Below the pieces are notes generated by a model. The model searched no databases, was not told where the DNA came from, and worked only from the letters and a program-made list of their open reading frames with translations. From contig NZ_AP025737.1 in assembly GCF_023734115.1 (NCBI RefSeq), forward strand, positions 1,426,001 to 1,490,000: 64,000 nucleotides of DNA. Reading direction: 5' to 3'. The translations under genes and the position numbers were made by a program. This DNA comes from Herbiconiux sp. L3-i23. Lineage in GTDB: Bacteria; Actinomycetota; Actinomycetes; Actinomycetales; Microbacteriaceae. This document shows, piece by piece, positions 1 through 64,000 of the stretch. Positions within the stretch are counted from its first letter, which is position 1, and every line of letters begins with the position of its first letter.

Positions 1-862
1 CCGTCAAGAAGATCCACAAGCCGCCGAGGGTCAGGGCGACCTTCACGAGAGCCTCAGCCGGCGAGCGCTTCGCTCGCCGCCTAGGAGGTCGCCGACGAGC
101 TGGCGTAGAAGACGTCGACGGCGCGCGGCGGCGCATTGGTGGCGCAGCTGTCGCTGGGGCACCAGCAGGTGCCCCGCCCTCAATAGGGGCCGGCTGCGCC
201 CCTTGAAGACTGCGGGCAACGATGGCGTTGAACTGCAGGATCGTCTTCTGGCTGGTCAGCACCGAGGTGGGCGAGGCATTCCACGTTTCGGGACGGGCGG
301 CGGCGAACGCTATTCGCTGCACCTGCTCTTGGCTGAACTCGCGGCGCTGTGTCTGCAGGAAGTGGAGCAACTCCCAGTCCGCGAGCACCTGCACGCCCTT
401 CTCGGGCGGGGCTTTCGTCGTTCGAGTGCCCGGGTTGACAAAGACGATGAGTGGGGTCACGGGGACCGTGAATCCCACGCCAGCTGCGAGCAACGAATCG
501 GCTCGTTCCGCTTCGAAGGCGGCTTTGTTGACGTAGTTCGTCTTGTGTCCGCCGACTATCAGGCCGAATCCGCCGATCCACAGATCCTGCCGTGGGTGAC
601 TCTTCGTGTTGATGGTGAAGACGCCAGGCGGCCCGATGACGACGTGGTCGATGTCGGCTCCGTTGGTACCGACTGGGACGGAGTGGAGGACGGCCCAGTC
701 GGCATCGAGGTACGAAAGGACACCGGCGACGGCGATCTCTCCGAGCGCGCCGCGATACCAAGACAGCGCCTCCCCCGACGGCGTTGTGAAGCCTTGCGGG
801 TGCAACGCGAGCGTCTGCTCCATCAGCGACTGCCCGGGCACGCGCGACCTGAGGTCGGCCAT
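1..862 (-). CDS. NERD-domain protein, C-terminus cut by window edge
   Basis: The reading frame runs off the left edge of the window with no stop. From the ATG at 862 the protein begins MADLRSRVPGQS. A nuclease-related (NERD) domain follows at about residues 36-140. It contains the family's GE.AVAGVL helix, the GTNGADIDHVVIGP strand-turn-strand that holds the acidic residues, and the TINTKSH basic motif. A proline/arginine-rich linker leads to a hydrophobic segment (LVKVALTLGGLWIFLT) at the cut end, so the protein is probably membrane-anchored with a cytosolic NERD domain. An in-frame TAG lies about 95 bases upstream of the chosen ATG and no other start lies between. NERD proteins are predicted nucleases related to restriction endonuclease folds; the substrate is unknown. 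Confidence 0.75.
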   Translation of the reverse strand, partial: MADLRSRVPGQSLMEQTLALHPQGFTTPSGEALSWYRGALGEIAVAGVLSYLDADWAVLHSVPVGTNGADIDHVVIGPPGVFTINTKSHPRQDLWIGGFGLIVGGHKTNYVNKAAFEAERADSLLAAGVGFTVPVTPLIVFVNPGTRTTKAPPEKGVQVLADWELLHFLQTQRREFSQEQVQRIAFAAARPETWNASPTSVLTSQKTILQFNAIVARSLQGAQPAPIEGGAPAGAPATAAPPMRRRAPSTSSTPARRRPPRRRAKRSPAEALVKVALTLGGLWIFLT

Positions 863-1084
863 AGCGACTCCGTTCGGCCGCGCCCCCCAGCGCGACGTCC
901 ATCGACCATATGCCTCGAGGGCACAGACGCGGATGCCCCAGTTCGAGTGCGATTTCTACGTCGAAGCATCGTGGCCCGTGACATTCTGCTGCGATAAAGC
1001 GCTGGCGACGCGATGTCGGAGGTTGTTTATAGCGTTCTGGCAGCCGGAAAACCGGCGACGAAGCGAAATCAAAGGGGATGCATT

Positions 1085-1237
1085 GTGAAAGTAGCGGCTT
1101 ACCACTCGTCCAACTACGTTATTCCGCACGTCCACCACACCTACGACGACTGCCCTTCGGGCAAGCAGATTCCGTCGTACTACAAGGTCAGCGGTACTGG
1201 CGGCCTGCGCCTGTGTGACCACTGCGCGGAGCGATGA
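1085..1237 (+). CDS. small conserved-looking 50-aa protein with a CDHC motif
   Basis: A GTG start at 1085 is preceded by a good ribosome binding site (AAAGGGG about 7 bases upstream) and encodes 50 residues. The protein is polar and rich in His, Tyr and Cys. It has an internal HVHH cluster, a single mid-protein Cys (DDCPSG) and ends in LRLCDHCAER. Three cysteines and four histidines in 50 residues suggest a bound metal, possibly zinc. I do not recognise a named family. A perfect hairpin 44 bases after the stop probably ends the transcript, which supports this being a real single-gene unit. Confidence 0.6.
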   Translation: MKVAAYHSSNYVIPHVHHTYDDCPSGKQIPSYYKVSGTGGLRLCDHCAER

Positions 1238-1280
1238 GGCTTCAGGACCTCGGGACTCGACATCTGGCTCGCAGCCAACG

Positions 1281-1314
1281 TCAGTCGGACGCGCCGAGAA
1301 GGGCGTCCGACTGA
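1281..1314 (+). terminator. perfect 12-bp hairpin after the small CDHC gene
   Basis: Arms TCAGTCGGACGC (1281-1292) and GCGTCCGACTGA (1303-1314) are perfectly complementary around a 10-nt loop. No T-tract follows, as is common for actinobacterial terminators. Confidence 0.7.
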
Positions 1315-1498
1315 CGCTGCTCATCCGCTCACACAAGGCGATGATCAGCGATCACATCTCCTGTGTGGGGCGTTGCGGTTCTCGTCGTTTGTTGATGTGC
1401 CGCCGGCAACAGATGAGGATAGGGAGTGCAGTCATCAAGGTGGTCTTCGCGCAGCAGACGTCGCAGCCCGCGCCCTCGAGATTCGGATGGTCGAAACG

Positions 1499-1678
1499 AT
1501 GAGTGAGTACAGCGAACTCTCGCAACAACTCGCCCGAGAGCTCGCCGCCAAAGCGGCCAAGAACCTGAGTCGGTCGGGCAAGACTGTGCGACTCGATTCC
1601 AGCGGGCGGTACGTCGTCTCGGATCGCGCGAATGCTGAACGAGGCGGGGCAGATCGCAGGCGTCGCAGCGCTCGGTAG
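1499..1678 (+). CDS. small hypothetical gene, possibly frameshifted remnant
   Basis: The ATG at 1499 opens a 59-codon frame beginning MSEYSELSQQLARELAAKAA, a helical, protein-like N-terminus. After about residue 41 (GRYVVS) the annotated frame becomes an arginine-rich tail. The +1 frame there reads RIARMLNEAGQIAGVAALGR and stays protein-like until it runs into a copy of repeat A at 1688. This looks like a gene broken by a frameshift and truncated by repeats, but sequencing error or a genuine short protein cannot be excluded. No function can be assigned. Confidence 0.35.
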   Translation: MSEYSELSQQLARELAAKAAKNLSRSGKTVRLDSSGRYVVSDRANAERGGADRRRRSAR

Positions 1679-1687
1679 GAGTCAGTC

Positions 1688-1797
1688 CTACGTATCGCTT
1701 CGCTCAACGGGCGGGTAGGGGTGGTGCTTCGTATCGCCCCGGTCAACGGGCGGGCGGGCAGGGGAGCCTTCGTGTCGCTTCTCTCAGCGGGCGGCGG
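1688..1797. repeat. three tandem copies of repeat family A
   Basis: Copies start near 1688, 1727 and 1767. Each is a variant of TTCGTATCGCTTCGCTCAAC followed by GGGCGG. The third is diverged (CTCAGCGGGCGG) and overlaps the last codons and stop of the sugar kinase gene on the minus strand. That kinase's terminal residues and TGA stop are therefore encoded inside a repeat copy. Confidence 0.85.
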
Positions 1798-3181
1798 GGG
1801 TACGGATCGCTATCGCATTCACCCAGTCCGGGCGAGGGTCGAAGACCTGGCCGCTGATAACTGGTGCTGGCCGGCCTGCCGCCAACAGGGCGGCACCAAA
1901 CAACGAGGACTCAGCCTCGGTGCTCACCGAGACCGGGCGGGCGGTTGCGTCGGCGAGGAGTTGGGCGAAGATCGGGGAGCCCGTCACCACGCCGCCCGAG
2001 GCGATCAGCGAACTCAGCTGCGGCTTCGTCTGAGCGACGAGGTCGGTGAGCTCGCGGTACACGCCGAGTGCCGAGAGCACGAAAGCCTGGGCGATGTCGT
2101 CGCGGGTGTGGTGCGAGCGAAGTCCGGTGAGGGATCCCGAAGCGTCGCGGCGGTAGCCCGGGCCACGTTCGCCCGCCAAGTTCGGGGTTGCGAGCAGGCC
2201 GTCGAAGGCCGGGGGAGCGCTCGCCCCGAACGCGAGCGGGTCAGCGACGCCGAGGGAGGTGCGCAACCACTCGATGAGGTTGCCGGCGTTCGAGACCGCG
2301 CCGCCGATCGCGACGTCGCCGCCACGCAGGCGGTAGCGCCAGAGGCCGCGCGGCACGGAGACGTCCTCGGCGCCGAGCAGCATCCGCAGGCTGCCTGAGG
2401 TGCCCGCGGTCAGGGCGCTGACGGTGGGGCCGACGGCGCCGATGCCGACGCTGTTGCAGACGCCGTCGCCGAACACCGGCAGCAATACGGCGCCCGAGAG
2501 GTCGAGCGCGGACGCGGCGTCACCGACGAGGGAGACCGGCTCACGCCACACCGGTCCGAGTGCGGACGCATCGAGGTCGACCGCATCGAGCACGGTGGCG
2601 TCCCACTCGGCGCGGTCCTGATTCCAGATCCCCGAGCCCGCGGCGAGGTCCACGCTCCAGCCGGTGTCGACGCCGAACACCTGGCGCATCAGCCAGCCGG
2701 ACAGGTCGATCCACCGAGCGGAAGAAGGGACGGTGCCGCGCAGATACCAATAGGCGGCGAGGGGATAGGAGGAGTGCAGGTACGAGCCGGTGCTCGCGCG
2801 ATACTCCTCCGGGGCGAAGCGGTCGAACAGGCCGTCGAGAGTCGCGTCGGGTCCCGACGACTCCCACGTGAACACCTCCGTGAGCGGCCGATCGTGCTCA
2901 TCGACCGCGAGGAGGCTGTGCCACAGCGACGACACCGACACGGTCGCGACCGAGCGGAGGTCGAGGCGCGACAGGCTCGCGACAATCAGGTCGCGCAGCG
3001 GCTCAGCCGGAAACGACCCCGCCGGGCTGCGGCCCGAGCGGAACTCGTAGTGCACCTGGTCGTGCTGCCGGACGACGAGGTCGCTGTCGTAGATCGCCGC
3101 GCGGAAGCTACTACTGCCGATATCCAGCGCGAGGATCGACGACCGACTCGACCGGCCGTGCGAGCTGCCAGACAGCGTCAT
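1784..3181 (-). CDS. FGGY-family carbohydrate kinase
   Basis: This 465-residue actin-fold kinase should phosphorylate a sugar, polyol or aldonate in the cytosol using ATP. The phosphate-1 motif is ILALDIGSSSFRAAIYD (about residue 17). A phosphate-binding ALTAGTSGSLRML segment lies mid-protein (about 265) and the adenosine motif LIASGGVVTGSPIFAQLLAD is near residue 400. Length is slightly short for FGGY kinases (480-520). The ATG overlaps the upstream permease stop as ATGA, so it is translationally coupled to the ABC importer and presumably acts on the imported compound. With a 6-phosphogluconate dehydrogenase-like enzyme divergently nearby, a gluconate-type acid is the simplest substrate guess. 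That is inference; the family does not fix the substrate. Confidence 0.85.
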   Translation of the reverse strand: MTLSGSSHGRSSRSSILALDIGSSSFRAAIYDSDLVVRQHDQVHYEFRSGRSPAGSFPAEPLRDLIVASLSRLDLRSVATVSVSSLWHSLLAVDEHDRPLTEVFTWESSGPDATLDGLFDRFAPEEYRASTGSYLHSSYPLAAYWYLRGTVPSSARWIDLSGWLMRQVFGVDTGWSVDLAAGSGIWNQDRAEWDATVLDAVDLDASALGPVWREPVSLVGDAASALDLSGAVLLPVFGDGVCNSVGIGAVGPTVSALTAGTSGSLRMLLGAEDVSVPRGLWRYRLRGGDVAIGGAVSNAGNLIEWLRTSLGVADPLAFGASAPPAFDGLLATPNLAGERGPGYRRDASGSLTGLRSHHTRDDIAQAFVLSALGVYRELTDLVAQTKPQLSSLIASGGVVTGSPIFAQLLADATARPVSVSTEAESSLFGAALLAAGRPAPVISGQVFDPRPDWVNAIAIRTPAAR

Positions 3182-3990
3182 CCCTTGACGGCGCCGGCGG
3201 TCAGGCCCGAGACGATCCACCGCTGGACGAGCAGCGAGATCGCGACGACGGGAACGGTGATGACCACCGCGGCGGCAGCAATCTGACCCCAGTTGTTCGA
3301 CCCGTAGGAGAGGAAGTTGAACACGGCCACCGGCACAGTCTGCGTGTTGCGCCCTGAGAGCACGACCGCGAACAGGAACTGGTTCCACGAGAAGATGAAC
3401 GCGAGGATCGCGGCGGCCGCCATCCCGGTGCGCACCAGCGGTGCGGCGATCGTGAAGAAGTAGCGCCCCTGCGTGGCCCCGTCGACGAGCGACGCCTCGT
3501 GGATGTCCTTCGGCAGCTCCTCGAAGAACGGGATCATCATCCAGGTGATGAACGGCATCGTGATGAACACGTGCGACAGGATCATGCCGAGATAGGTGTC
3601 GATCAGGTCGATCTGCGTGTAGATCACGAACCACGGCACGACGAGCGCGATGCCGGGCAGCATGCGGGCCAGCAGGAACACGAAGCTGGTGCGGCGCAGG
3701 CCCCAGTGCGCAAGCGCGAACGCAGCAGGCACCCCGAACGCGAGCGACAGCAGGGTCGAGCCCACGCCGATCAGCAGCGAGTTGAAGATGAACGACATGA
3801 AGTCGTCGGTCTCGAACACGGCGGCGAAGTTGTCGAACGTGAGTCCGCGGTTCGGCCACAGGCTGCCCGAGGTGATGTCGAGCGGCTGCTGGAACGCGAT
3901 CAGGATCATGTAGACGAACACGGACAGGAACGGCAGGATCGCGATCGTTGCGAAGACTCCTGCTCGGATGGCGCGGGCGCGCGATCTCAT
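3178..3990 (-). CDS. ABC sugar transporter permease (MalG type)
   Basis: This 270-residue inner-membrane protein has six predicted helices. It carries the EAA loop that docks the ATPase (EASLVDGATQGRYFF, followed by APLVRTGM). It begins MRSRARAIRAGVF, with an AGGAGG ribosome site 9 bases upstream. It is the second permease of a carbohydrate uptake (CUT1) importer. The stop overlaps the kinase ATG and the gene lies 2 bases after the MalF-type gene. No ATPase gene lies in this locus, so the importer probably uses a shared multi-sugar ATPase (MsiK type) encoded elsewhere, as is common in actinobacteria. Confidence 0.9.
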   Translation of the reverse strand: MRSRARAIRAGVFATIAILPFLSVFVYMILIAFQQPLDITSGSLWPNRGLTFDNFAAVFETDDFMSFIFNSLLIGVGSTLLSLAFGVPAAFALAHWGLRRTSFVFLLARMLPGIALVVPWFVIYTQIDLIDTYLGMILSHVFITMPFITWMMIPFFEELPKDIHEASLVDGATQGRYFFTIAAPLVRTGMAAAAILAFIFSWNQFLFAVVLSGRNTQTVPVAVFNFLSYGSNNWGQIAAAAVVITVPVVAISLLVQRWIVSGLTAGAVKG

Positions 3991-3992
3991 GG

Positions 3993-4934
3993 TCAGGACC
4001 TCCTGGAGAGACGGACGATCACGAAGCTGAAGATCAGCATCACGAGGACGAAGACGAGCACGACCGCGGCGGCGTAGCTGGGGTCGAGGAACTGGAAGGC
4101 GAGGTTGTAGGCGTAGATGTTGAGCGTCTCGGTCGCCTGACCGGGCCCACCGCCGGTGATCACGTAGATCGGGTCGAAGGTGCGCATCGCCTCGATGAGG
4201 CGGGTTACCGCGGCGACCGCGATCACGGGACGCAGCGCCGGGAGGGTGATGCGCCAGAACCGCTGCCACGCGTTCGCGCCGTCGACCATCGCGGCCTCTT
4301 GCGTCTCGGTCGGCAGCCCGGAGAGGCCGGCGAGCACGATGAGGGCGATGAACGGAGTCCACTGCCACACGTCGACGAGCATCAGCGACGGCAGGGCGAG
4401 CACCGGATCCGACACCCACGGGATGCTCGGCAGACCGAAGAACGACCCGATCGTCGCGAAGAGGCCGAGATCCGGCTGGAACATGAGGCGCCACACCATC
4501 GCGATCGCGACCGGGGTGGCGATCATCGGGATGAGGAACAGGGCGCGGAGGAATCCGCGGCCCCGGAAGTGCTGGTTCAGCAGCAGCGCGTAGAGAACGC
4601 CGAGCACCAGCTCGACGGCGACGGAGCCGACCGAGTAGATGATCGTGCGCAGGGTCGCATCCCAGAAGCGCTGGTCGTTCGCGATGTCCACGAAGTTCTG
4701 TAGGCCGACGAATTCGCCGCCCTCCAGCGAGGCCGGCACGTCCTGGAACGCCATCGCGATGTTGTTGACCAACGGGTAGGCGACGAGGATGAGCAGCAGC
4801 CCGAGCGCCGGCCCGAGGAACGCGGCGCGGGTGCCCCACTCCTTCGGAAGCGCTCGGCGCCTCTTCGCGGGCGCAGGCGACGGATGGTCGCCCGAGATGC
4901 GCTGGCCCGCAGCGGCTTCGGTGGTGACTGTCAT
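3993..4934 (-). CDS. ABC sugar transporter permease (MalF type)
   Basis: This 313-residue membrane protein has a basic N-terminal cytosolic tail (about 35 residues), several membrane helices and the EAA loop EAAMVDGANAWQRFW followed by ITLPALRPV. It pairs with the downstream MalG-type protein to form the CUT1 import channel for the solute delivered by the lipoprotein encoded just upstream. A strong intercistronic hairpin separates it from the binding-protein gene. Confidence 0.9.
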   Translation of the reverse strand: MTVTTEAAAGQRISGDHPSPAPAKRRRALPKEWGTRAAFLGPALGLLLILVAYPLVNNIAMAFQDVPASLEGGEFVGLQNFVDIANDQRFWDATLRTIIYSVGSVAVELVLGVLYALLLNQHFRGRGFLRALFLIPMIATPVAIAMVWRLMFQPDLGLFATIGSFFGLPSIPWVSDPVLALPSLMLVDVWQWTPFIALIVLAGLSGLPTETQEAAMVDGANAWQRFWRITLPALRPVIAVAAVTRLIEAMRTFDPIYVITGGGPGQATETLNIYAYNLAFQFLDPSYAAAVVLVFVLVMLIFSFVIVRLSRRS

Positions 4935-4953
4935 GGTTGTCCTCGTCGTGGCA

Positions 4954-4988
4954 GTTGCGGGGCCGGCACCTGTGCGCGGCCCCGCAAC
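4954..4988 (-). terminator. perfect 12-bp intercistronic hairpin between binding protein and permeases
   Basis: Arms GTTGCGGGGCCG (4954-4965) and CGGCCCCGCAAC (4977-4988) pair perfectly over an 11-nt loop, in the 97-base gap after the binding-protein stop. Transcription continues into the permeases. The likely role is partial termination or mRNA 3'-end stabilisation so that binding protein is made in excess, as known for malE-malF. That role is inferred. Confidence 0.7.
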
Positions 4989-5031
4989 TCGTTTACTTCA
5001 GAACTCGGTTACTGCAGAGGGCGGAGGAGGG

Positions 5032-6375
5032 TCAGCGTGCGGAGAGCGCGTTGAACGCCTCCGCCGCGGTCTCCACCGCAGCCGCCACGTCGCCGCCCTG
5101 AATGGCGGTGACGATCGCCGCGCCGATCGCGTCGCGGGCCTCGGGGACCTGCGCGATGGTCGGGTGCTGGGCGACCGCGTTCTGTCGCGAGCTGTCGAAC
5201 GCGTCGATCCACTCCTGCGGCAGCGTGTCGGGGAACTCGGTGATGCTGGTGCGGGCACCGGCGACGCCGTCCTCGGCCTGGGTCGCCTGGACGACCTCGG
5301 GGCTGGTGGCCCACTGCATGAACAGCCACGAGGCGCCCTGGTTCTCCGAGAAGTTCGACAGCGCGAGGTCCCAACCGTAGAACGCCTGTGTGTCGCCGCC
5401 GGGGCCCGACGGAACGGGCAGGAAGCCGACGTTCTCGGAGACGGTCGACTGCTCGGGGTCGAGCAGCTGCGGGGCGAAGACGCTGGAGTCGGGGAACATC
5501 GCGACGCGTCCCTGCTGGAACAGCGGCAGGATCTCCTGCCACGAGTTGTTCACGGCACCCTCGGGTCCGTTCTCGCGGACGAGGTCGCCGTAGTAGGTGA
5601 ACGCGTCGATGCCCTCAGCGGTATCGAAGGCGGCCTCGCCATCCTCGGTGTTCCACTGCGCGCCCTCGTTGTAGAGGAACGGTGTGAACTGGCTCGTCGC
5701 CGACGCGCCCTTGCCGCGGCCGGTGAAGCCGTACAGCTCGCCCGCGGCGGTGATCGCCTCCGCCGACGACTGCAGCTCGTCGAGCGTGGTCGGGGGAGTG
5801 AGGCCGAGGGCCTTGAACACGTCGGTGCGGTAGTAGAGCATCGTCGTCTCGATCTGGATCGGAACGCCGATCACCTCGTCGTCGATTGTGTCTGCGGCGA
5901 GCACGTCGGCCGAGAAGTCGTCGTAGTCGTAGTCCTCCGAGGTCAGCGACGGGTTGTCGATGAACTCGGAGAGGTCGGCGTACCAGCCGTTCTGCTGGAA
6001 GAGGCGACCCTCGGCGGTGGGGCCGGTCATGAAGACGTCGAGGTCGTCGGAACGCGCCGACAGGTTGACCTGCACGCGCTGACGGAACTGCTCCTCGGGC
6101 AGCGCGGTCACGTTGACGGTGATGCCGGTGAGGTCCTCGAACTCGGCGATGCGCGGCTCGATGGCCTGCTGCCACGGGTGCTGGTTGAGCAGCACCTCGA
6201 TGGTGGCGCCGTCGTAGCGCTCCCAGTCGAAGTCGCCGGTCGCGCCAGCGCCGTCGTCGGACGCGCCGCCGCCGTCACCACCGGCGCAGCCGGCGAGGAG
6301 GGCGGTCGAGGCGGTGATGGCGAGGGCGACGGTCGCGAACCGCGCCGACCTCCTCGCGGGGAACTTCGTGCTCAC
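5032..6375 (-). CDS. ABC transporter extracellular sugar-binding lipoprotein
   Basis: This 447-residue family 1 solute-binding protein has a basic signal (STKFPARRSARF), a hydrophobic stretch and the lipobox LLAGC, so it is a membrane-anchored lipoprotein outside the cell. The GTG start at 6375 is chosen because AAAGGAG sits 7 bases upstream; an ATG further up lacks this. The mature part contains family features such as GRVAMFPDSS and the tryptophan-rich GASWLFMQWATSPE. It is the first gene of the importer-kinase unit and feeds the MalF/MalG-type permeases. Confidence 0.9.
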   Translation of the reverse strand: MSTKFPARRSARFATVALAITASTALLAGCAGGDGGGASDDGAGATGDFDWERYDGATIEVLLNQHPWQQAIEPRIAEFEDLTGITVNVTALPEEQFRQRVQVNLSARSDDLDVFMTGPTAEGRLFQQNGWYADLSEFIDNPSLTSEDYDYDDFSADVLAADTIDDEVIGVPIQIETTMLYYRTDVFKALGLTPPTTLDELQSSAEAITAAGELYGFTGRGKGASATSQFTPFLYNEGAQWNTEDGEAAFDTAEGIDAFTYYGDLVRENGPEGAVNNSWQEILPLFQQGRVAMFPDSSVFAPQLLDPEQSTVSENVGFLPVPSGPGGDTQAFYGWDLALSNFSENQGASWLFMQWATSPEVVQATQAEDGVAGARTSITEFPDTLPQEWIDAFDSSRQNAVAQHPTIAQVPEARDAIGAAIVTAIQGGDVAAAVETAAEAFNALSAR

Positions 6376-6453
6376 GTGATTGCTCCTTTGGAATACGTGC
6401 ATCTGTGCTGACGCCTTGGGGTGCTGTGGTTGCAGACGTCTCGACGAGCGGAT

Positions 6454-6560
6454 GGCCGATTGAGTCCGCCCGACCGTCTTCGGCAAACCAAAGCGGCCGG
6501 GATGACTCCATGCTCATCGGCGATTGGACTCGATCACAGTGCCAAAACGAGGACATTGGA
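6454..6560. promoter_or_regulatory. candidate MocR operator region upstream of the ABC importer
   Basis: The 200-base gap between the regulator gene and the binding-protein gene contains GGCGATTGGACT (6519-6530), CACAGTGCCA (6535-6544), ATTGGA (6555-6560) and the related GGCCGATTGAGTCC (6454-6467). The first two elements recur in inverted orientation in the other control region of this locus (8031-8057). Shared half-sites at both promoters suggest binding by the local MocR-type regulator; this is inference. Confidence 0.45.
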
Positions 6561-6579
6561 TTGCGGATGCGGAGCCCCG

Positions 6580-8016
6580 TCACACGAGCGGCGGGCCGAG
6601 CGGAGAACCGCTCGGGTTCGCCGCCCCGCGGTCGTACTCCGTCCACGCGCGACCGAGCCGGGCGACTCCGTCAGCGAAAGCGGTGGCGTCGGCGCCGAGC
6701 GCGAGCCGGATGTAGGGGTCGCTCGCGCCGTCGGCCGAGAGCGAGTCTCCGGGCACGATCGCGACGCCCAGACGGCGCGCCGTCTCGGCGAACGGTCGGG
6801 AGGCGCCGTGCGGCATCCGCAGCCACAGCGACACCGCGCCGGCCGGCTCGGTGAGCTCGAAGTCGGGCAGCTCGCGGCGCACCACATCGACCGCCTCGGC
6901 GGTGCGCAGGTCGATCTCGCGGTGTCGTTGCGCCTTCACCTCGGGAAGCCGGCGCAGCAGCCAGGCCGAGAGCATCTGGCTGAGCAGCGGGGTGCCCAGG
7001 TCAGCGCGCGCCTTGGCACGGGAGAGGCGCAGGATCGCGTTCTCATCTCCGCGGATCCAGCCGATGCGCAAGCCTCCCCAGAACAGCTTGCTCATCGAGC
7101 CGACCGTGAAGACGGTCGTGTCACGGGCGAGCGCGGCGAGGTGCGGGGGAGCGTCGTCGCGCAGCAGGTGCCGCGAACTCGAATCCTCGATCACCGCACC
7201 CGAGAAGCCGCGCAGGCCCGAGGCGAGGCGGCGCAGCGAGTCGCCGTCGCAAACGAGACCCTCGGGCCCGAACGACGAGATCAGGTAGACCAGCGAGGGC
7301 TCCGACTTCGCCACCACGCCGAGCAGGGCCTGCTCGCCGCTACTCGACAGGGACCGGGCGCTCCGCACCACGACAGGCTCGCGGCGCACGAGGTCGAGCA
7401 TGCCGGGAGAGGTCGGGTCCTCGACGAGTACCGAGTCGCCGGTGTCGAGCAGGTGCTGGGTGAGCAACGACAGCGCCTGCTGGTCGCCGGTCGTGATGAG
7501 GATCTGCTCGGGCGAGGTGTGCAGGCCCTCCTCGCTGAACATGTCGGCGACCGCCCGGCGCAGCTCGAGCAACCCGAGGGCGGAGTAGCCGGTCTGCTCG
7601 AGCAGCGGCTCGGCCATGCCGTCGCCGAGCGCGACGATCGCGTCGCGCACCGCCGGTGCGGCCGGCAGGGTCGCGGTGGCGAGGTCGATCAGCTGCTCGC
7701 CGCCCGAGAGCGCGGCGCGACCGAGCGACTCCTGTTGGCTCGACCGCGACGATGCGTTGCGTTCGGCGCCCGCCACCCAGGTGCCGCTGCCCTGCTTGCT
7801 CGTCAGCACGCCATCCGAGCGGAGCATGTCGTAGGCGGCGACCACCGTGCTGCGTCCCACGGCGAGCGCGCGGGCCATGTGACGTTCGGCGGGGAGGATC
7901 GTTCCCGGTGCGAGATCGCCGCGGAGCACCGCGTTGCGGATGGCGATCGCGAGCCGCTGGTAGAGCGGACCCGAGTGGATCGTCCACTCGCCTACGGCAT
8001 CCAACACGTTGACCAC
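6580..8016 (-). CDS. MocR-type GntR regulator with aminotransferase-like domain
   Basis: This 478-residue protein has an N-terminal GntR winged helix (about residues 15-80, with LAPGTILPAER and the recognition helix LAVGRSTVVAAYDML). It is followed by a fold-type I aminotransferase-like domain. SMSKLFWGGLRIGWI holds the expected PLP-binding lysine. MocR proteins are PLP-responsive transcription factors and do not usually act as enzymes. It starts with GTG at 8016, lies between the importer operon and the divergent dehydrogenase gene, and probably controls both from the shared motifs at 6519 and 8031. Confidence 0.88.
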   Translation of the reverse strand: MVNVLDAVGEWTIHSGPLYQRLAIAIRNAVLRGDLAPGTILPAERHMARALAVGRSTVVAAYDMLRSDGVLTSKQGSGTWVAGAERNASSRSSQQESLGRAALSGGEQLIDLATATLPAAPAVRDAIVALGDGMAEPLLEQTGYSALGLLELRRAVADMFSEEGLHTSPEQILITTGDQQALSLLTQHLLDTGDSVLVEDPTSPGMLDLVRREPVVVRSARSLSSSGEQALLGVVAKSEPSLVYLISSFGPEGLVCDGDSLRRLASGLRGFSGAVIEDSSSRHLLRDDAPPHLAALARDTTVFTVGSMSKLFWGGLRIGWIRGDENAILRLSRAKARADLGTPLLSQMLSAWLLRRLPEVKAQRHREIDLRTAEAVDVVRRELPDFELTEPAGAVSLWLRMPHGASRPFAETARRLGVAIVPGDSLSADGASDPYIRLALGADATAFADGVARLGRAWTEYDRGAANPSGSPLGPPLV

Positions 8017-8030
8017 GTGGCCTCCTCAAC

Positions 8031-8057
8031 AGTCCAATCGCCATCGAATGGCACTGT
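8031..8057. promoter_or_regulatory. candidate MocR operator in the divergent control region
   Basis: AGTCCAATCGCC (8031-8042) is the exact reverse complement of the element at 6519. TGGCACTGT (8049-8057) is the reverse complement of the element at 6536. The intervening GCCATCGAATGGC is itself palindromic. The site lies in the 161-base gap between the divergently transcribed regulator and dehydrogenase genes. Confidence 0.45.
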
Positions 8058-8177
8058 CACCGGTGCCTCTCGACGGCAACTATGGCTAATGGTGGCCCCA
8101 TGCACAAATCATGCGGCCCTGTTCGCGCCCGGCGGTTCCGAGGCGTGGACTCGCGACTACGAGGGGTTTGACCGTCG

Positions 8178-9059
8178 ATGCAGATCGGATTGCTGGGACT
8201 CGGCAAGATGGGCGGCGGCATGGCGCTGCGCCTCGCGCAGGGCGGCCACGACGTGCTCGGTGTCGACCTCTCGGAGGAGTCGCGTCGGCGTGCCGAGGAC
8301 AACGGCGCCCGCACCTTCGGCGACCTCCGGTCGATGCTCGCCGCCCTCGACGGACCTCGCATCGTGTGGGTCATGCTCCCTGCCGGTCGACTGACCCGCG
8401 AAGCGGTCACGACCCTCGCCGGCCTGCTCTCGGAGGGCGACCTCGTCATCGACGGCGGCAACAGCGACTTCCGTGACGCACCCGGCCACGTCGAGACGCT
8501 GTCGGCCCGCGGCATCCGCTTTGCCGACATCGGGGTGAGTGGCGGCCAGTGGGGCTGGCAGAACGGCTACGGGCTCATGGTCGGCTCCGACGAGCCCACC
8601 TACCGCGAGATCGTCCCGATTCTCGACTCCCTCGCGGCCGAGGGCGGCTACTCGCGGGTCGGCGATGTCGGTGCCGGACACCTGGTGAAGGCCATCCACA
8701 ACGGCATCCAGTACGGGGTGCTCCAGGCCTACGCCGAGGGTTTCGCGCTGCTGAAGGCGCACCCCGAGGTCGACACGGTCGCCGCGATGTCGGCGTGGCA
8801 GGGCGGTAGTTCGATCCGGTCGTGGCTGCTCGAGCAGACCGTCGAAGCGCTCAAGGAGAACCCGACCCTCGACGGCGTCGGGTCGCAGGTGTCCGACTCG
8901 GGAATGGGGCGCTGGACCGCCGAAGAGGCGATCCGTCTCGCGGTGCCGACCCCCGTGCTGACCGCCGGGCTGCACGCGCGATTCGCGAGCCGCGCCGACG
9001 ACGACGCCGCGAAGCTGCTCGTCGCGGCCCGGGGCCGTATTGGCGGGCAGAAGTCGTGA
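8178..9059 (+). CDS. 6-phosphogluconate dehydrogenase-like, decarboxylating, short form
   Basis: This 293-residue enzyme belongs to the short GndA/YqeC class of NAD(P)+-dependent 6-phosphogluconate dehydrogenases. It oxidises and decarboxylates an aldonate-6-phosphate to a pentulose-5-phosphate. It shows the Rossmann start MQIGLLGLGKMGGGMA, the substrate loop DIGVSGGQWGWQNGYG, and the catalytic lysine and His-Asn in HLVKAIHNGIQYG. The long C-terminal domain of the classical enzyme is absent, as usual for this class. It overlaps the SIS isomerase gene by four bases (GTGA), so the two are coupled. The physiological substrate may be 6-phosphogluconate or an analogue made by the nearby FGGY kinase. 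Confidence 0.88.
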   Translation: MQIGLLGLGKMGGGMALRLAQGGHDVLGVDLSEESRRRAEDNGARTFGDLRSMLAALDGPRIVWVMLPAGRLTREAVTTLAGLLSEGDLVIDGGNSDFRDAPGHVETLSARGIRFADIGVSGGQWGWQNGYGLMVGSDEPTYREIVPILDSLAAEGGYSRVGDVGAGHLVKAIHNGIQYGVLQAYAEGFALLKAHPEVDTVAAMSAWQGGSSIRSWLLEQTVEALKENPTLDGVGSQVSDSGMGRWTAEEAIRLAVPTPVLTAGLHARFASRADDDAAKLLVAARGRIGGQKS

Positions 9060-9592
9060 GCCCGGTGTCGGCCTACGCCCGATCGAACGTCGAGGAGCTG
9101 GCCGCCGTCGTCGCCGAGCTCGATGACGCCGCCCTCGACGCACTCGTTGACGCGATCGTCGCCGCACCCCGCGTCTACTTCACCGGCATCGGGCGGTCGG
9201 GTCTGTCGGCGCGGGCGATCGCGATGCGGCTGATGCACATCGGCATCCACGCGTTCGTGGTCGGCGAGGTGGCGACGCCCGGCATCGGCGCGGGCGACCT
9301 GCTCGTCGCGTTCACGTCGAGCGGGCGCGGATCGGTGCAGGCTCAGGCGGATGTCGCGTCGTCGGTCGGTGCTTGGATTGCGACGTTCACCACGAAGGAG
9401 AACGAGTTGACGGCCCGGTCGGTGGCGTCCGTGATCCTGCCCGCCCGCACCGTGGTGGCGACGCAGCAGCATGCCGGCTCATTGTTCGAGCAGGCCTGCC
9501 TCGTCGTGGGCGACGCGATCTGCCGCGCGGTTCAGGAGCGCCTCGGCGTTCCTACCGAGGAACTCGACCGCCGCCACGCGAACCTCCAGTAG
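9056..9592 (+). CDS. SIS-domain sugar-phosphate isomerase, 6-phospho-3-hexuloisomerase-like
   Basis: This 178-residue single-SIS-domain protein matches the size of 6-phospho-3-hexuloisomerase (HxlB/PHI). The phosphosugar-binding loops are visible as YFTGIGRSGLSARAIAMRL and LVAFTSSGRGSVQ. The GTG start at 9056 overlaps the dehydrogenase stop. No hexulose-phosphate synthase partner is present, so a ribulose-monophosphate role is not supported. Acting after the decarboxylating dehydrogenase, it may interconvert the released pentulose-phosphate with an aldose-phosphate. That step is inferred. Confidence 0.8.
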   Translation: MSPVSAYARSNVEELAAVVAELDDAALDALVDAIVAAPRVYFTGIGRSGLSARAIAMRLMHIGIHAFVVGEVATPGIGAGDLLVAFTSSGRGSVQAQADVASSVGAWIATFTTKENELTARSVASVILPARTVVATQQHAGSLFEQACLVVGDAICRAVQERLGVPTEELDRRHANLQ

Positions 9593-9602
9593 CGGGCCGT
9601 CC

Positions 9603-9715
9603 CTTCGTATCGCTGCGCTCAACGGGCGGTTGGTACTTCAGTCGCCCGTTGAGCGAAACGATACGCAGACGGCGGCGGGCCGGCACATCCGTCGCCCGCC
9701 GCGCGGAGCGATACG
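9603..9715. repeat. three family A repeats, two as an inverted pair
   Basis: A plus-orientation copy (9603-9629) faces a minus-orientation copy (about 9642-9668), giving a roughly 25-bp hairpin directly after the SIS gene. A third, diverged minus-orientation copy lies at about 9692-9715. The inverted pair could act as the terminator of the dehydrogenase-isomerase transcript. Confidence 0.85.
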
Positions 9716-9767
9716 ACGACGGCGGCGGGGTGAGGAGTGGCGCAGGGGAGAGGCGTAGCGTGCCCGC

Positions 9768-10592
9768 ATGACTGAGATGACTCGCGTATCCGACGGCTTC
9801 TCGCTCGCTGACGTCGACCCCGACAGCACGCCCGGCTTCGACGGCGGCAAAGCAGAGGGCGAAACCGCGCTCAGAGACGGCGTCGACGAGCTGTCCGAAC
9901 TGCAGGAGCGGCTCTTCGCCGCCAGCCGCGCGGGCGACACACGCAACGTGCTGCTCGTGATCCAGGCGATGGATACCGCCGGCAAGGGCGGCATCGTGCG
10001 GCACGTCGTCGGGCAGGTCGACCCGCAAGGCGTGGCGCTGCGGTCATTCAAGGCGCCCACCGACGAGGAGCGCTCGCATCACTTCCTGTGGCGCATCGAA
10101 CGAGCGCTGCCCGGGCCGGGGATGATCGGCGTGTTCGACCGATCCCACTACGAGGACGTGCTCATCGGCCGTGTCCGTCAACTCGCGCCCGCCGACGAGA
10201 TCGAGCGGCGGTACGGCGAGATCGTCGACTTCGAGCAGCGCATCGTCGACAGCGGCACCGAGCTGATCAAGGTCATGCTGCACATCTCGCCCGATGAGCA
10301 GAAGAAGCGGCTGCAGGAACGGCTCGACCGGCCGGACAAGTACTGGAAGTTCAACCCCGGCGACATCGACGAACGCAGCCAGTGGGACGCCTACATGGAG
10401 GCCTACCAGATTGCGTTGACCCGCACCTCGACCGAGCGGGCGCCCTGGTACGTCGTTCCGGCCAACCGCAAGTGGTACGCACGGCTCGCGGTCCAGCGCC
10501 TGCTGACCGACGCTCTGCGGCGCATCGACCCGCAGTGGCCGGACGCCGACTTCGATGTCGAGCACGAGAGGGCACGACTCGCCGCTAGCTGA
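9768..10592 (+). CDS. ppk2: polyphosphate kinase 2 family phosphotransferase
   Basis: This 274-residue P-loop kinase uses inorganic polyphosphate to phosphorylate nucleotides. Walker A is QAMDTAGKGGIVRHV (about residue 66) and Walker B is IGVFDRSHYEDVL. The lid arginines are in KKRLQERLDRPDKYWKF. The sequence style fits the PPK2 group annotated as polyphosphate:nucleotide phosphotransferase; whether AMP or ADP is preferred cannot be read here. It is a single gene behind a family A repeat cluster, with the downstream VOC gene 87 bases away. Confidence 0.93.
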   Translation: MTEMTRVSDGFSLADVDPDSTPGFDGGKAEGETALRDGVDELSELQERLFAASRAGDTRNVLLVIQAMDTAGKGGIVRHVVGQVDPQGVALRSFKAPTDEERSHHFLWRIERALPGPGMIGVFDRSHYEDVLIGRVRQLAPADEIERRYGEIVDFEQRIVDSGTELIKVMLHISPDEQKKRLQERLDRPDKYWKFNPGDIDERSQWDAYMEAYQIALTRTSTERAPWYVVPANRKWYARLAVQRLLTDALRRIDPQWPDADFDVEHERARLAAS

Positions 10593-10679
10593 AAGCCGAC
10601 GTTCAGTGGCCGAACGTGCGCTGACACTGTCCACCAGGCTCGCCAGGGTGGAGACGAACCCCGAGCGAAGGAGCCCGCC

Positions 10680-11141
10680 GTGATCGAGAACGTCTTCATC
10701 AACCTGCCCGTGACCGACCTCGAACGGTCGAAAGCGTTCTACAGCGCGCTGGGATGGGAGAACAACGCCGACTTCTCCGACGCGAACGCCGCCAGCTTCC
10801 AGGCGTCCGACAACATCTACGTGATGGTGCTGAACCACGACCACTACCGCAACTTCACCCCGAAGCCGATCGCCGATCCGTCGGTGTCCGGCGTGATCAA
10901 CTCGTTGGGGGTGTCTGAGACCGCGGGGGTCGACGAGCTGGTCGAGAAGGCGATCGCCGCGGGTGCCACCGAGAACAAGGCGCAAGACTACGGCTTCATG
11001 CGCACCCGCTCGTTCGACGACCCCGATGGCCACACCTGGGAAGTGATGTGGATGGATCCCATCGCGCAGTCCGGTGACTGGGAAGCAGTGCAGGCCAAGT
11101 ACCCGGACATGCCTCCCATGCCGGGCGCCGAGACCGCGTAG
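10680..11141 (+). CDS. VOC superfamily (glyoxalase/bleomycin-resistance-like) protein
   Basis: This 153-residue protein starts with GTG at 10680 behind a GAAGGAG ribosome site. It has the two beta-alpha-beta-beta-beta modules of the VOC fold: IENVFINLPVTDLERSKAFY at the N-terminus and a C-terminal RSFDDPDGHTWEVMWMD. The last carries the usual metal-ligand His and Glu positions. It resembles the PhnB/3-demethylubiquinone-like VOC subgroup, which has no fixed reaction. It probably binds a metal and a small ligand; no neighbour indicates the substrate. Confidence 0.85.
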   Translation: MIENVFINLPVTDLERSKAFYSALGWENNADFSDANAASFQASDNIYVMVLNHDHYRNFTPKPIADPSVSGVINSLGVSETAGVDELVEKAIAAGATENKAQDYGFMRTRSFDDPDGHTWEVMWMDPIAQSGDWEAVQAKYPDMPPMPGAETA

Positions 11142-11149
11142 CCGGCTCT

Positions 11150-12271
11150 CTAGAGGGGTGCCCGCGGGACGTCCTGGTGTCCCGCCGCGTGCAGGATCGC
11201 GTGACACGCGGCATCCACACCGTGCGCCGCCCGCAGCCGTGAGCGGATCGCCTCCGCTGACCGCCGATAGTCGGGCCGCTTCAGCAGGGTCGTGACCGCC
11301 TCGGCGATCATGGAGGGCGCCGCGTGCTTCCGCAGCACGATCCCCGCCCCCGCCCGTTCGACCGCGCGTCCGACCAGCGGCTGGTCGATGCGGGTGTCGC
11401 ACGGGATGATCACCATCGGTTTGCCGTTCATCAGCGACCGCATCGTCGTCGAGTGACCGCCGTGACCGATGACGGCACTGACGGTCGGCAGCACGGTCGC
11501 GTGCGACGCCGACGCCACGAGTTCAGTGTTCACACCGGCGCGGAGGCGGGTCGCGTCGATCGCGGGACCGGTCGTCGCGAGAACCGTGATCGGAAGATGC
11601 GCGACGGCATCGAGGATGCGCTGCAGCACCGCGGCCTGGCCGGGCGCCGCGACCGTGCTGAGGCTGACGAGGAGACGAGGGAGCGGGGTGGATGTCTCGC
11701 TCGAGTCCCATGGCTGGCGCTCGGCAGGCCCGGTCCAGATGAAGTTCGGCGGGAACTCTCGCCGGGATGCGGGATCGAGGAGGCGATCCGATGTCACGAG
11801 GACAGAGTTCGCCGACGCCCAAGCGTCGCGTGCGCGCACGCCTTGCAGTGAGGTGAGGGCGGTGACCGCGCGGTTGCGGAGGAAGAACTCCGCCAGGGTG
11901 TGCATCAGGACCACGACTGGGACCCGGCCCCGCACCGCCCGGGAGATGGAGGCGGGGATAAGAGCGTCCATCACGACCACATCGGCCGGGGTGCCGGCCA
12001 GTTCGTCGGCGAGATCGTCGGCGTAGCCGGGATCGGAGAGCAGGCGGGCGAACGCGAGCGCGCCCTTCGCGCCGGACGTCGTGCGCGGGTACCAGCCGCG
12101 AGCACGACGGTAGGGGGCTGCGTCGAGGTCGTCGGCGGCGAGCGTTTCGATCTGCGTCGGCGCCGCGAGGAAGCGGACCGCGTGGCCGCGGCGGAGGAGT
12201 TCGTGGGCGATCGGGATCACCGGGGCGACGTTGCCGCCGCCGTCGAGCGTGAGGAAGAGGATGTGTGCCAT
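11150..12271 (-). CDS. GT1 (MGT-like) nucleotide-sugar glycosyltransferase
   Basis: This 373-residue GT-B fold enzyme would transfer a sugar from a nucleotide donor to a small-molecule acceptor. The N-terminal acceptor domain starts ILFLTLDGGGNVAPVIPIAHEL. The donor-binding signature is VIGHGGHSTTMRSLMNGKPM, then IIPCDTRIDQPLVGRAVE near residue 290. It converges with the VOC gene, with only 8 bases between the stops. It stands alone between repeat family C and the VOC gene, so the acceptor is unknown. Confidence 0.85.
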   Translation of the reverse strand: MAHILFLTLDGGGNVAPVIPIAHELLRRGHAVRFLAAPTQIETLAADDLDAAPYRRARGWYPRTTSGAKGALAFARLLSDPGYADDLADELAGTPADVVVMDALIPASISRAVRGRVPVVVLMHTLAEFFLRNRAVTALTSLQGVRARDAWASANSVLVTSDRLLDPASRREFPPNFIWTGPAERQPWDSSETSTPLPRLLVSLSTVAAPGQAAVLQRILDAVAHLPITVLATTGPAIDATRLRAGVNTELVASASHATVLPTVSAVIGHGGHSTTMRSLMNGKPMVIIPCDTRIDQPLVGRAVERAGAGIVLRKHAAPSMIAEAVTTLLKRPDYRRSAEAIRSRLRAAHGVDAACHAILHAAGHQDVPRAPL

Positions 12272-12308
12272 GCGGGTGGCCGCTTCGGGGTGTGAAGAGA
12301 GTGCGAGT

Positions 12309-12449
12309 CGGTCGTTGAGTGGTGCGAAGCGGGTTTCGAAACGGGTCGAGTAGCGCTTCGAATCGAGCCGCAGCGGTGTGCTCTCGATAAGCTCCTTCGT
12401 CGCTACTCGAGCCGTTTCGATACGCGCTGGCGCGCCTACTCAACGACCG
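12309..12449. repeat. family C inverted-repeat element
   Basis: A 141-bp element is bounded by CGGTCGTTGAGT and its exact complement ACTCAACGACCG. Inside are further inverted pieces such as GTTTCGAAAC and CGTTTCGATACG. It is distinct from families A and B, though the CTCAAC core is shared. It lies just downstream of the alpha/beta hydrolase gene. Similar TTTCGATACG/CTCAACGACCGG elements are common in Microbacteriaceae intergenic DNA (background knowledge). Confidence 0.7.
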
Positions 12450-12458
12450 GCTAAGGCA

Positions 12459-13283
12459 TTAGGACTTGAGCCACTCCAGGAGGTCGGCGTTGATCGTCGC
12501 CGCCTCCGTTGTTGGCATGCCATGGGGGAAACCGGCGTACGTCTTCAGGGTGCCGTTCTGCACCAGCTTCGCCGAGAGCGGGCCCGAGTCCTCGTAGGGG
12601 ACGACCTGGTCGTCGTCTCCGTGCATGACGAGCGTGGGCACCGAGATCTTCTTCAGGTCGTCGGTGAAGTCCGTCTGCGAGAACGCGACGACACCGTCGT
12701 AGTGAGCCTTCGCGCCGCCCATCATGCCCTGACGCCACCAGTTCGCGATGATCGCCTCCGACGGCTCGCGGTCCGGCCGGTTGTAGCCGTAGAACTGCTG
12801 CGACGGCAGCTCCCGGTAGAACTCCGAACGACGCGTCGCGACCTGCTCCTGGATGCCGTCGAACACCTCCTTCGGCAGACCGCCGGGGTTGTTCTCGGTC
12901 TTCACCATGATGGGCGGCACCGCGCTGATCAGCACCGCGCGGGCGACGCGGCTCTCGCCGTGCTGGCCGATGTAGTGCGCGACCTCGCCGCCGCCGGTCG
13001 AGTGACCGACGTGGATGGCGTCGTGCAGGTCGAGGTGCTCGGTGAGGGCTGCGAGGTCGGCGGCGTAGTGGTCCATGTCGTGGCCGCCGCTCGTCTGCGT
13101 CGACCGGCCGTGACCACGGCGGTCGTGCGCGATGACCCGGTAGCCGTTGGCCAGGAAGAACATCATCTGCGCATCCCAGTCGTCGGCCGACAGCGGCCAG
13201 CCATGACTGAAGACGATGGGCTGCCCCTCGCCCCAGTCCTTGAAGAAGATCTCCGTACCGTCTTGCGTGGTGATGAAACCCAT
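12459..13283 (-). CDS. alpha/beta hydrolase, non-heme chloroperoxidase/arylesterase type
   Basis: This 274-residue cytosolic hydrolase starts [18 protein letters not shown] at 13283 behind GGGAGAAG. The oxyanion region is [12 protein letters not shown], the nucleophile elbow GHSTGGG (Ser), the acid [10 protein letters not shown] (Asp) and the base GFPHGMP (His), so the triad is complete. The combination matches cofactor-free perhydrolases/chloroperoxidases, whose natural substrates are usually esters. It is monocistronic, divergent from the SGNH-GAF gene and followed by repeat C. Confidence 0.88.
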
Positions 13284-13629
13284 TGCTTCTCCCAGAGGTG
13301 ATGTGTGGATCGAACCGCTGTGTGAGAAACGCTGCGCGGCAGCATGGTGGTGCTTCGCCTCTGGCTCGGCCGCCGCAGCCACGTCGCCTGCCCGAGAAGG
13401 TAGCGCTCTCACCGTCGTCGGCGCTAGAGCAGATCGCCAACGGCGCCGGGCGCGGCGGTGAACACTGCGGGCCGGACGCCGCGGGGTTCCGGGGGATCGG
13501 GGGCGCCGACGCGGCGAGGCGCGCTCCCTAACGGGGGCGTCGGCGTGGCGACGCAGCGGGATCTCCGCCGGGGCCTAGTGTCCGTCGAGAGGTCGCGCCG
13601 TCGATGGTCGCCTCGGTGAGGAGAGCGGC
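13284..13629. other. 346-bp divergent intergenic region
   Basis: The region separates the divergent hydrolase and SGNH-GAF genes and must hold both promoters. A 9-bp inverted repeat, CGCCGACGC (13504-13512) with GCGTCGGCG (13537-13545), is visible. I see no convincing -35/-10 pair or gene. Confidence 0.5.
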
Positions 13630-14862
13630 GTGGCCCTCTACGAGATCCTTCGTCCTGTCGCGTCGTTCTGGTACGCCTACCACTTGACCCGTGGTGCCGA
13701 CATCCCGCAGCCGCGGACCTCGCCGACGGCGTCGTCCGGTGCGGGAACCCCCGCCCGAATCCTGCTCCTCGGCAACGGGCCTGCGCATGGATGGGGCGTC
13801 GTCTCGCACCAGCTGGCCCTCACCGGCGCCCTCGCCAACCGGCTCGGAGCGCGATGCGGTCGCGCCGCGCGGGTCGACTACGTCGGCGAAGAGATGATGA
13901 ACGCGGCGGCCGCCCCCGCGTGGCTGCGTCGCGCCGACCTCGCCACCTACGACGCCGTCGTCGTCGTCATGGGGATGAGCGACGCGGTGCGTCTCACCCC
14001 GGTGCCGCAGTGGACGGCGTCGATGCGCACGGTGCTCGGAGCGCTGCGGGCGGGGCTGCCCGAGACGTCGCCGATCCTCGTCGCCGAGATCCAGGCCGTA
14101 CGGTCGGTGCCCGTCTACGACTCGCTCCTCGGCGGCGTCGGCCAGCGTCACGCGGACAGGTTGAACGAGGCCACCCGCACGCTCGTCACCGAGTTCGAGC
14201 GCACCTGGCCGTTCGAGCTCGGCGAGCCCGCACCGCGGCATGGCGGGGCGCTCGGCAGCACGGCGCTCTACAGCGACTGGGCCGACGTCATCGTCGACGC
14301 GATCGTCCCTGTTCTTCCGGTCGACTGCGCCACCGGACGTGACGCTGTGCCGTCGGCGCCCGCGTGGGCGGGGCTCGAACGGGCGAAGCTGATGGCGAGC
14401 GGCGCGCCCGACTCCGAACTCGCCCGCATCACCGCCGCCGCCCGTAAAGCGTTCAAGGTGCCGGTCGCCGGCGTCAGCCTCCTCGAAGGCGACGAGGTGC
14501 ACTACCTCGGCGCCGGGCAGCCGGTCGCGATCCCCAGCGAATACGCGCACTGCACCCTCGTCGTCGAGAACGGGGCGCCCCTCGTCGTGCAGCGCTCAAG
14601 CCTCGACTCCCGGTTCCGCGGCAACCCCGTCATCGACCTCACCAAGGGCGACTTCTACGCCGGTCACCCGCTGTACTCGTCGTCGGGCGACGCGATCGGA
14701 TCGTTCTGCCTCATGGGAACCGCGCCTCGTCGGATGTCGCCCGCCGCGATGGAGCGGCTCGGCCAGTTCGCGGCGATGGCGCAGATCGAGCTCTGGAAGC
14801 TCGAGGCGGCGGCCCCTGACGCGGTCGGCGTCACCGACGTGCAAGAGCCTGAGCTGGCGTAG
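13630..14862 (+). CDS. fusion of a degenerate SGNH-hydrolase-like domain and a GAF domain
   Basis: This 410-residue protein has two parts. Residues about 42-230 look like an SGNH/GDSL hydrolase fold (ARILLLGNGPAHGWGV, then VVVVMGMSDAVRL). The block I Ser is replaced (GNG instead of GDS), block III reads GMSD instead of GxND, and the usual C-terminal Asp-x-x-His is not evident (YSDWADVIVDAI). Residues about 255-395 form a GAF domain with RKAFKVPVAGVSLLEGDEV and GSFCLMGTAPRRM. The fusion probably senses a small ligand rather than hydrolysing an ester. It starts with GTG at 13630, stands alone, and converges on the next gene across repeats. No enzyme activity is claimed. Confidence 0.7.
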   Translation: MALYEILRPVASFWYAYHLTRGADIPQPRTSPTASSGAGTPARILLLGNGPAHGWGVVSHQLALTGALANRLGARCGRAARVDYVGEEMMNAAAAPAWLRRADLATYDAVVVVMGMSDAVRLTPVPQWTASMRTVLGALRAGLPETSPILVAEIQAVRSVPVYDSLLGGVGQRHADRLNEATRTLVTEFERTWPFELGEPAPRHGGALGSTALYSDWADVIVDAIVPVLPVDCATGRDAVPSAPAWAGLERAKLMASGAPDSELARITAAARKAFKVPVAGVSLLEGDEVHYLGAGQPVAIPSEYAHCTLVVENGAPLVVQRSSLDSRFRGNPVIDLTKGDFYAGHPLYSSSGDAIGSFCLMGTAPRRMSPAAMERLGQFAAMAQIELWKLEAAAPDAVGVTDVQEPELA

Positions 14863-14874
14863 GGACTGACTTCT

Positions 14875-14934
14875 TAGTGTCGCTCCGCTCAACGGGCGGG
14901 CGAGCGGTGCGCTCGTTGAGCGAAGCGATACGGA
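14875..14934. repeat. inverted pair of family A repeats
   Basis: A plus-orientation copy (about 14875-14900) faces a minus-orientation copy (about 14909-14934), forming a hairpin immediately after the SGNH-GAF stop. It could serve as a bidirectional terminator for the convergent genes. Confidence 0.8.
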
Positions 14935-14943
14935 GGATTGCAA

Positions 14944-15120
14944 CTCGTGTCGCATCGCGACGGGCCTGGCGGCCCTCCTCAGCGACCAGAGTGAGACCTG
15001 GTCATTGAGGAGGCCGTTCACGGCCGTCGCGAAATGACGGAGTTGCAGGTTCGCCGCTGTGGTGCACCTGGAACTCGTGTCGCATCGCGACGGGCCTGGC
15101 GGCCCTCCTCAGCGACCAGG
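14944..15120. repeat. family B: a lone right arm plus one complete copy
   Basis: A right arm (14944-14990, ending CCTCCTCAGCGACCAG) is followed by a complete B element (about 14999-15120). That element runs from CTGGTCATTGAGGAGGCCGT through a variable centre to a second right arm. It ends 7 bases before the stop of the membrane-protein gene on the minus strand. Confidence 0.85.
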
Positions 15121-15126
15121 TGGCGG

Positions 15127-16158
15127 TCAGAGGATGCCGAGCCAGGCGAGGAGGCCCACGGCCATCGACACGATCGGGAATGCCATCGACAGGATCGTGC
15201 CCGCGGACGGTCGGACGCGGAGGCGGCGGCCGGCGGAGGCGACGACCTGACGGTAGGCGTCGGCGTGGTCGTCCTGGTAGCGCGACGTCTGGCGTTGCAC
15301 CTTCGGCGCGAGCGCGTCGACGAGGGCGAGCACCGAGGCGAAGCGGCGCGGCCGCCACAGCTTCCACGGCGACCCCCGGTACAGCACCAGGCGGCTGCCG
15401 ACGAGTTCCACCTCGCAGTCCGACGCCACGTCGAGCAGCAGCGCCATCAGGTCGGGAGTGAACAGGTAGAGGGCGTCCCGCTCATAGCCTTCCGGGCAGA
15501 ACAGGGAGAAGGTCCGGTCGAAGTCTCCCTCGAGGCGCAGCCGCTGCGTCTGCAGGAATCGCGAGCCGGTCGTCCGCAGCACCCGCGAGCGGCGGTTGAG
15601 GAGAACGATGTGCGGCACCTCACGGTCGAGACGCAGACGCACGAAGCCCATCCGTCGCAGGGTGAAGCCGGGGATCGGGCCGAAGGTCCCCGCGTCGAAC
15701 TCGACGCCCCCGGCCTGAGGGGGCGAGCTGATCATGTCCGCCGTCATCCGGTTGTGCAGGATGTCGAGCGCGCTTCCGCCCGACCCGTAGATCGCCGACC
15801 GGTCCGCGTACTCGAGCCCATTGGCCGCCGCGGTGCGATCGAGGCGCACCTGGCGGGACGCGTTGCGCCAGATCAGCCACATCAGGAAGAGGGCGTAGGC
15901 GCCGGTGGCGATCAGGATCACGCCGTAGACGGAACGGTTCGCCTCCGGGCCGAGTCCCGCAAGCGGCAGGTAGATGTTGACCAGCACCGCCTGGCCGATG
16001 AGGTAGCCGCCGACGATCAGGGCGATCAGCCACCACTGGCGAGACGCCGGGACGCGGTGCGCCCGGTAGTAGCGCGACACGTCCGAGAGCGTCACCCGGC
16101 TGTGGAGCGCCGCGAGGTCGATGCGTCTGCCGGTGGCCGTCTCGGGCGTCTGCTGCAC
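15127..16158 (-). CDS. hypothetical membrane protein with three predicted helices
   Basis: I do not recognise this 343-residue protein. About 40 polar residues precede two close membrane helices (WWLIALIVGGYLIGQAVL and GVILIATGAYALFLMWLI). A soluble domain of about 200 residues rich in basic residues follows, with an LHNRMTADMI segment and repeated arginine strands. A C-terminal helix (AFPIVSMAVGLLAWLGI) ends the chain. The layout suggests a membrane-anchored cytosolic domain. It is flanked on both sides by family B repeats, which isolates it transcriptionally. Confidence 0.6.
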   Translation of the reverse strand: MQQTPETATGRRIDLAALHSRVTLSDVSRYYRAHRVPASRQWWLIALIVGGYLIGQAVLVNIYLPLAGLGPEANRSVYGVILIATGAYALFLMWLIWRNASRQVRLDRTAAANGLEYADRSAIYGSGGSALDILHNRMTADMISSPPQAGGVEFDAGTFGPIPGFTLRRMGFVRLRLDREVPHIVLLNRRSRVLRTTGSRFLQTQRLRLEGDFDRTFSLFCPEGYERDALYLFTPDLMALLLDVASDCEVELVGSRLVLYRGSPWKLWRPRRFASVLALVDALAPKVQRQTSRYQDDHADAYRQVVASAGRRLRVRPSAGTILSMAFPIVSMAVGLLAWLGIL

Positions 16159-16189
16159 GCAACGACCCTACGGCGCGGGCGGTTCTCCT

Positions 16190-16572
16190 CTGGTCATTGA
16201 GGAGGCCGTTCACGGCCGTCGCGAAATGACGCGGGCTGCAGGTTCCCCACAGTGGCGCACCTGGAACTCGTGTCGCATCGCGACGGGCCTGGCGGCCCTC
16301 CTCAGCGACCAGGTTGCGATCTGGTCATTGAGGAGGCCGTTCACGGCCGTCGCGAAATGACGCGGGCTGCGGATTCCCCACAGTGGCGCACCTGGAACTC
16401 GTGTCACATCGCGACGGGCCTGGCGGCCCTCCTCAGCGACCAGGTTGCGATCTGGTCATTGAGGAGGCCGTTCACGGGCGTCGCGAAACGACGCGGGCTG
16501 CGGATTCCCCACAGTGGCGCACCTGGAACTCGTGTCGCACCGCGACGGGCCTGGCGGCCCTCCTCAGCGACC
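16190..16572. repeat. family B, exact triple tandem with 131-bp period
   Basis: Three copies start at 16190, 16321 and 16452, so the period is exactly 131 bp. Each copy is an imperfect long hairpin with left arm CTGGTCATTGAGGAGGCCGT and right arm ending CCTCCTCAGCGACC(A/G)G. Copies differ by a few substitutions (for example TCGCAT, TCACAT and TCGCAC near the right arm), so they are homogenised but not identical. The array fills the gap between the ABC ATPase stop and the start of the membrane-protein gene. Confidence 0.92.
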
Positions 16573-16578
16573 GGGCCA

Positions 16579-17364
16579 TCAGTGGAGGAGGCGGGTCAAG
16601 AAGTCTTTTGTGCGTTGTTCGCGTGGGGTTGTGAAGAGGGCGGTCGGGGTGCCGCGCTCCACGACGACGCCGCCGTCGAGGAAGGCGACCTCGTCGGCGA
16701 CCTCGCGGGCGAAGGACAGCTCGTGGGTGACGACCACCATCGTCCAACCTTCGCGGGCCAGCTCGGACATGATGGTCAGCACGTCGCCGACGATCTCCGG
16801 GTCGAGCGCCGACGTCGGCTCGTCGAAGAGCAGCAGCTTCGGCCGTAGCGCGAGGGCGCGGACGATGCCGACGCGCTGCTGCTGACCGCCCGACAGCTGG
16901 AACGGGTACACGTCGCGCTTCGACTCGAGACCCACCCGGGCGAGCAACGCCTCCGCGTCGGCGACTGCCTCCGCGCGCGGCCGCTTCTGCACGACGACGG
17001 GGCCCTCGATCACGTTTTCGAGCACCGTCTTGTGCGGGAACAGGTTGTAGTGCTGGAACACCATGCCCGACGCGTCCCGCAGCCGCGCCCGCTGAGCCGC
17101 TCGGGCACGATTCGAGGCGGGCTCGCCGAAGTCGATGCGATCGTCGTCGAGCTCGATGACACCGGAATCCGGCGGCGTGAGCGCGTTCAGGGCGCGCAGC
17201 ACGGTCGTCTTGCCCGACCCGGACGGGCCGATCAGCACGAGGACCTCCCCGCGCCGCACCTCGAGGTCGACGCCCTTCAGCACCTCGAGCGCGCCGAACG
17301 ATTTGTGCAGGTCGGTGGCGCGCAGCAGCGGAGCGCGCGATGAGGAATCAGACGTGGGCGACAT
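16579..17364 (-). CDS. polar amino acid/cystine ABC transporter ATPase
   Basis: This 261-residue ATPase has Walker A IGPSGSGKTTVLRAL, Q-loop MVFQHYNLFPH, signature LSGGQQQRVGIVRAL, Walker B LLLFDEPTSALDPE and switch His in VVTHELSF. It is of the GlnQ/HisP/TcyC type that energises uptake of polar amino acids. It is the last gene of a three-gene set (binding protein, permease, ATPase) and overlaps the permease end by 17 bases. The family B triple tandem begins just beyond its stop and may end the transcript. Confidence 0.93.
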   Translation of the reverse strand: MSPTSDSSSRAPLLRATDLHKSFGALEVLKGVDLEVRRGEVLVLIGPSGSGKTTVLRALNALTPPDSGVIELDDDRIDFGEPASNRARAAQRARLRDASGMVFQHYNLFPHKTVLENVIEGPVVVQKRPRAEAVADAEALLARVGLESKRDVYPFQLSGGQQQRVGIVRALALRPKLLLFDEPTSALDPEIVGDVLTIMSELAREGWTMVVVTHELSFAREVADEVAFLDGGVVVERGTPTALFTTPREQRTKDFLTRLLH

Positions 17365-18010
17365 AGCGGTCGAGCCTCCTCTCGAGGCGGCCCTGCAGGG
17401 CAGATAGGCCGAGGCAGATCACCCAGTAGACGAGCGCCGCCTCGATGTAGAGCAGCATGAACTCCTGGCTGAACGCCGCGATCTTCTGCGCCTCACGGAA
17501 CAGTTCGGTGACGAGGATCAGCGACGCGAGCGACGTGTCCTTCACCAGGCTGATGAACGTGTTCGACAGCGGCGGCACCGAGACGCGGGCGGCCTGCGGC
17601 AGGATGATCCGCCGCAGGGTGAGCGCGCGCGACATGCCGATCGTGTATCCGGCCTCCCACTGCCCGGCCGGAACCGAGAGGATCGCGGCGCGGATGATCT
17701 CGGCGCCGTAGCCGCCCACGTTGATCGAGAACGCGATCACCGCGGACGGCCACGGCGGGATGGTGAGACCGAGCGAAGGCAGGCCGTAGAAGATGACGAA
17801 CAGCTGCACTAGCAGGGGAGTGCCGCGCACCACCGAGATCACGAACCGGGCCGCCGTCGACAGGGGCACGATCCGCGACATACGGGCCAGGGCGATGCCG
17901 AGCGCCAGCACGAGGCCGACGGCGAACGAGATCAGCGCGAGCGGGATGGTGCCGAGGATCCCGCCGCGCACGATCGGCCCGAGCGAGTCCCAGGCGAGCT
18001 GCCAATCCAT
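17348..18010 (-). CDS. polar amino acid/cystine ABC transporter permease
   Basis: This 220-residue HisMQ-type permease has about five membrane helices and the short substrate-channel motif SVVRGTPLLVQLFVIFYGLP. Its EAA-like docking loop is EAGYTIGMSRALTLRRIILP. A single permease gene implies a homodimeric channel, as in cystine (TcyB/YecS) systems. It starts 55 bases after the binding-protein stop. Confidence 0.92.
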   Translation of the reverse strand: MDWQLAWDSLGPIVRGGILGTIPLALISFAVGLVLALGIALARMSRIVPLSTAARFVISVVRGTPLLVQLFVIFYGLPSLGLTIPPWPSAVIAFSINVGGYGAEIIRAAILSVPAGQWEAGYTIGMSRALTLRRIILPQAARVSVPPLSNTFISLVKDTSLASLILVTELFREAQKIAAFSQEFMLLYIEAALVYWVICLGLSALQGRLERRLDRYVAHV

Positions 18011-18065
18011 CCTTGAATTCTGACGGGTGCCATCCGATCACCGGCTGACACCCCGCCCCTTCTGA

Positions 18066-18896
18066 CTACTCGCTGACGTCCGCGCCGAAGTACTTCTCGC
18101 TGATCGCGGCGAGGGTGCCGTCCGCGCGGAGCTCATCGAGCGCCTCGTCGATCGCCTCGACCAGGGAGTCGCTGCCCTTGCGCAGCGCGAACGCGTTGTA
18201 CGAGACCTCGTCGCTGTCGGCGGCGATCTTGAGGCCCTCGGTGTCGCCGTTCGTCTGGGCGTCGAGGAAGGTCAGCTCGTCGTTCACGGTCGCGTCGACG
18301 CGGCCCTGCTTCAGCAGCTCCACGGCCTGCGCCCACCCCTCGACCGACTCGACCTGGGCGCCGTACGACTCGGCGAGCTCGTACCAGTTGCTGGTCAGCG
18401 ACTGGGCGGAGGTGCGGCCCTCGAGATCCTCGAAGGTGGTGATGTCGGAGTTCTCGGGCACGACGAGCACGCCGGGCGACACGGTGTACGGCTCGCTGAA
18501 GTCGTACTTCGCCTCGCGCTCGTCGTTGATCGACACCTGGTTGGCGATCAGGTCGAAACGTCCCGCTTCGAGTCCGGCGAAGATCGCGTCCCACTGGGTC
18601 TCTTCGAACTCGACCTCGACGCCGAGCTTATCGGCGACCGCGGTGATGATCTCCACGTCATAGCCGGTGAGGTCGCCGGCGCCGCCCTCGTGGAACGAGA
18701 ACGGGCGGTAGGTGCCCTCGGTGGCGACGACGAGCTTGCCCGCGTCCTGCACGTCCTGCAGCGAGAGACCGGCCTCCGACTCGCCGGATCCGGTGCTGCC
18801 CGTGTCGTCGGCGGGACCGCCCGCGCAGGCGGCGAGCGTCAGGGCGGCGGCGGCCGCGGCGATGGTGGCGGTGAAGATTCGGGATGTGTGGCGCAT
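18066..18896 (-). CDS. amino acid ABC transporter substrate-binding lipoprotein
   Basis: This 276-residue family 3 solute-binding protein has a lipoprotein signal (LTLAACAGG) and an AGGAAG ribosome site before the ATG at 18896. The mature domain shows the family signatures KLVVATEGTYRPFSFHE, GYDVEIITAVADKLGV, WDAIFAGLEAGRFDLIAN and DEREAKYDFSEPY. Similarity in style to cystine-binding TcyA/FliY proteins is suggestive, but the ligand is not proven. It heads the three-gene uptake operon. Confidence 0.9.
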   Translation of the reverse strand: MRHTSRIFTATIAAAAAALTLAACAGGPADDTGSTGSGESEAGLSLQDVQDAGKLVVATEGTYRPFSFHEGGAGDLTGYDVEIITAVADKLGVEVEFEETQWDAIFAGLEAGRFDLIANQVSINDEREAKYDFSEPYTVSPGVLVVPENSDITTFEDLEGRTSAQSLTSNWYELAESYGAQVESVEGWAQAVELLKQGRVDATVNDELTFLDAQTNGDTEGLKIAADSDEVSYNAFALRKGSDSLVEAIDEALDELRADGTLAAISEKYFGADVSE

Positions 18897-19226
18897 GGCT
18901 TCTTCCTGACGTGCCCGTCGCCCTTGTGGAGGCGGCCGAGCGGTGCTGTGGTGCGAGCGGTGATGCTCCGCTTGAGGGGGCCGCGTGATGGGCGGCCAGA
19001 TGAGGCTAACCAGCGGTTGTAGGAGCGCATTCCGATGTGACGGTGAATGACGTGCGAATCGCAACGAAGTCGGCGCGGCGTCCGCTCTTTGGGGGACCCG
19101 GGGCTGTGAGTTGCGGCGGAAGAAGGCCCGGGTCGCCTGAAAGGAGCGCGCCCTCGCCGTGGGGCGGGCAGGCTCGCGAACACGATTCCCACAAGCACGG
19201 GTGCGACGGGCGACAGGGAGAGGGAC
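18897..19226. other. 330-bp divergent intergenic region
   Basis: The region lies between the divergent binding-protein and exonuclease genes. I searched the minus-strand leader for S-box and other sulfur riboswitch signatures and saw none. No repeat family member or convincing promoter could be assigned. Confidence 0.4.
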
Positions 19227-20246
19227 ATGGTCGGTGGAGGATATGCAGTAGTCGATTACGAGACGACCGTCTTCGGGGACGGGCGCGAGTACATCGTCGA
19301 GATCGCGGTGGTGCACACCGACGCGGCCGGTGAGGTGACCGGGCTGTGGGAGACGCTCGTCAATCCCGGCAGCGTGACGGGCGACGACCTCGACGGGGTC
19401 GACGCGAGCGAGATCGAGGCGGCGCCCACCTTCGAGCAGGTCGCCCCCGACCTCGTGGGCCTGCTCTCCGGCCGCGTCATCGTCGCCCACCAGGCTCGGT
19501 TCGACACTAGGCGACTGCTCGCCGAGCTTCGGGCGCTGGCCGACCGGATGCAGTTACCGGCGCTCGGCATCCAGCAGATCGCGGAAGAGACGATGCACGG
19601 TCGCGACGAGCGGGCCGCCGATCGCTGCGAGGAGGTCGCGGTCGGTGTCGTCGGCGCTCACCGCGCCATGGTCAACGCGATCGCCACGGCTCGGCTCCTC
19701 GCCCTGCTGCTGCGGTCGTCGGACGACCGCGACTACTGGGGCGACCTCGTCGAGTCGTCCGCGGATCTCGTCTGGCCGCCCCTGTCGGTGATCGACGTCG
19801 AGTGGATCGCGCGGGAAATCGGCCCGAACGATCCGAGCGGCTTCGTGCAGCGCATCCCGCGACACGACCGCGATCGGTCGAGCTCCGCGGCGCACGTCGA
19901 GTACTTCACCCTGCTCGATATGACCCTGCAGGCGCCGCCGCTGTCGTTCTACGACGCCGACCGCCTGGTCACGCTCGCGGCCCGTCGACGCATCGGACGC
20001 GACAAGTGCGAGGAGCTGCACCGCGCGTACTTCGACGACCTGGCCCGCATCGCGTGGGGTCGCGGCATGACTCCGACCGACATGGCGGACCTCGTGACCA
20101 TCGGGCGCGACCTCAGCCTCCCGCTGTACACGGTGCGCAATGCGCTGACGCGGCCGGAGGTGGCGACGAACGTCGATCCCGAGCCGGGCAGCGACGGGCG
20201 TTGGCAGGTCCGCCGACCGGACAACGGCCTCAACCCCGCCGCCTGA
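19227..20246 (+). CDS. DnaQ-like DEDDh exonuclease-fold protein with altered Exo III motif
   Basis: This 339-residue protein starts with an RNase H-fold exonuclease domain (about residues 5-165). Exo I is YAVVDYETT (Asp and Glu present) and Exo II is VAHQARFDTRRL (Asp present). Exo III reads HRAMVNAIAT: the His is present, but the expected metal-binding Asp at H-x4-D is Asn (AAC codon). The C-terminal half (about 170-339) includes GRDKCEELHRAYFDDLARIA and GMTPTDMADLVTIGRDL, which look like an alpha-helical nuclease-associated region. Activity may be reduced or lost. It is a single gene with a strong AGGGAGAGGG ribosome site. Confidence 0.78.
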   Translation: MVGGGYAVVDYETTVFGDGREYIVEIAVVHTDAAGEVTGLWETLVNPGSVTGDDLDGVDASEIEAAPTFEQVAPDLVGLLSGRVIVAHQARFDTRRLLAELRALADRMQLPALGIQQIAEETMHGRDERAADRCEEVAVGVVGAHRAMVNAIATARLLALLLRSSDDRDYWGDLVESSADLVWPPLSVIDVEWIAREIGPNDPSGFVQRIPRHDRDRSSSAAHVEYFTLLDMTLQAPPLSFYDADRLVTLAARRRIGRDKCEELHRAYFDDLARIAWGRGMTPTDMADLVTIGRDLSLPLYTVRNALTRPEVATNVDPEPGSDGRWQVRRPDNGLNPAA

Positions 20247-20255
20247 CCCGCACCG

Positions 20256-20828
20256 TCACCGCCGCTGCTGCACCGTCTCGACGATCGCCGCCAACTGGTC
20301 CACCGTGAAGGCCGGCACGCCCTCAGGGTGGTAGAAGTCGACGACGCCGATGACAGCATCGCCGAAGCGCGCGGCGACATCACCGGTTCCCGCATAGGCT
20401 TCGTCGCCCAGGCCGGCCAGCGGCGCCGATTCGGAGGTGCCGAAGCGGTCGCGCCAATCGGCGAAGGCAGCTTCGGCGTCGGCGGGATAGACGTTGACGG
20501 TGAGCATCAGCATGCTGTCGAGCTCCTCCGACTCACCCTGGTAGAGGCACCCGGTAAGAGGTGCCGCGCCCAGGTCGTCGGCGGCTCCGGTCGATCGCGT
20601 GTACGGTCGGCCGGTAATAGCGACCAGGTCCCCGACCGGGAGCAGCGAGCAGACGTCGTCGACCGCCTCGTCGGCTGCGGACGTGCCGACATCCTCTGCT
20701 GCCTCGGATGATGGCTCGCTCGGCGGGGTCGCCCGAGCATCGGACGGCGGCGCGGAGCAGCCCGTGGACAGCGCGAAGGCCAGGGTTGCGACGATGACGA
20801 GGACGGTGGACTTTCTGTTGGGTGTCAT
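20256..20828 (-). CDS. secreted lipoprotein, DUF3558-like
   Basis: This 190-residue protein has signal peptide VLVIVATLAFALSTGC, with the lipobox cysteine followed by an Ala/Ser/Pro/Glu-rich linker. The compact domain begins DDVCSLLPVGDLVAITG and contains a second cysteine (LTGCLYQG), likely a disulfide pair. This N-terminal cysteine plus VG.VVA.TG pattern is typical of DUF3558-type actinobacterial lipoproteins, whose role is unknown. It converges with the exonuclease gene 9 bases away. The start is the ATG at 20828. Confidence 0.7.
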   Translation of the reverse strand: MTPNRKSTVLVIVATLAFALSTGCSAPPSDARATPPSEPSSEAAEDVGTSAADEAVDDVCSLLPVGDLVAITGRPYTRSTGAADDLGAAPLTGCLYQGESEELDSMLMLTVNVYPADAEAAFADWRDRFGTSESAPLAGLGDEAYAGTGDVAARFGDAVIGVVDFYHPEGVPAFTVDQLAAIVETVQQRR

Positions 20829-20952
20829 GACGGGACCGTAGGAACGCGCGCGATATCTCCGCGTCGGTGCCAGCACTGAGATCCGCGATTCGGGGCGCGT
20901 GCGTTCGGCCGGCGTGCGGCTGACGTGCAGACACCGGCGACAGGGTGGGGGC

Positions 20953-21648
20953 ATGAGCGAAGCGAAGTTGCAGGCGGTCCTGTTCGACATCGACGGCACC
21001 CTCGTCGACTCCAACTACCTGCACGTCGATGCGTGGATGCGGGCCTTCGCCGCCGTCGAGCGGTACCCAGACGCCGCGTTCGTGCACGAGGCCATCGGCC
21101 TCGACTCGGCGAAACTGCTCGAGCGGCTCCTCGGCGAGGAGGGGGAGACCGAGGTCGCCGACCGTGCGAAGGAGCTGCACGGCGAATATTACGAAGCCTC
21201 CGCCGAGCGCCTGCGGCGCTTCGACGGCGTCCGCGAGCTCTTCGCCGCCGTGAGGGATCGGGGTTTCAAGGTCGTGCTCGCGAGTTCCGCGCCGCAGGAG
21301 GAGCTCGACATCCTGCTGAAGGTCCTCGAGGCCGACGACCTCATCGACGCCGCGACGACCTCGAGCGATGTCGAGACCGCGAAGCCCGAACCCGACGTCA
21401 TCGGCGTCGCGCTCGAGAAGGCCGGGGTCGAGCCGGACGAGGCGATCATGGTCGGCGACACCCGCTGGGACATCGAAGCCGCACGACGCGCGGGCGTCGA
21501 CACCATCGCGGTGCTCACCGGTGGGCGCGGCAAGACCGAACTGGTCGAGGCCGGCGCGGTCGCGGTCCACACCGACGTCGCAGAGCTCTTCGAGGAGCTC
21601 GACCGCAGCCCGATCGGCCGTCGCAGCCAGCACACCACCGGGAGGTGA
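20953..21648 (+). CDS. HAD-superfamily phosphatase, phosphoglycolate/beta-phosphoglucomutase-like
   Basis: This 231-residue protein has all HAD motifs: I (VLFDIDGTLVDS, nucleophile Asp), II (VVLASSAP), III (Lys in AKPEPDVIG) and IV (MVGDTRWDIEAARRAG). A helical cap lies between motifs I and II. The sequence fits the subfamily IA group of small sugar-phosphate phosphatases; the substrate is not determinable here. ATG at 20953 follows GTGGGG. The repeat array starts a few bases after the stop. Confidence 0.88.
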   Translation: MSEAKLQAVLFDIDGTLVDSNYLHVDAWMRAFAAVERYPDAAFVHEAIGLDSAKLLERLLGEEGETEVADRAKELHGEYYEASAERLRRFDGVRELFAAVRDRGFKVVLASSAPQEELDILLKVLEADDLIDAATTSSDVETAKPEPDVIGVALEKAGVEPDEAIMVGDTRWDIEAARRAGVDTIAVLTGGRGKTELVEAGAVAVHTDVAELFEELDRSPIGRRSQHTTGR

Positions 21649-21659
21649 CTGGGTGAAGC

Positions 21660-22062
21660 CCGCCCGTTGAGCGGAGCGATACGAAGGGCTGCCGAGTTGG
21701 TGTGCCTTCATATCGCTGCGCTCAACGGGCGGCGGGGTGTCGTCTGGTCATTGAGGAGGCCGTTCACGGCCGTCGCGAACTGACGTGAGCGTTGCGCAGT
21801 TGGCGAGTCGTGTCGCATCGCGACGTGCCTGGCGGCCCTCCTCAGCGACCAGGCCTCTGGTGCCTTCGTATCGCTGCGCTCAACGGGCGGCGGGTTGCGT
21901 CTGGTCATTGAGGAGGCCGTTCACGGCCGTCGCGAAATGACGTGAGTTGCAGGTTTCCCGCTGTGGCGCAGTTGGGGAGTCGTGTCGCATCGCGACGGGC
22001 CTGGCGGCCCTCCTCAGCGACCAGGTCGAGGTGCCTTCGTATCGCTGCGCTCAACGGGCGGC
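21660..22062. repeat. mixed array of family A and B repeats
   Basis: In order: an A inverted pair (about 21660-21688 and 21705-21733), a complete B (about 21744-21852), an A (about 21862-21890), a second complete B (about 21900-22024) and an A (about 22034-22062). The B copies differ in their centre (spacing about 109 versus 125 bp) while their arms are conserved. The array fills almost the whole gap between the HAD gene and the FAD-oxidase promoter. Confidence 0.9.
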
Positions 22063-22087
22063 GGGCGGCGGGTGGCGTCTGTAGTCG

Positions 22088-22149
22088 GGTTGCAACCGGG
22101 TTGCAGGGGGCGGCGCCCCGCAGTGGGGTCGGGCGGTGGTCGCGAGGCT
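22088..22149 (+). promoter_or_regulatory. SARP-type heptamer direct repeat at the FAD-oxidase promoter
   Basis: Two identical heptamers GGTTGCA at 22088-22094 and 22099-22105 are separated by 4 bases (ACCG). This is the 7+4+7 spacing used by SARP regulators. Thirty-eight bases further on, GAGGCT (22144-22149) keeps the A and T positions of a -10 box. The same layout occurs before the first SARP gene and before the membrane protein at 29727. Confidence 0.6.
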
Positions 22150-22199
22150 GTGGGCATCAGCTTCCGGCTCGGTCGAGCCGCCTCACGAAAGGTCAGCCC

Positions 22200-23570
22200 A
22201 TGTTCCTCGATTTCCGCGCCCGTCGCCTGCGCGACGAACTCGCCGCCGCCGTCGACGGACCCGTCTTCCTCCCCGGATCCGCCGGCTACCGCGACGAGGT
22301 CACCGGACACAATCTCTCCGCCGTCCGCCGACCCGCGGCCGTCGTCGGCGCCACCTCCGCGGAGGACATCGCCTTCGCGGTGCAGATCGCGCGCCGCTAC
22401 GAACTCGGCGTCACCATCAAGGCCACCGGTCACGGCGCACTCACCGAACCCGACGGGACCCTGCTCATCACCACAGCACGGATGCGATCGGTCGAGATCG
22501 ACCCCGAACGCGGCACCGCGAGGATCGCGGCCGGCGCCACCTGGCGCGACGTGATCGACGCCGCCGCCCCGCACGGCCTCGTGCCCCTCTCCGGCTCCCA
22601 CGACTCCGTCGGCGCGGTCGGCTACACCCTCGGCGGTGGGCTCAGCCCCCTCGCGCGCACCTTCGGATTCGCCGCCGACCACGTCCGCGCCTTCCAGGTC
22701 GTCACCAGCGAAGGACGTCACCTCACCGTGGACGCCGAAAGCCACCCCGACCTGTTCTGGGCGCTGTGCGGTGGGAAGGGAGGGCTCGCCCTCGTCAGCG
22801 AGATGACCATCGAACTCGTCCGCCTGGACAGCGTGTACGGCGGGCCGCTCATCTGGGGCGCCGACGATGCCGCCGCCGTTCTGCGGGCCTACTCGGCGTG
22901 GACTCCAACGCTCCCCGATGAGGTCACCACCTCGATCAGCCTGCTGCGCATGCCCGACCTGGACGCGGTCCCCGCCCCGCTACGGGGCCGATTCGCCGTG
23001 CAGCTCGATGTCGCCGTCGTCGCCGCACCCGAGGTCGCCGAAGCCTTGCTGGCGCCCATGCGTCTCGCCGCACGTCCGATGATCGACATGGCCGGAGTCG
23101 TTCCGCCGCAGGCACTCTGCCAGCCCGGCGCACCGATGCCGCAGTGGGACAAGGGGGTACTGCTCGGCTCGCTCCCCGACAGCGCCGTCGGTACTCTGCT
23201 CGCGCACGCCGGGCCGCAGCGGGAGCTGCCGTTCCTCGCCGTGCAGATCCGACACCTCGGCGGTGCACTGGCCGCGTCCCGAGCCAACGCGGTCGGCGGT
23301 CGTGACGCCGCATACCTGCTCTTCCTCGTCGGAGCGCCGGTGCCGCAGCTCATCGAGACCAGCATTCCCGCCGCAGCCGACGCGCTCCTCGATGCGATGT
23401 CGCCGTGGACGACCGGTGGAACGCTGGCGAACTTCGTCGGTACCCCGAGGACCGAATCCGAGCTCGCGGCAGCCTGGTCGACCGAGATCGGCGAGCGCCT
23501 CGACGAGGTGCGTCGACGCTGGAACGGCGACGGTGTGCTCGCGTGGGACGACGCCTACGAGCGGGTCTGA
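22200..23570 (+). CDS. FAD-linked oxidase (berberine-bridge/6-hydroxynicotine oxidase type)
   Basis: This 456-residue flavoenzyme has a PCMH-type FAD-binding domain (about residues 30-200). It shows IKATGHGALTEPDG, GATWRDVIDAAAPHGL and SVGAVGYTLGGGLSPLARTFG; the His in ATGHG sits where bicovalent or monocovalent flavin attachment occurs in this family. A substrate domain and a short C-terminal BBE-like segment (LAWDDAYERV) follow. Such enzymes oxidise alcohols, amines or sugars with O2. No signal peptide is seen, so it is likely cytosolic. It is the first gene after a SARP-type box and precedes the two SARP genes, which probably control it. Confidence 0.88.
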   Translation: MFLDFRARRLRDELAAAVDGPVFLPGSAGYRDEVTGHNLSAVRRPAAVVGATSAEDIAFAVQIARRYELGVTIKATGHGALTEPDGTLLITTARMRSVEIDPERGTARIAAGATWRDVIDAAAPHGLVPLSGSHDSVGAVGYTLGGGLSPLARTFGFAADHVRAFQVVTSEGRHLTVDAESHPDLFWALCGGKGGLALVSEMTIELVRLDSVYGGPLIWGADDAAAVLRAYSAWTPTLPDEVTTSISLLRMPDLDAVPAPLRGRFAVQLDVAVVAAPEVAEALLAPMRLAARPMIDMAGVVPPQALCQPGAPMPQWDKGVLLGSLPDSAVGTLLAHAGPQRELPFLAVQIRHLGGALAASRANAVGGRDAAYLLFLVGAPVPQLIETSIPAAADALLDAMSPWTTGGTLANFVGTPRTESELAAAWSTEIGERLDEVRRRWNGDGVLAWDDAYERV

Positions 23571-23573
23571 ACC

Positions 23574-23942
23574 GTGACCGACACGGCGTCCGGCGTGGGT
23601 CTCGGCGGCGGCGACTTCTTCGCCGCCGAGGGGGAGCGCGTGCTCGACGACCTCAGCCTTCCGATGCTGCTCCTGCCGCTCGGCGAGGTCGACGTGCTCG
23701 CCGTCGACGTCGTCGAGCACCGGATCGAGCTCGGCGTCGCGAGCCCGGTGCGGCGTCCGGTGGTCGAGACCGCCGCTCTCCTGTGCGCCCTGCTCGCCGC
23801 ACCGCGGACCTCGCGCCTGTCGTTCGGCAGGACGGAGGCCGGTGCGTGGCGGTGCTCGGCCCGATGCACCGGCCCTGGCGGGGAGTGGACGATCGCGATC
23901 GACCTGCCAGGGCTCTCGGGACGAAGGTTGCACCAGCGTTAA
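23574..23942 (+). CDS. small orphan protein between the oxidase and the SARP genes
   Basis: A GTG start 3 bases after the oxidase stop opens 122 codons (VTDTASGVGLGGGDFFAAEG). The protein is acidic in its first half and contains LPMLLLPLGEVDVLAVDVVEHRIELGV split by charged residues. It has two cysteines close together (CSARC) and no clear domain. Tight spacing suggests translational coupling to the oxidase. Its last codons overlap the candidate SARP box of the next promoter. Function unknown. Confidence 0.55.
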   Translation: MTDTASGVGLGGGDFFAAEGERVLDDLSLPMLLLPLGEVDVLAVDVVEHRIELGVASPVRRPVVETAALLCALLAAPRTSRLSFGRTEAGAWRCSARCTGPGGEWTIAIDLPGLSGRRLHQR

Positions 23943-23987
23943 ACGCCCTCACCTCGGTGCTCAGGCGGTCGATGCGTTTCGTAGCGT
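23926..23987 (+). promoter_or_regulatory. SARP-type heptamer repeat and -10 box before the first SARP gene
   Basis: GGTTGCA (23926-23932), 4 bases (CCAG), then the degenerate heptamer CGTTAAA (23937-23943). Exactly 38 bases later lies TAGCGT (23982-23987), a plausible -10, with the ATG at 24017. The arrangement suggests autoregulation; it is inferred from pattern and spacing only. Confidence 0.5.
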
Positions 23988-24016
23988 CTGAGCGTCCCAG
24001 CACAAGGAGCTTCTCC

Positions 24017-26791
24017 ATGACGATCGCCGTCGCCCTGTCCGGACCGCTCACCGTCACGGCGGAGGGCGCACCGTTGCGGGTGAAAGGCGCGATCCCGTCC
24101 GCCATCCTCGCGCGGCTCGCCCTGTCGGCCGGTGAGTACGTCGACACGGACACCCTCATCGGCGATGTGTGGGTCGACGCGCCGGAGAAGGCGCTCACGA
24201 GTCTCCGCGCGCACATCTCACGGCTCCGGGACCTCCACCCGGCACTCGGGTCGGCTCTGCAGGGCAGCCGCCGCGGTTACCTGCTCGACCTCGCCCGCGA
24301 CCGGGTCGACGTGCTGCGCTTCCGGGACGGAGTGGGGGCACTCGATCAGTGGGGAGTCCGCGGCGACTCCGACGCGCGATTGCGGGTGCTCGTCGAACTC
24401 GAAGCGATGACGGACGGCGAGCCGCTCGCGGGTCTCGATGCGTTCCCATTCGTGGCGCCGGTCCGGGCCGCTCTGCGGTCGGAGCGACGGATGGTGCTCG
24501 AAGAGCTCGCCGAGCAACGGTTGGAGCGCGGCGAGAACGCCCTCGCGATCGCGCTGCTCGCCGATCTCGTGGAGCAGCATCCCACCCACGAGCGGCCGGT
24601 GCGCCTGCTCGCCGTCGCGCTCGCGCGAGTCGGGCGCACGACCGACGCGACGGAGACGGTCGACTCGTTCGAGCGTCGCCTGGCAGCGCTCGACGGGATT
24701 CCGCTCTCCGGGCGCATGCGCGACCTCCGTCAGGCGATCCTGCGCCGGGATCCGGAAATCGTGCAGGGCGGAGGTGCGAACGCCGCCACCGTGAAGCGCA
24801 CAGGGGTTCCCATCCCACTCACCCGCTTCATCGGCCGACGCGCCGAAGTGCAGTCGGTTCAGGCGCTTCGCCGCAAGCACCGCGTCATCACCATCGTCGG
24901 GCCGGGCGGCGTCGGCAAGACACGACTCGCCGTCGAGATCGCGCGATCGGCGACGACCGCCGACGACGACGACCAGTGGATGGTCGACCTCGCCCCCGTG
25001 CCGGTCGAGGGCGTCCTCGGCGAGATCGCCGTCGTCGTCGGCGCACGCGAAGCCGGGATCGAGGCTGTGCTGCGCCGGGTCACGGGACGGCGGGGGCTGT
25101 TGATCCTCGACAACGCCGATCTGCTGATCGGCGCCGTGTCCGCCATCGTCGACGAGCTCTCGGCGCGGGCACCCGAGCTCACCATCCTGACCACGAGTCG
25201 GGAGTCCCTGCGCCTGCCGCACGAACGGGTCGTGGTCGTCGGCCCCATGCTGGGCGACGACGCGGCGGACGCGCTCCGCATCTTCGAGCAGCGCGCCGCC
25301 GACGCGACGGGTGCGACTCTCGGAGACTCGGGACTCGAGGCAGCCAGTCAGCTCTGCGATCTGCTCGACGGCATCCCGCTTGCTCTCGAGATCGCCGCCG
25401 CGCGCCTCGACGTCTACTCGGTGGAAGAGGTGCGGGACGCCGTCGCCCGTCACGTCCGGCTCGACGGCGGTGGCGGCGGCCGTCACGCGAGCGTCGAGGC
25501 CGCCGTCGAATGGAGTCTCACCCTGGTGACCGCGCCGCAGCGGGACCTCCTCGCGGGGCTCGCCCGCTTCGTCGGCCCCTTCACCCCGACGGCCGTGGAA
25601 GGCGTGCTCGGCACCTCTCCCGACGCAACCGATCGGCTCATCCAGGACCTCGTCGAGAAGTCGCTCGTCGCCGTCGTGCGCGGTGATGCGGGCGAACGGT
25701 CCTGGCGGCTGCTCGAATCGGTGAAGTCGGTCGCCCGGCGCATCCCCGCCGCCGACGACGTGCTCCGGCTGGCGCACCGCGACTGGTTCGCCCGCTTCGC
25801 GCGCGAGGTCGCTCCCACGTTGCGCACATTCGACGCCGCTCGCGGCCGTGCCCTCTTCGATCTCCACCGTGCCGACCTCGACACCGCCCTCGGCCGCGCG
25901 ATCGATGACGGCGACCGCGAGGCCGCGCTCAGTATCGCGGGGTCGCAGGCGAACCACTGGTTCGCCCGCGGCATGCTCGTCGACGGCCGGGCCACCATCG
26001 AGCGCGCGCTCGCCGTCGAGGGGACGGCGGCGCCGCAGACCGAAGCGGATGCGCTTCTCGGCGCCTGCATCCTCGCCTATCAGGGTGGCGACGCGGCGGC
26101 GGCGTTCGACTACATCGGCGCTGCGGGGGCGAAGGGGCTCGAGGCGGGCGACGCGGCGGTCCCGCTGGTCGCACTCGCGCAGGAGGCGTACGGGCGGTCG
26201 CTGTTCGGTGCGGTCCATGCCGCGGACGCATTGTTGGAGGAGGCGGATGCCCTGCTCCCCGCCGCCCCCGACTGGGCGAAGAGCGAGTACCACATGTGCC
26301 GTGGCCAGATGCTCCGCGCCGCCGGCGACCTCGGCGGTGCGCTCGACGCCCTCACCGAGGCTCACCGCATCAGCGCGAGCATCGGTTACGCCTGGATCGT
26401 CGCCTCCTCGCTGTACGTGACGGGCAAGGTCCTCGTCGACGCTCGTCGCCCACGCCGTGCGATCGCGGTTCTGCGGTCGGGGTTCGACGGCTGCATCGGT
26501 TCCGACCAGCAGACGAGCGCACTCGCGCTGCTGCACGTCATCGCCGGCGCGTGCGCCTTCGTCGAACGGCACGAGGAGGGCGCGGCGCTGTTCGGCGCGA
26601 TCGACCGGATGGGCGTGCGTCACGACTACAACCCGGTGATCGCCGAAGGCGACGACGCGAAGAAGCGTCGCGACGCCGTCGCCGCCGGGTTGACCGGTGA
26701 GGAATTCGACCGCGCCTACCGCAGCGGGGGCCGGATGGGTGTGAACGAGGTGCGCGCGGTGATCGCCGCGCTTCCCCAGGAGACGTCGTGA
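24017..26791 (+). CDS. SARP-family regulator with BTAD, NB-ARC-like ATPase and TPR-like domains
   Basis: This 924-residue regulator is of the large AfsR-like class. Residues about 1-90 form an OmpR-type winged helix (LVDTLIGDVW-like segment, SLRAHISRLRDL, GYLLDL). A bacterial transcriptional activation domain follows (about 95-250, DGEPLAGLDAFPFVAP). An NTPase module carries Walker A GPGGVGKTRLAVEI (about 295) and Walker B GLLILDNADLL. The C-terminal 350 residues are helical and repeat-like. Family members bind heptamer direct repeats near -35 and recruit RNA polymerase. ATG at 24017 follows AAGGAG. A close paralogue starts 44 bases after its stop. Confidence 0.88.
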   Translation: MTIAVALSGPLTVTAEGAPLRVKGAIPSAILARLALSAGEYVDTDTLIGDVWVDAPEKALTSLRAHISRLRDLHPALGSALQGSRRGYLLDLARDRVDVLRFRDGVGALDQWGVRGDSDARLRVLVELEAMTDGEPLAGLDAFPFVAPVRAALRSERRMVLEELAEQRLERGENALAIALLADLVEQHPTHERPVRLLAVALARVGRTTDATETVDSFERRLAALDGIPLSGRMRDLRQAILRRDPEIVQGGGANAATVKRTGVPIPLTRFIGRRAEVQSVQALRRKHRVITIVGPGGVGKTRLAVEIARSATTADDDDQWMVDLAPVPVEGVLGEIAVVVGAREAGIEAVLRRVTGRRGLLILDNADLLIGAVSAIVDELSARAPELTILTTSRESLRLPHERVVVVGPMLGDDAADALRIFEQRAADATGATLGDSGLEAASQLCDLLDGIPLALEIAAARLDVYSVEEVRDAVARHVRLDGGGGGRHASVEAAVEWSLTLVTAPQRDLLAGLARFVGPFTPTAVEGVLGTSPDATDRLIQDLVEKSLVAVVRGDAGERSWRLLESVKSVARRIPAADDVLRLAHRDWFARFAREVAPTLRTFDAARGRALFDLHRADLDTALGRAIDDGDREAALSIAGSQANHWFARGMLVDGRATIERALAVEGTAAPQTEADALLGACILAYQGGDAAAAFDYIGAAGAKGLEAGDAAVPLVALAQEAYGRSLFGAVHAADALLEEADALLPAAPDWAKSEYHMCRGQMLRAAGDLGGALDALTEAHRISASIGYAWIVASSLYVTGKVLVDARRPRRAIAVLRSGFDGCIGSDQQTSALALLHVIAGACAFVERHEEGAALFGAIDRMGVRHDYNPVIAEGDDAKKRRDAVAAGLTGEEFDRAYRSGGRMGVNEVRAVIAALPQETS

Positions 26792-26834
26792 GGGTCCTAT
26801 GGTGGTGCCCACGTGGCAGGAAGGAGCCGGTTCG

Positions 26835-29564
26835 ATGTCGTATCGGCTGACCCTGTTCGGCTCGTTCGCGGCAACCGTCGACGGTCGGCCGCTCCCGATC
26901 CGCGGCGAGATCCCGCGCGCGATCGTGTCGCGCCTCGCTTTCAGGCCCGGGGAACGGGTGACGCCGCAGGAGCTGATCGACGACGTCTGGCGCGAGGCGC
27001 CCTCGGGCGTGGTGTCGAGCCTTCGCGCCCACCTGTCGCGTCTCCGTGCCGAGGGGTGGAGCGCCGTTCTCAGTGGCGGGCGGAACGGCTACGCGCTCGA
27101 GGTGGACTCCGCCGATGTTGACGTCGCCCGGTGGCGGCAGCTTCTCGAGACCCGCGGCGAGGGGCGGATCGAGGGGCTCATCGAAGCCGAGTCGCTGTGG
27201 CGCGGGCAGCCCTTCGCCGGCCTCGACGCGCCGTTCGCCGAGGCGAGTCGGCCCGAGTTCCTGCGCCTCCGACGTGAAGCGATGCTCGAGATCGCCGATG
27301 CGCGGCTCGAGACGGGGGAGAACGTCGACGCTTCGCTCGACCTCGAACGGCTGCTTCGCGACCTCCCCGGCGACAGTGAACTCACGCGTCGCTACGCGGC
27401 CGCTCTCGCCGGAGCAGGCCGCGCCGGGGACGCCCTCGACGTCATCGACGCGGTGATGGGCGACCTAGGCGATCACGCACGCGGGCCGCTCGCCGAGCTG
27501 CGCCGATCGATCGTGCGACAGGATCCCGTTCTGCTCGGACGCACCGACGATCGCCATGCGACCGTCGAGCGGACCGGAATCCCCGTACCTCTCACCCGCT
27601 TCGTCGGTCGTGCCGGTGAGCTCGATCAGGTCGCCACGGCCCGCGCCGAGGCGAGACTCGTGACCCTCGTGGGGCCGGCGGGAGTCGGCAAGACCCGCCT
27701 GGCCGCAGAAGCCGCCCGCCGGGCGGGAGCGGACGTCGACGAGCAGCAGTGGCTCGTCGACCTCACCGTCATCGTCGACCCCGGCCATGTGCTCGGTGTC
27801 GTCGCCGACGTGGTCCGCGCCGGGTCCGACACCCTCGACGCCGTCGCCGCGCGACTGACCGGGAGACGGACCCTCCTCATCCTCGACAACGCCGAACACG
27901 TCCTCGGAGCGGTCGCCTCCCTCGCCAGCCGGTTGCTCGGGCGCTGCGAGGGGCTCGCCGTCATGGTCACGAGCCGAGAAGCGTTGCGGATGCCGGGGGA
28001 GCGGGTCGTTCCCGTCGCTCCGTTCGTCGGCGACGCCGCGCCCGACGCGGTCCGGCTCTTCCTCGATCGCGCCCGCGACAGTTCGGGGCTGTCGCAGTGG
28101 GACGACCACAGCATGCGCGAGATCTCGGCGCTCTGCCGCGACCTCGACGGTCTTCCGCTCGCCCTGGAGCTCGCCGCGGCTCGACTCGACGTGCTGAGTC
28201 TCGCGGAGGTCGCCGACTCCGTCCAGCGGGGCGGCACGGACGCGGGGCGACACGGCTCGCTCGACAGCGCGCTGGGGTGGAGCCTCGACCTGCTGAGCCC
28301 GCCCGAGGTCGACATGCTCACCCAGCTCGCCCGGTTCGCGGGGTCGTTCGGCCTCGACGCGGTGGCGGGGATCTGCGTACCCGCTGAGGGCGCGGACGCC
28401 CGCGAGCTAGCCGCGGCGCTGGCCCGGAAGTCCCTCGTCACCCCTCTCGGCACGGACACCGGCGCCCGCCGGTTCCGCCTGCTCGACTCGGTGCGTCGGT
28501 ACGTCCGGCAGCGCGACACGCGGCAGGACGCCCACCAGTGGCGGGACCGGCATGCGGCCTGGTTCGCCGACTGGATTTCGGGCATCGAAGAGCAGATGCG
28601 CACCGCGGAGAACGCGAGGGCACGCACCCTTCTCGGCGCCTATCGAGCCGACCTGCACGCCGCCGTCGATCACGCAGTGGAGACCGGCGACCGGGCGACA
28701 GCGGTCCGACTGCTCGCCGTTCTCGCGTGGTACTGGTTCGAGCGCGGCCTCCGCGTCGACGGGCTCGACACCGCCGAGCGGGTCCTCGCCATGCCCGGCG
28801 AGCGCGACCCCGCCCGAGAGGCGCGTGTCCTGCGGGCATGCGCCTACATGGCCGCCGTCGGTGCGGACGAACGACAGGTGGCCCGGTACATGTCGCGCAT
28901 GCGCGACGCGGCGGCGGCGTCCGACGACGCGGCCGAACGGGTGCTCGCGGCGACGATGAGCGGCTACGTCGCCGCGGTCGCCGGCGAGGCCGATCAGGCC
29001 GACGCCTATCTCACGCATGCCACCGCCGAGATCGCGGCGGCGGGTGACTCACTGCCCATCTGGGCTCGCGTGGACGAATTGATGGTGCGAGGAGATGTGC
29101 TCCGAGCGCTCGGCCGGCCCTCGCAGGCGCTGACCAGCACGAGCGAGGCGTACCGAGTGTCCGTCGAAGCGGGCGACGCGTGGGGCGCGCGCAGCGCCTG
29201 CTACGTCACCGGCAAGGCCCTCGTCGACGTGCGGCGCGGCAAGGAGGCGGTTGGGATCCTGCGAAGCGGCGCGATCCGGTCGCTCGAGGCCGAAGACGCG
29301 TCGTCCGCTCTCGCCGCGATCAACGTCATCGCCGCCGCCTGCCACGTCCTCGGCCGCGACGACGACGCGGTGACCATCTATTCGGCGATCGACGTCCTCG
29401 GGGCGCGGCACGGGTATTCGGCGCTGGGGTCCGATCCCGAGCACACGGAACGGCACCGGGCCGCGGCGAGCGCGGCGCTCGATCGAGACGATCTGGCCGC
29501 CGCCACGCAGCGCGGAGCGGACCTGTCGCTCATGGAGCTGATGCGGCTCGTCACCACGTTCTGA
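26835..29564 (+). CDS. second SARP-family regulator, paralogue of the preceding gene
   Basis: This 909-residue protein repeats the architecture of its neighbour: winged helix (YRLTLFGSFAATVDGRPLP), BTAD (WRGQPFAGLDAPFAEA), NTPase (GPAGVGKTRLAAEAA, TLLILDNAEHVL) and a helical C-terminus. The two align along their length (for example the shared VERTGIPVPLTRF/VKRTGVPIPLTRF joint before the ATPase), so they arose by tandem duplication. The start at 26835 (MSYRLTLFG) is preferred over one 36 bases upstream because AGGAAGGAG sits in front of it. The two genes probably form one transcript. Heterodimerisation or opposing signals are possible but unproven. Confidence 0.88.
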   Translation: MSYRLTLFGSFAATVDGRPLPIRGEIPRAIVSRLAFRPGERVTPQELIDDVWREAPSGVVSSLRAHLSRLRAEGWSAVLSGGRNGYALEVDSADVDVARWRQLLETRGEGRIEGLIEAESLWRGQPFAGLDAPFAEASRPEFLRLRREAMLEIADARLETGENVDASLDLERLLRDLPGDSELTRRYAAALAGAGRAGDALDVIDAVMGDLGDHARGPLAELRRSIVRQDPVLLGRTDDRHATVERTGIPVPLTRFVGRAGELDQVATARAEARLVTLVGPAGVGKTRLAAEAARRAGADVDEQQWLVDLTVIVDPGHVLGVVADVVRAGSDTLDAVAARLTGRRTLLILDNAEHVLGAVASLASRLLGRCEGLAVMVTSREALRMPGERVVPVAPFVGDAAPDAVRLFLDRARDSSGLSQWDDHSMREISALCRDLDGLPLALELAAARLDVLSLAEVADSVQRGGTDAGRHGSLDSALGWSLDLLSPPEVDMLTQLARFAGSFGLDAVAGICVPAEGADARELAAALARKSLVTPLGTDTGARRFRLLDSVRRYVRQRDTRQDAHQWRDRHAAWFADWISGIEEQMRTAENARARTLLGAYRADLHAAVDHAVETGDRATAVRLLAVLAWYWFERGLRVDGLDTAERVLAMPGERDPAREARVLRACAYMAAVGADERQVARYMSRMRDAAAASDDAAERVLAATMSGYVAAVAGEADQADAYLTHATAEIAAAGDSLPIWARVDELMVRGDVLRALGRPSQALTSTSEAYRVSVEAGDAWGARSACYVTGKALVDVRRGKEAVGILRSGAIRSLEAEDASSALAAINVIAAACHVLGRDDDAVTIYSAIDVLGARHGYSALGSDPEHTERHRAAASAALDRDDLAAATQRGADLSLMELMRLVTTF

Positions 29565-29593
29565 CCGGCGCCGCAGCGAGCCCGCCAGTCCAC

Positions 29594-29655
29594 GGTTACA
29601 GCCGGATTGCAGGCCGGTCCTTGCGACTCCGCGACCCGCGCCGCGCTCCTACCGT
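29594..29655 (+). promoter_or_regulatory. SARP-type heptamer repeat and -10 box before the membrane-protein gene
   Basis: GGTTACA (29594-29600), 4 bases (GCCG) and GATTGCA (29605-29611) form a 7+4+7 direct repeat. TACCGT (29650-29655) follows after exactly 38 bases, as at the first SARP promoter. It is placed 116 bases before the ATG at 29727. Confidence 0.58.
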
Positions 29656-29726
29656 GGTGCTCGCACGGTGCGAGAGCCGTGCCGGCGGACCCGTCCGCAT
29701 CACGACTCGACACTGAGGAGCACACC

Positions 29727-30374
29727 ATGACCACCACGGCCCCCGTCGCCGTCCCCGCCGCCCGGCACACCTCCGCAGTGGAAGCCCCTGCACCGACGCG
29801 CGACCGGCGATTCGGTCCCCGCGTCACCGGCGCTGTCTTCGCGATCGGCGGCGCCCTCTACTCGATCAGCCACGCACTGAACCTGCTCGGCTCGACCGGC
29901 ATGAACAGTGCTCCCCACGAGATCGCGGCGAAGTACCTGTTCGGCATCGGCGCTCTCACCATGATGGCGAGTGCCGGCGCGCTGCTGCGCATGTTCCGCA
30001 ACTCGCCGACCGGTCTCATCGGGACCGGCTTGCTCTGGTTCGGGATGCTGTTCATCGCCCTGTCCGCCTACTCGCAGCTCTACATCCTCCCGGTCGTCGG
30101 GTGGGAGACCTTGGGAGAGATCGATGAGCGGGCGTGGATCCCCGGACTGCTCGCGATGCCCGCCGTGCTCGGCGGACCTGTCCTGATCGCGATCGCCGGG
30201 CTCCGTCATCGCGTGGTCCCTGTTCCGGTCGCCATCGCGTTCTTCGTCGCGACGGTCGCGTTCCTCGCGCAGCCGGCGATCCCCGGTTCGCTGGCTCCGA
30301 TCATGATCGGCACCACCATCGTCTTCGGTGCAGGCTACGCCTGGATCGGGATCCGAGCCCGTCGGTCCGCGTGA
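29727..30374 (+). CDS. hypothetical integral membrane protein, likely SARP target
   Basis: This 215-residue protein has a polar N-terminus of about 30 residues and then six predicted membrane helices (for example VTGAVFAIGGALYSISHAL, LTMMASAGALLRMF and PVAIAFFVATVAFLAQ), ending in RARRSA. I do not recognise the family; it has no obvious transporter or enzyme motif. ATG at 29727 follows TGAGGAG. It closes the SARP island, and its promoter carries the same heptamer repeat as the oxidase promoter. Confidence 0.65.
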   Translation: MTTTAPVAVPAARHTSAVEAPAPTRDRRFGPRVTGAVFAIGGALYSISHALNLLGSTGMNSAPHEIAAKYLFGIGALTMMASAGALLRMFRNSPTGLIGTGLLWFGMLFIALSAYSQLYILPVVGWETLGEIDERAWIPGLLAMPAVLGGPVLIAIAGLRHRVVPVPVAIAFFVATVAFLAQPAIPGSLAPIMIGTTIVFGAGYAWIGIRARRSA

Positions 30375-30484
30375 CCGGCGCCCGCGCACCGTCGGGTGGT
30401 GCGCGGGAGGAGGGGCGGCCCAGGGGTGGGCTGCCCCTCATGTCTTCTCCGCCCGGCCTGCCTGCCGACACGCTCCCGTCGAAT

Positions 30485-30515
30485 TTGCGGAGGCGGGGTC
30501 CCTCGGCGTTATAGT
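30485..30515 (+). promoter_or_regulatory. probable promoter of the beta-glucoside operon
   Basis: TTGCGG (30485-30490) and TATAGT (30510-30515) are separated by 19 bases (18 if TTATAG is used). The start point would be near 30522, leaving a leader of about 145 bases that carries the antiterminator site. Confidence 0.6.
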
Positions 30516-30530
30516 TCTGGCAACACCTCG

Positions 30531-30608
30531 GCCAATGAGGTTGTTACTCCCCGTGAGGCAAGACTCTTGGCCCGGCGTCATCACCAATTCATCGGTCGAC
30601 GCTCGGGC
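30531..30608 (+). promoter_or_regulatory. ribonucleic antiterminator (RAT) and overlapping terminator
   Basis: The segment 30537-30566 reads GAGG, TTGTTACTCCCCGTG, then AGGCAAGACTC. It matches the BglG/LicT RAT pattern (GG.TTGTTACT...GGCAA.AC). Flanking GCCAA (30531) and TTGGC (30567) extend the hairpin. A competing hairpin, GCCCGGCGTC (30570-30579) with GACGCTCGGGC (30598-30608), shares its first bases with the RAT stem and is followed by TTCGTCT, as expected for the terminator form. The BglG-type protein at 36105 would stabilise the RAT and allow read-through. Confidence 0.8.
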
Positions 30609-30666
30609 TTCGTCTCACATCTTCTCGTGCGGCAACCGCCCGGCGTCTTTCATCACGGAGGACGAC

Positions 30667-32154
30667 GTGGTCCAGAACACGAAATACGACGGCTTCGCCG
30701 CAGAGACGGTCGACGCCGTCGGCGGGCCGGGCAACATCAAGCAGGTCACCCACTGCACGACCCGCCTGCGGTTCCAGCTCAACGACCTCGGCAAGGTCGA
30801 CAAGGCGCGCATTCAGGCGCTGCCCGAGGCGATCACCGTCATGGAGGCGAGCGGCGGACTGCACGTCGTGGTCGGCATGGGCGTGCCCGACGCCCACAAG
30901 GCCGTGGCCGCGATCCCGGGCGTCAACGCCGGCGGCGAGGTCGCCGCGACCAGCGGCGCCGGTGACGATGGAGCCGGCGACGCGACCGAGGCCCGCGCCA
31001 CCCCGGCCGATCCGGACGCGAAGAAGCCGAAGGTCATCGACCGCATCCTCGGCACCATCTCGGCGATCTTCACGCCCTACATCCCGGTGCTCGCCTCGAT
31101 CGGAATCATCAAGGGTCTGCTCGGACTCTTCGTCGGCTTCGGCTGGATGTCGGTCGAGTCGGACACCTACATCATCCTGAACGCGGCCCCCACGGCGCTG
31201 ATCTACTTCTTCCCGATCCTGCTCGCCTTCACTGCGGCGAAGCAGTTCGGGGCCAACCCGTACGTCGGCGCGGTCATCGGCGCAGCGCTGCTCGAACCGG
31301 GTCTCGCGGCGATCAACGTGAGCGGCGAGACGGCCGACTTCCTGGGAATCCCGTTCCCGGCGCAGTCGTTCGCGAACACGGTCATCCCGATCATCCTCGG
31401 CATGTGGGCGTTCGGATACCTCGAGAAGGGCCTGAAGCGGGCCCTGCCGAAGATCACCCATCTGATCCTCGTGCCGGTCATCTCGGTGCTGGTCATGGTG
31501 CCGCTGATGCTTCTCGTCTTCGGCCCCGTCGGCTTCACCATCGCGAACGGCATCGCGTCGGGCTACAACTGGCTCGTCCAGTTCCCGATCGTGCTGAGCC
31601 TCATCTTCGGCGGCTTCTTCATCTACGTCATCATGATCGGCGCGCACTGGATCGTGCTGCCCATCCAGCTCGGCATTCTCGCCGACCAGGGCATGGAGTA
31701 CTCGCTGGCGGCGGGCGGCATGGGCAACTACGCGCTGCTCGGCGTGACCCTCGCGGTGATGTTCTTCAACCGCGACAAGGCGACCAAGCAGGTCGCCGGG
31801 TCGGCGTCGTTCGTGAACGCCCTGTCGGGTGTCACCGAGCCGGGCATGTTCGGCGTCATCGTCCGCAACAAGCGCTACTTCATCACGTTGACCCTCGGTG
31901 GTCTCGCCGGTGGTCTGGTCTGCGGCATCTTCGGCACCTACATCACGGCGTTCGCCTTCACCGGCCTCTTCGGCCTGCCGGCGTTCGCGTCGTCGCCGAC
32001 CGCGGTGCCGTACTTCATCGCTGTCGGCGTGACGATCCTCGTGTCGTTCATCGGCACGTTCTTCGTCGAGAAGGGCATGGCCCGATCGCTGCGTCGCAAC
32101 GCCGGGGCGGACGAGACGGTGGGCGAGAAGCAGACCGCTTCCGTCCCCGCCTGA
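30667..32154 (+). CDS. PTS beta-glucoside transporter EIIBC
   Basis: This 495-residue permease starts with GTG behind CACGGAGGACGAC. The EIIB domain (about 1-85) carries the phospho-accepting cysteine in VTHCTTRLRFQL. After an Ala/Asp-rich linker, the EIIC domain (about 120-480) has about ten helices and the family's GITEPGMFGV-like loop (SGVTEPGMFGVIV). It imports and phosphorylates a beta-glucoside. The EIIA domain that is fused in BglF is a separate downstream gene here. Expression is likely governed by the RAT leader. Confidence 0.93.
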   Translation: MVQNTKYDGFAAETVDAVGGPGNIKQVTHCTTRLRFQLNDLGKVDKARIQALPEAITVMEASGGLHVVVGMGVPDAHKAVAAIPGVNAGGEVAATSGAGDDGAGDATEARATPADPDAKKPKVIDRILGTISAIFTPYIPVLASIGIIKGLLGLFVGFGWMSVESDTYIILNAAPTALIYFFPILLAFTAAKQFGANPYVGAVIGAALLEPGLAAINVSGETADFLGIPFPAQSFANTVIPIILGMWAFGYLEKGLKRALPKITHLILVPVISVLVMVPLMLLVFGPVGFTIANGIASGYNWLVQFPIVLSLIFGGFFIYVIMIGAHWIVLPIQLGILADQGMEYSLAAGGMGNYALLGVTLAVMFFNRDKATKQVAGSASFVNALSGVTEPGMFGVIVRNKRYFITLTLGGLAGGLVCGIFGTYITAFAFTGLFGLPAFASSPTAVPYFIAVGVTILVSFIGTFFVEKGMARSLRRNAGADETVGEKQTASVPA

Positions 32155-32165
32155 CCGACCTGACG

Positions 32166-32200
32166 AGGGGCGGCCGGCCCGACCGGCGGGCCGCCCCTTT
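32166..32200 (+). terminator. intrinsic terminator between EIIBC and the flavin oxidoreductase
   Basis: Arms AGGGGCGGCC (32166-32175) and GGCCGCCCCT (32189-32198) pair perfectly over a 13-nt loop and end in TTT. It lies inside the apparent operon. It may lower read-through so that the downstream genes are expressed less than the transporter. Confidence 0.75.
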
Positions 32201-32216
32201 CGACAGAAAGAGCTCC

Positions 32217-34106
32217 ATGCGTTTCCCCACACTGTTCAGCCCGTTGCTGCTCAACGGGATGATGACGAAGAACCGGATCGTCGCGACGCCGACGGGCGAG
32301 ATCTTCGAGGACAAGGCCCTCGGCGGCGCCGGCATCGTGATCGCCGGACACGCCATCGTCGAGCCCGGGCACTCGAGCTACTCGAGTGCCGACGAGCCCG
32401 ACGCGTTCTTCAAGTACGAGGTCGAGGACACCCGTCGCCGGGTGCTGAAGATCCACCAGGCGGGGGCGCGCGCCTCCATCGAGATCTTCCATGCCGGCGA
32501 GTTCGCCCGCGCCCACGGCTTCGTCCGCGGCCCCGTGTCGAAGACGCGCGACGACGGACTCGAGATCCGCGGCATGACCGAAGCGGACATGGAGCACGTC
32601 CTCGAGCTCTACAAGACCTGCGTCCGCAACGCCAAAGATGTCGGCTTCGACATGGTGTTCCTGCACTTCGGGCACGGCTGGCTGCCCGCCCAGTTCCTGT
32701 CGCCCCGCAACAACAAGCGCACCGACGAGTACGGCGGATCGCTCGAGAACCGCGCGCGCTTCCCGCTGCGCATCCTCGCCGCTGTGCGTGAGGCGGTCGG
32801 CCCGGACTTCCCGGTCGACATGCGCATCAGCGCCCACGAATGGGTGGCGGACTCGATCGCGTTCGAGGACGTCGTCGCCTTCCTGAAGATGGCCGAGCCC
32901 TACCTCGACACGGTGCAGATCTCGGCCGGCCTCGACATCGGCATCGAGGGCAACGTGCATATGGCGACCACGAACTTCGAAGAGCACATGCCGAACGCGC
33001 ACTGGGCCGCCGAAGTGAAGCGCACCCTGTCCATCCCCGTCGGTGTGGTGGGCGCCATCATGTCGCCGGAGGAGGCGGAGGGCCTGCTCGCGAGCGGCGC
33101 CGTCGACCTCGTCGCCCTCGGTCGCCCGCTGATCGCCGACCCGAACTGGCCGCGGAAGGCGCAGGAGGGACGCGAGGACGAGATCGTCCCGTGCATCCGG
33201 TGCCTGCAGTGCTACCACATCGCGAGCGACCGCCGGAATGTGGGCTGCTCGGTGAACCCGCGCTACACCAACGAGTCGTTCGTGCCGAAGACGCTGACCA
33301 TCGCGCCCCGACCGCGCCGCATGGTGGTCGTCGGTGGCGGACCCGGCGGTATCACCGCGGCCCTCGCCGCGTCCGAGCGGGGGCACGAGGTGACGCTCAT
33401 CGACCGCAACGAGGAACTCGGCGGGCTGATGCGCTACATCTCTCGCGAGCACTACAAGCGCGACATCAAGAGCTACCACGAGTATCTTCTCGGCCGGGTC
33501 GCGAAGAGCCGCATCGACGTGCAGCTCGGCGTCGAGGCGACCCCCGAGTCGGTCGCCGCGATGGGCCCCGACATCCTCGTCCTCGCGCTCGGTGCGAAGC
33601 CCGTCATCCCGCGGATCCCCGGGGTCGACCTGCCGCACGTGTTCGACGGCAATCAGGCCATCGAACGCGAAAGCGAGATCGGCGACCGTGTCGTCGTGCT
33701 CGGCTCGGGCTCGGTCGGTGCTGAGATCGGGCTCGAGCTCGCGTCGCTGCACGGCAAGGACGTCACGATCGTCGACCGCGGCACCACCTTCGCCCGGCGC
33801 AACAACAAGCTCTACCGCGAAGGTCTGCGGCAGAAGCTCGTCGCCGCCGACACGCTCGAGATGGTGTGGGAGAGCACCTGCGAGGAGATCACGCCCGAGC
33901 ACGTCGCCATCCGCGGCAAGGACGGCGAGATCAGGCTCGTCCCCGCCGACCATGTGATCCTGTCGGCGGGCATGCGGCCGCTGACGCGCGAGGCGCAGGC
34001 CTACTTCGGCATCACGCCCGAGATCGCGATGATCGGCGACTGCGTGCGCCCCCGCATCATCATGGACGCCGTCTTCGAGGGCCACACCTACGCGATGAAC
34101 GTCTGA
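32217..34106 (+). CDS. old yellow enzyme/4Fe-4S/FAD NADH:flavin oxidoreductase
   Basis: This 629-residue three-cofactor reductase is of the 2,4-dienoyl-CoA reductase/trimethylamine dehydrogenase type. Residues about 1-315 form the FMN-binding TIM barrel (NRIVATPTGEIF, FGHGWLPAQFLSPRNNKRTD, GRPLIADPNWP). Cysteines C326, C329, C332 and C344 (CIRCLQC...GCSVNP) ligate a 4Fe-4S cluster. A pyridine nucleotide/FAD module follows (VVVGGGPGGITAALAASE and VVLGSGSVGAEIGLELA). These enzymes reduce activated double bonds or cleave ethers and amines. Being inside a beta-glucoside PTS operon is unusual; it may act on the aglycone released by the GH1 enzyme. That substrate is inference. Confidence 0.9.
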   Translation: MRFPTLFSPLLLNGMMTKNRIVATPTGEIFEDKALGGAGIVIAGHAIVEPGHSSYSSADEPDAFFKYEVEDTRRRVLKIHQAGARASIEIFHAGEFARAHGFVRGPVSKTRDDGLEIRGMTEADMEHVLELYKTCVRNAKDVGFDMVFLHFGHGWLPAQFLSPRNNKRTDEYGGSLENRARFPLRILAAVREAVGPDFPVDMRISAHEWVADSIAFEDVVAFLKMAEPYLDTVQISAGLDIGIEGNVHMATTNFEEHMPNAHWAAEVKRTLSIPVGVVGAIMSPEEAEGLLASGAVDLVALGRPLIADPNWPRKAQEGREDEIVPCIRCLQCYHIASDRRNVGCSVNPRYTNESFVPKTLTIAPRPRRMVVVGGGPGGITAALAASERGHEVTLIDRNEELGGLMRYISREHYKRDIKSYHEYLLGRVAKSRIDVQLGVEATPESVAAMGPDILVLALGAKPVIPRIPGVDLPHVFDGNQAIERESEIGDRVVVLGSGSVGAEIGLELASLHGKDVTIVDRGTTFARRNNKLYREGLRQKLVAADTLEMVWESTCEEITPEHVAIRGKDGEIRLVPADHVILSAGMRPLTREAQAYFGITPEIAMIGDCVRPRIIMDAVFEGHTYAMNV

Positions 34107-34161
34107 CGTGTCGAGCAGCACCGCGCCACACGTCACCCCCGGAACCACTGCAAGGAGAACC

Positions 34162-34659
34162 ATGTCTGACAACGCACCCGACCACATCATCACCGACGCG
34201 GGATCGGCCCAGTCGACCCGGACGATCGTCGCCCCTGTCGCCGGCGCGGTGGTCGCCCGTGAGGCGATCGGCGACCCCGTCTTCTCGTCGGGGGCGATGG
34301 GGGAGGGCGCGGGTATCCACCCGACCGACGGCACCGTTATCGCACCCATCGCCGGCGAGGTGATCGCGGCGATGCCGCACGCCTACGGCATCTCCGGCGG
34401 GGGAGTGGAGGTGCTCGTGCACATCGGCATCGACACCGTCGAGATGGGCGGCACGGGCTTCACGAGTGCGGTGACCACCGGTCAGAAGGTCGAACCGGGT
34501 GATGTGCTCGCCACCGTCGATTTCGGCGCCGTCCGCGCGGCCGGCTTCGACACCACCGTGGTGGTCGTCGTCACCAACAGCGCTGCCCTTGGCGGAGTCG
34601 ACGCCACGGTCGCCGCATCGGTCGACGCCGGCGAGCCGCTGCTCACCGTGGGGCTCTGA
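34162..34659 (+). CDS. PTS glucose-type EIIA component
   Basis: This 165-residue Crr-like domain has the phosphorylatable histidine in VEVLVHIGIDTVEM and the flanking IAPIAGEVIAAMPHAYGI. It passes phosphate from HPr to the EIIB domain encoded upstream. ATG at 34162 follows AAGGAGAACC. The GH1 gene begins 4 bases after its stop, so the two are coupled. Confidence 0.92.
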   Translation: MSDNAPDHIITDAGSAQSTRTIVAPVAGAVVAREAIGDPVFSSGAMGEGAGIHPTDGTVIAPIAGEVIAAMPHAYGISGGGVEVLVHIGIDTVEMGGTGFTSAVTTGQKVEPGDVLATVDFGAVRAAGFDTTVVVVVTNSAALGGVDATVAASVDAGEPLLTVGL

Positions 34660-34663
34660 GCTC

Positions 34664-36091
34664 ATGGACTACCGCGAACTCGCCCCGTTCCCCGACGGCT
34701 TCCTCTGGGGCGCCTCGACCTCCGCCTATCAGACCGAGGGGGGCTGGGACGCCGACGGCAAGGGACCGTCGGTGATCGACGCCCGCACCGACTTCCCCGA
34801 GGGCACCACCGACTACCGCGACGGTGTCGACCATTACCACCGCTTCCGAGACGATGTCGCGCTCTTCGCGGAGCTCGGTCTCAAGGCGTACCGGTTCTCG
34901 GTGTCGTGGAGTCGCGTCATCCCCGACGGCGACGGCGAGGTCAACCCCGCCGGTATCCGCTTCTATCGCGAACTGCTCACCGAACTGCGCCACGCCGGCA
35001 TCACCCCGGTCGTCACGCTCTACCACTTCGACCTGCCGCAGGCGCTGCAGGAGAAGGGCGGATGGTCATCGCGCGCCACCGCCGACGCGTTCGTGCGCTA
35101 CGCGAGGGTGCTGTTCGAGGAGCTGGGCGACCTCGCGCCCTACTGGCTCACCATCAACGAGCAGAACATGATGATCATGCTCGGCGCCATGCTCGGCAGC
35201 GGCACCACCGGCGACCGCCGCGACATCTGGCAGCAGAACCACCACATGCTCGTCGCCCAGGCCGAGGTGATGGCGCTGGCCCACGAGCTGCTGCCCGAGG
35301 CGAAGATCGGCCCCGCACCGAACATCGCGTGCGTCTACCCGGCGACACCGCATCCCTTCGACGTGATCGCCGCGGCCGACTTCACCGCCATCCGCAACTG
35401 GCTCTACCTCGACGTCGCGGTGAAGGGCGTCTACAACCCGACCGCGTGGGCGTTCCTCGTGGAGCGGGGCTGGCAGCCCGAGTTCGCAGAGGGCGACGCC
35501 GAGAAGCTCGCGGCCGCGAAGCCCGACTTCATCGCCTTCAACTACTACACCTCGCACACGGTGGCCGCGCCGAAGGGCGACGGCACCGACATCCGCGACA
35601 ACGGGGATCAGCACATCGTGCTCGGCGAGGAGGGCGTCTACCGCGGTGCCGACAACCCGAACCTGCCGCGCAACCAGTTCAACTGGGAGATCGACCCGGT
35701 CGGATTCCGCACCACGTTCCGCGAGATCTACGACCGATACCGCCTGCCGCTGCTCGTCACCGAGAACGGGCTCGGCGCGTTCGACGAGCTCACCGCCGAC
35801 GGGCGGGTGCACGACGACTACCGCATCGAGTACCTCGAGCAGCACATCCGACAGATCCAGTACGCCATCACCGACGGGGTCGAGGTCATGGGGTACTGCC
35901 CGTGGTCGGCGATCGACCTGATCTCGACGCACCAGGGCATCCGCAAGCGCTACGGCTTCATCTACGTCGACCGCGACGAGTTCGACCTGAAGCAGCTCGC
36001 CCGGCACCGGAAGGACAGCTTCTTCTGGTACCAGGAGCTCATCCGCGGCAACGCGCTGCCTGAGCGGGCGTCCGTCGCCGAAGGTCGTTGA
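34664..36091 (+). CDS. GH1 6-phospho-beta-glucosidase
   Basis: This 475-residue glycosidase begins with the GH1 signature FPDGFLWGASTSAYQTEGG. The acid/base Glu is E166 in LTINEQN (the usual form is NEP; Pro is replaced by Gln) and the nucleophile is E367 in VTENGLG. Its place in a PTS operon indicates hydrolysis of the phosphorylated glucoside to glucose-6-phosphate and an aglycone. The C-terminus shows the substrate-facing GYCPWSAIDLIS and IRKRYGFIYVDRDEF. Phospho-specificity is inferred from context. Confidence 0.92.
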   Translation: MDYRELAPFPDGFLWGASTSAYQTEGGWDADGKGPSVIDARTDFPEGTTDYRDGVDHYHRFRDDVALFAELGLKAYRFSVSWSRVIPDGDGEVNPAGIRFYRELLTELRHAGITPVVTLYHFDLPQALQEKGGWSSRATADAFVRYARVLFEELGDLAPYWLTINEQNMMIMLGAMLGSGTTGDRRDIWQQNHHMLVAQAEVMALAHELLPEAKIGPAPNIACVYPATPHPFDVIAAADFTAIRNWLYLDVAVKGVYNPTAWAFLVERGWQPEFAEGDAEKLAAAKPDFIAFNYYTSHTVAAPKGDGTDIRDNGDQHIVLGEEGVYRGADNPNLPRNQFNWEIDPVGFRTTFREIYDRYRLPLLVTENGLGAFDELTADGRVHDDYRIEYLEQHIRQIQYAITDGVEVMGYCPWSAIDLISTHQGIRKRYGFIYVDRDEFDLKQLARHRKDSFFWYQELIRGNALPERASVAEGR

Positions 36092-36104
36092 GGGGCAGCG
36101 GTCG

Positions 36105-36944
36105 ATGAGGATCGTGAAGGTGTTCAACAACTCGGTGGTGCTCGCCGCCGACGACGAGGGACGCGAGACGGTGGTGCTGGGCCGCGGTGTCGGCTTCCAG
36201 CGGGCATCCGGTGACCCGGTCGATGAGGCGCTCGTGGAGAAGCGCTTCGTCCCCGGAGGCGCCGACGTGAGCGCGCGGGTCGCCGCGTATCTCGAAGACG
36301 TGCCGCTCGAGGACATCGCGGTGGCGCAGGAGATCGTCGTCGCAGCGCGTGCGGCGCTCGGCACCGCGGTCCCCGACACCGCCGTGCTGCCGCTCGCCGA
36401 CCACCTCAGCTTCGCGCTGCGGCGCATCCGCGAGGGCATCGCGATCGACTACCCGCTGCGGTGGGAGGTGAACACGCTCTACCCGCGCGAGTTCGAGTTC
36501 GCCCGAACAGCGCTCGCCCTCGTGGAGCAGAAGCGAGGCGTGACACTGCCCGAGGGTGAGGCGGTGTCGTTGACCCTGCACCTCGTGAACGCGCAGTTCG
36601 GTGTCACCGAGATGGCGGAGACGATGCAGCTGACGACGGCGATGAGTCGCGCGCTGGCGCTCATCGGCGAGGAGCTCGGGGCGCCGATCGAGGAGGACTC
36701 CGTCGACGCGGCCCGATTCGTCACCCACCTGCGGTACCTGGTTGTGCGGCGGATGCGCGGGCTGCACCCGGCGAGCGTCGACTCGGCGCTCGGCGAAGCG
36801 CTGCGCACCGCCGACCCCGACGCGTACCGGGTCGCGATGCAGGTCGCCGACCAGCTCGCCGGCGACCTGGGCTGGGACATCGACGACGACGAACGCCTGT
36901 ACCTGGCGATCCACGTCCGCCGCCTCCGCACAGCCCACCACTGA
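36105..36944 (+). CDS. BglG/LicT-family transcription antiterminator
   Basis: This 279-residue RNA-binding regulator has a CAT RNA-binding domain (about 1-55, MRIVKVFNNSVVLAADDEG) and two PTS regulation domains (about 65-170 and 175-279). Conserved phosphorylation histidines include those in PLADHLSFALRRI, RFVTHLRYLVVRR and LAIHVRRLR. It would bind the RAT at 30537 when the substrate is present and prevent termination in the EIIBC leader. It is the last gene of the locus and begins 13 bases after the GH1 stop. Confidence 0.92.
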   Translation: MRIVKVFNNSVVLAADDEGRETVVLGRGVGFQRASGDPVDEALVEKRFVPGGADVSARVAAYLEDVPLEDIAVAQEIVVAARAALGTAVPDTAVLPLADHLSFALRRIREGIAIDYPLRWEVNTLYPREFEFARTALALVEQKRGVTLPEGEAVSLTLHLVNAQFGVTEMAETMQLTTAMSRALALIGEELGAPIEEDSVDAARFVTHLRYLVVRRMRGLHPASVDSALGEALRTADPDAYRVAMQVADQLAGDLGWDIDDDERLYLAIHVRRLRTAHH

Positions 36945-36961
36945 GGCGGCCGCCCGCGTAC

Positions 36962-37392
36962 CCGCCCGTTGAGCGAAGCGATACGAAGGGGTGCATCTGG
37001 TCATTGAGGAGGCCGTTCACGGCCGTCGCGAAATGACTTGGGCTGCAGGACCGCCGCACTGGCGCACCCTGGAAGTCGTGTCGCATCGCGACGGGCCTGG
37101 CGGCCCTCCTCAGCGACCAGTGGCGGCGGGTGATTCGGGTCATTGAGGAGGCCGGCCACGGCCGTCGCGACATGACGTGACGCTGCAGATTCCCCGCACC
37201 GGCGCATCCGAGACTTGTGTCGCATCGCGACGGGCCTGGCGGCCCTCCTCAGCGACCAGAGTGGCCCGCTCGTTGAGCGAAGCGATACGGAGGGTGTGTC
37301 TGAAGTGCCCTCGTATCGCTGCGCTCAACGAGCGGCAGGGTGCGTGATGTCGCGCATCGTGACGGGCCTGGCGGCCCTCCTCGGCAACCGGG
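36962..37392. repeat. mixed array of family A and B repeats
   Basis: In order: an A (about 36963-36990), a complete B (about 36998-37120), a second B (about 37139-37260), an inverted A pair (about 37267-37292 and 37307-37336) and a degenerate B right arm (about 37350-37392). The array fills the 498-base gap between the antiterminator gene and the STAS-like gene and contains no other gene. Confidence 0.9.
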
Positions 37393-37442
37393 CGGGCGAT
37401 CGGGGTCAGGGGGTTCGCAAGTCGTGCGGGTTGGATGAAATC

Positions 37443-37799
37443 ATGTCGCTCACCTATGCCACCACCGAAGGAACCAATCTCGTCACCGTCGCGTTCGCCG
37501 GAGACCTCGAAGCCGACCAGGTCGACGCGTTGCGACGGCACATCGAGGGCGTCGTCGCCGAGCGCGGCAGCGTTCGACTGCTGCTCGAATACGGCAGCGC
37601 AGGCAAGGTCGAGCCAAAGGCGATCTACGAGGATCTCCGAAACGCCGAGTTCGTGAAGAAGATCGACCGTGCCGCCATCGTCAGCGACGCGTCTTGGCTC
37701 GGTGGTCTCACCTCGATCGCGAAGCACTTCGTGCCGTTCGACGTGAAGACCTTCCGGCCCGACGAGCACGGCGCCGCACTCGAGTGGGTCACCGACTGA
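37443..37799 (+). CDS. SpoIIAA/STAS-like small protein
   Basis: This 118-residue protein shows the alternating strand-helix pattern of SpoIIAA-like (STAS/SEC14-type) domains: LVTVAFAGDLEADQVDALRRHIEGVV, VRLLLEYGSAG, and RAAIVSDASWLGGLTSIAKHF. It starts MSLTYATTEG at 37443. Such proteins bind small or lipid-like ligands or act as partners in regulation; no specific role can be assigned. It is a single gene just after a repeat array. Confidence 0.7.
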   Translation: MSLTYATTEGTNLVTVAFAGDLEADQVDALRRHIEGVVAERGSVRLLLEYGSAGKVEPKAIYEDLRNAEFVKKIDRAAIVSDASWLGGLTSIAKHFVPFDVKTFRPDEHGAALEWVTD

Positions 37800-37832
37800 C
37801 GGCGACCCACTCAGGCGTCGGATGCTGCCTCG

Positions 37833-38981
37833 TCAGCGGCCGGCTCCCGCGAGGGTGCCGACCGTCTGCGCCGCCGGGTCGATGATCAGGCACGACACCA
37901 GACGGTCGCCGCCGGCCCACGACTCCTCGGTGGGCGCGAAGTAGGAGTAGTCGAGAGTCGACTCCTCGTACGACAGCCCGACGAAGGCGGGGAACGCGGC
38001 GTAGCATCCGTCGCTCGCGGCGAGGTCCACCTCATCGATCCCCGGGAAGGCGTCGCCCGGAACCTGGAACTCGGTGAAGACCTCGTAGTCGTGCGGGGCG
38101 GCGCAGTCGACCGCCTCGACGCTCGAGACCACGTCGGCCGACGCCTCGTTGAGGCAGTCGCCGATCTGCAGCGTGAACACGTCCACCGACTCGGGGGCGT
38201 CGTCGGAATCCCCGCCGAAGATGTCCTCCTGCGAGGGAGGGGCGCCGAGCGAGTCGCGGGTCGGGTCGTTCGCCTGCGACGAGGTGAACGCGGCGAGGGC
38301 GACGAGCCCGATGACGGCGAGGATCGTGAGCACCGTCATGATCGAGCCGACGACGATGCCGCCGATCGCGAGTCCGCGTCCCTTCTCACCGGTGCGCTTC
38401 ACCTGCGCGAGCCCGACCGCGCCGGCGATGATGCCGCCGAGGGGGAAGAGGAAGCCGAGGATCAGCGCCACGATCGAGACGACGTTGGTGCGGTTCGCGT
38501 AGTCGATCGGCGGAGGGATGGACGCCGATCCGGCGCCGCTGTACGCGGGCTGCGGGGCCGGCGCCGCGCCGGTGACGTAGGCGGGCTCCGCACCGACCGG
38601 AACGGCGGCGGGGACCGATCCTTCGAGCAGCCCCTGCTCGGCGAGCCGGGTGCCGATGAGGTGCGCTGCTTCGCGCACCACGTCGGATGCCTTCGACGCC
38701 CCGATCACGCCGCCCTTGAGGAAGCCGCCGGCCGCGGAGTGCTCGAACTCGGCGACCGCTCCACCGTCAGTGGGAGTGACATGGACGTCGAAGCGGACGT
38801 GCATGTCCTGCCCGGCGAACGCGCCTGCGATGACGGTCGTCCCCAGGCTGCCGCGGGACACGTCGAGCGTGCCGGAGGGAGTCGATTGCACCGTGAACCC
38901 CTGCTCGGTGAGCACGGACGCAACGGCGTTCCGCGCGTCCTCGACGGGGATGTTGAGCCGCAGCTGCGCGGTCGATGCCAT
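37833..38981 (-). CDS. membrane protein with DUF4190-like hairpin and septum-formation-like domain
   Basis: This 382-residue protein has an N-terminal soluble domain (about 1-110; LRLNIPVEDARNAVASVL), a Pro/Ala linker, and a two-helix membrane hairpin of DUF4190 type (IVALILGFLFPLGGIIAGAVGLAQV, then GIVVGSIMTVLTILAVIGLV). Its C-terminal outer domain begins VDVFTLQIGDCLNE and contains VDCAAPHDYEVF, the pattern of actinobacterial septum-formation/DUF4190-linked proteins. Paired cysteines suggest disulfides outside the cell. The role in septation is a family label, not shown here. Confidence 0.7.
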   Translation of the reverse strand: MASTAQLRLNIPVEDARNAVASVLTEQGFTVQSTPSGTLDVSRGSLGTTVIAGAFAGQDMHVRFDVHVTPTDGGAVAEFEHSAAGGFLKGGVIGASKASDVVREAAHLIGTRLAEQGLLEGSVPAAVPVGAEPAYVTGAAPAPQPAYSGAGSASIPPPIDYANRTNVVSIVALILGFLFPLGGIIAGAVGLAQVKRTGEKGRGLAIGGIVVGSIMTVLTILAVIGLVALAAFTSSQANDPTRDSLGAPPSQEDIFGGDSDDAPESVDVFTLQIGDCLNEASADVVSSVEAVDCAAPHDYEVFTEFQVPGDAFPGIDEVDLAASDGCYAAFPAFVGLSYEESTLDYSYFAPTEESWAGGDRLVSCLIIDPAAQTVGTLAGAGR

Positions 38982-39049
38982 GAACGCTCCCAGAGCTAGA
39001 CGCGACGCCCGTGCGGCGGCGCGATCACACCCTATAGATCAGCGGGGAC

Positions 39050-39991
39050 TCAGCGGTGAACCTCGCCCGCCTGGTCGAGCAGATGCAGATCCTCGCGGGA
39101 GGGGAGACCCTCCCAGTCGCCTTCGACGGTGACGGCGAAGGCGCCGCACTGCGCCGCAGTGGTGAGCCGTTGCTCGGGCGACCCGCCGGTCACGAACTCG
39201 GCGAGGTAGCCGGCGGTGAACGCGTCGCCCGCGCCGACCGGATCGATCTCGGTGACCCGGAACACGGGCGCCTCGTATCGTGCGCCGTCGATGATCGCGG
39301 TCGCGCCGGCGGCGCCGCGTTTCACGACGACCTCCGCGGCCCCGAGCTCCGCGAGCGCGTCGACCAGACGGTCGTCGTCGGCGCTGTCCACCAGCAGACG
39401 CGCCTCGGCGACGCCGGCGAAGAGGATGTCGGCGCGAGCGGCGACGCCGCGCAGCACCTCGCCCGCCTCGCCGTCCTTCCAGAGAGTCTTGCGATAGTTG
39501 ACGTCGAACGACACCGTGGTGCCGACCTCGCGCGCGATGTCGATCGCGTGATCCACGGCGGCGCGGGCGGTGTCGCTCAGGGCGAGCGTGATCCCCGTCA
39601 CGTGCAGCACCGACGCGGCCTCGATCGCGGCGCGGTCGACGTCCTCGGGGGTGAGGCGCGAGCCGGCGCTCGCGCGACGGTAGTAGAGGACCTTGCTGTG
39701 CTCGACGGTGCGCCGCTCCTTGAAGAGCAGTCCGGTGTTGGCGACGTCGTCGACGATCGCGTCGGCCGTCACCCCCTCACCGCGGAGCACCGAGGTGATC
39801 AGCCGACCGAACTCGTCGTCGCCGACGCGGCCGAGCCAGCGGGAGTCGACACCGAGGCGGGCGAGGCCGATCGCGACGTTCGACTCCGCGCCGGCGACAC
39901 CCAGCCCCAGCGCGTGGGCGTGACGGAGGGGTCCGGTGATGGTGGAGGAGATCCGCGCCATCGACTCGCCGAGCGTGTAGACCTCAGCCAC
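39050..39991 (-). CDS. kdgK: 2-keto-3-deoxygluconate kinase (PfkB family)
   Basis: This 313-residue ribokinase-fold enzyme has the N-terminal GESMARIS and AGAESNVAIGLARLG motifs and the C-terminal PfkB signature DPVGAGDAFTAGYLAEF with the catalytic Asp. It converts KDG plus ATP to KDPG. It overlaps the aldolase gene by 8 bases and is the last gene of the IclR-led operon. With the aldolase it completes a lower Entner-Doudoroff branch giving pyruvate and glyceraldehyde-3-phosphate. Confidence 0.88.
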   Translation of the reverse strand: MAEVYTLGESMARISSTITGPLRHAHALGLGVAGAESNVAIGLARLGVDSRWLGRVGDDEFGRLITSVLRGEGVTADAIVDDVANTGLLFKERRTVEHSKVLYYRRASAGSRLTPEDVDRAAIEAASVLHVTGITLALSDTARAAVDHAIDIAREVGTTVSFDVNYRKTLWKDGEAGEVLRGVAARADILFAGVAEARLLVDSADDDRLVDALAELGAAEVVVKRGAAGATAIIDGARYEAPVFRVTEIDPVGAGDAFTAGYLAEFVTGGSPEQRLTTAAQCGAFAVTVEGDWEGLPSREDLHLLDQAGEVHR

Positions 39992-40625
39992 GGGAGGACA
40001 CCGCTTCGACCGCGGTCCGTGCGCGGGCGGCGAGGTCGTCGAGCGACCCGCCCTTCAGCGCGTCGCCGAGCAGCGGCGACCCGAGCCCGACCGCGACCGC
40101 GCCGGCGGCGAGGTAGGCGGGGATCGTGTCGAGGTCGACCCCGCCGGTGGGGACGAGCGGGATGTAGTCGAGCGGTGCCAGCACGTTCTTGAGGTACGAG
40201 GGGCCGCCCATCGCGCTGGCGGGGAACACCTTCACCGCGGTTGCGCCCGCGCGGTAGGCGGTGACGATCTCGGTGGGGGTGAGCGCGCCGGGGTACCACC
40301 CCATGCCCGCGGCGATGCCGGCCTCGCCGACGAGCAGGTTGGTGTCGGGGGAGACGAGGAACTGCGCCCCGGCCGCCGCCGACTGCTCGACGTGCTCGAC
40401 CGACAGCACGGTGCCCACACCGACGAGCAGGTCGTCGCGCGTCGACAGGGTCGCGACGGCCTTCTGCCACCCGGGGGTGTTGGTGGTGACTTCGAGGCAG
40501 CGCACACCGTTCGCGACGAGGGTCTCGCACACCGGCAGCACGCGGTCGGCTTTCCCACCGCGGATAATCGCGATGATCGGGCTCTCCTGCAGGACGGTGG
40601 GCAGCTGGGCGGTGAGGGCGTTCAT
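39984..40625 (-). CDS. eda: KDPG/KHG aldolase
   Basis: This 213-residue class I aldolase has the Schiff-base lysine in ATAVKVFPAS, the catalytic Glu in CLEVTTNTP, and the phosphate-binding VPTGGVDLDT and VGLGSPL loops. It cleaves 2-keto-3-deoxy-6-phosphogluconate. ATG at 40625 overlaps the aminotransferase stop (ATGA), so the two are co-translated. Confidence 0.92.
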   Translation of the reverse strand: MNALTAQLPTVLQESPIIAIIRGGKADRVLPVCETLVANGVRCLEVTTNTPGWQKAVATLSTRDDLLVGVGTVLSVEHVEQSAAAGAQFLVSPDTNLLVGEAGIAAGMGWYPGALTPTEIVTAYRAGATAVKVFPASAMGGPSYLKNVLAPLDYIPLVPTGGVDLDTIPAYLAAGAVAVGLGSPLLGDALKGGSLDDLAARARTAVEAVSSRG

Positions 40626-41767
40626 CGCATTTCTCCGATCCGCTCGATTCCCCGAGCGATGTCGTCGCTGTCGGCGGCCAACGACAGCCGGGCCCACCCT
40701 TCGCCGCCGGCGCCGAAGGCGGTGCCGGGGGCGATGGCGACCTGGTGTTCGGTGAGGAGGCGCACGGCCCACTCTTCGACGTCGCCTCCGGTGAGGGCCG
40801 ACACGTCGATCCAGATGTAGAACGCTCCGCGTGGTTCGATGAACGGCACACCGATCTCGGTCAGCTTCCGCATGGCGAGCTCGCGCCTCGAGGCGTAGGT
40901 GTCGCGCATGAAGGCGACCTGGTCCTGCGGGCCGGTGAGGGCTGCGATGGCGGCCGCCTGAGCGGGGGCGTTCACGCAGGCGACCATGGGCTCCTGCAGC
41001 TTCGCGGCGATGGGGGCGACGCCCTTCGGGGTGACGAGGTAGCCGACGCGGACGCCGGTCATCGCGTACGTCTTCGAGAACGAGAACGCCGAGAGGACGA
41101 CGCCCTTGGTGTCGAAGCGGGCGGGGGAGACGTGCTCGACTCCGTAGGTGAGCGCGTCGTAGCACTCGTCGGAGAGCAGCCAGATGTCGTGGCGCTCCGC
41201 GAACCGGACGAGCTCCTCGATGACCTCGCCCGGGATGACGGTGCCGAGCGGGTTGGACGGCGAATTGACGATGATCACCTTGGTCGCAGGGGTGACCAGG
41301 GCTTCGAGGTCGGCGATCTCGGGGATGAAGCCGCGCTCGGGCTTCAGCGGGTAGCGCACCGGGGTGGCCTGCAGCAGGCCGACGGCCATGGCGTAGTTGG
41401 GCCAGCCGGGGTCGGGGATGAGCACCTCGTCGCCCGAGGCGATGATCATCGAGAGGGCGAGGTGCAGCGCCTGCGCACCGCCGGCCGAGACGACGATCTG
41501 GGTCGCGTCGGCGTCGATGCCGTTCTGCTCGCGGATCTTCTGCGCGAGTGCGGCCTGCAGCGCGGGCACGCCGGCGTTGGGCACGTAGTGGGTGTCGCCG
41601 CGTTCGTACGCCTCTTCGGCGGCGCGGATGACATGGTCGGGCGGGGTGAAGCTGGGCTCGCCGACGTGCATGCCGATGAAGGGTTTGCCGAGCGCCCAGG
41701 CGGCGTCCATGACGCGGCGGATGCCGGAACGGGGCATGGTGTCGGCGGCGGGAGTGACGAGAGGCAT
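40622..41767 (-). CDS. class I/II PLP-dependent aminotransferase
   Basis: This 381-residue fold-type I enzyme has the PLP-lysine motif SAFSFSKTYAMTGVRVGY. It also has the conserved NSPSNPLGTVIP (Asn contact), LSDECYD (Asp and Tyr) and the C-terminal RLSLAAD arginine region. It resembles aspartate/aromatic aminotransferase-like proteins. Its place just before KDPG aldolase and KDG kinase suggests it removes an amino group from the imported compound or an intermediate. Substrate unknown. Confidence 0.88.
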   Translation of the reverse strand: MPLVTPAADTMPRSGIRRVMDAAWALGKPFIGMHVGEPSFTPPDHVIRAAEEAYERGDTHYVPNAGVPALQAALAQKIREQNGIDADATQIVVSAGGAQALHLALSMIIASGDEVLIPDPGWPNYAMAVGLLQATPVRYPLKPERGFIPEIADLEALVTPATKVIIVNSPSNPLGTVIPGEVIEELVRFAERHDIWLLSDECYDALTYGVEHVSPARFDTKGVVLSAFSFSKTYAMTGVRVGYLVTPKGVAPIAAKLQEPMVACVNAPAQAAAIAALTGPQDQVAFMRDTYASRRELAMRKLTEIGVPFIEPRGAFYIWIDVSALTGGDVEEWAVRLLTEHQVAIAPGTAFGAGGEGWARLSLAADSDDIARGIERIGEMR

Positions 41768-41794
41768 GGTGGTGCGGGTGCTCCTAGTGGTGGT

Positions 41795-42712
41795 TCAGGC
41801 GGTGCGGGAAGCGTCGGTGTCGCGGTCGTCGGTGCGGCGATCGTCGGACAGGGAGAGCAGGCGGGCGACGGTGCCCCCGAGGATGAGGGCGCTGTCGTCG
41901 GCCGAGAGGCCGGGCAGGGTGCGGTCGACGATCTCGTGGGTCGCCGCGTAGCCGGGGACGTCGTCGATCCAAGGCGAGTCCGACCCCCACAGGGTGCGGT
42001 CGGCGCCGAACGCGTCGACGAGACGCGCGCCCGCGCCGTGCAGGTCGACGTAGGGGTACGCATCCGCGGAGAGGGCGTAGTGGCCCGAGAACATGAGGTG
42101 GAAGCGCCGGTGCCGGGCGAGGCGCTCGATCCGGGTCAGCTCCTCCTCGGGCAGCGGGTCGGTGAACCGGGGGCGTCGGTGCTCATCGACCGTCATGTCG
42201 TGCGGGGCGAAGCCGAGGTGGTTGAGCACGACGGCGAGGTCGGGCACGAGCGCGCCGAGCTCGTCGAGCAGGGAGGTCTGCTCGGGCGGGAGGTAGCTCC
42301 ACAGCGCGATGCCCTGCCCCGCCAGGTACCGCAGCGCCGGCAGCATGGGGGAGTCGGCGAGGGCTGTTCCGGGGTCGCCGAGCCACATGGTGCGAAGCGC
42401 CCGGAACGGGAACCCCTCGTGGCGGGCGCGGAGCGCGTCGACCGGGTCGACGCCGCCGCGGCCCTGCTCGGCGGGGGACGCGACGGCGACGGTCGCGAAG
42501 CTGCCGGGCAGCTCCTTCGCCACGGTCGAGACGTAGTCGTCGTGCGAATCGAGCGGCACGAGCACGGCGCCGTCGATCCCCTGCTCCGCGAGGCGTTCCC
42601 GGTAGGCACCGATCGGCGCGATGCGGGCCTCGGGCGCGAGGTCGTCTATGCCGCGCGGCGAGGAGCTCGCCGCGACGAAGACGTGCGCGTGCGCGTCGAT
42701 CACGAGGGTCAC
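41795..42712 (-). CDS. amidohydrolase 2/COG3618-type metal-dependent hydrolase or lactonase
   Basis: This 305-residue TIM-barrel hydrolase begins with the metal-binding VIDAHAHVF and ends with the catalytic Asp in LWGSDSPWIDD. NHLGFAPHD supplies further His ligands. Relatives include sugar lactonases (for example fuconolactonase) and amide or decarboxylase-type enzymes. In an operon with KDG kinase and KDPG aldolase a sugar lactonase is a reasonable guess. GTG at 42712 lies 5 bases after the permease stop. Confidence 0.8.
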   Translation of the reverse strand: MTLVIDAHAHVFVAASSSPRGIDDLAPEARIAPIGAYRERLAEQGIDGAVLVPLDSHDDYVSTVAKELPGSFATVAVASPAEQGRGGVDPVDALRARHEGFPFRALRTMWLGDPGTALADSPMLPALRYLAGQGIALWSYLPPEQTSLLDELGALVPDLAVVLNHLGFAPHDMTVDEHRRPRFTDPLPEEELTRIERLARHRRFHLMFSGHYALSADAYPYVDLHGAGARLVDAFGADRTLWGSDSPWIDDVPGYAATHEIVDRTLPGLSADDSALILGGTVARLLSLSDDRRTDDRDTDASRTA

Positions 42713-42717
42713 GGGCG

Positions 42718-43713
42718 CTACCGCCGTCGCTTCGCGACGAACACGGCGACGGCCGCGATGATGATGATGCCGCGGATGAGGTCGGTGATCGTCGACGGGA
42801 ACTGCAGCAGCGTGATCGAGTTGGTGATCAGCGACAGCAGGAGCACGCCGCCCATCGTGCCGAGCAGCGTGCCCCGGCCTCCGAGCAGCGACGTGCCGCC
42901 GATGACGACGGCGGTGATCGCCGACAGCTCTAGGCCGGCGCCGGCGGTGGGGGAGCCGATCGACGAGCGCGCGGCCAGCAGGATGCCGCCGATGGCAGCG
43001 AGGATCCCGGAGACGACGTAGACCCAGATCAGCACCCGGTTGGTACTGATGCCCGCGGCGCGCGCCGAGTGCAGGTCGCCGCCGACGGCGAAGACGGCCT
43101 TGCCCCAGACGGTGCGGGTGAGCAGGAACCAGAGCGCGGCGACCGCGACGACGAGCACGAGGAAGGTCAGCGGGATCGGGCCGAGGCGGGCGAACGCGAA
43201 GTCGGAGAGGGCCGAGGTGACCTGACCCGCCGGGGTGCTGCTGATCCAGAGCGCCGCGCCGCCGACCAGGTAGAAGGTGCCGAGCGTCACGATGAACGGC
43301 GGCATGTTCAGCAGCGTCACCAGGACGCCGTTGACGAGGCCGATCAGCGCGCCGAGCGCCAGCATCCCGATCAGCACCGGTGCCGTGCGGATCGGGTAGG
43401 CATCGATCAGCACGGCGGTCAGCAGACACGTGATGGTGACGTTCGAGCCGACCGAGAGGTCGATGCCGCCGGAGAGGATGACCGTGTGTTGGCCGAGGGC
43501 GACGAGACCGAGCACCACCGCCGAGGTGAGCAGGGCGGCGATGTTGCCGGTGCTCCAGAACCCCTCGCCGCGCAGCACCGACAGCACGATGATGAGGGCG
43601 GCGACGATGAACCAGACGGCGGCGCCGCGACGGACCGCGAGTGCGACCCAGTTGCGTCGAGGTTTCGCCGGAGCGGGTGACGGGGGAGCGGTAGCGGGCG
43701 CGGTGGCGGTCAT
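42718..43713 (-). CDS. ribose-type ABC transporter permease (RbsC-like) 1
   Basis: This 331-residue membrane protein has about ten helices and the BPD_transp_2 hallmarks VILSGGIDLSVGSNVTITC and VIGGTSLLGGRGTLLGT. It overlaps the ATPase gene by four bases. Together with a second permease upstream it would form a heterodimeric CUT2-type channel. Confidence 0.9.
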   Translation of the reverse strand: MTATAPATAPPSPAPAKPRRNWVALAVRRGAAVWFIVAALIIVLSVLRGEGFWSTGNIAALLTSAVVLGLVALGQHTVILSGGIDLSVGSNVTITCLLTAVLIDAYPIRTAPVLIGMLALGALIGLVNGVLVTLLNMPPFIVTLGTFYLVGGAALWISSTPAGQVTSALSDFAFARLGPIPLTFLVLVVAVAALWFLLTRTVWGKAVFAVGGDLHSARAAGISTNRVLIWVYVVSGILAAIGGILLAARSSIGSPTAGAGLELSAITAVVIGGTSLLGGRGTLLGTMGGVLLLSLITNSITLLQFPSTITDLIRGIIIIAAVAVFVAKRRR

Positions 43714-45206
43714 GATTCGGTTCCCAGGGCCAGGTGCATGATCTTCTCGGACGATTCGGGATCGCGCTCGACGTCGCCGACGACGCTGCCGTCGCGGAAG
43801 ACGAGCACGCGGTGAGCGAGGCCGATGACCTCGGGCAGCTCACTGGAGGCCACGATGATGGCCATGCCCGACGCGGCGAGCTCGGTGATGATGCGGTAGA
43901 TCTCGCTCTTCGCGCCGACGTCGACCCCGCGCGTGGGCTCATCGAGCAGCAGGACGCGAGGGCCGACGCGCAGCCACTTCGCGATGACGATCTTCTGCTG
44001 GTTGCCGCCCGAGAGCTGCTTCGCGAGCTGGGTGCCACCCGCGGCGCGGATGCCGAGCCGGCTCTGCTCCTCGGCGAAGGCCGCCTTCTCCTTGCCGCCC
44101 CTGATCCATCCGGCGGTGCTGATGGCGGGAAGGGAGGTGAGGGTGGTGTTCTGGCTGATCGGGAGGTCGAGCACGAGCCCGTCTCGCTTGCGCTCCTCGG
44201 GGACGAGAACGACGCCCGAGTCGATGGTCGCGCCGAGCGAGGCGCGCAGCGGGCGTCCCCCGACGGTGACGGATCCGGTGCCGCGACCGCGGACTCCGGC
44301 GAGGGTCTTGAGAAGACGGGACCGGCCCGAGCCGACGAGGCCCGCGAGGCCGACGATCTCGCCGGCGCGGACGTCGAGGCTGACCGGCTTGCAGTCGGCG
44401 CCGTACGGCACGAGGTCCTTCACGGAGAACACGACGTCGTCGCCGTGGGCGGCGGGGTCCGGGAAGACCGACTCGACCTGCCGGCCGACCATCTCGCGCA
44501 CGATCCGGTCCATCGAGTACTCGGAGGCGGGGCCCGTCGAGACGAACTTGCCGTCGCGGAGGATGGTGACGTCGTCGGCGAGGGCTTCCACCTCGTCGAG
44601 GAGGTGGGTGATGTAGACGACCGCGGTGCCTTCGGCGGCGATCGAGCGGACCACGCCGTGCAGTGCCTCGAGCTTGTCGCCCGAGAGCACGGCGGAGGGC
44701 TCGTCGAGGATGAGCACGTTGCTCTTGCGAACGAGGGCCCGTGCGATCTCGATGAGCTGCTGGTTCGCGAGCGACAGGTCGCCGGCGATGCCATTCAGAT
44801 CCAGGTCGCCGAGGGCGACCCGTTCGAGGGCGCGCCGGGCGTGCTCGCGCTGCTCGCGCAGCTTGAGCACGCCACGGCGTGCCGACTCGTGGCCCATCAT
44901 CACGTTGTCGAGCACCGTCATCTCAGGGAGCACGGTGAGCTCCTGGTAGACGGGCGTCACCCCGAGGGCGAGTGCGTCGCGGGGGCTGCCGAAGCTCACG
45001 TCCTTCCCCTCGACGACGACGGTCCCGCTGTCGGGGGTCTGGTCGCCGGTGAGGATCTTGATGAGCGTCGACTTGCCCGCGCCGTTCTCGCCGAGCAGCG
45101 CGTGCACCCGGCCGGGAGCGACCGAGAGGGTGACGTTCTCGAGGGCCCGGACACCCGGGAAGGACTTCGTCACTTCCCGGGCGCCGAGGGCGATGGTTTC
45201 GGCCAT
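43710..45206 (-). CDS. ribose-type ABC transporter ATPase with two nucleotide-binding domains
   Basis: This 498-residue RbsA-like tandem ATPase has an N-terminal domain with Walker A LLGENGAGKSTLIKIL and Walker B VLILDEPSAVL. Its N-terminal signature is LSLANQQLIEIARAL rather than LSGGQ. The C-terminal domain has degenerate Walker A GLVGSGRSRLLKTL but a good LSGGNQQKIVIAKWL and LLLDEPTRGVD. Such asymmetry is normal for CUT2 ATPases. It energises the two RbsC-like permeases. Confidence 0.92.
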   Translation of the reverse strand: MAETIALGAREVTKSFPGVRALENVTLSVAPGRVHALLGENGAGKSTLIKILTGDQTPDSGTVVVEGKDVSFGSPRDALALGVTPVYQELTVLPEMTVLDNVMMGHESARRGVLKLREQREHARRALERVALGDLDLNGIAGDLSLANQQLIEIARALVRKSNVLILDEPSAVLSGDKLEALHGVVRSIAAEGTAVVYITHLLDEVEALADDVTILRDGKFVSTGPASEYSMDRIVREMVGRQVESVFPDPAAHGDDVVFSVKDLVPYGADCKPVSLDVRAGEIVGLAGLVGSGRSRLLKTLAGVRGRGTGSVTVGGRPLRASLGATIDSGVVLVPEERKRDGLVLDLPISQNTTLTSLPAISTAGWIRGGKEKAAFAEEQSRLGIRAAGGTQLAKQLSGGNQQKIVIAKWLRVGPRVLLLDEPTRGVDVGAKSEIYRIITELAASGMAIIVASSELPEVIGLAHRVLVFRDGSVVGDVERDPESSEKIMHLALGTES

Positions 45207-45237
45207 GAGCCTTTCCTTGCCTGTTACTTCTTCAGTC

Positions 45238-45267
45238 CGGTATCGCTACCGAGGGGTATCGCTACCG
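45238..45267 (-). repeat. two small tandem hairpins between binding protein and ATPase genes
   Basis: CGGTATCGCTACCG (45238-45251) is repeated as GGTATCGCTACC (about 45255-45266). Each unit forms a small stem GGTA/TACC around TCGC. They lie in the 78-base gap after the binding-protein stop and may protect its mRNA end or slow read-through. Confidence 0.55.
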
Positions 45268-45284
45268 AAGGTCTGATCGGTGGA

Positions 45285-46484
45285 TCAGGCCGAGCACATT
45301 CCGAGCTCGACGAGCAGGTCCTCCGGGGCGCTGGAGGGGACCAGGAGGCCTCCGTCGCAGTCCTCGCGGGCGTACTGCGCGCCGTCCTCGTTGGTGAAGC
45401 TCGGCGAGTCGATGTAGACCTTGTTGAGCACCGGCTCGCCCTGGACGAGCGCGAGGGCGGTGTCGAGGCAGGTGCTGCTCATCTCCGGCGGGAAGGTCGA
45501 CAGCGCGTACTTCACATCGGTGCCGTTGGTGGCGAGGAGGAAGTCGTTGACGGCGTCACCGGTGATCGGCGGCACCTCCTTGCCGGCTTCCTGGTACGCC
45601 TGCACCACACCCACGCCGCCGTAGCCCGAGTCGGACCAGATGGCGTCGAGGTCGGGGTAGCTCGCGATGAGGTTCTGCGCGACGGTCTTCGCGACGGTGG
45701 GCGACCACTCCGTGTACTGGGTCGTGACGACCTCGATGTCGGGGTAGTTCGCGAAGGTCGCCTCGGCGGCGGCCTTCTGGTACTCGGCCGTCGGCACACC
45801 GGCGAGGCCGGACAGGATGGCGACCTGGCCCTCTCCGCCGATCTGCTGCGCGATCCACTCGGCGTAGGCCGAGCCGAGCAGGTCGTACTGACGGGTGACC
45901 GTCGAGGTGACGTTGCTCGAGGCGGGCAGGATACCCGAGCAGGCGACGACGGGGATGCCCGCGTCGGTGGCGGCTTTCACCTGTCCGGCGATGCCGTCAC
46001 CCATGGGGACGACGACCATGACGTCGGGGTCCTGGCTGGTGAGCTGCTCGATGTTGTCGACCTGCGTGGTCGCGTCGCCGTTGGCGGATGCGTACAGCAC
46101 GTCCACGCCGAGCTCGTCGGCGCGGTAGTTGAAGGCTTCCTCGCTCAGTACACCCCACGAGTTGTTGGGGCCCTGCGCGGCGAAGGCGACGCGGTAGGTG
46201 TCGCCCTGCTTCGGCTCGGCGGTCCAGGCCTCGGCGTCGACCTCGCAGACCTCCTCCTCGACGGGGGTGAAGTCCGCGAGCCCGAACGCGTCGGCGACGG
46301 ACGACCACGACGACTCGTAGGTGGCCTGTGCTTCCTCGGCGTTGATGCAGTCCTCGGCGGTGGCGGAGCCGCCCTCGCCTTCACGCTCGGCGCTACAGCC
46401 GGCGACGGCGATGAGCGTGGCGAAGCCGACTGCGGCGGCGGCGACGCGGACGAGTCCGCGGCGACGGAACGCTGTGTTCGTCAT
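45285..46484 (-). CDS. ribose-type ABC transporter substrate-binding lipoprotein
   Basis: This 399-residue periplasmic-binding-protein-like lipoprotein has a basic start (MTNTAFRRRGLVRV) and lipobox IAVAGC. Family features are FAAQGPNNSWGVLSEEAF, DPDVMVVVPMGDGIAG, GQVAILSGLAGVP and DLDAIWSDSGYGGVGV. It is longer than RbsB because of an extra N-terminal stretch before the first lobe, with two cysteines (EDCINAEE and EVCEVDAE). ATG at 46484 follows AAAGGAAAG. It delivers the unknown substrate to the two RbsC-like permeases. Confidence 0.88.
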   Translation of the reverse strand: MTNTAFRRRGLVRVAAAAVGFATLIAVAGCSAEREGEGGSATAEDCINAEEAQATYESSWSSVADAFGLADFTPVEEEVCEVDAEAWTAEPKQGDTYRVAFAAQGPNNSWGVLSEEAFNYRADELGVDVLYASANGDATTQVDNIEQLTSQDPDVMVVVPMGDGIAGQVKAATDAGIPVVACSGILPASSNVTSTVTRQYDLLGSAYAEWIAQQIGGEGQVAILSGLAGVPTAEYQKAAAEATFANYPDIEVVTTQYTEWSPTVAKTVAQNLIASYPDLDAIWSDSGYGGVGVVQAYQEAGKEVPPITGDAVNDFLLATNGTDVKYALSTFPPEMSSTCLDTALALVQGEPVLNKVYIDSPSFTNEDGAQYAREDCDGGLLVPSSAPEDLLVELGMCSA

Positions 46485-46503
46485 TGCTTTCCTTTCGAAT
46501 GTG

Positions 46504-47499
46504 TTACTTGGAGGGTGTTGCGGTGGTGCGGAACGGAAGTCGGATGCGGCGGCCCTGCAGGAAGACCGCGAGCAGGATGACGGCGCCCGAGACGACGAGC
46601 TGAGCGCCGCCCCCCGCGCCGAGCTGGATGAGCCAGGTGAGCAGCACCGAGAGCAGGACGACGCCGAGCACGGTCTGCGAGATGCGGCCCTTGCCGCCGG
46701 TGAGCGCGATGCCGCCGATGACGGCCGCGGCGACGGAGTCGAGGTCGAGGTTGCCGACGAGCGCCGAATCGACGAAGCCGATGAAGCTCGAGTTGACGAG
46801 TCCGGCGAGCACCCCGAGCAGGGAGGAGAGCACGTAGCAGGAGGCGACCACGAGCCCGGTGCGCACACCCGACATGCGGGCGGCGTCGATGTTGAGTCCG
46901 GTCGCGTACACGCGGCGGCCGGCGGTGGTCTTGGCGAGCACGACGGCGGCGATGATGGCGAGGACCGCGAACACGATGAGCGGGGTGGGGATCTCGAAGA
47001 TCCGACCGCCGCCGAGCCACGACAGCGACGGCGGAATGCGTCCCGACGGCGCACCGCGGGTCCACGCGATGATGACGCCCTGGATGAGCACGAAGGTTGC
47101 GAAGGTCGCGACGAAGGGGGGAACGTTGCGCAGCACGACGAGGCCTGCGTTGACGAGGCCGACGACGAGGCCGGCGAGGGCGGCGAGCAGCACGCCGACG
47201 ACGAGCATGCTGTCGTCGCCGGAGCTGTAGGTGGCGAGCACGACCGATGACAGCGCCATGACGCCGCTGATCGAGAGGTCGATGCCGCCGACGAGCAGCA
47301 CGAGGGTCTGGCCGAGCGCGGCGATGCCGATGAGGCCGACCTGGAACAGCACGAGGCGCAGCACGTCGAGGCTGTAGAACTGCGGCGTCGTCACGGCGGC
47401 GAGGATGAGCACGACGACGAGGCCGGCGAGCGGCGCGAGCACGCTCGAGAAGCGGCTCACCAGCGTCGGGGTCGCGGCGGTTGCGGGGGCGGTCGTCAT
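46504..47499 (-). CDS. ribose-type ABC transporter permease (RbsC-like) 2
   Basis: This 331-residue membrane protein has the hallmarks VLLVGGIDLSISGVMALSS and VIGGIALTGGKGRISQTVLG. It is clearly homologous to the permease at 42718 but diverged, implying a heterodimer. Its ATG overlaps the M20 peptidase stop (ATGA). Confidence 0.9.
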   Translation of the reverse strand: MTTAPATAATPTLVSRFSSVLAPLAGLVVVLILAAVTTPQFYSLDVLRLVLFQVGLIGIAALGQTLVLLVGGIDLSISGVMALSSVVLATYSSGDDSMLVVGVLLAALAGLVVGLVNAGLVVLRNVPPFVATFATFVLIQGVIIAWTRGAPSGRIPPSLSWLGGGRIFEIPTPLIVFAVLAIIAAVVLAKTTAGRRVYATGLNIDAARMSGVRTGLVVASCYVLSSLLGVLAGLVNSSFIGFVDSALVGNLDLDSVAAAVIGGIALTGGKGRISQTVLGVVLLSVLLTWLIQLGAGGGAQLVVSGAVILLAVFLQGRRIRLPFRTTATPSK

Positions 47500-48707
47500 G
47501 GTCGGTCCTCTCGCGACGAGGCGCAGAAGTCGGTGATCAGGGCGCGGTAGAGGTCGACGCTGCGGCGCACCGCGTCGACGGAGACCCATTCGTCGGCGCC
47601 ATGGGCGCGGGAGATGAGGCCGGGCCCCAAGGCGGGGAGGCTCGGGATGCCGTTCGGTGCGAACCAGCTCGTGTCGGTGGTGCCCGGGAAGACCGTGAGC
47701 GGCAGGGAGGCGCCGAAGACGTTCTCGGTGACCCGCTGGATGGAGGCGACGAGAGGGTCGGCGGCGCGGACGCGGGTGCCCTCGATCCAGTGGTGGGGCG
47801 CGTTGTCGAACTCGACGGCCACGTCGGCGCCGGTGGCGGCGGCGCGCGGGGCGACGGCGGCGCGGAGGTCGGCGAGCAGTTGCTCGTCTGTCATCCCGGG
47901 GATCGTGCGCACCTCGACCGTGGCGGTCATCTCCTGGGGAAGCACTCCGTATCCGACGCCGCCGCGGAAGGTGAGGGCCGGGTTGACGGTGGCGCCCCAG
48001 TGGCGGAGGTCGTCGGTGTTGTCGGGGACGGTGACCTCGACGACACCGGCGAGCGACTGCAGCGCGTCGGCGAGGTCGAGTCCCGCGTTGCGGCGGGGCA
48101 GGATGGTCGACAGGCTCGAGTGTCCCTGCACCGCGGTCGCGGTGAGCGTGAACCGGCCGAGGCCTCGGCTCACGAGGTGCAGGCCGTCGAAGTCGTCCTC
48201 GATGCCGCCCGGCTCCCCGATGACGAGGGCGTCGGCGGAGAGGTCGAGCGCACCCGACGAGAGGTACTTCGCGCCGTAGGTGGAGCCGTCCTCCTCATCG
48301 GCGGTGAGCAGCAGGGTCAGCCGGCCGGCGGTGAGCGCTCCGGCGTCGACGACGTCGCGGGTGGCGACGAGCATCGCGGCGATCGCCGCCTTCATGTCTC
48401 CCGAGCCGAGCCCGTAGAGACGGTCGCCGTCGATGTCGGCACCGAACGGGTCGACGGTCCACTTCGCTGCGCCCACCGGCTTGGTGTCGAGGTGCCCCGA
48501 GAGCACGAGGTGGGAGCCGCCCGTGCCGAAGTCGATCGTCGCCACCAGGTTCGGTCGGTCGGGGGCGAGCGCGTAGACCTCCGCGGCGGGCAGGCCGGCA
48601 TCCGCGAGCCAGTCCTGCACGAGTGCGGCGACGAGGGTTTCGTCTCCGTCGTACACGGGGCTCGGCGTGCGGATGAGCTGCTGGGCCAGCTCGATCACAT
48701 CGTTCAT
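47496..48707 (-). CDS. M20-family metallopeptidase/amidohydrolase (ArgE/DapE type)
   Basis: This 403-residue dinuclear zinc hydrolase has its ligands visible: His in LSGHLDTKPVG, the bridging Asp in GLGSGDMKAAI, catalytic Glu-Glu in LTADEEDGS, Glu in VIGEPG and a late His in ISRAHGADEW. The dimerisation (lid) domain starts after GHSSLSTILP. The family hydrolyses amide bonds of acylated amino acids, dipeptides or related compounds. Its inclusion with an importer and an aminotransferase suggests the substrate is an amide conjugate. The exact bond is unknown. Confidence 0.88.
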   Translation of the reverse strand: MNDVIELAQQLIRTPSPVYDGDETLVAALVQDWLADAGLPAAEVYALAPDRPNLVATIDFGTGGSHLVLSGHLDTKPVGAAKWTVDPFGADIDGDRLYGLGSGDMKAAIAAMLVATRDVVDAGALTAGRLTLLLTADEEDGSTYGAKYLSSGALDLSADALVIGEPGGIEDDFDGLHLVSRGLGRFTLTATAVQGHSSLSTILPRRNAGLDLADALQSLAGVVEVTVPDNTDDLRHWGATVNPALTFRGGVGYGVLPQEMTATVEVRTIPGMTDEQLLADLRAAVAPRAAATGADVAVEFDNAPHHWIEGTRVRAADPLVASIQRVTENVFGASLPLTVFPGTTDTSWFAPNGIPSLPALGPGLISRAHGADEWVSVDAVRRSVDLYRALITDFCASSREDRP

Positions 48708-48767
48708 CGGGGGGTTCCTGCTCGGGGCATGGTCAGGGGCGGGAGGGGAGTGAGGGGTGTGCTCCGC

Positions 48768-49259
48768 TCACTCCTTGTACTTGTTCGCCCATTCGACGCC
48801 CTGCCAGGTCTGCATGGCGATCGGGTCGAGGCGGAAGAGCCAGCGCTGCTTGTCGCGGGTGGGCTCGAAGTACTTGAGACCGTTCTCGCCGAGGTAGCGG
48901 ATCGACATGCGCTCGGCGATCGGCACCCACGCGCCACCCACGTTCGGCTCTTCGATCAGCACCGCCTTGCACTGGGCGGACACCTTGCGCTGGCCGCCCT
49001 CCTCGTCGATGGTGATCGCGCAGCGCTCGTCGTCGGCGAGCATCTGCGCCCACGCCGACTTCTTGCGGGGGATCACCCAGAACGACTCGCCGTCCCACTC
49101 GTGCCAGCACGGCACCACGTAAGGCCAGCCGTTGCCGTCGAGGGTCGCGAGGCGGGTGATGATGCCCTCGCCCAGGAACGCGTCGAGTTCGCCGCCGGCG
49201 AGCTTGCCGATCTTGCCGCGCCAGCTCTCGTCCTGCGCTGCGACGTCCTGCTCTGCCAT
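48768..49259 (-). CDS. pyridoxamine 5'-phosphate oxidase-fold protein in the IclR operon
   Basis: This 163-residue split-barrel flavin- or F420-binding protein has IGKLAGGELDAFLGEGIITRL (split by the usual beta turn), PYVVPCWHEWDG and WAQMLADDERCAITID. Its ATG shares one base with the IclR stop (TGATG). PPOX-fold proteins reduce small molecules or store cofactors. Its role in this pathway is unknown, but strict coupling to the regulator suggests a needed reductase step. Confidence 0.82.
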   Translation of the reverse strand: MAEQDVAAQDESWRGKIGKLAGGELDAFLGEGIITRLATLDGNGWPYVVPCWHEWDGESFWVIPRKKSAWAQMLADDERCAITIDEEGGQRKVSAQCKAVLIEEPNVGGAWVPIAERMSIRYLGENGLKYFEPTRDKQRWLFRLDPIAMQTWQGVEWANKYKE

Positions 49260-50122
49260 CAGATGGTTCCTTCCTGCTGTGCCGCGAGCGCGGCGGGGGG
49301 CTGCGGGGCCGCGGTCGCGGCGGAAGTCGGGGTGCGGTAGCCGGCGCGGAACGACAGCTCCATCGCCGTGGCGACCACGCGGGGCGCGAAGCGTTCGACG
49401 TCCTCGTGCGAGAAGCGGTACGCCGGCGCCGACACCGAGATCGCCGCGACGACCTCGCCGAGATGATCGCGGACGGGGGCCGCGACGCAGCGCACGCCCT
49501 CCTCGTTCTCGATCTCGTCGATCGCGTAACCGCGTTCGCGGATGACGTCGAGCTCGGCGAGGAGCTCGGTCTTGTCGGTGATCGTGTTGGGGGTGCGACG
49601 GATCAGCTCGCCCTGCAGCAGCGCGTCGCGCTTCTCGTCCGACGAGTAGGCGAGCAGGGTCTTGCCGATGCCCGTGCAGTGCAGCGGGTTGCGGTGGCCG
49701 ACGCGCGAGACGGGGCGGACCGGCTGCGGGCTGCTGACGGCCGCGACGTACAGCACCTGGTTGCGGTCGAGGATGCCCATGAAGCTCGTCTCGTTCGTCT
49801 CTTCGACGAGGCCCTCGATGAGATCGAAGGCGAGTCGCGAGATGTCGAGCCCGTCGAGGAACGCCTGACCCCAGCCTGCGACTCGGGGTCCGAGGCTGTA
49901 AAGCCCTCGCGAATCGACTCGGACCATTTCCAGCTCGACGAGCACGTCGACGAGCCGCACCGCGGTGGCGTGGGGGAGTCCGGTCGCTCCGACGATGTCC
50001 GTCTGGCGGAGCGGGCGGGTGCTCGCGGCGAGGAGGTCGACGATCGCGACGCCCTTCACCAGGCCCTTCGCCGATCCGGAAATGGACGAGAGGTCCAATC
50101 TGCTTTCGGACATGTCGTCCAT
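49259..50122 (-). CDS. IclR-family transcriptional regulator
   Basis: This protein has 287 residues from ATG 50122. Its N-terminal winged helix (about 20-80) contains KGVAIVDLLAASTRPLRQTD and the recognition helix GLPHATAVRLVDVLVE. The IclR ligand-binding domain (about 95-265) has GHRNPLHCTGIGKTLLAY and IDEIENEEGVRCVAAPV. The frame is open to a GTG at 50161. The candidate promoter (-10 at 50163-50168) puts transcription start near 50156, so the starts at 50122 or 50113 fit better. It leads the operon and probably represses it through the palindrome at 50171. Confidence 0.85.
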   Translation of the reverse strand: MDDMSESRLDLSSISGSAKGLVKGVAIVDLLAASTRPLRQTDIVGATGLPHATAVRLVDVLVELEMVRVDSRGLYSLGPRVAGWGQAFLDGLDISRLAFDLIEGLVEETNETSFMGILDRNQVLYVAAVSSPQPVRPVSRVGHRNPLHCTGIGKTLLAYSSDEKRDALLQGELIRRTPNTITDKTELLAELDVIRERGYAIDEIENEEGVRCVAAPVRDHLGEVVAAISVSAPAYRFSHEDVERFAPRVVATAMELSFRAGYRTPTSAATAAPQPPAALAAQQEGTI

Positions 50123-50162
50123 ATTGGCGATCGTGCGCCGCGACGCCCAATCCGGGCGCACG

Positions 50163-50195
50163 ATTTAACACACCGTTTACATGCGGTGAACGGTG
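50163..50195 (-). promoter_or_regulatory. promoter and probable IclR operator of the ten-gene operon
   Basis: A near-perfect palindrome has arms CACCGTTTAC (50171-50180) and GTGAACGGTG (50186-50195), 9 of 10 pairs complementary, around ATGCG. On the minus strand TTCACC (50185-50190) and TTAAAT (50163-50168), 16 bases apart, make a plausible -35 and -10. The operator covers the -35 and spacer, so binding should block transcription; autoregulation is inferred. Confidence 0.65.
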
Positions 50196-50217
50196 CGGAT
50201 GGGTCTCGGAGCCGGGT

Positions 50218-51804
50218 TCAGCCCTCGTCGGGCATGGACCGAGAGAGGCGCAGCTCCTCGAGGTCGATGCGGGATTGAATGCGCCGCATCACCGCGTCGT
50301 CGATCTCCCCGCGGTCGCGGAGGCCGATGACGGTTTCGCGTTTGATCGTGAGTAACGCGAGGCGCAGGGGGCCTTCCCGGTCGACGTCGTCGCCGTCCGC
50401 CCGGTCGTCGAGATCGTCGCCCTGTCGGCGGAACTCGTCGAGTCGCTCCGAGTACTCCCGCTCGAGCAGGTCGCGGAGTTCTTGCGGTGCGCCGATGCGG
50501 TCGGCTTCACGGGGGAGGGCGTCGAGCACGGCGGTGAGGGCGCGGTCCTCCGCCATCCGGTATTCCTCCTCCGCCTTGTCGTCGGCGGGGAAGCGCGCCC
50601 AGCGCACGATCGCTCCCATCGTCGACCCCTGCACGATGATCGTGACGAGGATCACGATGGTCGTCACGGCGATGATGAGGTTGCGTCCCGGGAACTGCTC
50701 GCCGGACTGAACGGTCGTGGGCAGGGCGAGCGCGGCGGCGAGCGATACGGCTCCGCGGAAGCCGGCCCACGCGATGGGCAGCCGTTGACGTGCCCCGACC
50801 CGCCGGGCCCGCTGCGAGGGGCGGCGGTCGATCGCGCGGATGAGGTAGGGCGTCGTGAAACTCCATGCGAGGCGCACCGCCATGACGGCGAGCGCGGTGA
50901 GCAGCCCGAGGGTGAGCACCGTCTCCCAGTCGCCGTCGATCTCGGCGATCACTGCGTGCAGCTCGAGCCCGACGAGCACGAACAGCGAGCCGTTCAGCAG
51001 GTAGGAGGTGAGCCCCCAGAAGCCGAAGACCTGGGTGCGGGCGCTCGCGTCGACGATGCGGGGTGTGTAGTGGCTGATCACCAGGCCTGCGGTGACCACC
51101 GCGACGACGCCCGAGACGCCGATGAGCTCGGCGGGAAGGTAGACGAGGAACGGCGTCAGCACGCTGAGGGTGTTCGCGAGCAGACGATTCGAGAGGACCC
51201 GGCGGATGAGGACCACGACGAAGCCCACCGCGACTCCGATGGTGATGCCGCCGGCGTAGGCGAGCACGAACTGGAGTACGCCTTCGCCGAGTTGGATGGT
51301 GCGCTCCGCGACGGAGGCGGTGACGGCGACCGCGTAGACGGCGAGCGCGGTGCCGTCGTTGATGAGGCTCTCGGCGCGCAGGATGGTGAGCGGACGGCGC
51401 GGCAGTCTGCCCGCGACCGAGGCCATCGCGGTCGCGTCGGTGGGGGCGACGATCGCCCCGAGGGCGATGGCGACCGACCAGGGGAGCCCGAATGCGTGAC
51501 CGATGACGGCGACGACGCCGGCGGTGACGAGGACGAGCGGCACCGCCTGCAGCACGATGACGCGCAGGTTGCGGCGCATCTCCCGCAGCGACGAGTTGAT
51601 CGATTCCCAGTAGAGGATCGCGGGGAGGAAGAGCAGCAGCACGAGGTCGGGCGGCAGTTGGATCTCGTCGAAGAGCGGGATGAAGCCGATGGCGCCGCCG
51701 AGGATGAGCAGGACGATGGGTCCGCTGACGCGCAGCTTCTGCGCGATGACTCCGCCGACGAGCATGACGGCGCCCACCAGCACCGCGACCTCGAGCCCAT
51801 TCAC
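50218..51804 (-). CDS. Na+/H+ antiporter, CPA1 family
   Basis: This 528-residue protein has about twelve membrane helices and then a cytosolic tail of about 110 residues. The family motifs are LVLLLFLPAILYWESINSS, GAIVAPTDATAMASV and ESLINDGTALAVYAV, with the ion-binding Asp in IND. It exchanges monovalent cations for protons across the cytoplasmic membrane. The frame stays open into the repeat array; GTG at 51804 (VNGLEVAVLVG) is chosen because the sequence upstream is repeat-derived. The tail is rich in Arg/Glu/Asp and may regulate transport. Confidence 0.9.
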   Translation of the reverse strand: MNGLEVAVLVGAVMLVGGVIAQKLRVSGPIVLLILGGAIGFIPLFDEIQLPPDLVLLLFLPAILYWESINSSLREMRRNLRVIVLQAVPLVLVTAGVVAVIGHAFGLPWSVAIALGAIVAPTDATAMASVAGRLPRRPLTILRAESLINDGTALAVYAVAVTASVAERTIQLGEGVLQFVLAYAGGITIGVAVGFVVVLIRRVLSNRLLANTLSVLTPFLVYLPAELIGVSGVVAVVTAGLVISHYTPRIVDASARTQVFGFWGLTSYLLNGSLFVLVGLELHAVIAEIDGDWETVLTLGLLTALAVMAVRLAWSFTTPYLIRAIDRRPSQRARRVGARQRLPIAWAGFRGAVSLAAALALPTTVQSGEQFPGRNLIIAVTTIVILVTIIVQGSTMGAIVRWARFPADDKAEEEYRMAEDRALTAVLDALPREADRIGAPQELRDLLEREYSERLDEFRRQGDDLDDRADGDDVDREGPLRLALLTIKRETVIGLRDRGEIDDAVMRRIQSRIDLEELRLSRSMPDEG

Positions 51805-51849
51805 CCCAACACCCTGGCACGGGCCTCCGTCCCGCGACACCCGCCCGCT

Positions 51850-52455
51850 CCCGCCCGTTGAGCGCGGCGATACGAAGGGGGCGCGGGGTCCCGTCATTTC
51901 GCGACGGCCGTGAACGGCCTCCTCACTGACCAGGGGGCGAGGTGGGCCTTCGTATCGCTTCGCTCAACGAGCGGAGGCAGTGCCGGTCTGGTCGCTGAGG
52001 AGGGCCGCCAGGCCCGTCGCGATGCGACACCAGTGTGCGAGGCCCGCTCGTTGAGCGCAGCGATACGGAAGGGCGCCGGGGTGCGAGCGGGCCTTCGTAT
52101 CGCTTCGCTCAACGGGCGGAGCAGTGCCGGTCTGGTCGCTGAGGAGGGCCGCCAGGCCCGTCGCGATGCGACACCAGTGTGCGAGGCCCGCTCGTTGAGC
52201 GCAGCGATACGGAAGGGCGCCGGGGTGCGAGCGGGCCTTCGTATCGCTTCGCTCAACGGGCGGAGCAGTGCCGACCTGGTCGCTGAGGAGGGCCGCCAGG
52301 CCCGTCGCGATGCGACACCAGTGCGAGAGACCCGCCCGTTGAGCGCAGCGATACGCAGGGGGGTGTGTCATTTCGCGACGGCCGTGGACGGCCTCCTCAA
52401 TGACCAGGGTGCGAGGTGGGCCTTCGTATCGCTTCGCTCAACGGGCGGGCGGGCG
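51850..52455. repeat. composite A/B repeat array with 144-bp tandem units
   Basis: The array combines A copies in both orientations with B arms. A unit made of an A copy, GCAGTGCCG, an inverted B right arm (starting CTGGTCGCTGAGGAGG) and an inverted A copy recurs with marker positions at 51981, 52125 and 52269. The period is therefore exactly 144 bp. Inverted B left arms flank the tandem on both sides (about 51894-51932 and 52362-52409). The whole gap between the antiporter start and the PPOX stop is repeat DNA; no gene is present. Confidence 0.92.
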
Positions 52456-52457
52456 GG

Positions 52458-52850
52458 TCAGCCCTGGGCGGTGGTCGAGTCCGGGGTGATGGTGAGGATG
52501 ATGCGTTGCTGGTCGCGGCCGCCGTACCAGGGGTAGGGGCGGCCCGTGTACTTCTGCGACAGCGCCTCGATGTGCTCGGCACCGCCCTCCGTCGTCGACG
52601 ACGTCACCCGGCCGCGCACCTGGATGTACCGGAACGGGTTCTCGGGATCCTGCACGGCGAGAGCCACCCGCGGGTCGCGCTCCACGTTGCGCACCTTCAC
52701 GAACCCCACCACCGTGTTGATCAGCACGTTCTCGCCGTCGGTGTCCACCCACGTCTCGGTCACTTGCGGCGACCCGTCGGCCATCAGCGTCGACAGGAAG
52801 CAGGGGCTCGGTGCGCGCAGCAGCTCGAGCAGGTCGGGGGAGAGAGGCAT
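52458..52850 (-). CDS. PPOX-class probable F420-dependent protein
   Basis: This 130-residue split-barrel protein shows the family pattern APSPCFLSTLMADGSPQV, ETWVDTDGENVLINT, KVRNVERDPRVALAVQD and RYIQVRGRV. It matches the TIGR03618-like group that binds F420 or flavin. The C-terminal YTGRPYPWYGGRDQQRIIL is also typical. It probably reduces a small organic molecule. It is divergent from the aldo/keto reductase, with a 181-base region between. Confidence 0.88.
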   Translation of the reverse strand: MPLSPDLLELLRAPSPCFLSTLMADGSPQVTETWVDTDGENVLINTVVGFVKVRNVERDPRVALAVQDPENPFRYIQVRGRVTSSTTEGGAEHIEALSQKYTGRPYPWYGGRDQQRIILTITPDSTTAQG

Positions 52851-53031
52851 CGCGGTCCGCTTCGTCGATCGTGTCGTGGGCGGAGCAAGCCTCCGACACC
52901 GACGCCGGGAGGACGCCGAGAACGCTACGGATGCGCTGAGCGTCGGCCGGGGTCCGGAATACGGACATCCGCGACCGGTTGTCGGTTCGGAGGCGGTCGA
53001 CACGACGGCCTCGTGTCTTGGAAGGACCTCG

Positions 53032-54162
53032 ATGACCATCTCGACCGATGCTCTCGTCCCCGTCGGAGGCTCCGACCTCCGCGTGTTCCCGCTCTCGCTC
53101 GGCGGCAACGTGTTCGGATGGACGACCGACCGCGACACCGCGTTCGACGTGCTCGACGCGTTCCGCGCCGGCGGCGGCAACCTGGTCGACACGGCCGACA
53201 GCTACTCGGCGTGGGTGCCGGGCAACTCGGGCGGCGAGAGCGAACGCATCATCGGCGAGTGGATCGCGTCTCGCGGGGTCCGCGACGACACCGTCATCGC
53301 CACGAAGGTGAGCCAGCACCCCGAGTTCCGCGGCCTCGCCGCGACCAACGTCCGCTCCGCCGCGGAGGCGTCGCTGTCGCGCCTCGGCACCTCGTACATC
53401 GACGTCTACTACGCCCACTACGACGACGAGGCGACGCCGCTCGCCGAGACGGTGGAGGCGTTCTCACGCCTCGTCGACGATGGCCTCGTCCGTACCATCG
53501 GCCTCTCCAACTACACCGCCGAGCGCATCGACGAGTGGGTCGAGATCGCCGACCGTGGAGGCTTCCACCGCCCGACCGCGCTGCAGCCGCAGTACAACCT
53601 GGTCGAGCGCGGCTTCGAGACCGCACTGCAGTCACGGGCGGCGACGCACGACCTGGGCGTCTTCCCCTACTACGCGCTGGCGGCGGGCTTCCTCACCGGC
53701 AAGTACCGCCCGGGCGCCGACCGCGGAGACAGTCCGCGGGCCGGCCAGGCGGCCGGATACCTCGACGCCCGCGGCATTCGGATCCTCGGCGCCCTCGACC
53801 AGATCGCGGCAGCGCACGGAGTCAGCGTCACCAGCGTGGCCCTCGCGTGGCTCCGCGCACGCCCGACCGTCGTCGCGCCGATCGCAAGTGCCCGTACGAT
53901 CGATCAGCTGCCCGACCTCCTCGTCTCGGCCTCTCTGGAGCTCGCCGACGACGAGATGCGGGCACTCGACGCGGCGTCGGAATCGACGCCCGAGCAGGCG
54001 CAGGCGGCGGCCCGGAGACGGTGCCGCCGACCCGGCCGGTTCAGTATGCGGTGTTCAGCGTTCACACGGCTTGCGGATATCCGGCTGGGAGAGAATTCGG
54101 AAACTACAGCGAAGCGAGCAAGTGAACAGGGGTCCGGCCTTGGACGGCAATGCCACCACTAA
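53032..54162 (+). CDS. aldo/keto reductase with unusual C-terminal extension
   Basis: The first 320 residues are a normal AKR barrel. The tetrad is visible as Asp and Tyr in VDTADSYSAW, Lys in VIATKVSQHP and His in YYAHYDDEA, with the NADP-binding PIASARTIDQLPDLL near the end. After about residue 322 (STPEQAQAAA) the frame continues 50 more residues of Arg- and Ser-rich sequence. It ends only at 54162, 20 bases inside oleA. A frameshift near the true end, or a real extension, would explain this. ATG at 53032 follows GGAAGGACCTCG. Confidence 0.82.
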   Translation: MTISTDALVPVGGSDLRVFPLSLGGNVFGWTTDRDTAFDVLDAFRAGGGNLVDTADSYSAWVPGNSGGESERIIGEWIASRGVRDDTVIATKVSQHPEFRGLAATNVRSAAEASLSRLGTSYIDVYYAHYDDEATPLAETVEAFSRLVDDGLVRTIGLSNYTAERIDEWVEIADRGGFHRPTALQPQYNLVERGFETALQSRAATHDLGVFPYYALAAGFLTGKYRPGADRGDSPRAGQAAGYLDARGIRILGALDQIAAAHGVSVTSVALAWLRARPTVVAPIASARTIDQLPDLLVSASLELADDEMRALDAASESTPEQAQAAARRRCRRPGRFSMRCSAFTRLADIRLGENSETTAKRASEQGSGLGRQCHH

Positions 54163-55162
54163 GCATCGGAATGCGTCTCTGCTCTCGGTGACGAGCACCG
54201 TCGCCCCGAGGGTCACCACCTCCGAGCAGATCGACGCGAAGCTCGCGCCGGCGCTCAAGCGCCTGCGCCTGCCCAAGGGGCTGCTGCAGCGCGTCGCCGG
54301 CATCCACGAGCGCCGCAACTGGGATGGCGAGGAGGGCTTCGAGGACGCCGCCGTCGCCGCAGGCCGTCGCGCTCTCGCCGAAGCGGGCGTGCGACCCGAG
54401 CAGGTCGGCCTCCTGATCAATACGTCTGTCACGCGCAAGCACCTCGAGCCGTCGGTCGCGGTGCGCCTGCACCACGGGCTCGGGCTGCCCTCGTCGGCCG
54501 TCAACTTCGACATCGCGAACGCCTGTCTCGGCTTCGTCAACGGCATGAGCCTCGCCGCGCAGATGATCGACTCGGGTCAGATCCAGTACGCGGTCGTCAT
54601 CGACGGCGAGGACGCCGACGAGATCCAGCTGAACACCATCGAGCGCCTTTCGCGCGACGGCATCGACCGTGAGGACTTCATGGCCGAGTTCGCGAGCCTC
54701 ACCCTCGGGTCGGGTGCAGCGGCCGCCGTGCTCGGCCCCTCGGACGCGCACCCCGAAGGGCACCGACTCATCGGTGGCGTCACCCGAGCCGCCACCGAGT
54801 TCCACGACGTGTGCGTCGGCAGCGTCGAGGGCATGTTCACCGACGCCAAGGCGCTGCTGAAGGGCGGCCTCGACCTCGTCGTGTCCGCCTGGAAGGAGGC
54901 GACGGGCGACTGGAACTGGAAGCGGATGGACCGCTACATCCTCCACCAGGTATCCGACGTGCACATCAACGCCATCGTCAAGGCGATCGGCCTCGATCGC
55001 TCGCGGGTGCCGCTCACCTACCCGCGCTTCGGCAACGTGGGGCCCGCCTCGATCCCCATGACGCTCGCCGAGGAGGCGCCGACCTTGAATCGCGGCGACC
55101 GCGTCCTGATGATGGGTGTCGGCTCCGGCCTCAACACCTCGATGATGGAACTGGCCTGGTGA
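54140..55162 (+). CDS. oleA: OleA, beta-keto acid synthase of long-chain olefin biosynthesis
   Basis: This 340-residue thiolase/KAS III-like enzyme joins two fatty acyl-CoAs head to head in a non-decarboxylative Claisen condensation. The catalytic cysteine is C129 in FDIANACLGFVNGM; the His is in ILHQVSDVH and the Asn region in FGNVGPASIPM. TTG at 54140 is preferred: CAGGGG lies 8 bases upstream and MDGNATTKHRNASLL matches the usual OleA start. A GTG at 54122 is the alternative. It overlaps the aldo/keto reductase end and the oleBC start. Confidence 0.93.
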   Translation: MDGNATTKHRNASLLSVTSTVAPRVTTSEQIDAKLAPALKRLRLPKGLLQRVAGIHERRNWDGEEGFEDAAVAAGRRALAEAGVRPEQVGLLINTSVTRKHLEPSVAVRLHHGLGLPSSAVNFDIANACLGFVNGMSLAAQMIDSGQIQYAVVIDGEDADEIQLNTIERLSRDGIDREDFMAEFASLTLGSGAAAAVLGPSDAHPEGHRLIGGVTRAATEFHDVCVGSVEGMFTDAKALLKGGLDLVVSAWKEATGDWNWKRMDRYILHQVSDVHINAIVKAIGLDRSRVPLTYPRFGNVGPASIPMTLAEEAPTLNRGDRVLMMGVGSGLNTSMMELAW

Positions 55163-57846
55163 TCACCGGCCGCGGCGGCTCCCGTCTCGCCGCGTCGCGT
55201 GCGCCGAGCGGCCTCGCCGGCCTCGACCGGGCCTTTTCGCGGCTCGTCACGACCGATGACCCGCTCGCCGGCGGCCCCGTCTCCTGGCAGGTGCTCGACA
55301 CGGGCCCCGCCCTCGCGGAGCTCGGGGTCGAGCCGGTCGGCACCATCGTCGCCGTGCACGGCAACCCGACCTGGTCGTACCTCTGGCGCCGGCTCGCGAG
55401 TGCGAGCGTGGAGCGCGCCGCGGACGGGCTGCCGGCGTGGCGGGTCGTCGCCCCCGACCAGCTCGAGATGGGCTACTCCGAGCGCTCCGGAGCGCCGCGG
55501 CGCCTGCCCGACCGCGTGCGCGACGTCGGCGCGCTGAGCGACGCCCTCGACATCGCGGGCCCAGTGGTCGCGCTCGGCCACGACTGGGGCGGCGTCGTCG
55601 CGATGGGCTGGGCCGTCGACCACCCCGACGAGCTCGTCGCGCTCACCCTCCTCAACACGGCCGTCCATCAGCCCGACGGCGTGCCCATCCCCGCGCCGCT
55701 CCGACTCGCGCTGACGCCGGGCGTCTTCGACACGGCGACCACGCTGACGCCGGCGTTCCTCGAGACCACCCTCTCGCTCGCCCACCCGTCGCTTCCGCGG
55801 GAGGTGCGCGAGGGCTACCGTGCCCCGTATCGCACGCGGGCACGGCGAGACGGCATCGGCGGGTTCGTCGCCGACATCCCGGCCACCGCGGAGCACTCGA
55901 GCAGACCCGAACTGGACCGCATCGCGAACGGTCTGCGGTCGCTGCGGGTGCCAGCGCTGCTGCTGTGGGGCCCGGAGGACCCGATCTTCAGCGACCGCTA
56001 CCTCGACGACCTCATCGACCGGATGCCGCACGCCGACGTGCACCGCTTCGAGGGCGCCGGACACCTCATCGCCGAGGACGCGGACTACGCGCCGATCCTG
56101 CTCGACTGGCTCGACGATGCGGTGGCGAGCACCGATCGTCCCGCCGACGCCGACGCCGGCGCCGTCCCCGTCTCCGTCCGCGTCCCCGCAGCCGAAGCCG
56201 ACTCGGGGGAGCGGCGACCGCTCTGGCACACGCTCGACCGCCTCGCGACGAGCCGCGAGCCCGCTCTCGTCGAACTCGCGCCGCCGTCAGGGCCGGCGCC
56301 GCGCACGATCACCTGGTCTGCGCTCGCTCGGCGGGTGACCGAGCTCGCGGCCGGACTGACGTCGTTCGGCGTCACCGCCGGCGACCGCGTCTCGCTGCTC
56401 GTCCCTCCGGGAGCCGACCTGACCGCCGCCCTGTACGCGTGCCTGCGCATCGGCGCGATCGCCGTCGTCGCCGATGCCGGCCTCGGAGCCGCCGGGCTGA
56501 CGCGCGCGGTGCGCGGTGCGCAGCCGGACTTCGTCATCGGTGCCCGGAAGGGTCTCGCTGCCGCGCGGATGCTGGGCTGGCCCGGGCGGCGGATCTCCAG
56601 CACGCGGCTGCCGGTGGAGCAGCGCCTCGCCCTCGGAGTCGAGACCTCGCTGCCCGAGCTAGCGCGCCGCGGTCGCGGTCGGGCGCTGCCGCCGGTGCCG
56701 GCAGCCGACGATGTTGCCGCCATTCTCTTCACCTCCGGGTCGACCGGCCCGGCCAAGGGCGTCGTCTACACGCACCGACAGCTCGAGGCGCTCCGCGACC
56801 TCCTCGCCGACCGCTTCGCGGTGACCGACGGCACCGGCCTGGTCGCGGGGTTCGCCCCGTTCGCCCTGCTCGGACCCGCTCTCGGCGCGCGCACCGCGAC
56901 CCCCGACATGGACGTCAGCGCCCCGCGCACCCTCACCGCGTCGGGAGTCGCCGCCGCCGTCGATGCGGTGGGCGCCGAGATCGTCTTCCTGTCGCCCGCC
57001 GCCATCGCGAACGTCGTCGCCACCGCGAGCGACCTCGCGCCGGGTTCGCGCACGGGCCTGTCGCGCGTGCGACTCGCGCTGTCGGCCGGCGCACCCGTGT
57101 CCGCCGCGCTGCTCGGCGACCTGCAGCAGCTGATGCCCGCCGCCTCCCTGCACACGCCCTACGGCATGACCGAGGGGCTGCTGATGACGGACATCACGCT
57201 GGACGAGATCCGGGTGCTGGCCGCCGCGAGCGATGAGGGCGTCTGCGTCGGCCGCCCGGCGCCCGGCGTGTCGGTGCGCATCGCCCCGCTCGGCTCCGCC
57301 GGACGCGCGGCCGACGAGGCGGCGGACACCGTGTCGCTGACCGGCGAGATCGTCGTGTCGGCCCCGCACCTCAAGCGCGGCTACGACCGCCTCCACCTCA
57401 CCGACGCGGACGCCGCCCGCGGGCTCGAGGGTCGCTGGCACCGCACCGGAGATGTGGGCCATCTCGACTCCGACGGTCGGCTCTGGGTCGAAGGACGCCT
57501 CCCGCACGTCATCGTCACCGCCGGCGGACCCGTCACCCCGGTGGGACCCGAGCAGCGGACCGAGACAGTTGGTGCGGTGCGTCGCGCCGGTGTCGCCGGC
57601 ATCGGCCCGGTCGGCACCCAGCAGATCGTCGCCGTCGTCGAGACGACCCCGGCGGCGCGGCGACCGAGCCTCGCGGGGGAGCAGCTGGCGGCCGCGGTCC
57701 GCGAGGCGGCCGGAGTGCCCGTCGCGGCGGTGCTCGTAGTGCCGAGGCTGCCCACCGATATCCGGCACAACTCCAAGATCGACCGCACGCGACTGTCACG
57801 GTGGGCGCAGGACGTGCTCGCCGGAGGACGGATGCGCACCCCATGA
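55159..57846 (+). CDS. oleBC: OleBC fusion: beta-lactone decarboxylase plus beta-lactone synthetase
   Basis: This 895-residue fusion starts with GTG overlapping the oleA stop (GTGA). Residues about 1-330 are the OleB alpha/beta hydrolase of haloalkane dehalogenase type: HGNPTWSYLW, nucleophile Asp D142 in GHDWGGVVAMG, and a late His in GAGHLIAED. A short acidic linker leads to OleC (about 345-895), an AMP-forming domain with FTSGSTGPAKGVVYTH, TPYGMTEGLLM, WHRTGDVGHLD and the C-terminal Lys in RHNSKIDRTRL. OleC closes the beta-lactone and OleB splits it to the olefin and CO2. Fusion is known in actinobacteria. Confidence 0.93.
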   Translation: MITGRGGSRLAASRAPSGLAGLDRAFSRLVTTDDPLAGGPVSWQVLDTGPALAELGVEPVGTIVAVHGNPTWSYLWRRLASASVERAADGLPAWRVVAPDQLEMGYSERSGAPRRLPDRVRDVGALSDALDIAGPVVALGHDWGGVVAMGWAVDHPDELVALTLLNTAVHQPDGVPIPAPLRLALTPGVFDTATTLTPAFLETTLSLAHPSLPREVREGYRAPYRTRARRDGIGGFVADIPATAEHSSRPELDRIANGLRSLRVPALLLWGPEDPIFSDRYLDDLIDRMPHADVHRFEGAGHLIAEDADYAPILLDWLDDAVASTDRPADADAGAVPVSVRVPAAEADSGERRPLWHTLDRLATSREPALVELAPPSGPAPRTITWSALARRVTELAAGLTSFGVTAGDRVSLLVPPGADLTAALYACLRIGAIAVVADAGLGAAGLTRAVRGAQPDFVIGARKGLAAARMLGWPGRRISSTRLPVEQRLALGVETSLPELARRGRGRALPPVPAADDVAAILFTSGSTGPAKGVVYTHRQLEALRDLLADRFAVTDGTGLVAGFAPFALLGPALGARTATPDMDVSAPRTLTASGVAAAVDAVGAEIVFLSPAAIANVVATASDLAPGSRTGLSRVRLALSAGAPVSAALLGDLQQLMPAASLHTPYGMTEGLLMTDITLDEIRVLAAASDEGVCVGRPAPGVSVRIAPLGSAGRAADEAADTVSLTGEIVVSAPHLKRGYDRLHLTDADAARGLEGRWHRTGDVGHLDSDGRLWVEGRLPHVIVTAGGPVTPVGPEQRTETVGAVRRAGVAGIGPVGTQQIVAVVETTPAARRPSLAGEQLAAAVREAAGVPVAAVLVVPRLPTDIRHNSKIDRTRLSRWAQDVLAGGRMRTP

Positions 57847-58808
57847 CCGTCCTCGTCACGGGAGCGAGCGGCATGCTCGGCCGAGCCGCCGCGACCCGCA
57901 TCGCGCGCGACGGCCACTCGGTCCGCGTGCTTCAACGACGTTCGTCGAGTCTCGACGTCGACGAGGTCCTCGGCTCGGTCACCGACCGCGAGGCCGTGCG
58001 CCGCGCCCTCGACGGCGTCGACTCGGTCGTGCATCTAGCGGCGAAGGTCTCTCTGGCGGGAGATCCGGCCGAGTTCGAGGCGGTCAACGTCGGCGGCACC
58101 GCGACGCTCCTCGACGAGGCGCGGGACGCCGGAGTGCGGCGCTTCGTGCACATCTCGTCACCGTCGGTGGCCCACTCCGGCTCGTCCATCGCCGGCGCGG
58201 GCGCGACTGCCGCCGATCCTGTCAGGGCGCGTGGAGAGTACGCGCGCACGAAGGCGGCGGGCGAGCTGCTGGCCCTCGCCGCGGACGCTCCGGGATTCGC
58301 GGTCGTCGCCGTCCGCCCCCACCTCGTGTGGGGGCCCGGCGACACCCAGCTCGTCGGCCGCATCGTCGACCGCGCACGCTCCGGACGGCTCCCGATCCTC
58401 GGCTCCGGCGCCGCCCTCATCGACACCCTCTACATCGACAACGCGGCGTCCGCCATCTCCGCCGCGCTGTCGAAGGCCGAGAGCGTGCACGGCAACGCCT
58501 ACGTGGTGACCAACGGGGAGCCGCGTCCGGTCGCCGATCTGATCGCCGGGATCTGCCGGGCGGCGGGCGTCGCCCCGCCCACGTGGTCGGTCCCGGCCGG
58601 GCTCGCTCGCGCGGCGGGCGGTGTCGTCGAGGCGGTGTGGCGTGTGCGACCCGGGGTGGACGAGCCGCCGATGACACGGTTCCTCGCCGAGCAGCTGTCG
58701 ACCTCGCACTGGTTCGACCAACGCGCCACCCGCCACGACCTCGACTGGACCCCCGGGGTCACCCTCGACGAGGGCTTCCGCCGCCTCGCCGCCCACTACG
58801 CCGGCTGA
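57843..58808 (+). CDS. oleD: OleD, NADPH-dependent 2-alkyl-3-ketoalkanoic acid reductase
   Basis: This 321-residue extended short-chain dehydrogenase has nucleotide motif VTGASGMLGRAA and active-site YARTKAAGE (Tyr and Lys). The catalytic Ser lies in FVHISSPSVAHSG. It reduces the OleA product to the beta-hydroxy acid used by OleC. ATG overlaps the oleBC stop (ATGA), completing a tightly coupled oleA-oleBC-oleD operon. A family A repeat follows about 20 bases after the stop. Confidence 0.92.
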   Translation: MTVLVTGASGMLGRAAATRIARDGHSVRVLQRRSSSLDVDEVLGSVTDREAVRRALDGVDSVVHLAAKVSLAGDPAEFEAVNVGGTATLLDEARDAGVRRFVHISSPSVAHSGSSIAGAGATAADPVRARGEYARTKAAGELLALAADAPGFAVVAVRPHLVWGPGDTQLVGRIVDRARSGRLPILGSGAALIDTLYIDNAASAISAALSKAESVHGNAYVVTNGEPRPVADLIAGICRAAGVAPPTWSVPAGLARAAGGVVEAVWRVRPGVDEPPMTRFLAEQLSTSHWFDQRATRHDLDWTPGVTLDEGFRRLAAHYAG

Positions 58809-58828
58809 GACTCCCTGGCGTGGCGACC

Positions 58829-58855
58829 CGCCCGTTGAGGGAGCGATACGAAGGG
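58829..58855. repeat. single family A repeat between convergent genes
   Basis: A minus-orientation copy with a shortened core (CCCGTTGAGGGAGCGATACG) sits in the 68-base gap between oleD and the convergent transporter gene. It probably lies in the shared terminator region. Confidence 0.75.
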
Positions 58856-58876
58856 CCGACCGAGAACCGTCGACGC

Positions 58877-60301
58877 TCACCCGCCGAGCAGGACTCCGAT
58901 CTGCTGCTGGATCGTGAGGAACGCCAGCACGCCGAAGAGCAGGATGGCCCACACGAGGGCGACCAGGCGGACCCCGCGGATGCGGATCTCCTTCGGCAGC
59001 ATCCTGCGGTTGATCATGATGAGCAGCCCCGAGTAGGCGAACATCATGACCCCGCCGACGCACGCTGCGATCACGGCGAGCACGATCGGCTGGTCGAACC
59101 CGACGCCGATGACGACGATTCCGACACCGGCGAGCAGCCACACGAGGCCCGCGTAGAGCTTCGACTCGCTGACCTTCGGCAGGTACGCGGTCTTCAGGAC
59201 ATCGGCGCCGAGCCGTGCGGTGTAGTCGACGATGCCGAGCGCCGCCGAGAAGAGGGCGAGCGCCCCGATGAACCAGAAGAAGTAGCCGAACCAGCCGCCG
59301 ACGCGGTCCATCAGCGCCTCGCCCTCGATCTTGAGGAACGAGATGTCGTTGGTGAGGTCGTCCGCGCCGAAGACCGTCGAGTAGGCGAGCAGCGACATGA
59401 ACAGGATCGAGACGAACGAGATGAGCACGAAGGTGAACAGCTGCTCCCGGTTCGCGAACTTCCACCATCCGTGCCAGTGCTCGAGGTTCTTCGCGGTCGG
59501 CGGGAAGACGACGCCGACACGGTCGCGCGACTCCTTGGCGCCGGTGAACGGTGAGGCGAGCTTCGGGATGTGGGCCCCCATCCCGAAGCCCTTGTCGCGG
59601 ATCCAGTTGCTCTGCACGAGGTTCTGGCCGCCGCCCGCGCCGGCGAAGGCGAGGGCGCCCATCAGCACGGCGAAGCCGAGCTCCGCGGCCGGGAAGCGCG
59701 GTTCGGTGACGACGGTGTGCACGTCGGCCCAGGCGGGTCCGATCGCGAAGAGGGCGGCGACGACGATGAGCAGCACCACTGCCGCGACCTTCACCATCTG
59801 CGCCTTCTCGAGCGCCGTGTACACGGATGGCGCCAGGGTGAGGATCAGGCCGATGGCGACCAGCATCCCGATGGCGACGATGTTGGGCTCGCCGCCGAAC
59901 ATGTAGGTGACGAGCGTCGCCGAGCTGGTCGCCCACGCCGGCCAGATGTTGGCGAGGATCGCGAGCACTGCGAACACGATTCCCCAGTGGCGCCACAGCC
60001 GGCTGAAACCGGTGATGGCGGTCTCACCTGTCGCCAGCGTGTACCGCTCGATCTCCATGTTGATGAAGAACTGGGTGACGAGGCCGACGAGGGCGGCCCA
60101 GACGAAGGTCAGCCCGACCTGCGAGGCGATGTACGGGTAGAGGATGAACTCGCCCGAGGACATTCCGACACCGGCGGCGACGATGCCGGGGCCGATGAAA
60201 CGCCACTGACGCGACGGGGGAGCGGGAAGGTCCTTCACGCCGGGGGCCGGCAGGTACTTGGTGGGGAATGCCTTGGCGACGTCGTCTCTGACCTCGGTCA
60301 T
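58877..60301 (-). CDS. Nramp-related divalent metal transporter lacking canonical metal motifs
   Basis: This 474-residue protein has about eleven membrane helices and the overall Nramp fold pattern. The canonical helix 1 DPGN motif is replaced by PGIVAAGVGMSSGEFILYP. The helix 6 MPH motif is replaced by LAFAGAGGGQNLVQSN. A long cytosolic loop of about 60 residues follows. Such changes are known in Nramp-related proteins that move other cations (for example Mg2+) or other solutes, so the transported ion is uncertain. The start is ATG 60301. It is a single gene convergent with the ole operon. Confidence 0.8.
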   Translation of the reverse strand: MTEVRDDVAKAFPTKYLPAPGVKDLPAPPSRQWRFIGPGIVAAGVGMSSGEFILYPYIASQVGLTFVWAALVGLVTQFFINMEIERYTLATGETAITGFSRLWRHWGIVFAVLAILANIWPAWATSSATLVTYMFGGEPNIVAIGMLVAIGLILTLAPSVYTALEKAQMVKVAAVVLLIVVAALFAIGPAWADVHTVVTEPRFPAAELGFAVLMGALAFAGAGGGQNLVQSNWIRDKGFGMGAHIPKLASPFTGAKESRDRVGVVFPPTAKNLEHWHGWWKFANREQLFTFVLISFVSILFMSLLAYSTVFGADDLTNDISFLKIEGEALMDRVGGWFGYFFWFIGALALFSAALGIVDYTARLGADVLKTAYLPKVSESKLYAGLVWLLAGVGIVVIGVGFDQPIVLAVIAACVGGVMMFAYSGLLIMINRRMLPKEIRIRGVRLVALVWAILLFGVLAFLTIQQQIGVLLGG

Positions 60302-60390
60302 CGGTCCGCTCCTCGTCCGCGGCATCGGCGCCGCCCTCGCGTTCCTCACGCTATCGATGCGAACGGGGGCGCCGACTGGGAATCAGCCGA

Positions 60391-60774
60391 TCAAACGGCC
60401 GTCTCTCCGGTGGCCGCGATGACCTGCCAGCGTCCGGCGTCGAAGAGCCAGGTGCGGTTGTAGACCGCGACGGTGTCGAACGCAATGCCGTGCGACACTC
60501 CGCGCAGGTGGAGCGTCGATCGTGTCTCTCCGATCAGTCCCTCGTGGAGTGAGGCGAGGATCTTCACGGGCTCGACGAGGTCGAGGTGGAGCGCGCCGCT
60601 GCGATAGGTCTCGAGGTCGGCCTCGCGGTCGAGGTCGGCCCCGCCCGGGCCGACGTAGTGCGCGTGTTCGCTCATCAGGTCACCGAGCGCCTCCGCGTCG
60701 CCGGCGAGCATCGCCTGCTGGAGCCTCGTCTCGGCGGCCCGGAGTCCGGCGACGTCGAACGTGTCGCTCATCGC
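60391..60774 (-). CDS. NTF2-like (DUF4440/SnoaL-type) small protein
   Basis: This 127-residue protein shows the cone-shaped NTF2 pattern: AAETRLQQAMLAGDAEALGDLM, SEHAHYVGPGG, and a C-terminal VAVYNRTWLFDAGRWQVIAAT. DUF4440 proteins bind small ligands or act as simple isomerases; the ligand is unknown. It overlaps the upstream zinc-ribbon gene by 7 bases, so the two are co-translated. Confidence 0.82.
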   Translation of the reverse strand, partial: AMSDTFDVAGLRAAETRLQQAMLAGDAEALGDLMSEHAHYVGPGGADLDREADLETYRSGALHLDLVEPVKILASLHEGLIGETRSTLHLRGVSHGIAFDTVAVYNRTWLFDAGRWQVIAATGETAV

Positions 60775-61022
60775 GTCCGGTCCGCCGCCCACGTCAGCGA
60801 GTTCTGCGCCTGCTGCTCGGTGAGCGCGGTGGTGCCTCCGCAGTTCGAGCACTGCACGAAGAAGCGGGAGCCGAACGAGAACAGCGGCACGAAGAAGACG
60901 GTGAAGCGGCTCCGCTGTCGCATCACATGCTGCGCGACGTGCTTGTCGCAGTACGGACAAGTGACGCTGACACGGTTGATCTCGGTCAGCTCGGGTCGCG
61001 TGCCCATCAGGAGGAAGAACAT
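60768..61022 (-). CDS. zinc-ribbon protein
   Basis: This 84-residue protein has two CxxC knuckles (VTCPYCDKH and VQCSNCGGT) separated by a hydrophobic, aromatic strand region (RFTVFFVPLFSFGSRFF). That is the arrangement of actinobacterial zinc-ribbon proteins with a short membrane-like loop. The ATG at 61022 (MFFLLMGTRPEL) gives the usual hydrophobic start; an internal ATG at 61007 is an alternative. Function unknown. Confidence 0.78.
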   Translation of the reverse strand: MFFLLMGTRPELTEINRVSVTCPYCDKHVAQHVMRQRSRFTVFFVPLFSFGSRFFVQCSNCGGTTALTEQQAQNSLTWAADRTR

Positions 61023-61081
61023 CGCCGTCGACGGTAGGCGGCGTGGATGCGGAAGCTCTGAGCGAAGGCCTGGAGACGCCG

Positions 61082-61115
61082 GAAGGCCCGGCCCCACGGT
61101 GGGGTCCGAGCCTTC
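61082..61115. terminator. strong hairpin between TerC and zinc-ribbon genes
   Basis: GAAGGCCCGGCCCCAC pairs with GTGGGGTCCGAGCCTTC with one mismatch and one bulge around a very short loop. It lies 12 bases after the terC stop on the minus strand and probably ends that transcript. Confidence 0.75.
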
Positions 61116-61127
61116 GCGGCGGACGGG

Positions 61128-62174
61128 TCAGTGAACCGAGTCGGACTCGTCCTCGACCGCGCGGGTGACGGGCTGGCCGTCGACCTGGTCGCGATCCTTC
61201 TTCTGCGCATCCCCGCGGGTCTTCAGCAGGCTGGCGGCGGTGGCGACGGCGATCGTGGCACCGATGAACAGCAGCGAGAACCAGATCGGGATCTCAGGCA
61301 CCCACAGCAGCGGCTCGCCGCCGTTGATGAACGGCACCTCGTTGACGTGCAGGGCGTGGAAGACGAGCTTCACACCGATGAAGGCGAGGATGACCGCGAG
61401 GCCCTGGGCCAGGTAGACGAGACGCTCGAGCAGTCCGCCGATGAGGAAGAACAGCTGACGCAGGCCCATGAGGGCGAACGCGTTAGCGGTGAACACGATG
61501 TACGGCTCGCTGGTGAGGCCGTAGATGGCGGGGATCGAGTCGAGCGCGAAGACGAGGTCGATGAAGCCGATCGCCACGATGGTCAGCAGCATCGGCGTGA
61601 CGAAGCGCTTGGCGCCCTTCTTCACGGTCAGCTTGTCCTCGTTGTACTCGTCAGAGACGGGCAGGATGCGCTTCACGAACCGCATGAACGCGTTGTTCGA
61701 CGGGTCGCCGCCGTGGCTGCCGCGCACCTGCTGGTAGGCGAGCACGAAGAGCAGCAGGCCGAAGAGGTAGAACACCCACGAGAAGTTCTCGATGAGCGTC
61801 GCACCGACCGCGATGAACGCGCCGCGCATGATGAGCGCGATGACGATGCCGATCATCAGCACCTTCTGCTGATACGCCTTCGGCACAGCGAACCCGGTCA
61901 TCACGATGAGGAACACGAAGAGGTTGTCGATCGACAGCGCCTTCTCGGTGAGGTAACCGGCGAAGTACTCGCCCGAGAAGGTCCAGCCCCAGCCGGGGAT
62001 GAAGCCGATGACGACACCGAAGAGCAGGGCAAGGCCGATGTAGAAGGCCGACCAGCGAGCGGACTCGCCGATCGTCGGCTCGTGCGGTTTGCGCACGTGC
62101 ACGAAGAACTCGTAGACGAAGAAGGCGATGGTGACGCCGATGGTGATGAGCCAGACGAGTGGGGTGATCTCCAC
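61128..62174 (-). CDS. TerC-family integral membrane protein, likely Mn2+ exporter
   Basis: This 348-residue protein has about nine helices and the TerC signatures KALSIDNLFVFLIVMTGF and IGFIDLVFALDSIPAIYGLT, with paired Asp residues, plus FTANAFALMGLRQLFFL. Family members (Alx, MeeF and similar) export manganese, often to supply secreted enzymes or avoid Mn toxicity. The tail is charged. The gene is preceded by a yybP-ykoY-type leader, strongly supporting manganese control. Confidence 0.9.
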   Translation of the reverse strand: MEITPLVWLITIGVTIAFFVYEFFVHVRKPHEPTIGESARWSAFYIGLALLFGVVIGFIPGWGWTFSGEYFAGYLTEKALSIDNLFVFLIVMTGFAVPKAYQQKVLMIGIVIALIMRGAFIAVGATLIENFSWVFYLFGLLLFVLAYQQVRGSHGGDPSNNAFMRFVKRILPVSDEYNEDKLTVKKGAKRFVTPMLLTIVAIGFIDLVFALDSIPAIYGLTSEPYIVFTANAFALMGLRQLFFLIGGLLERLVYLAQGLAVILAFIGVKLVFHALHVNEVPFINGGEPLLWVPEIPIWFSLLFIGATIAVATAASLLKTRGDAQKKDRDQVDGQPVTRAVEDESDSVH

Positions 62175-62214
62175 TGAGGTACTCCAAGGGGAAAGGGTGC
62201 ACGGAAAATGAACC

Positions 62215-62317
62215 CAAGGTCTCCTCCACCTCGACCGTGCTGGTCGTGGCCGACGGGCCGGGACACTTCGATGAGTCCGTATTGACGGGTCCGCCGCAGA
62301 CGGGAGTACTCCCCTTG
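62215..62317 (-). ncRNA. yybP-ykoY-type Mn2+ riboswitch leading the TerC gene
   Basis: On the minus strand the leader has CAAGG (62317-62313), the hallmark GGGGAGTA next to it, an internal CGTCAATACGG segment and a closing CCTTG (62219-62215) that pairs with the first CAAGG as P1. GGAGTA plus a TCAATAC-type loop and a GAGACCTTG end are typical of this class, which binds Mn2+ and switches on exporters. The TerC start lies about 40 bases downstream, so control may be translational. The class call is by eye. Confidence 0.75.
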
Positions 62318-62402
62318 CTGTGCCTCAGTGTACCGGACGGGCAGGGAATCAGCTGAAGACCCGCCCTGTCGGAACCGAGGGAGTGGCTGGGAGGATGAGC
62401 GC

Positions 62403-62978
62403 ATGACCGCACCGCTGCACATCACCGGAGATCCCGAGGCCGACGATCTGCTCGCCGCCGATCCGCTCGCGCTGCTCATCGGGATGCTCCTCGACCAGCA
62501 GGTGGCGATGGAGACCGCGTTCGCGGGACCACTCAAAGTGAAGCAGCGGTTGGGGGACCTCGATGCGGCGGCGATCGCGTCGACCGACCAGGACCGTCTC
62601 ACGGAGGTCTTCAAAGAGGCGCCGGCCGTGCACCGGTTCCCCGGTTCGATGGCCGAGCGCACCCGCTCCCTGTGCGAGGCGCTCGTCGAGCACTGGGACG
62701 GCGACGCCGCCCGGATCTGGACCCAGGACGACCCGGACGGCCCCGAGGTGCTGCGCCGGCTGAAGGCGTTGCCGGGCTTCGGCGACCAGAAAGCCAAGAT
62801 CTTCCTCGCCCTGCTCGGCAAGCAGTACGGCGTGGAGCCCGCAGGGTGGCGCGACGCTTCGGCGCCCTACGGCGAGGAGGGCAGTCACCGGTCGGTCGCC
62901 GACATCGTCGACTCCGACTCGCTGACCCGGGTGCGCGAGTTCAAACGCGCCGCGAAGGCGGCGGCGAAGGCGAAGTAG
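62403..62978 (+). CDS. HhH-GPD-type DNA repair protein
   Basis: This 191-residue helix-hairpin-helix protein has LLIGMLLDQQVAMETAFAGP, the hairpin RLKALPGFGDQKAKIFLALLG and a lysine-rich tail. It matches the small HhH-GPD base-excision group of actinobacteria. The usual catalytic Asp or Lys after the hairpin is not obvious, so glycosylase activity is not certain. ATG at 62403 follows GGGAGGAT. Confidence 0.8.
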   Translation: MTAPLHITGDPEADDLLAADPLALLIGMLLDQQVAMETAFAGPLKVKQRLGDLDAAAIASTDQDRLTEVFKEAPAVHRFPGSMAERTRSLCEALVEHWDGDAARIWTQDDPDGPEVLRRLKALPGFGDQKAKIFLALLGKQYGVEPAGWRDASAPYGEEGSHRSVADIVDSDSLTRVREFKRAAKAAAKAK

Positions 62979-62982
62979 CGCC

Positions 62983-63705
62983 GTGACCGAGGTCGCCGGG
63001 TACACCGCCGCGCAGGTGCGTGCCGCGGAGGCGCCCTCCCTCGCGGCCGGGCTACCGCTGATGCGGCGTGCCGCCACCGCGCTCGCGGCGGTCGTCCGCG
63101 AGCGGCTCGTCGAACGGGCGGACATGCGGCAGGCGGGCGACCGAGCGCGGGTGCTCGCGTTGGTGGGCCCGGGCAACAACGGCGGGGATGCGCTCTTCGC
63201 CGTTGCCGAGCTCGGGGCGGAGGGCGTCGAGGTCGTGGTGATTCCGGTGGTGCCCGAGAAGGTGCACGCCGAGGGGCTGGCCGCTGCGCTGTCGGCCGGG
63301 GCGACCACGGTGGCGGCCGGGTCGACCGCGCTCGAGGTGCTGCTGCCGACGGCCGACGTGGTGATCGACGGTCTCTTCGGCACCGGATCCGCGGGGCGTC
63401 CCGACCTCGCGCTGCGAGGGCCGGCGCGGGAGGTCGTGGGGCAGCTGCTCGCGGTTGCTGCGCCGGAGCGCCCCACCGTCGTCGCGGTCGACATTCCGAG
63501 CGGCATCGACGCGGACACCGGCGCCGTCCCCGACGACTGCGTACTCCCGGCCGATGTCACGGTGACGTTCGGCGGCGTGAAGGCGGGTCTGCTGCTGCCG
63601 CCCGCGTCGGCCCTGGCGGGGGAGATCCGCCTGGTCGACATCGGCATCGGCGACGAGCTCGCCCGTCACACCCCGGTCCTCCGCGCCGAACTTCCGTCGC
63701 GCTGA
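62983..63705 (+). CDS. nnrE: NAD(P)H-hydrate epimerase (NnrE)
   Basis: This 240-residue Rossmann-like YjeF_N domain repairs damaged NAD(P)HX by interconverting its R and S forms. Key segments are VLALVGPGNNGGDAL, VIDGLFGTG and VVAVDIPSGIDADTG, the last with the catalytic Asp. The dehydratase domain often fused to it (NnrD) is absent, so that partner must be encoded elsewhere. GTG at 62983 begins 4 bases after the HhH-GPD stop, so the two genes are coupled. Confidence 0.92.
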   Translation: MTEVAGYTAAQVRAAEAPSLAAGLPLMRRAATALAAVVRERLVERADMRQAGDRARVLALVGPGNNGGDALFAVAELGAEGVEVVVIPVVPEKVHAEGLAAALSAGATTVAAGSTALEVLLPTADVVIDGLFGTGSAGRPDLALRGPAREVVGQLLAVAAPERPTVVAVDIPSGIDADTGAVPDDCVLPADVTVTFGGVKAGLLLPPASALAGEIRLVDIGIGDELARHTPVLRAELPSR

Positions 63706-63717
63706 GGAGTCTCACAC

Positions 63718-63770
63718 CTGCTCGCTGAGGAGGCCCGCCAGGGCCGTCGTGAATGCGAGCGATATCGGGA
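63718..63770. repeat. degenerate family B right arm
   Basis: CTGCTCGCTGAGGAGGCCCG and the following CCAGGGCCGTCGTGAATGCG match an inverted B right arm with several substitutions. It lies just after the nnrE stop. Confidence 0.6.
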
Positions 63771-63824
63771 GGCGCTCGTGTTCAGGTGCCTCCCAGTGTC
63801 GGCGGTTGCTGGTTGAGTCGGTGC

Positions 63825-64000
63825 ATGGACGAAGAGCAGCCGCCGGTGGAGGTGCCGATGTCGGCTGCCCGGTTGCTGGTCGAGCGCATCGCCGAACGGC
63901 AGGCCATGTCGCGGGTGTATCAGGCGGAGCAGCTGGAGTACATCGACGCGTTGCGGCTGCAGTTCGGCCGGGACTTCGGCGCCGACTGGCACGACCCCGA
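63825..64000 (+). CDS. probable DUF222/HNH endonuclease-type protein, N-terminus only
   Basis: ATG at 63825 opens a frame that is still open at the window end (58 codons). The start MDEEQPPVEVPM is followed by a helical segment ARLLVERIAERQAMSRVYQA and LEYIDALRLQFGRDFG. That style is common at the N-terminus of DUF222 proteins that end in an HNH nuclease in Microbacteriaceae. The diagnostic domains lie beyond the window, so the family call is tentative. Confidence 0.45.
   Translation, partial: MDEEQPPVEVPMSAARLLVERIAERQAMSRVYQAEQLEYIDALRLQFGRDFGADWHDP

Follow-up and report, generated by a model that had tools for sequence, protein, structure and literature searches.

Genes and boxes of the island

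The window, that is, the whole stretch of 64 kb of DNA that was analysed, contains a 7.5-kb island in which the genes for two large SARPs are accompanied by three heptamer boxes and by genes for an FAD oxidase, a small protein and a membrane-type protein. The features of the island, all on the plus strand, are as follows.

22088..22105, + strand: heptamer box GGTTGCA-ACCG-GGTTGCA, 5' of the FAD oxidase gene
22144..22149, + strand: GAGGCT, a weak -10-like element of the nAGnnT type, 38 bases 3' of the FAD box
22200..23570, + strand: FAD_binding_4 oxidase, 456 aa (Pfam PF01565, 82.8 bits)
23574..23942, + strand: small protein, 122 aa, with a GTG start right after the FAD oxidase stop
23926..23943, + strand: heptamer box GGTTGCA-CCAG-CGTTAAA, 5' of SARP1, with orthologous boxes in relatives
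23982..23987, + strand: TAGCGT, -10 element, 38 bases 3' of the SARP1 box
24017..26791, + strand: SARP1, large SARP, 924 aa (BTAD, 57.1 bits)
26835..29564, + strand: SARP2, paralogue of SARP1, 909 aa (BTAD, 41.6 bits; S2 clade)
29594..29611, + strand: heptamer box GGTTACA-GCCG-GATTGCA, 5' of the membrane-type protein gene
29650..29655, + strand: TACCGT, -10 element, 38 bases 3' of the membrane-protein box
29727..30374, + strand: hydrophobic membrane-type protein, 215 aa (membrane type judged by eye)

All three boxes are 7+4+7 direct repeats of heptamers with an 11-bp period, which matches the form of SARP-type operators, and the SARP1 box overlaps the 3' end of the small protein gene. SARP2 starts 43 nt downstream of SARP1, and the two genes presumably constitute one operon. 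The FAD oxidase scores 346.9 bits against the NCBIfam model BagK_FevA1, under the cut-off of 800; the small protein has no Pfam match and is 31-35% identical to three counterparts encoded upstream of SARP1 in relatives; the membrane-type protein belongs to no Pfam family. No biosynthetic cluster is seen in the island. The window additionally carries dispersed repeat modules (14939-16581, 21702-22074, 37082, 37221 and 52026-52314), some of them about 130 nt long and in tandem, with the core CGCATCGCGACGGGCCTGGCGGCCCTCCTC present 10 times, one copy being mismatched; one of these clusters comes immediately before the FAD box at 22088.

Within the window alone, a loose heptamer pattern (up to 3 mismatches) gives only marginal statistics, with 7 matches against 2.36 expected and 7 reached in 4 of 100 shuffles, and was rejected as proof. 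The strict core TTRMA-N6-TTRMA occurs 3 times, whereas 60 Markov-simulated sequences of 64 kb contain it 0.017 times on average; this core was picked post hoc, once the sites had been seen, and was therefore tested outside the window.

Two clades of large SARPs

The BTAD domain is recognized in both SARPs well above the Pfam cut-off of 22.1 bits, and the OmpR-type winged helix (Trans_reg_C) falls just below its own cut-off (24.1 and 23.9 bits for SARP1 and SARP2, respectively, against 26.2). In SARP1, the winged-helix-like start and the BTAD domain are followed by a P-loop NTPase-like part and a long C-terminal region; AAA models match both proteins below the cut-offs, GPGGVGKT can be recognized by eye as a P-loop motif, and no TPR model is found among the Pfam matches of either protein. 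Neither protein approaches the AfsR equivalog of NCBIfam (91.6 and 75.0 bits for SARP1 and SARP2, with the cut-off at 1430). In the phylogenetic tree, SARP1 and SARP2 belong to two clades, with support of 97/96 and 100/100, each of which spans several genera. Homologues of SARP1 at E <= 1e-80 were detected in 15 of 398 genomes of the family.

SARP1 and SARP2 are alike in sequence over what we take to be the recognition helix, placed by eye from SARP structure, and the heptamer that they recognize may therefore be the same. Covariation between this helix and the heptamer was considered as well: a Rhodoglobus SARP with a different helix is accompanied by TTGCT, yet G123 combines SSLRA with TTGCG, and the comparison was left unused because the cases are too few.

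Co-occurrence of the spaced box with SARP1

The assembly that contains the window has four matches to TTRMA-N6-TTRMA, three of which are the boxes of the island, against none for the reversed control; TAnnnT is absent from the 37-39 interval of the remaining match. Five genomes of the genus with a close SARP1 together have 33 strict pairs, compared to 8 for the reversed control, and TAnnnT is found at 37-39 in 20 of these 33. The three genus genomes that lack SARP1 have TAnnnT at these offsets in 0 of 7 strict pairs, and a 68%-complete genome in 1 of 4; taken together, these other four genomes hold 11 strict pairs against 22 for the reversed control.

The heptamer pair by itself says little because it is widespread in the family: RTTGCA-N5-RTTGCA is present in 103 of the 398 genomes, namely, 8 of the 15 with a close SARP and 95 of the 383 others. 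As a marker of the SARP, the pair alone was accordingly rejected, being present in so many genomes without the SARP, with its RTTGCA-N5-RTTGCA form absent from 7 of the 15 with it. What is specific to the SARP is the spacing only, not the heptamer pair.

A nearly fixed distance between box and -10 element

The spacing was examined in a set of deduplicated heptamer pairs from loci that had been fetched by SARP homology or by the heptamers alone, with no requirement for a -10 element. Among the 53 pairs from SARP-bearing Microbacteriaceae (counting the 68%-complete genome), TAnnnT is found at 37, 38 and 39 bases in 5, 24 and 4 pairs, respectively, against a mean of 0.075 per other offset, although these counts overstate independence because closely related species contribute many sites from orthologous promoters. 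By contrast, the 50 pairs from genomes without a close SARP have TAnnnT at 38 in none and at 37 in 2.

Of the 20 sites in the SARP-bearing set that have no TAnnnT at 37-39, 7 carry nAGnnT at exactly 38 and 4 at 39, compared to a mean of 0.17 at other offsets, which leaves 9 of the 53 pairs with neither class of -10 element at 37-39. The GAGGCT of the FAD oxidase gene falls in the nAGnnT class. The preliminary description of this DNA had placed the three boxes at 22088, 23926 and 29594, with 38 bases between the second heptamer and TAGCGT or TACCGT at the last two and with GAGGCT, which keeps the A and the T, at the corresponding position of the first; all three coordinates are correct, the distance is exact at both promoters, and the recurrence of nAGnnT at 38 or 39 in 11 of the 20 sites bears out the reading of GAGGCT. 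Box and spacing are a real, conserved regulatory layout.

The spacing does not extend to more distant SARPs: five heptamer pairs from distant SARP loci include none with TAnnnT at 37-39, and 37 upstream regions of more distant SARPs show no enrichment at 38, so this extension was rejected. Before a more distant SARP, upstream of 7961 on the minus strand of L067, a CGTTGCG-GCAA-CGTTGCG repeat was noticed by eye.

A weighted box scan, in which the training sites score 25.7-38.8, gave nothing above 12 in 1 Mb of simulated sequence (one strand). It found no match in ten of the SARP loci of the family (L058, L060, L062, L063, L066, L067, L069, L073, L074 and L075).

The classical SARP arrangement, in which the 3' repeat lies 8 bp from the -10 element and over the -35 region, is not the one seen in the window, where the distance is 38 bases. 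Searching the same sites for it gave TAnnnT at a gap of 7 in three, all of them before DUF4870 genes and all also carrying nAGAAT at 39. DUF4870-type genes with a heptamer pair and nAGAAT at 39 were observed in L091, L099, L102, L108 and L149 (in L149, TAnnnT at 39), the L149 protein being the only one that was compared with Pfam; three of the five also have the TAnnnT at gap 7, near the classical SARP distance, and are possibly dual promoters.

Promoter type and predicted start sites

In 23 of the 33 TAnnnT sites, an ATG or GTG follows the hexamer by 6-7 nt, a leaderless-like position that supports the -10 element independently of the box. None of the three promoters of the window is leaderless, and therefore their start sites rest on analogy. 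If transcription starts 7 nt after the hexamer, which the leaderless genes of relatives suggest, the box would occupy approximately positions -68 to -51, with its centre at about -59.5, about 50 nt from the predicted start.

No -35 element was detected in the spacers, the best TTGACA match being 2.24 against 2.26 in shuffled spacers, and -35-like elements are not enriched at 16-19 nt. C is present at -14 in 28 of the 33 sites, compared to 194 of the 438 background TAnnnT, and the -10 element often has the form TAnCGT, which is common among all TAnnnT of these loci (119/438).

Boxed genes in related genomes

The layout is common to SARP1, the membrane-type protein, an HtrA-like protease and other promoters in Naasia, Microbacterium and further genera. 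Box and TAnnnT lie directly upstream of the SARP gene in 8 of the 11 members of the S1 clade, including Microbacterium oleivorans and another Microbacterium. Elsewhere in this clade, the box precedes a protease gene located just upstream of SARP1 (G233 and G419), and in L058 reading by eye gave a second heptamer at 38 that is degenerate and scores too low for the weighted scan.

The membrane-type protein is rare: among 199 family genomes, it was found in that of the window alone, and among 8 chosen genomes, in G233 alone. Its orthologues in G233 and Microbacterium oleivorans, one recovered from a SARP island through the similarity of the proteins and the other via its box, are 51 and 50% identical, and both genes have the box at 38 bases. 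In a Rhodoglobus locus that had been fetched by SARP homology, an FAD oxidase with 33% identity adjoins the SARP and is preceded by GATTGCT-GGTTGCT, a variant of the box that scores 19.4 and is separated from TAGCGT by 38 bases. The evidence for FAD-type genes is weaker in the genus itself: in nine genomes, 4 of 33 FAD matches, some of which are pieces of one gene, adjoin a strict box; one-to-one orthology would be too strong a claim, given that three of these four are short proteins found via the box, one of them, in G005, apparently frame-broken.

A gene for an HtrA-like trypsin/PDZ lipoprotein protease (in L057, at 2487-4133) is present in 10 of the 25 SARP-locus sequences that were searched. 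A strong box stands at the start of seven of these genes (L057, L059, L061, L064, L070, L071 and L157), one has a weak box (L072, score 12.9), and in two (L069 and L162) the weighted scan found no box at the start. The window's genome itself has no match to this protease at E <= 1e-20. In two of these loci, some peculiarities were observed: SARP2 and the protease of L061 (G006; 6120-8859 and 459-2101) each extend over more than one frame, owing either to an error of the assembly or to decay, and at 1783 of L157 a second, weaker box with TAGCGT and, seven bases further on, an ATG begins a short frame immediately 5' of SARP1, overlapping the next box.

Altogether, the boxed gene families include SARP1, the small protein, the HtrA-like protease, small lipoproteins, the membrane-type protein, FAD-type proteins, an alpha/beta hydrolase, DUF4870 proteins and surface proteins; boxes also occur at genes far from the SARP locus. 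The layout points to a small conserved regulon that is switched on from an unusual distance. Absence of the heptamers from orthologous promoters had been named in the preliminary description as grounds for abandoning its proposal; the comparison was made, and they are conserved, with the spacing of 38 (sometimes 37 or 39), at SARP1, at both membrane-protein orthologues found and at some FAD-type genes of other genomes, which supports the proposal. The compact putative regulon of an oxidase, the regulators themselves and a membrane protein that had been envisaged there is wider in relatives, with the HtrA-like protease, lipoproteins, the hydrolase and DUF4870 proteins.

A putative class-I-like mode of SARP activation

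The explanation that we favour, with a probability of roughly 75%, is that the box, centred at about -59.5, is bound by one or both large SARPs, which would activate transcription from a class-I-like position rather than from near -29.5, as is classical for SARPs. The 7+4+7 box would be the operator of the neighbouring SARP pair, with a SARP dimer (SARP1, or SARP1 together with SARP2) sitting head to tail on the two heptamers, on one face of the helix. The bound SARP would hold RNA polymerase from upstream, in the class I fashion, presumably via the alpha C-terminal domain, at promoters that have a -10 element and no -35 element. Through its own box, the SARP1-SARP2 pair would be autoregulated; in the window's genome, the other targets would be the FAD oxidase, the small gene next to it and the membrane-type protein and, in relatives, several exported- or membrane-looking proteins, most often the HtrA-like protease lipoprotein. 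We propose this mode of activation because of the operator form, the autoregulation, the way in which the spaced box accompanies the SARP, and the missing -35 element; the identity of the binding protein, activation as opposed to repression, the contact with the alpha C-terminal domain, the start sites and the signal are all what we infer.

A more elaborate version is possible, if rather doubtful: a clade of tandem SARP paralogues might work as a heteromeric class I activator, with SARP1 and SARP2 on the two heptamers, in which the NTPase and C-terminal parts sense an envelope or protein-quality signal, the genes that hint at such a signal being those for the HtrA-like protease, the lipoproteins and the membrane-type protein, with the small protein perhaps as the ligand. 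If true, the boxes would define an envelope-response regulon under SARP control that has no relation to the production of antibiotics.

Among the alternatives to class-I-like activation, it is unlikely that the SARP pair binds the box as a repressor or dual regulator, with activation coming from another factor. Position alone is no proof of activation, and the degenerate second heptamer (TTAAA or TTGAA) at the SARP1 promoters of the window, G341, G004, G003 and G006 would suit tuned feedback, but the box lies upstream of the expected core contacts of the polymerase; moreover, both the absence of -35 elements and the pairing of weak GAGGCT-type -10 elements mostly with intact boxes are what activation predicts. 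It also appears quite improbable that a different DNA-binding protein recognizes the box, the SARP genes being merely members of its regulon: the spaced boxes track the SARP across the genus (20/33 versus 0/7), the box precedes the SARP gene in most of the clade, and its form is that of a SARP operator, even though the assignment of the SARP to the box is our inference, genomes that lack the SARP have heptamer pairs too, and boxes are found at genes distant from the SARP locus. A reading of the motif as the promoter of a sigma factor, perhaps one of the ECF type, with the heptamers as an upstream element, is suggested by the frequent TAnCGT and the C at -14 but is highly improbable, considering that TAnCGT is frequent in these loci anyway, that the interval of 16-19 nt shows no enrichment of -35-like elements and that an 11-bp direct repeat 38 bases away is not known to match any sigma-factor -35 element.

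SARPs are described as binding near the -10 element and over the -35 region, and most of them as proteins that switch antibiotic clusters. In the present case, a SARP-type box lies further upstream, at a nearly fixed position, across several genera of Microbacteriaceae, and the products of the boxed genes look largely exported or membrane-bound, as judged by eye from their N-termini. This natural set of promoters with fixed spacing and no -35 element lends itself to the question of whether SARPs can act by two geometries, and the box layout can serve as a search motif for the regulon in unstudied genomes.

Comparison with known systems

SARP operators are heptamer direct repeats with an 11-bp period (PMC10936776, PMC10972967), and a distance of 8 bp has been given between their 3' repeats and the -10 element (PMC10936776). 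The box of AfsR at the afsS promoter of Streptomyces coelicolor is centred at -29.5 (PMC10936776). The system described here resembles AfsR/afsS in that the large SARP has additional parts at its C-terminal side, the direct repeats are two in number with a period of 11 bp, and the promoter elements are suboptimal (PMC10936776), but differs in the 38-base distance, which would place the centre near -59.5, and in the TTGCA-like heptamer.

PimR, a SARP-LAL of Streptomyces natalensis, protects a region 93 nt from the start site at pimM (PMC3367932); its operator consists of three repeats with the consensus CGGCAAG and serves one target gene, in an antifungal cluster, and class I activation has been proposed by the authors (PMC3367932, PMC5930380). 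As with PimR, the putative SARP site is clear of the -35 region, so that a distal SARP site is not wholly new; unlike PimR, the present system has two TTGCA-type repeats 38 bases from the -10 element, several targets and no biosynthetic cluster in the island, and the boxes of the window do not have the PimR arrangement. The 38-base distance, which according to the preliminary description would be new, differs from the classical SARP spacing, but a SARP site upstream of -35, at another distance, has a precedent in PimR (PMC3367932). Among openly licensed papers, we found no SARP described with such a promoter geometry and no report of such a regulon in Microbacteriaceae.

Although the protein family and the symmetry of the site are different from those of CAP/CRP, and the contact with the alpha C-terminal domain is hypothetical here, the box, with its centre at about -59.5 assuming a start 7 nt after the hexamer, would lie upstream of the polymerase much like the activator site of class I CAP/CRP promoters, which is centred at -61.5 (PMC10936776).
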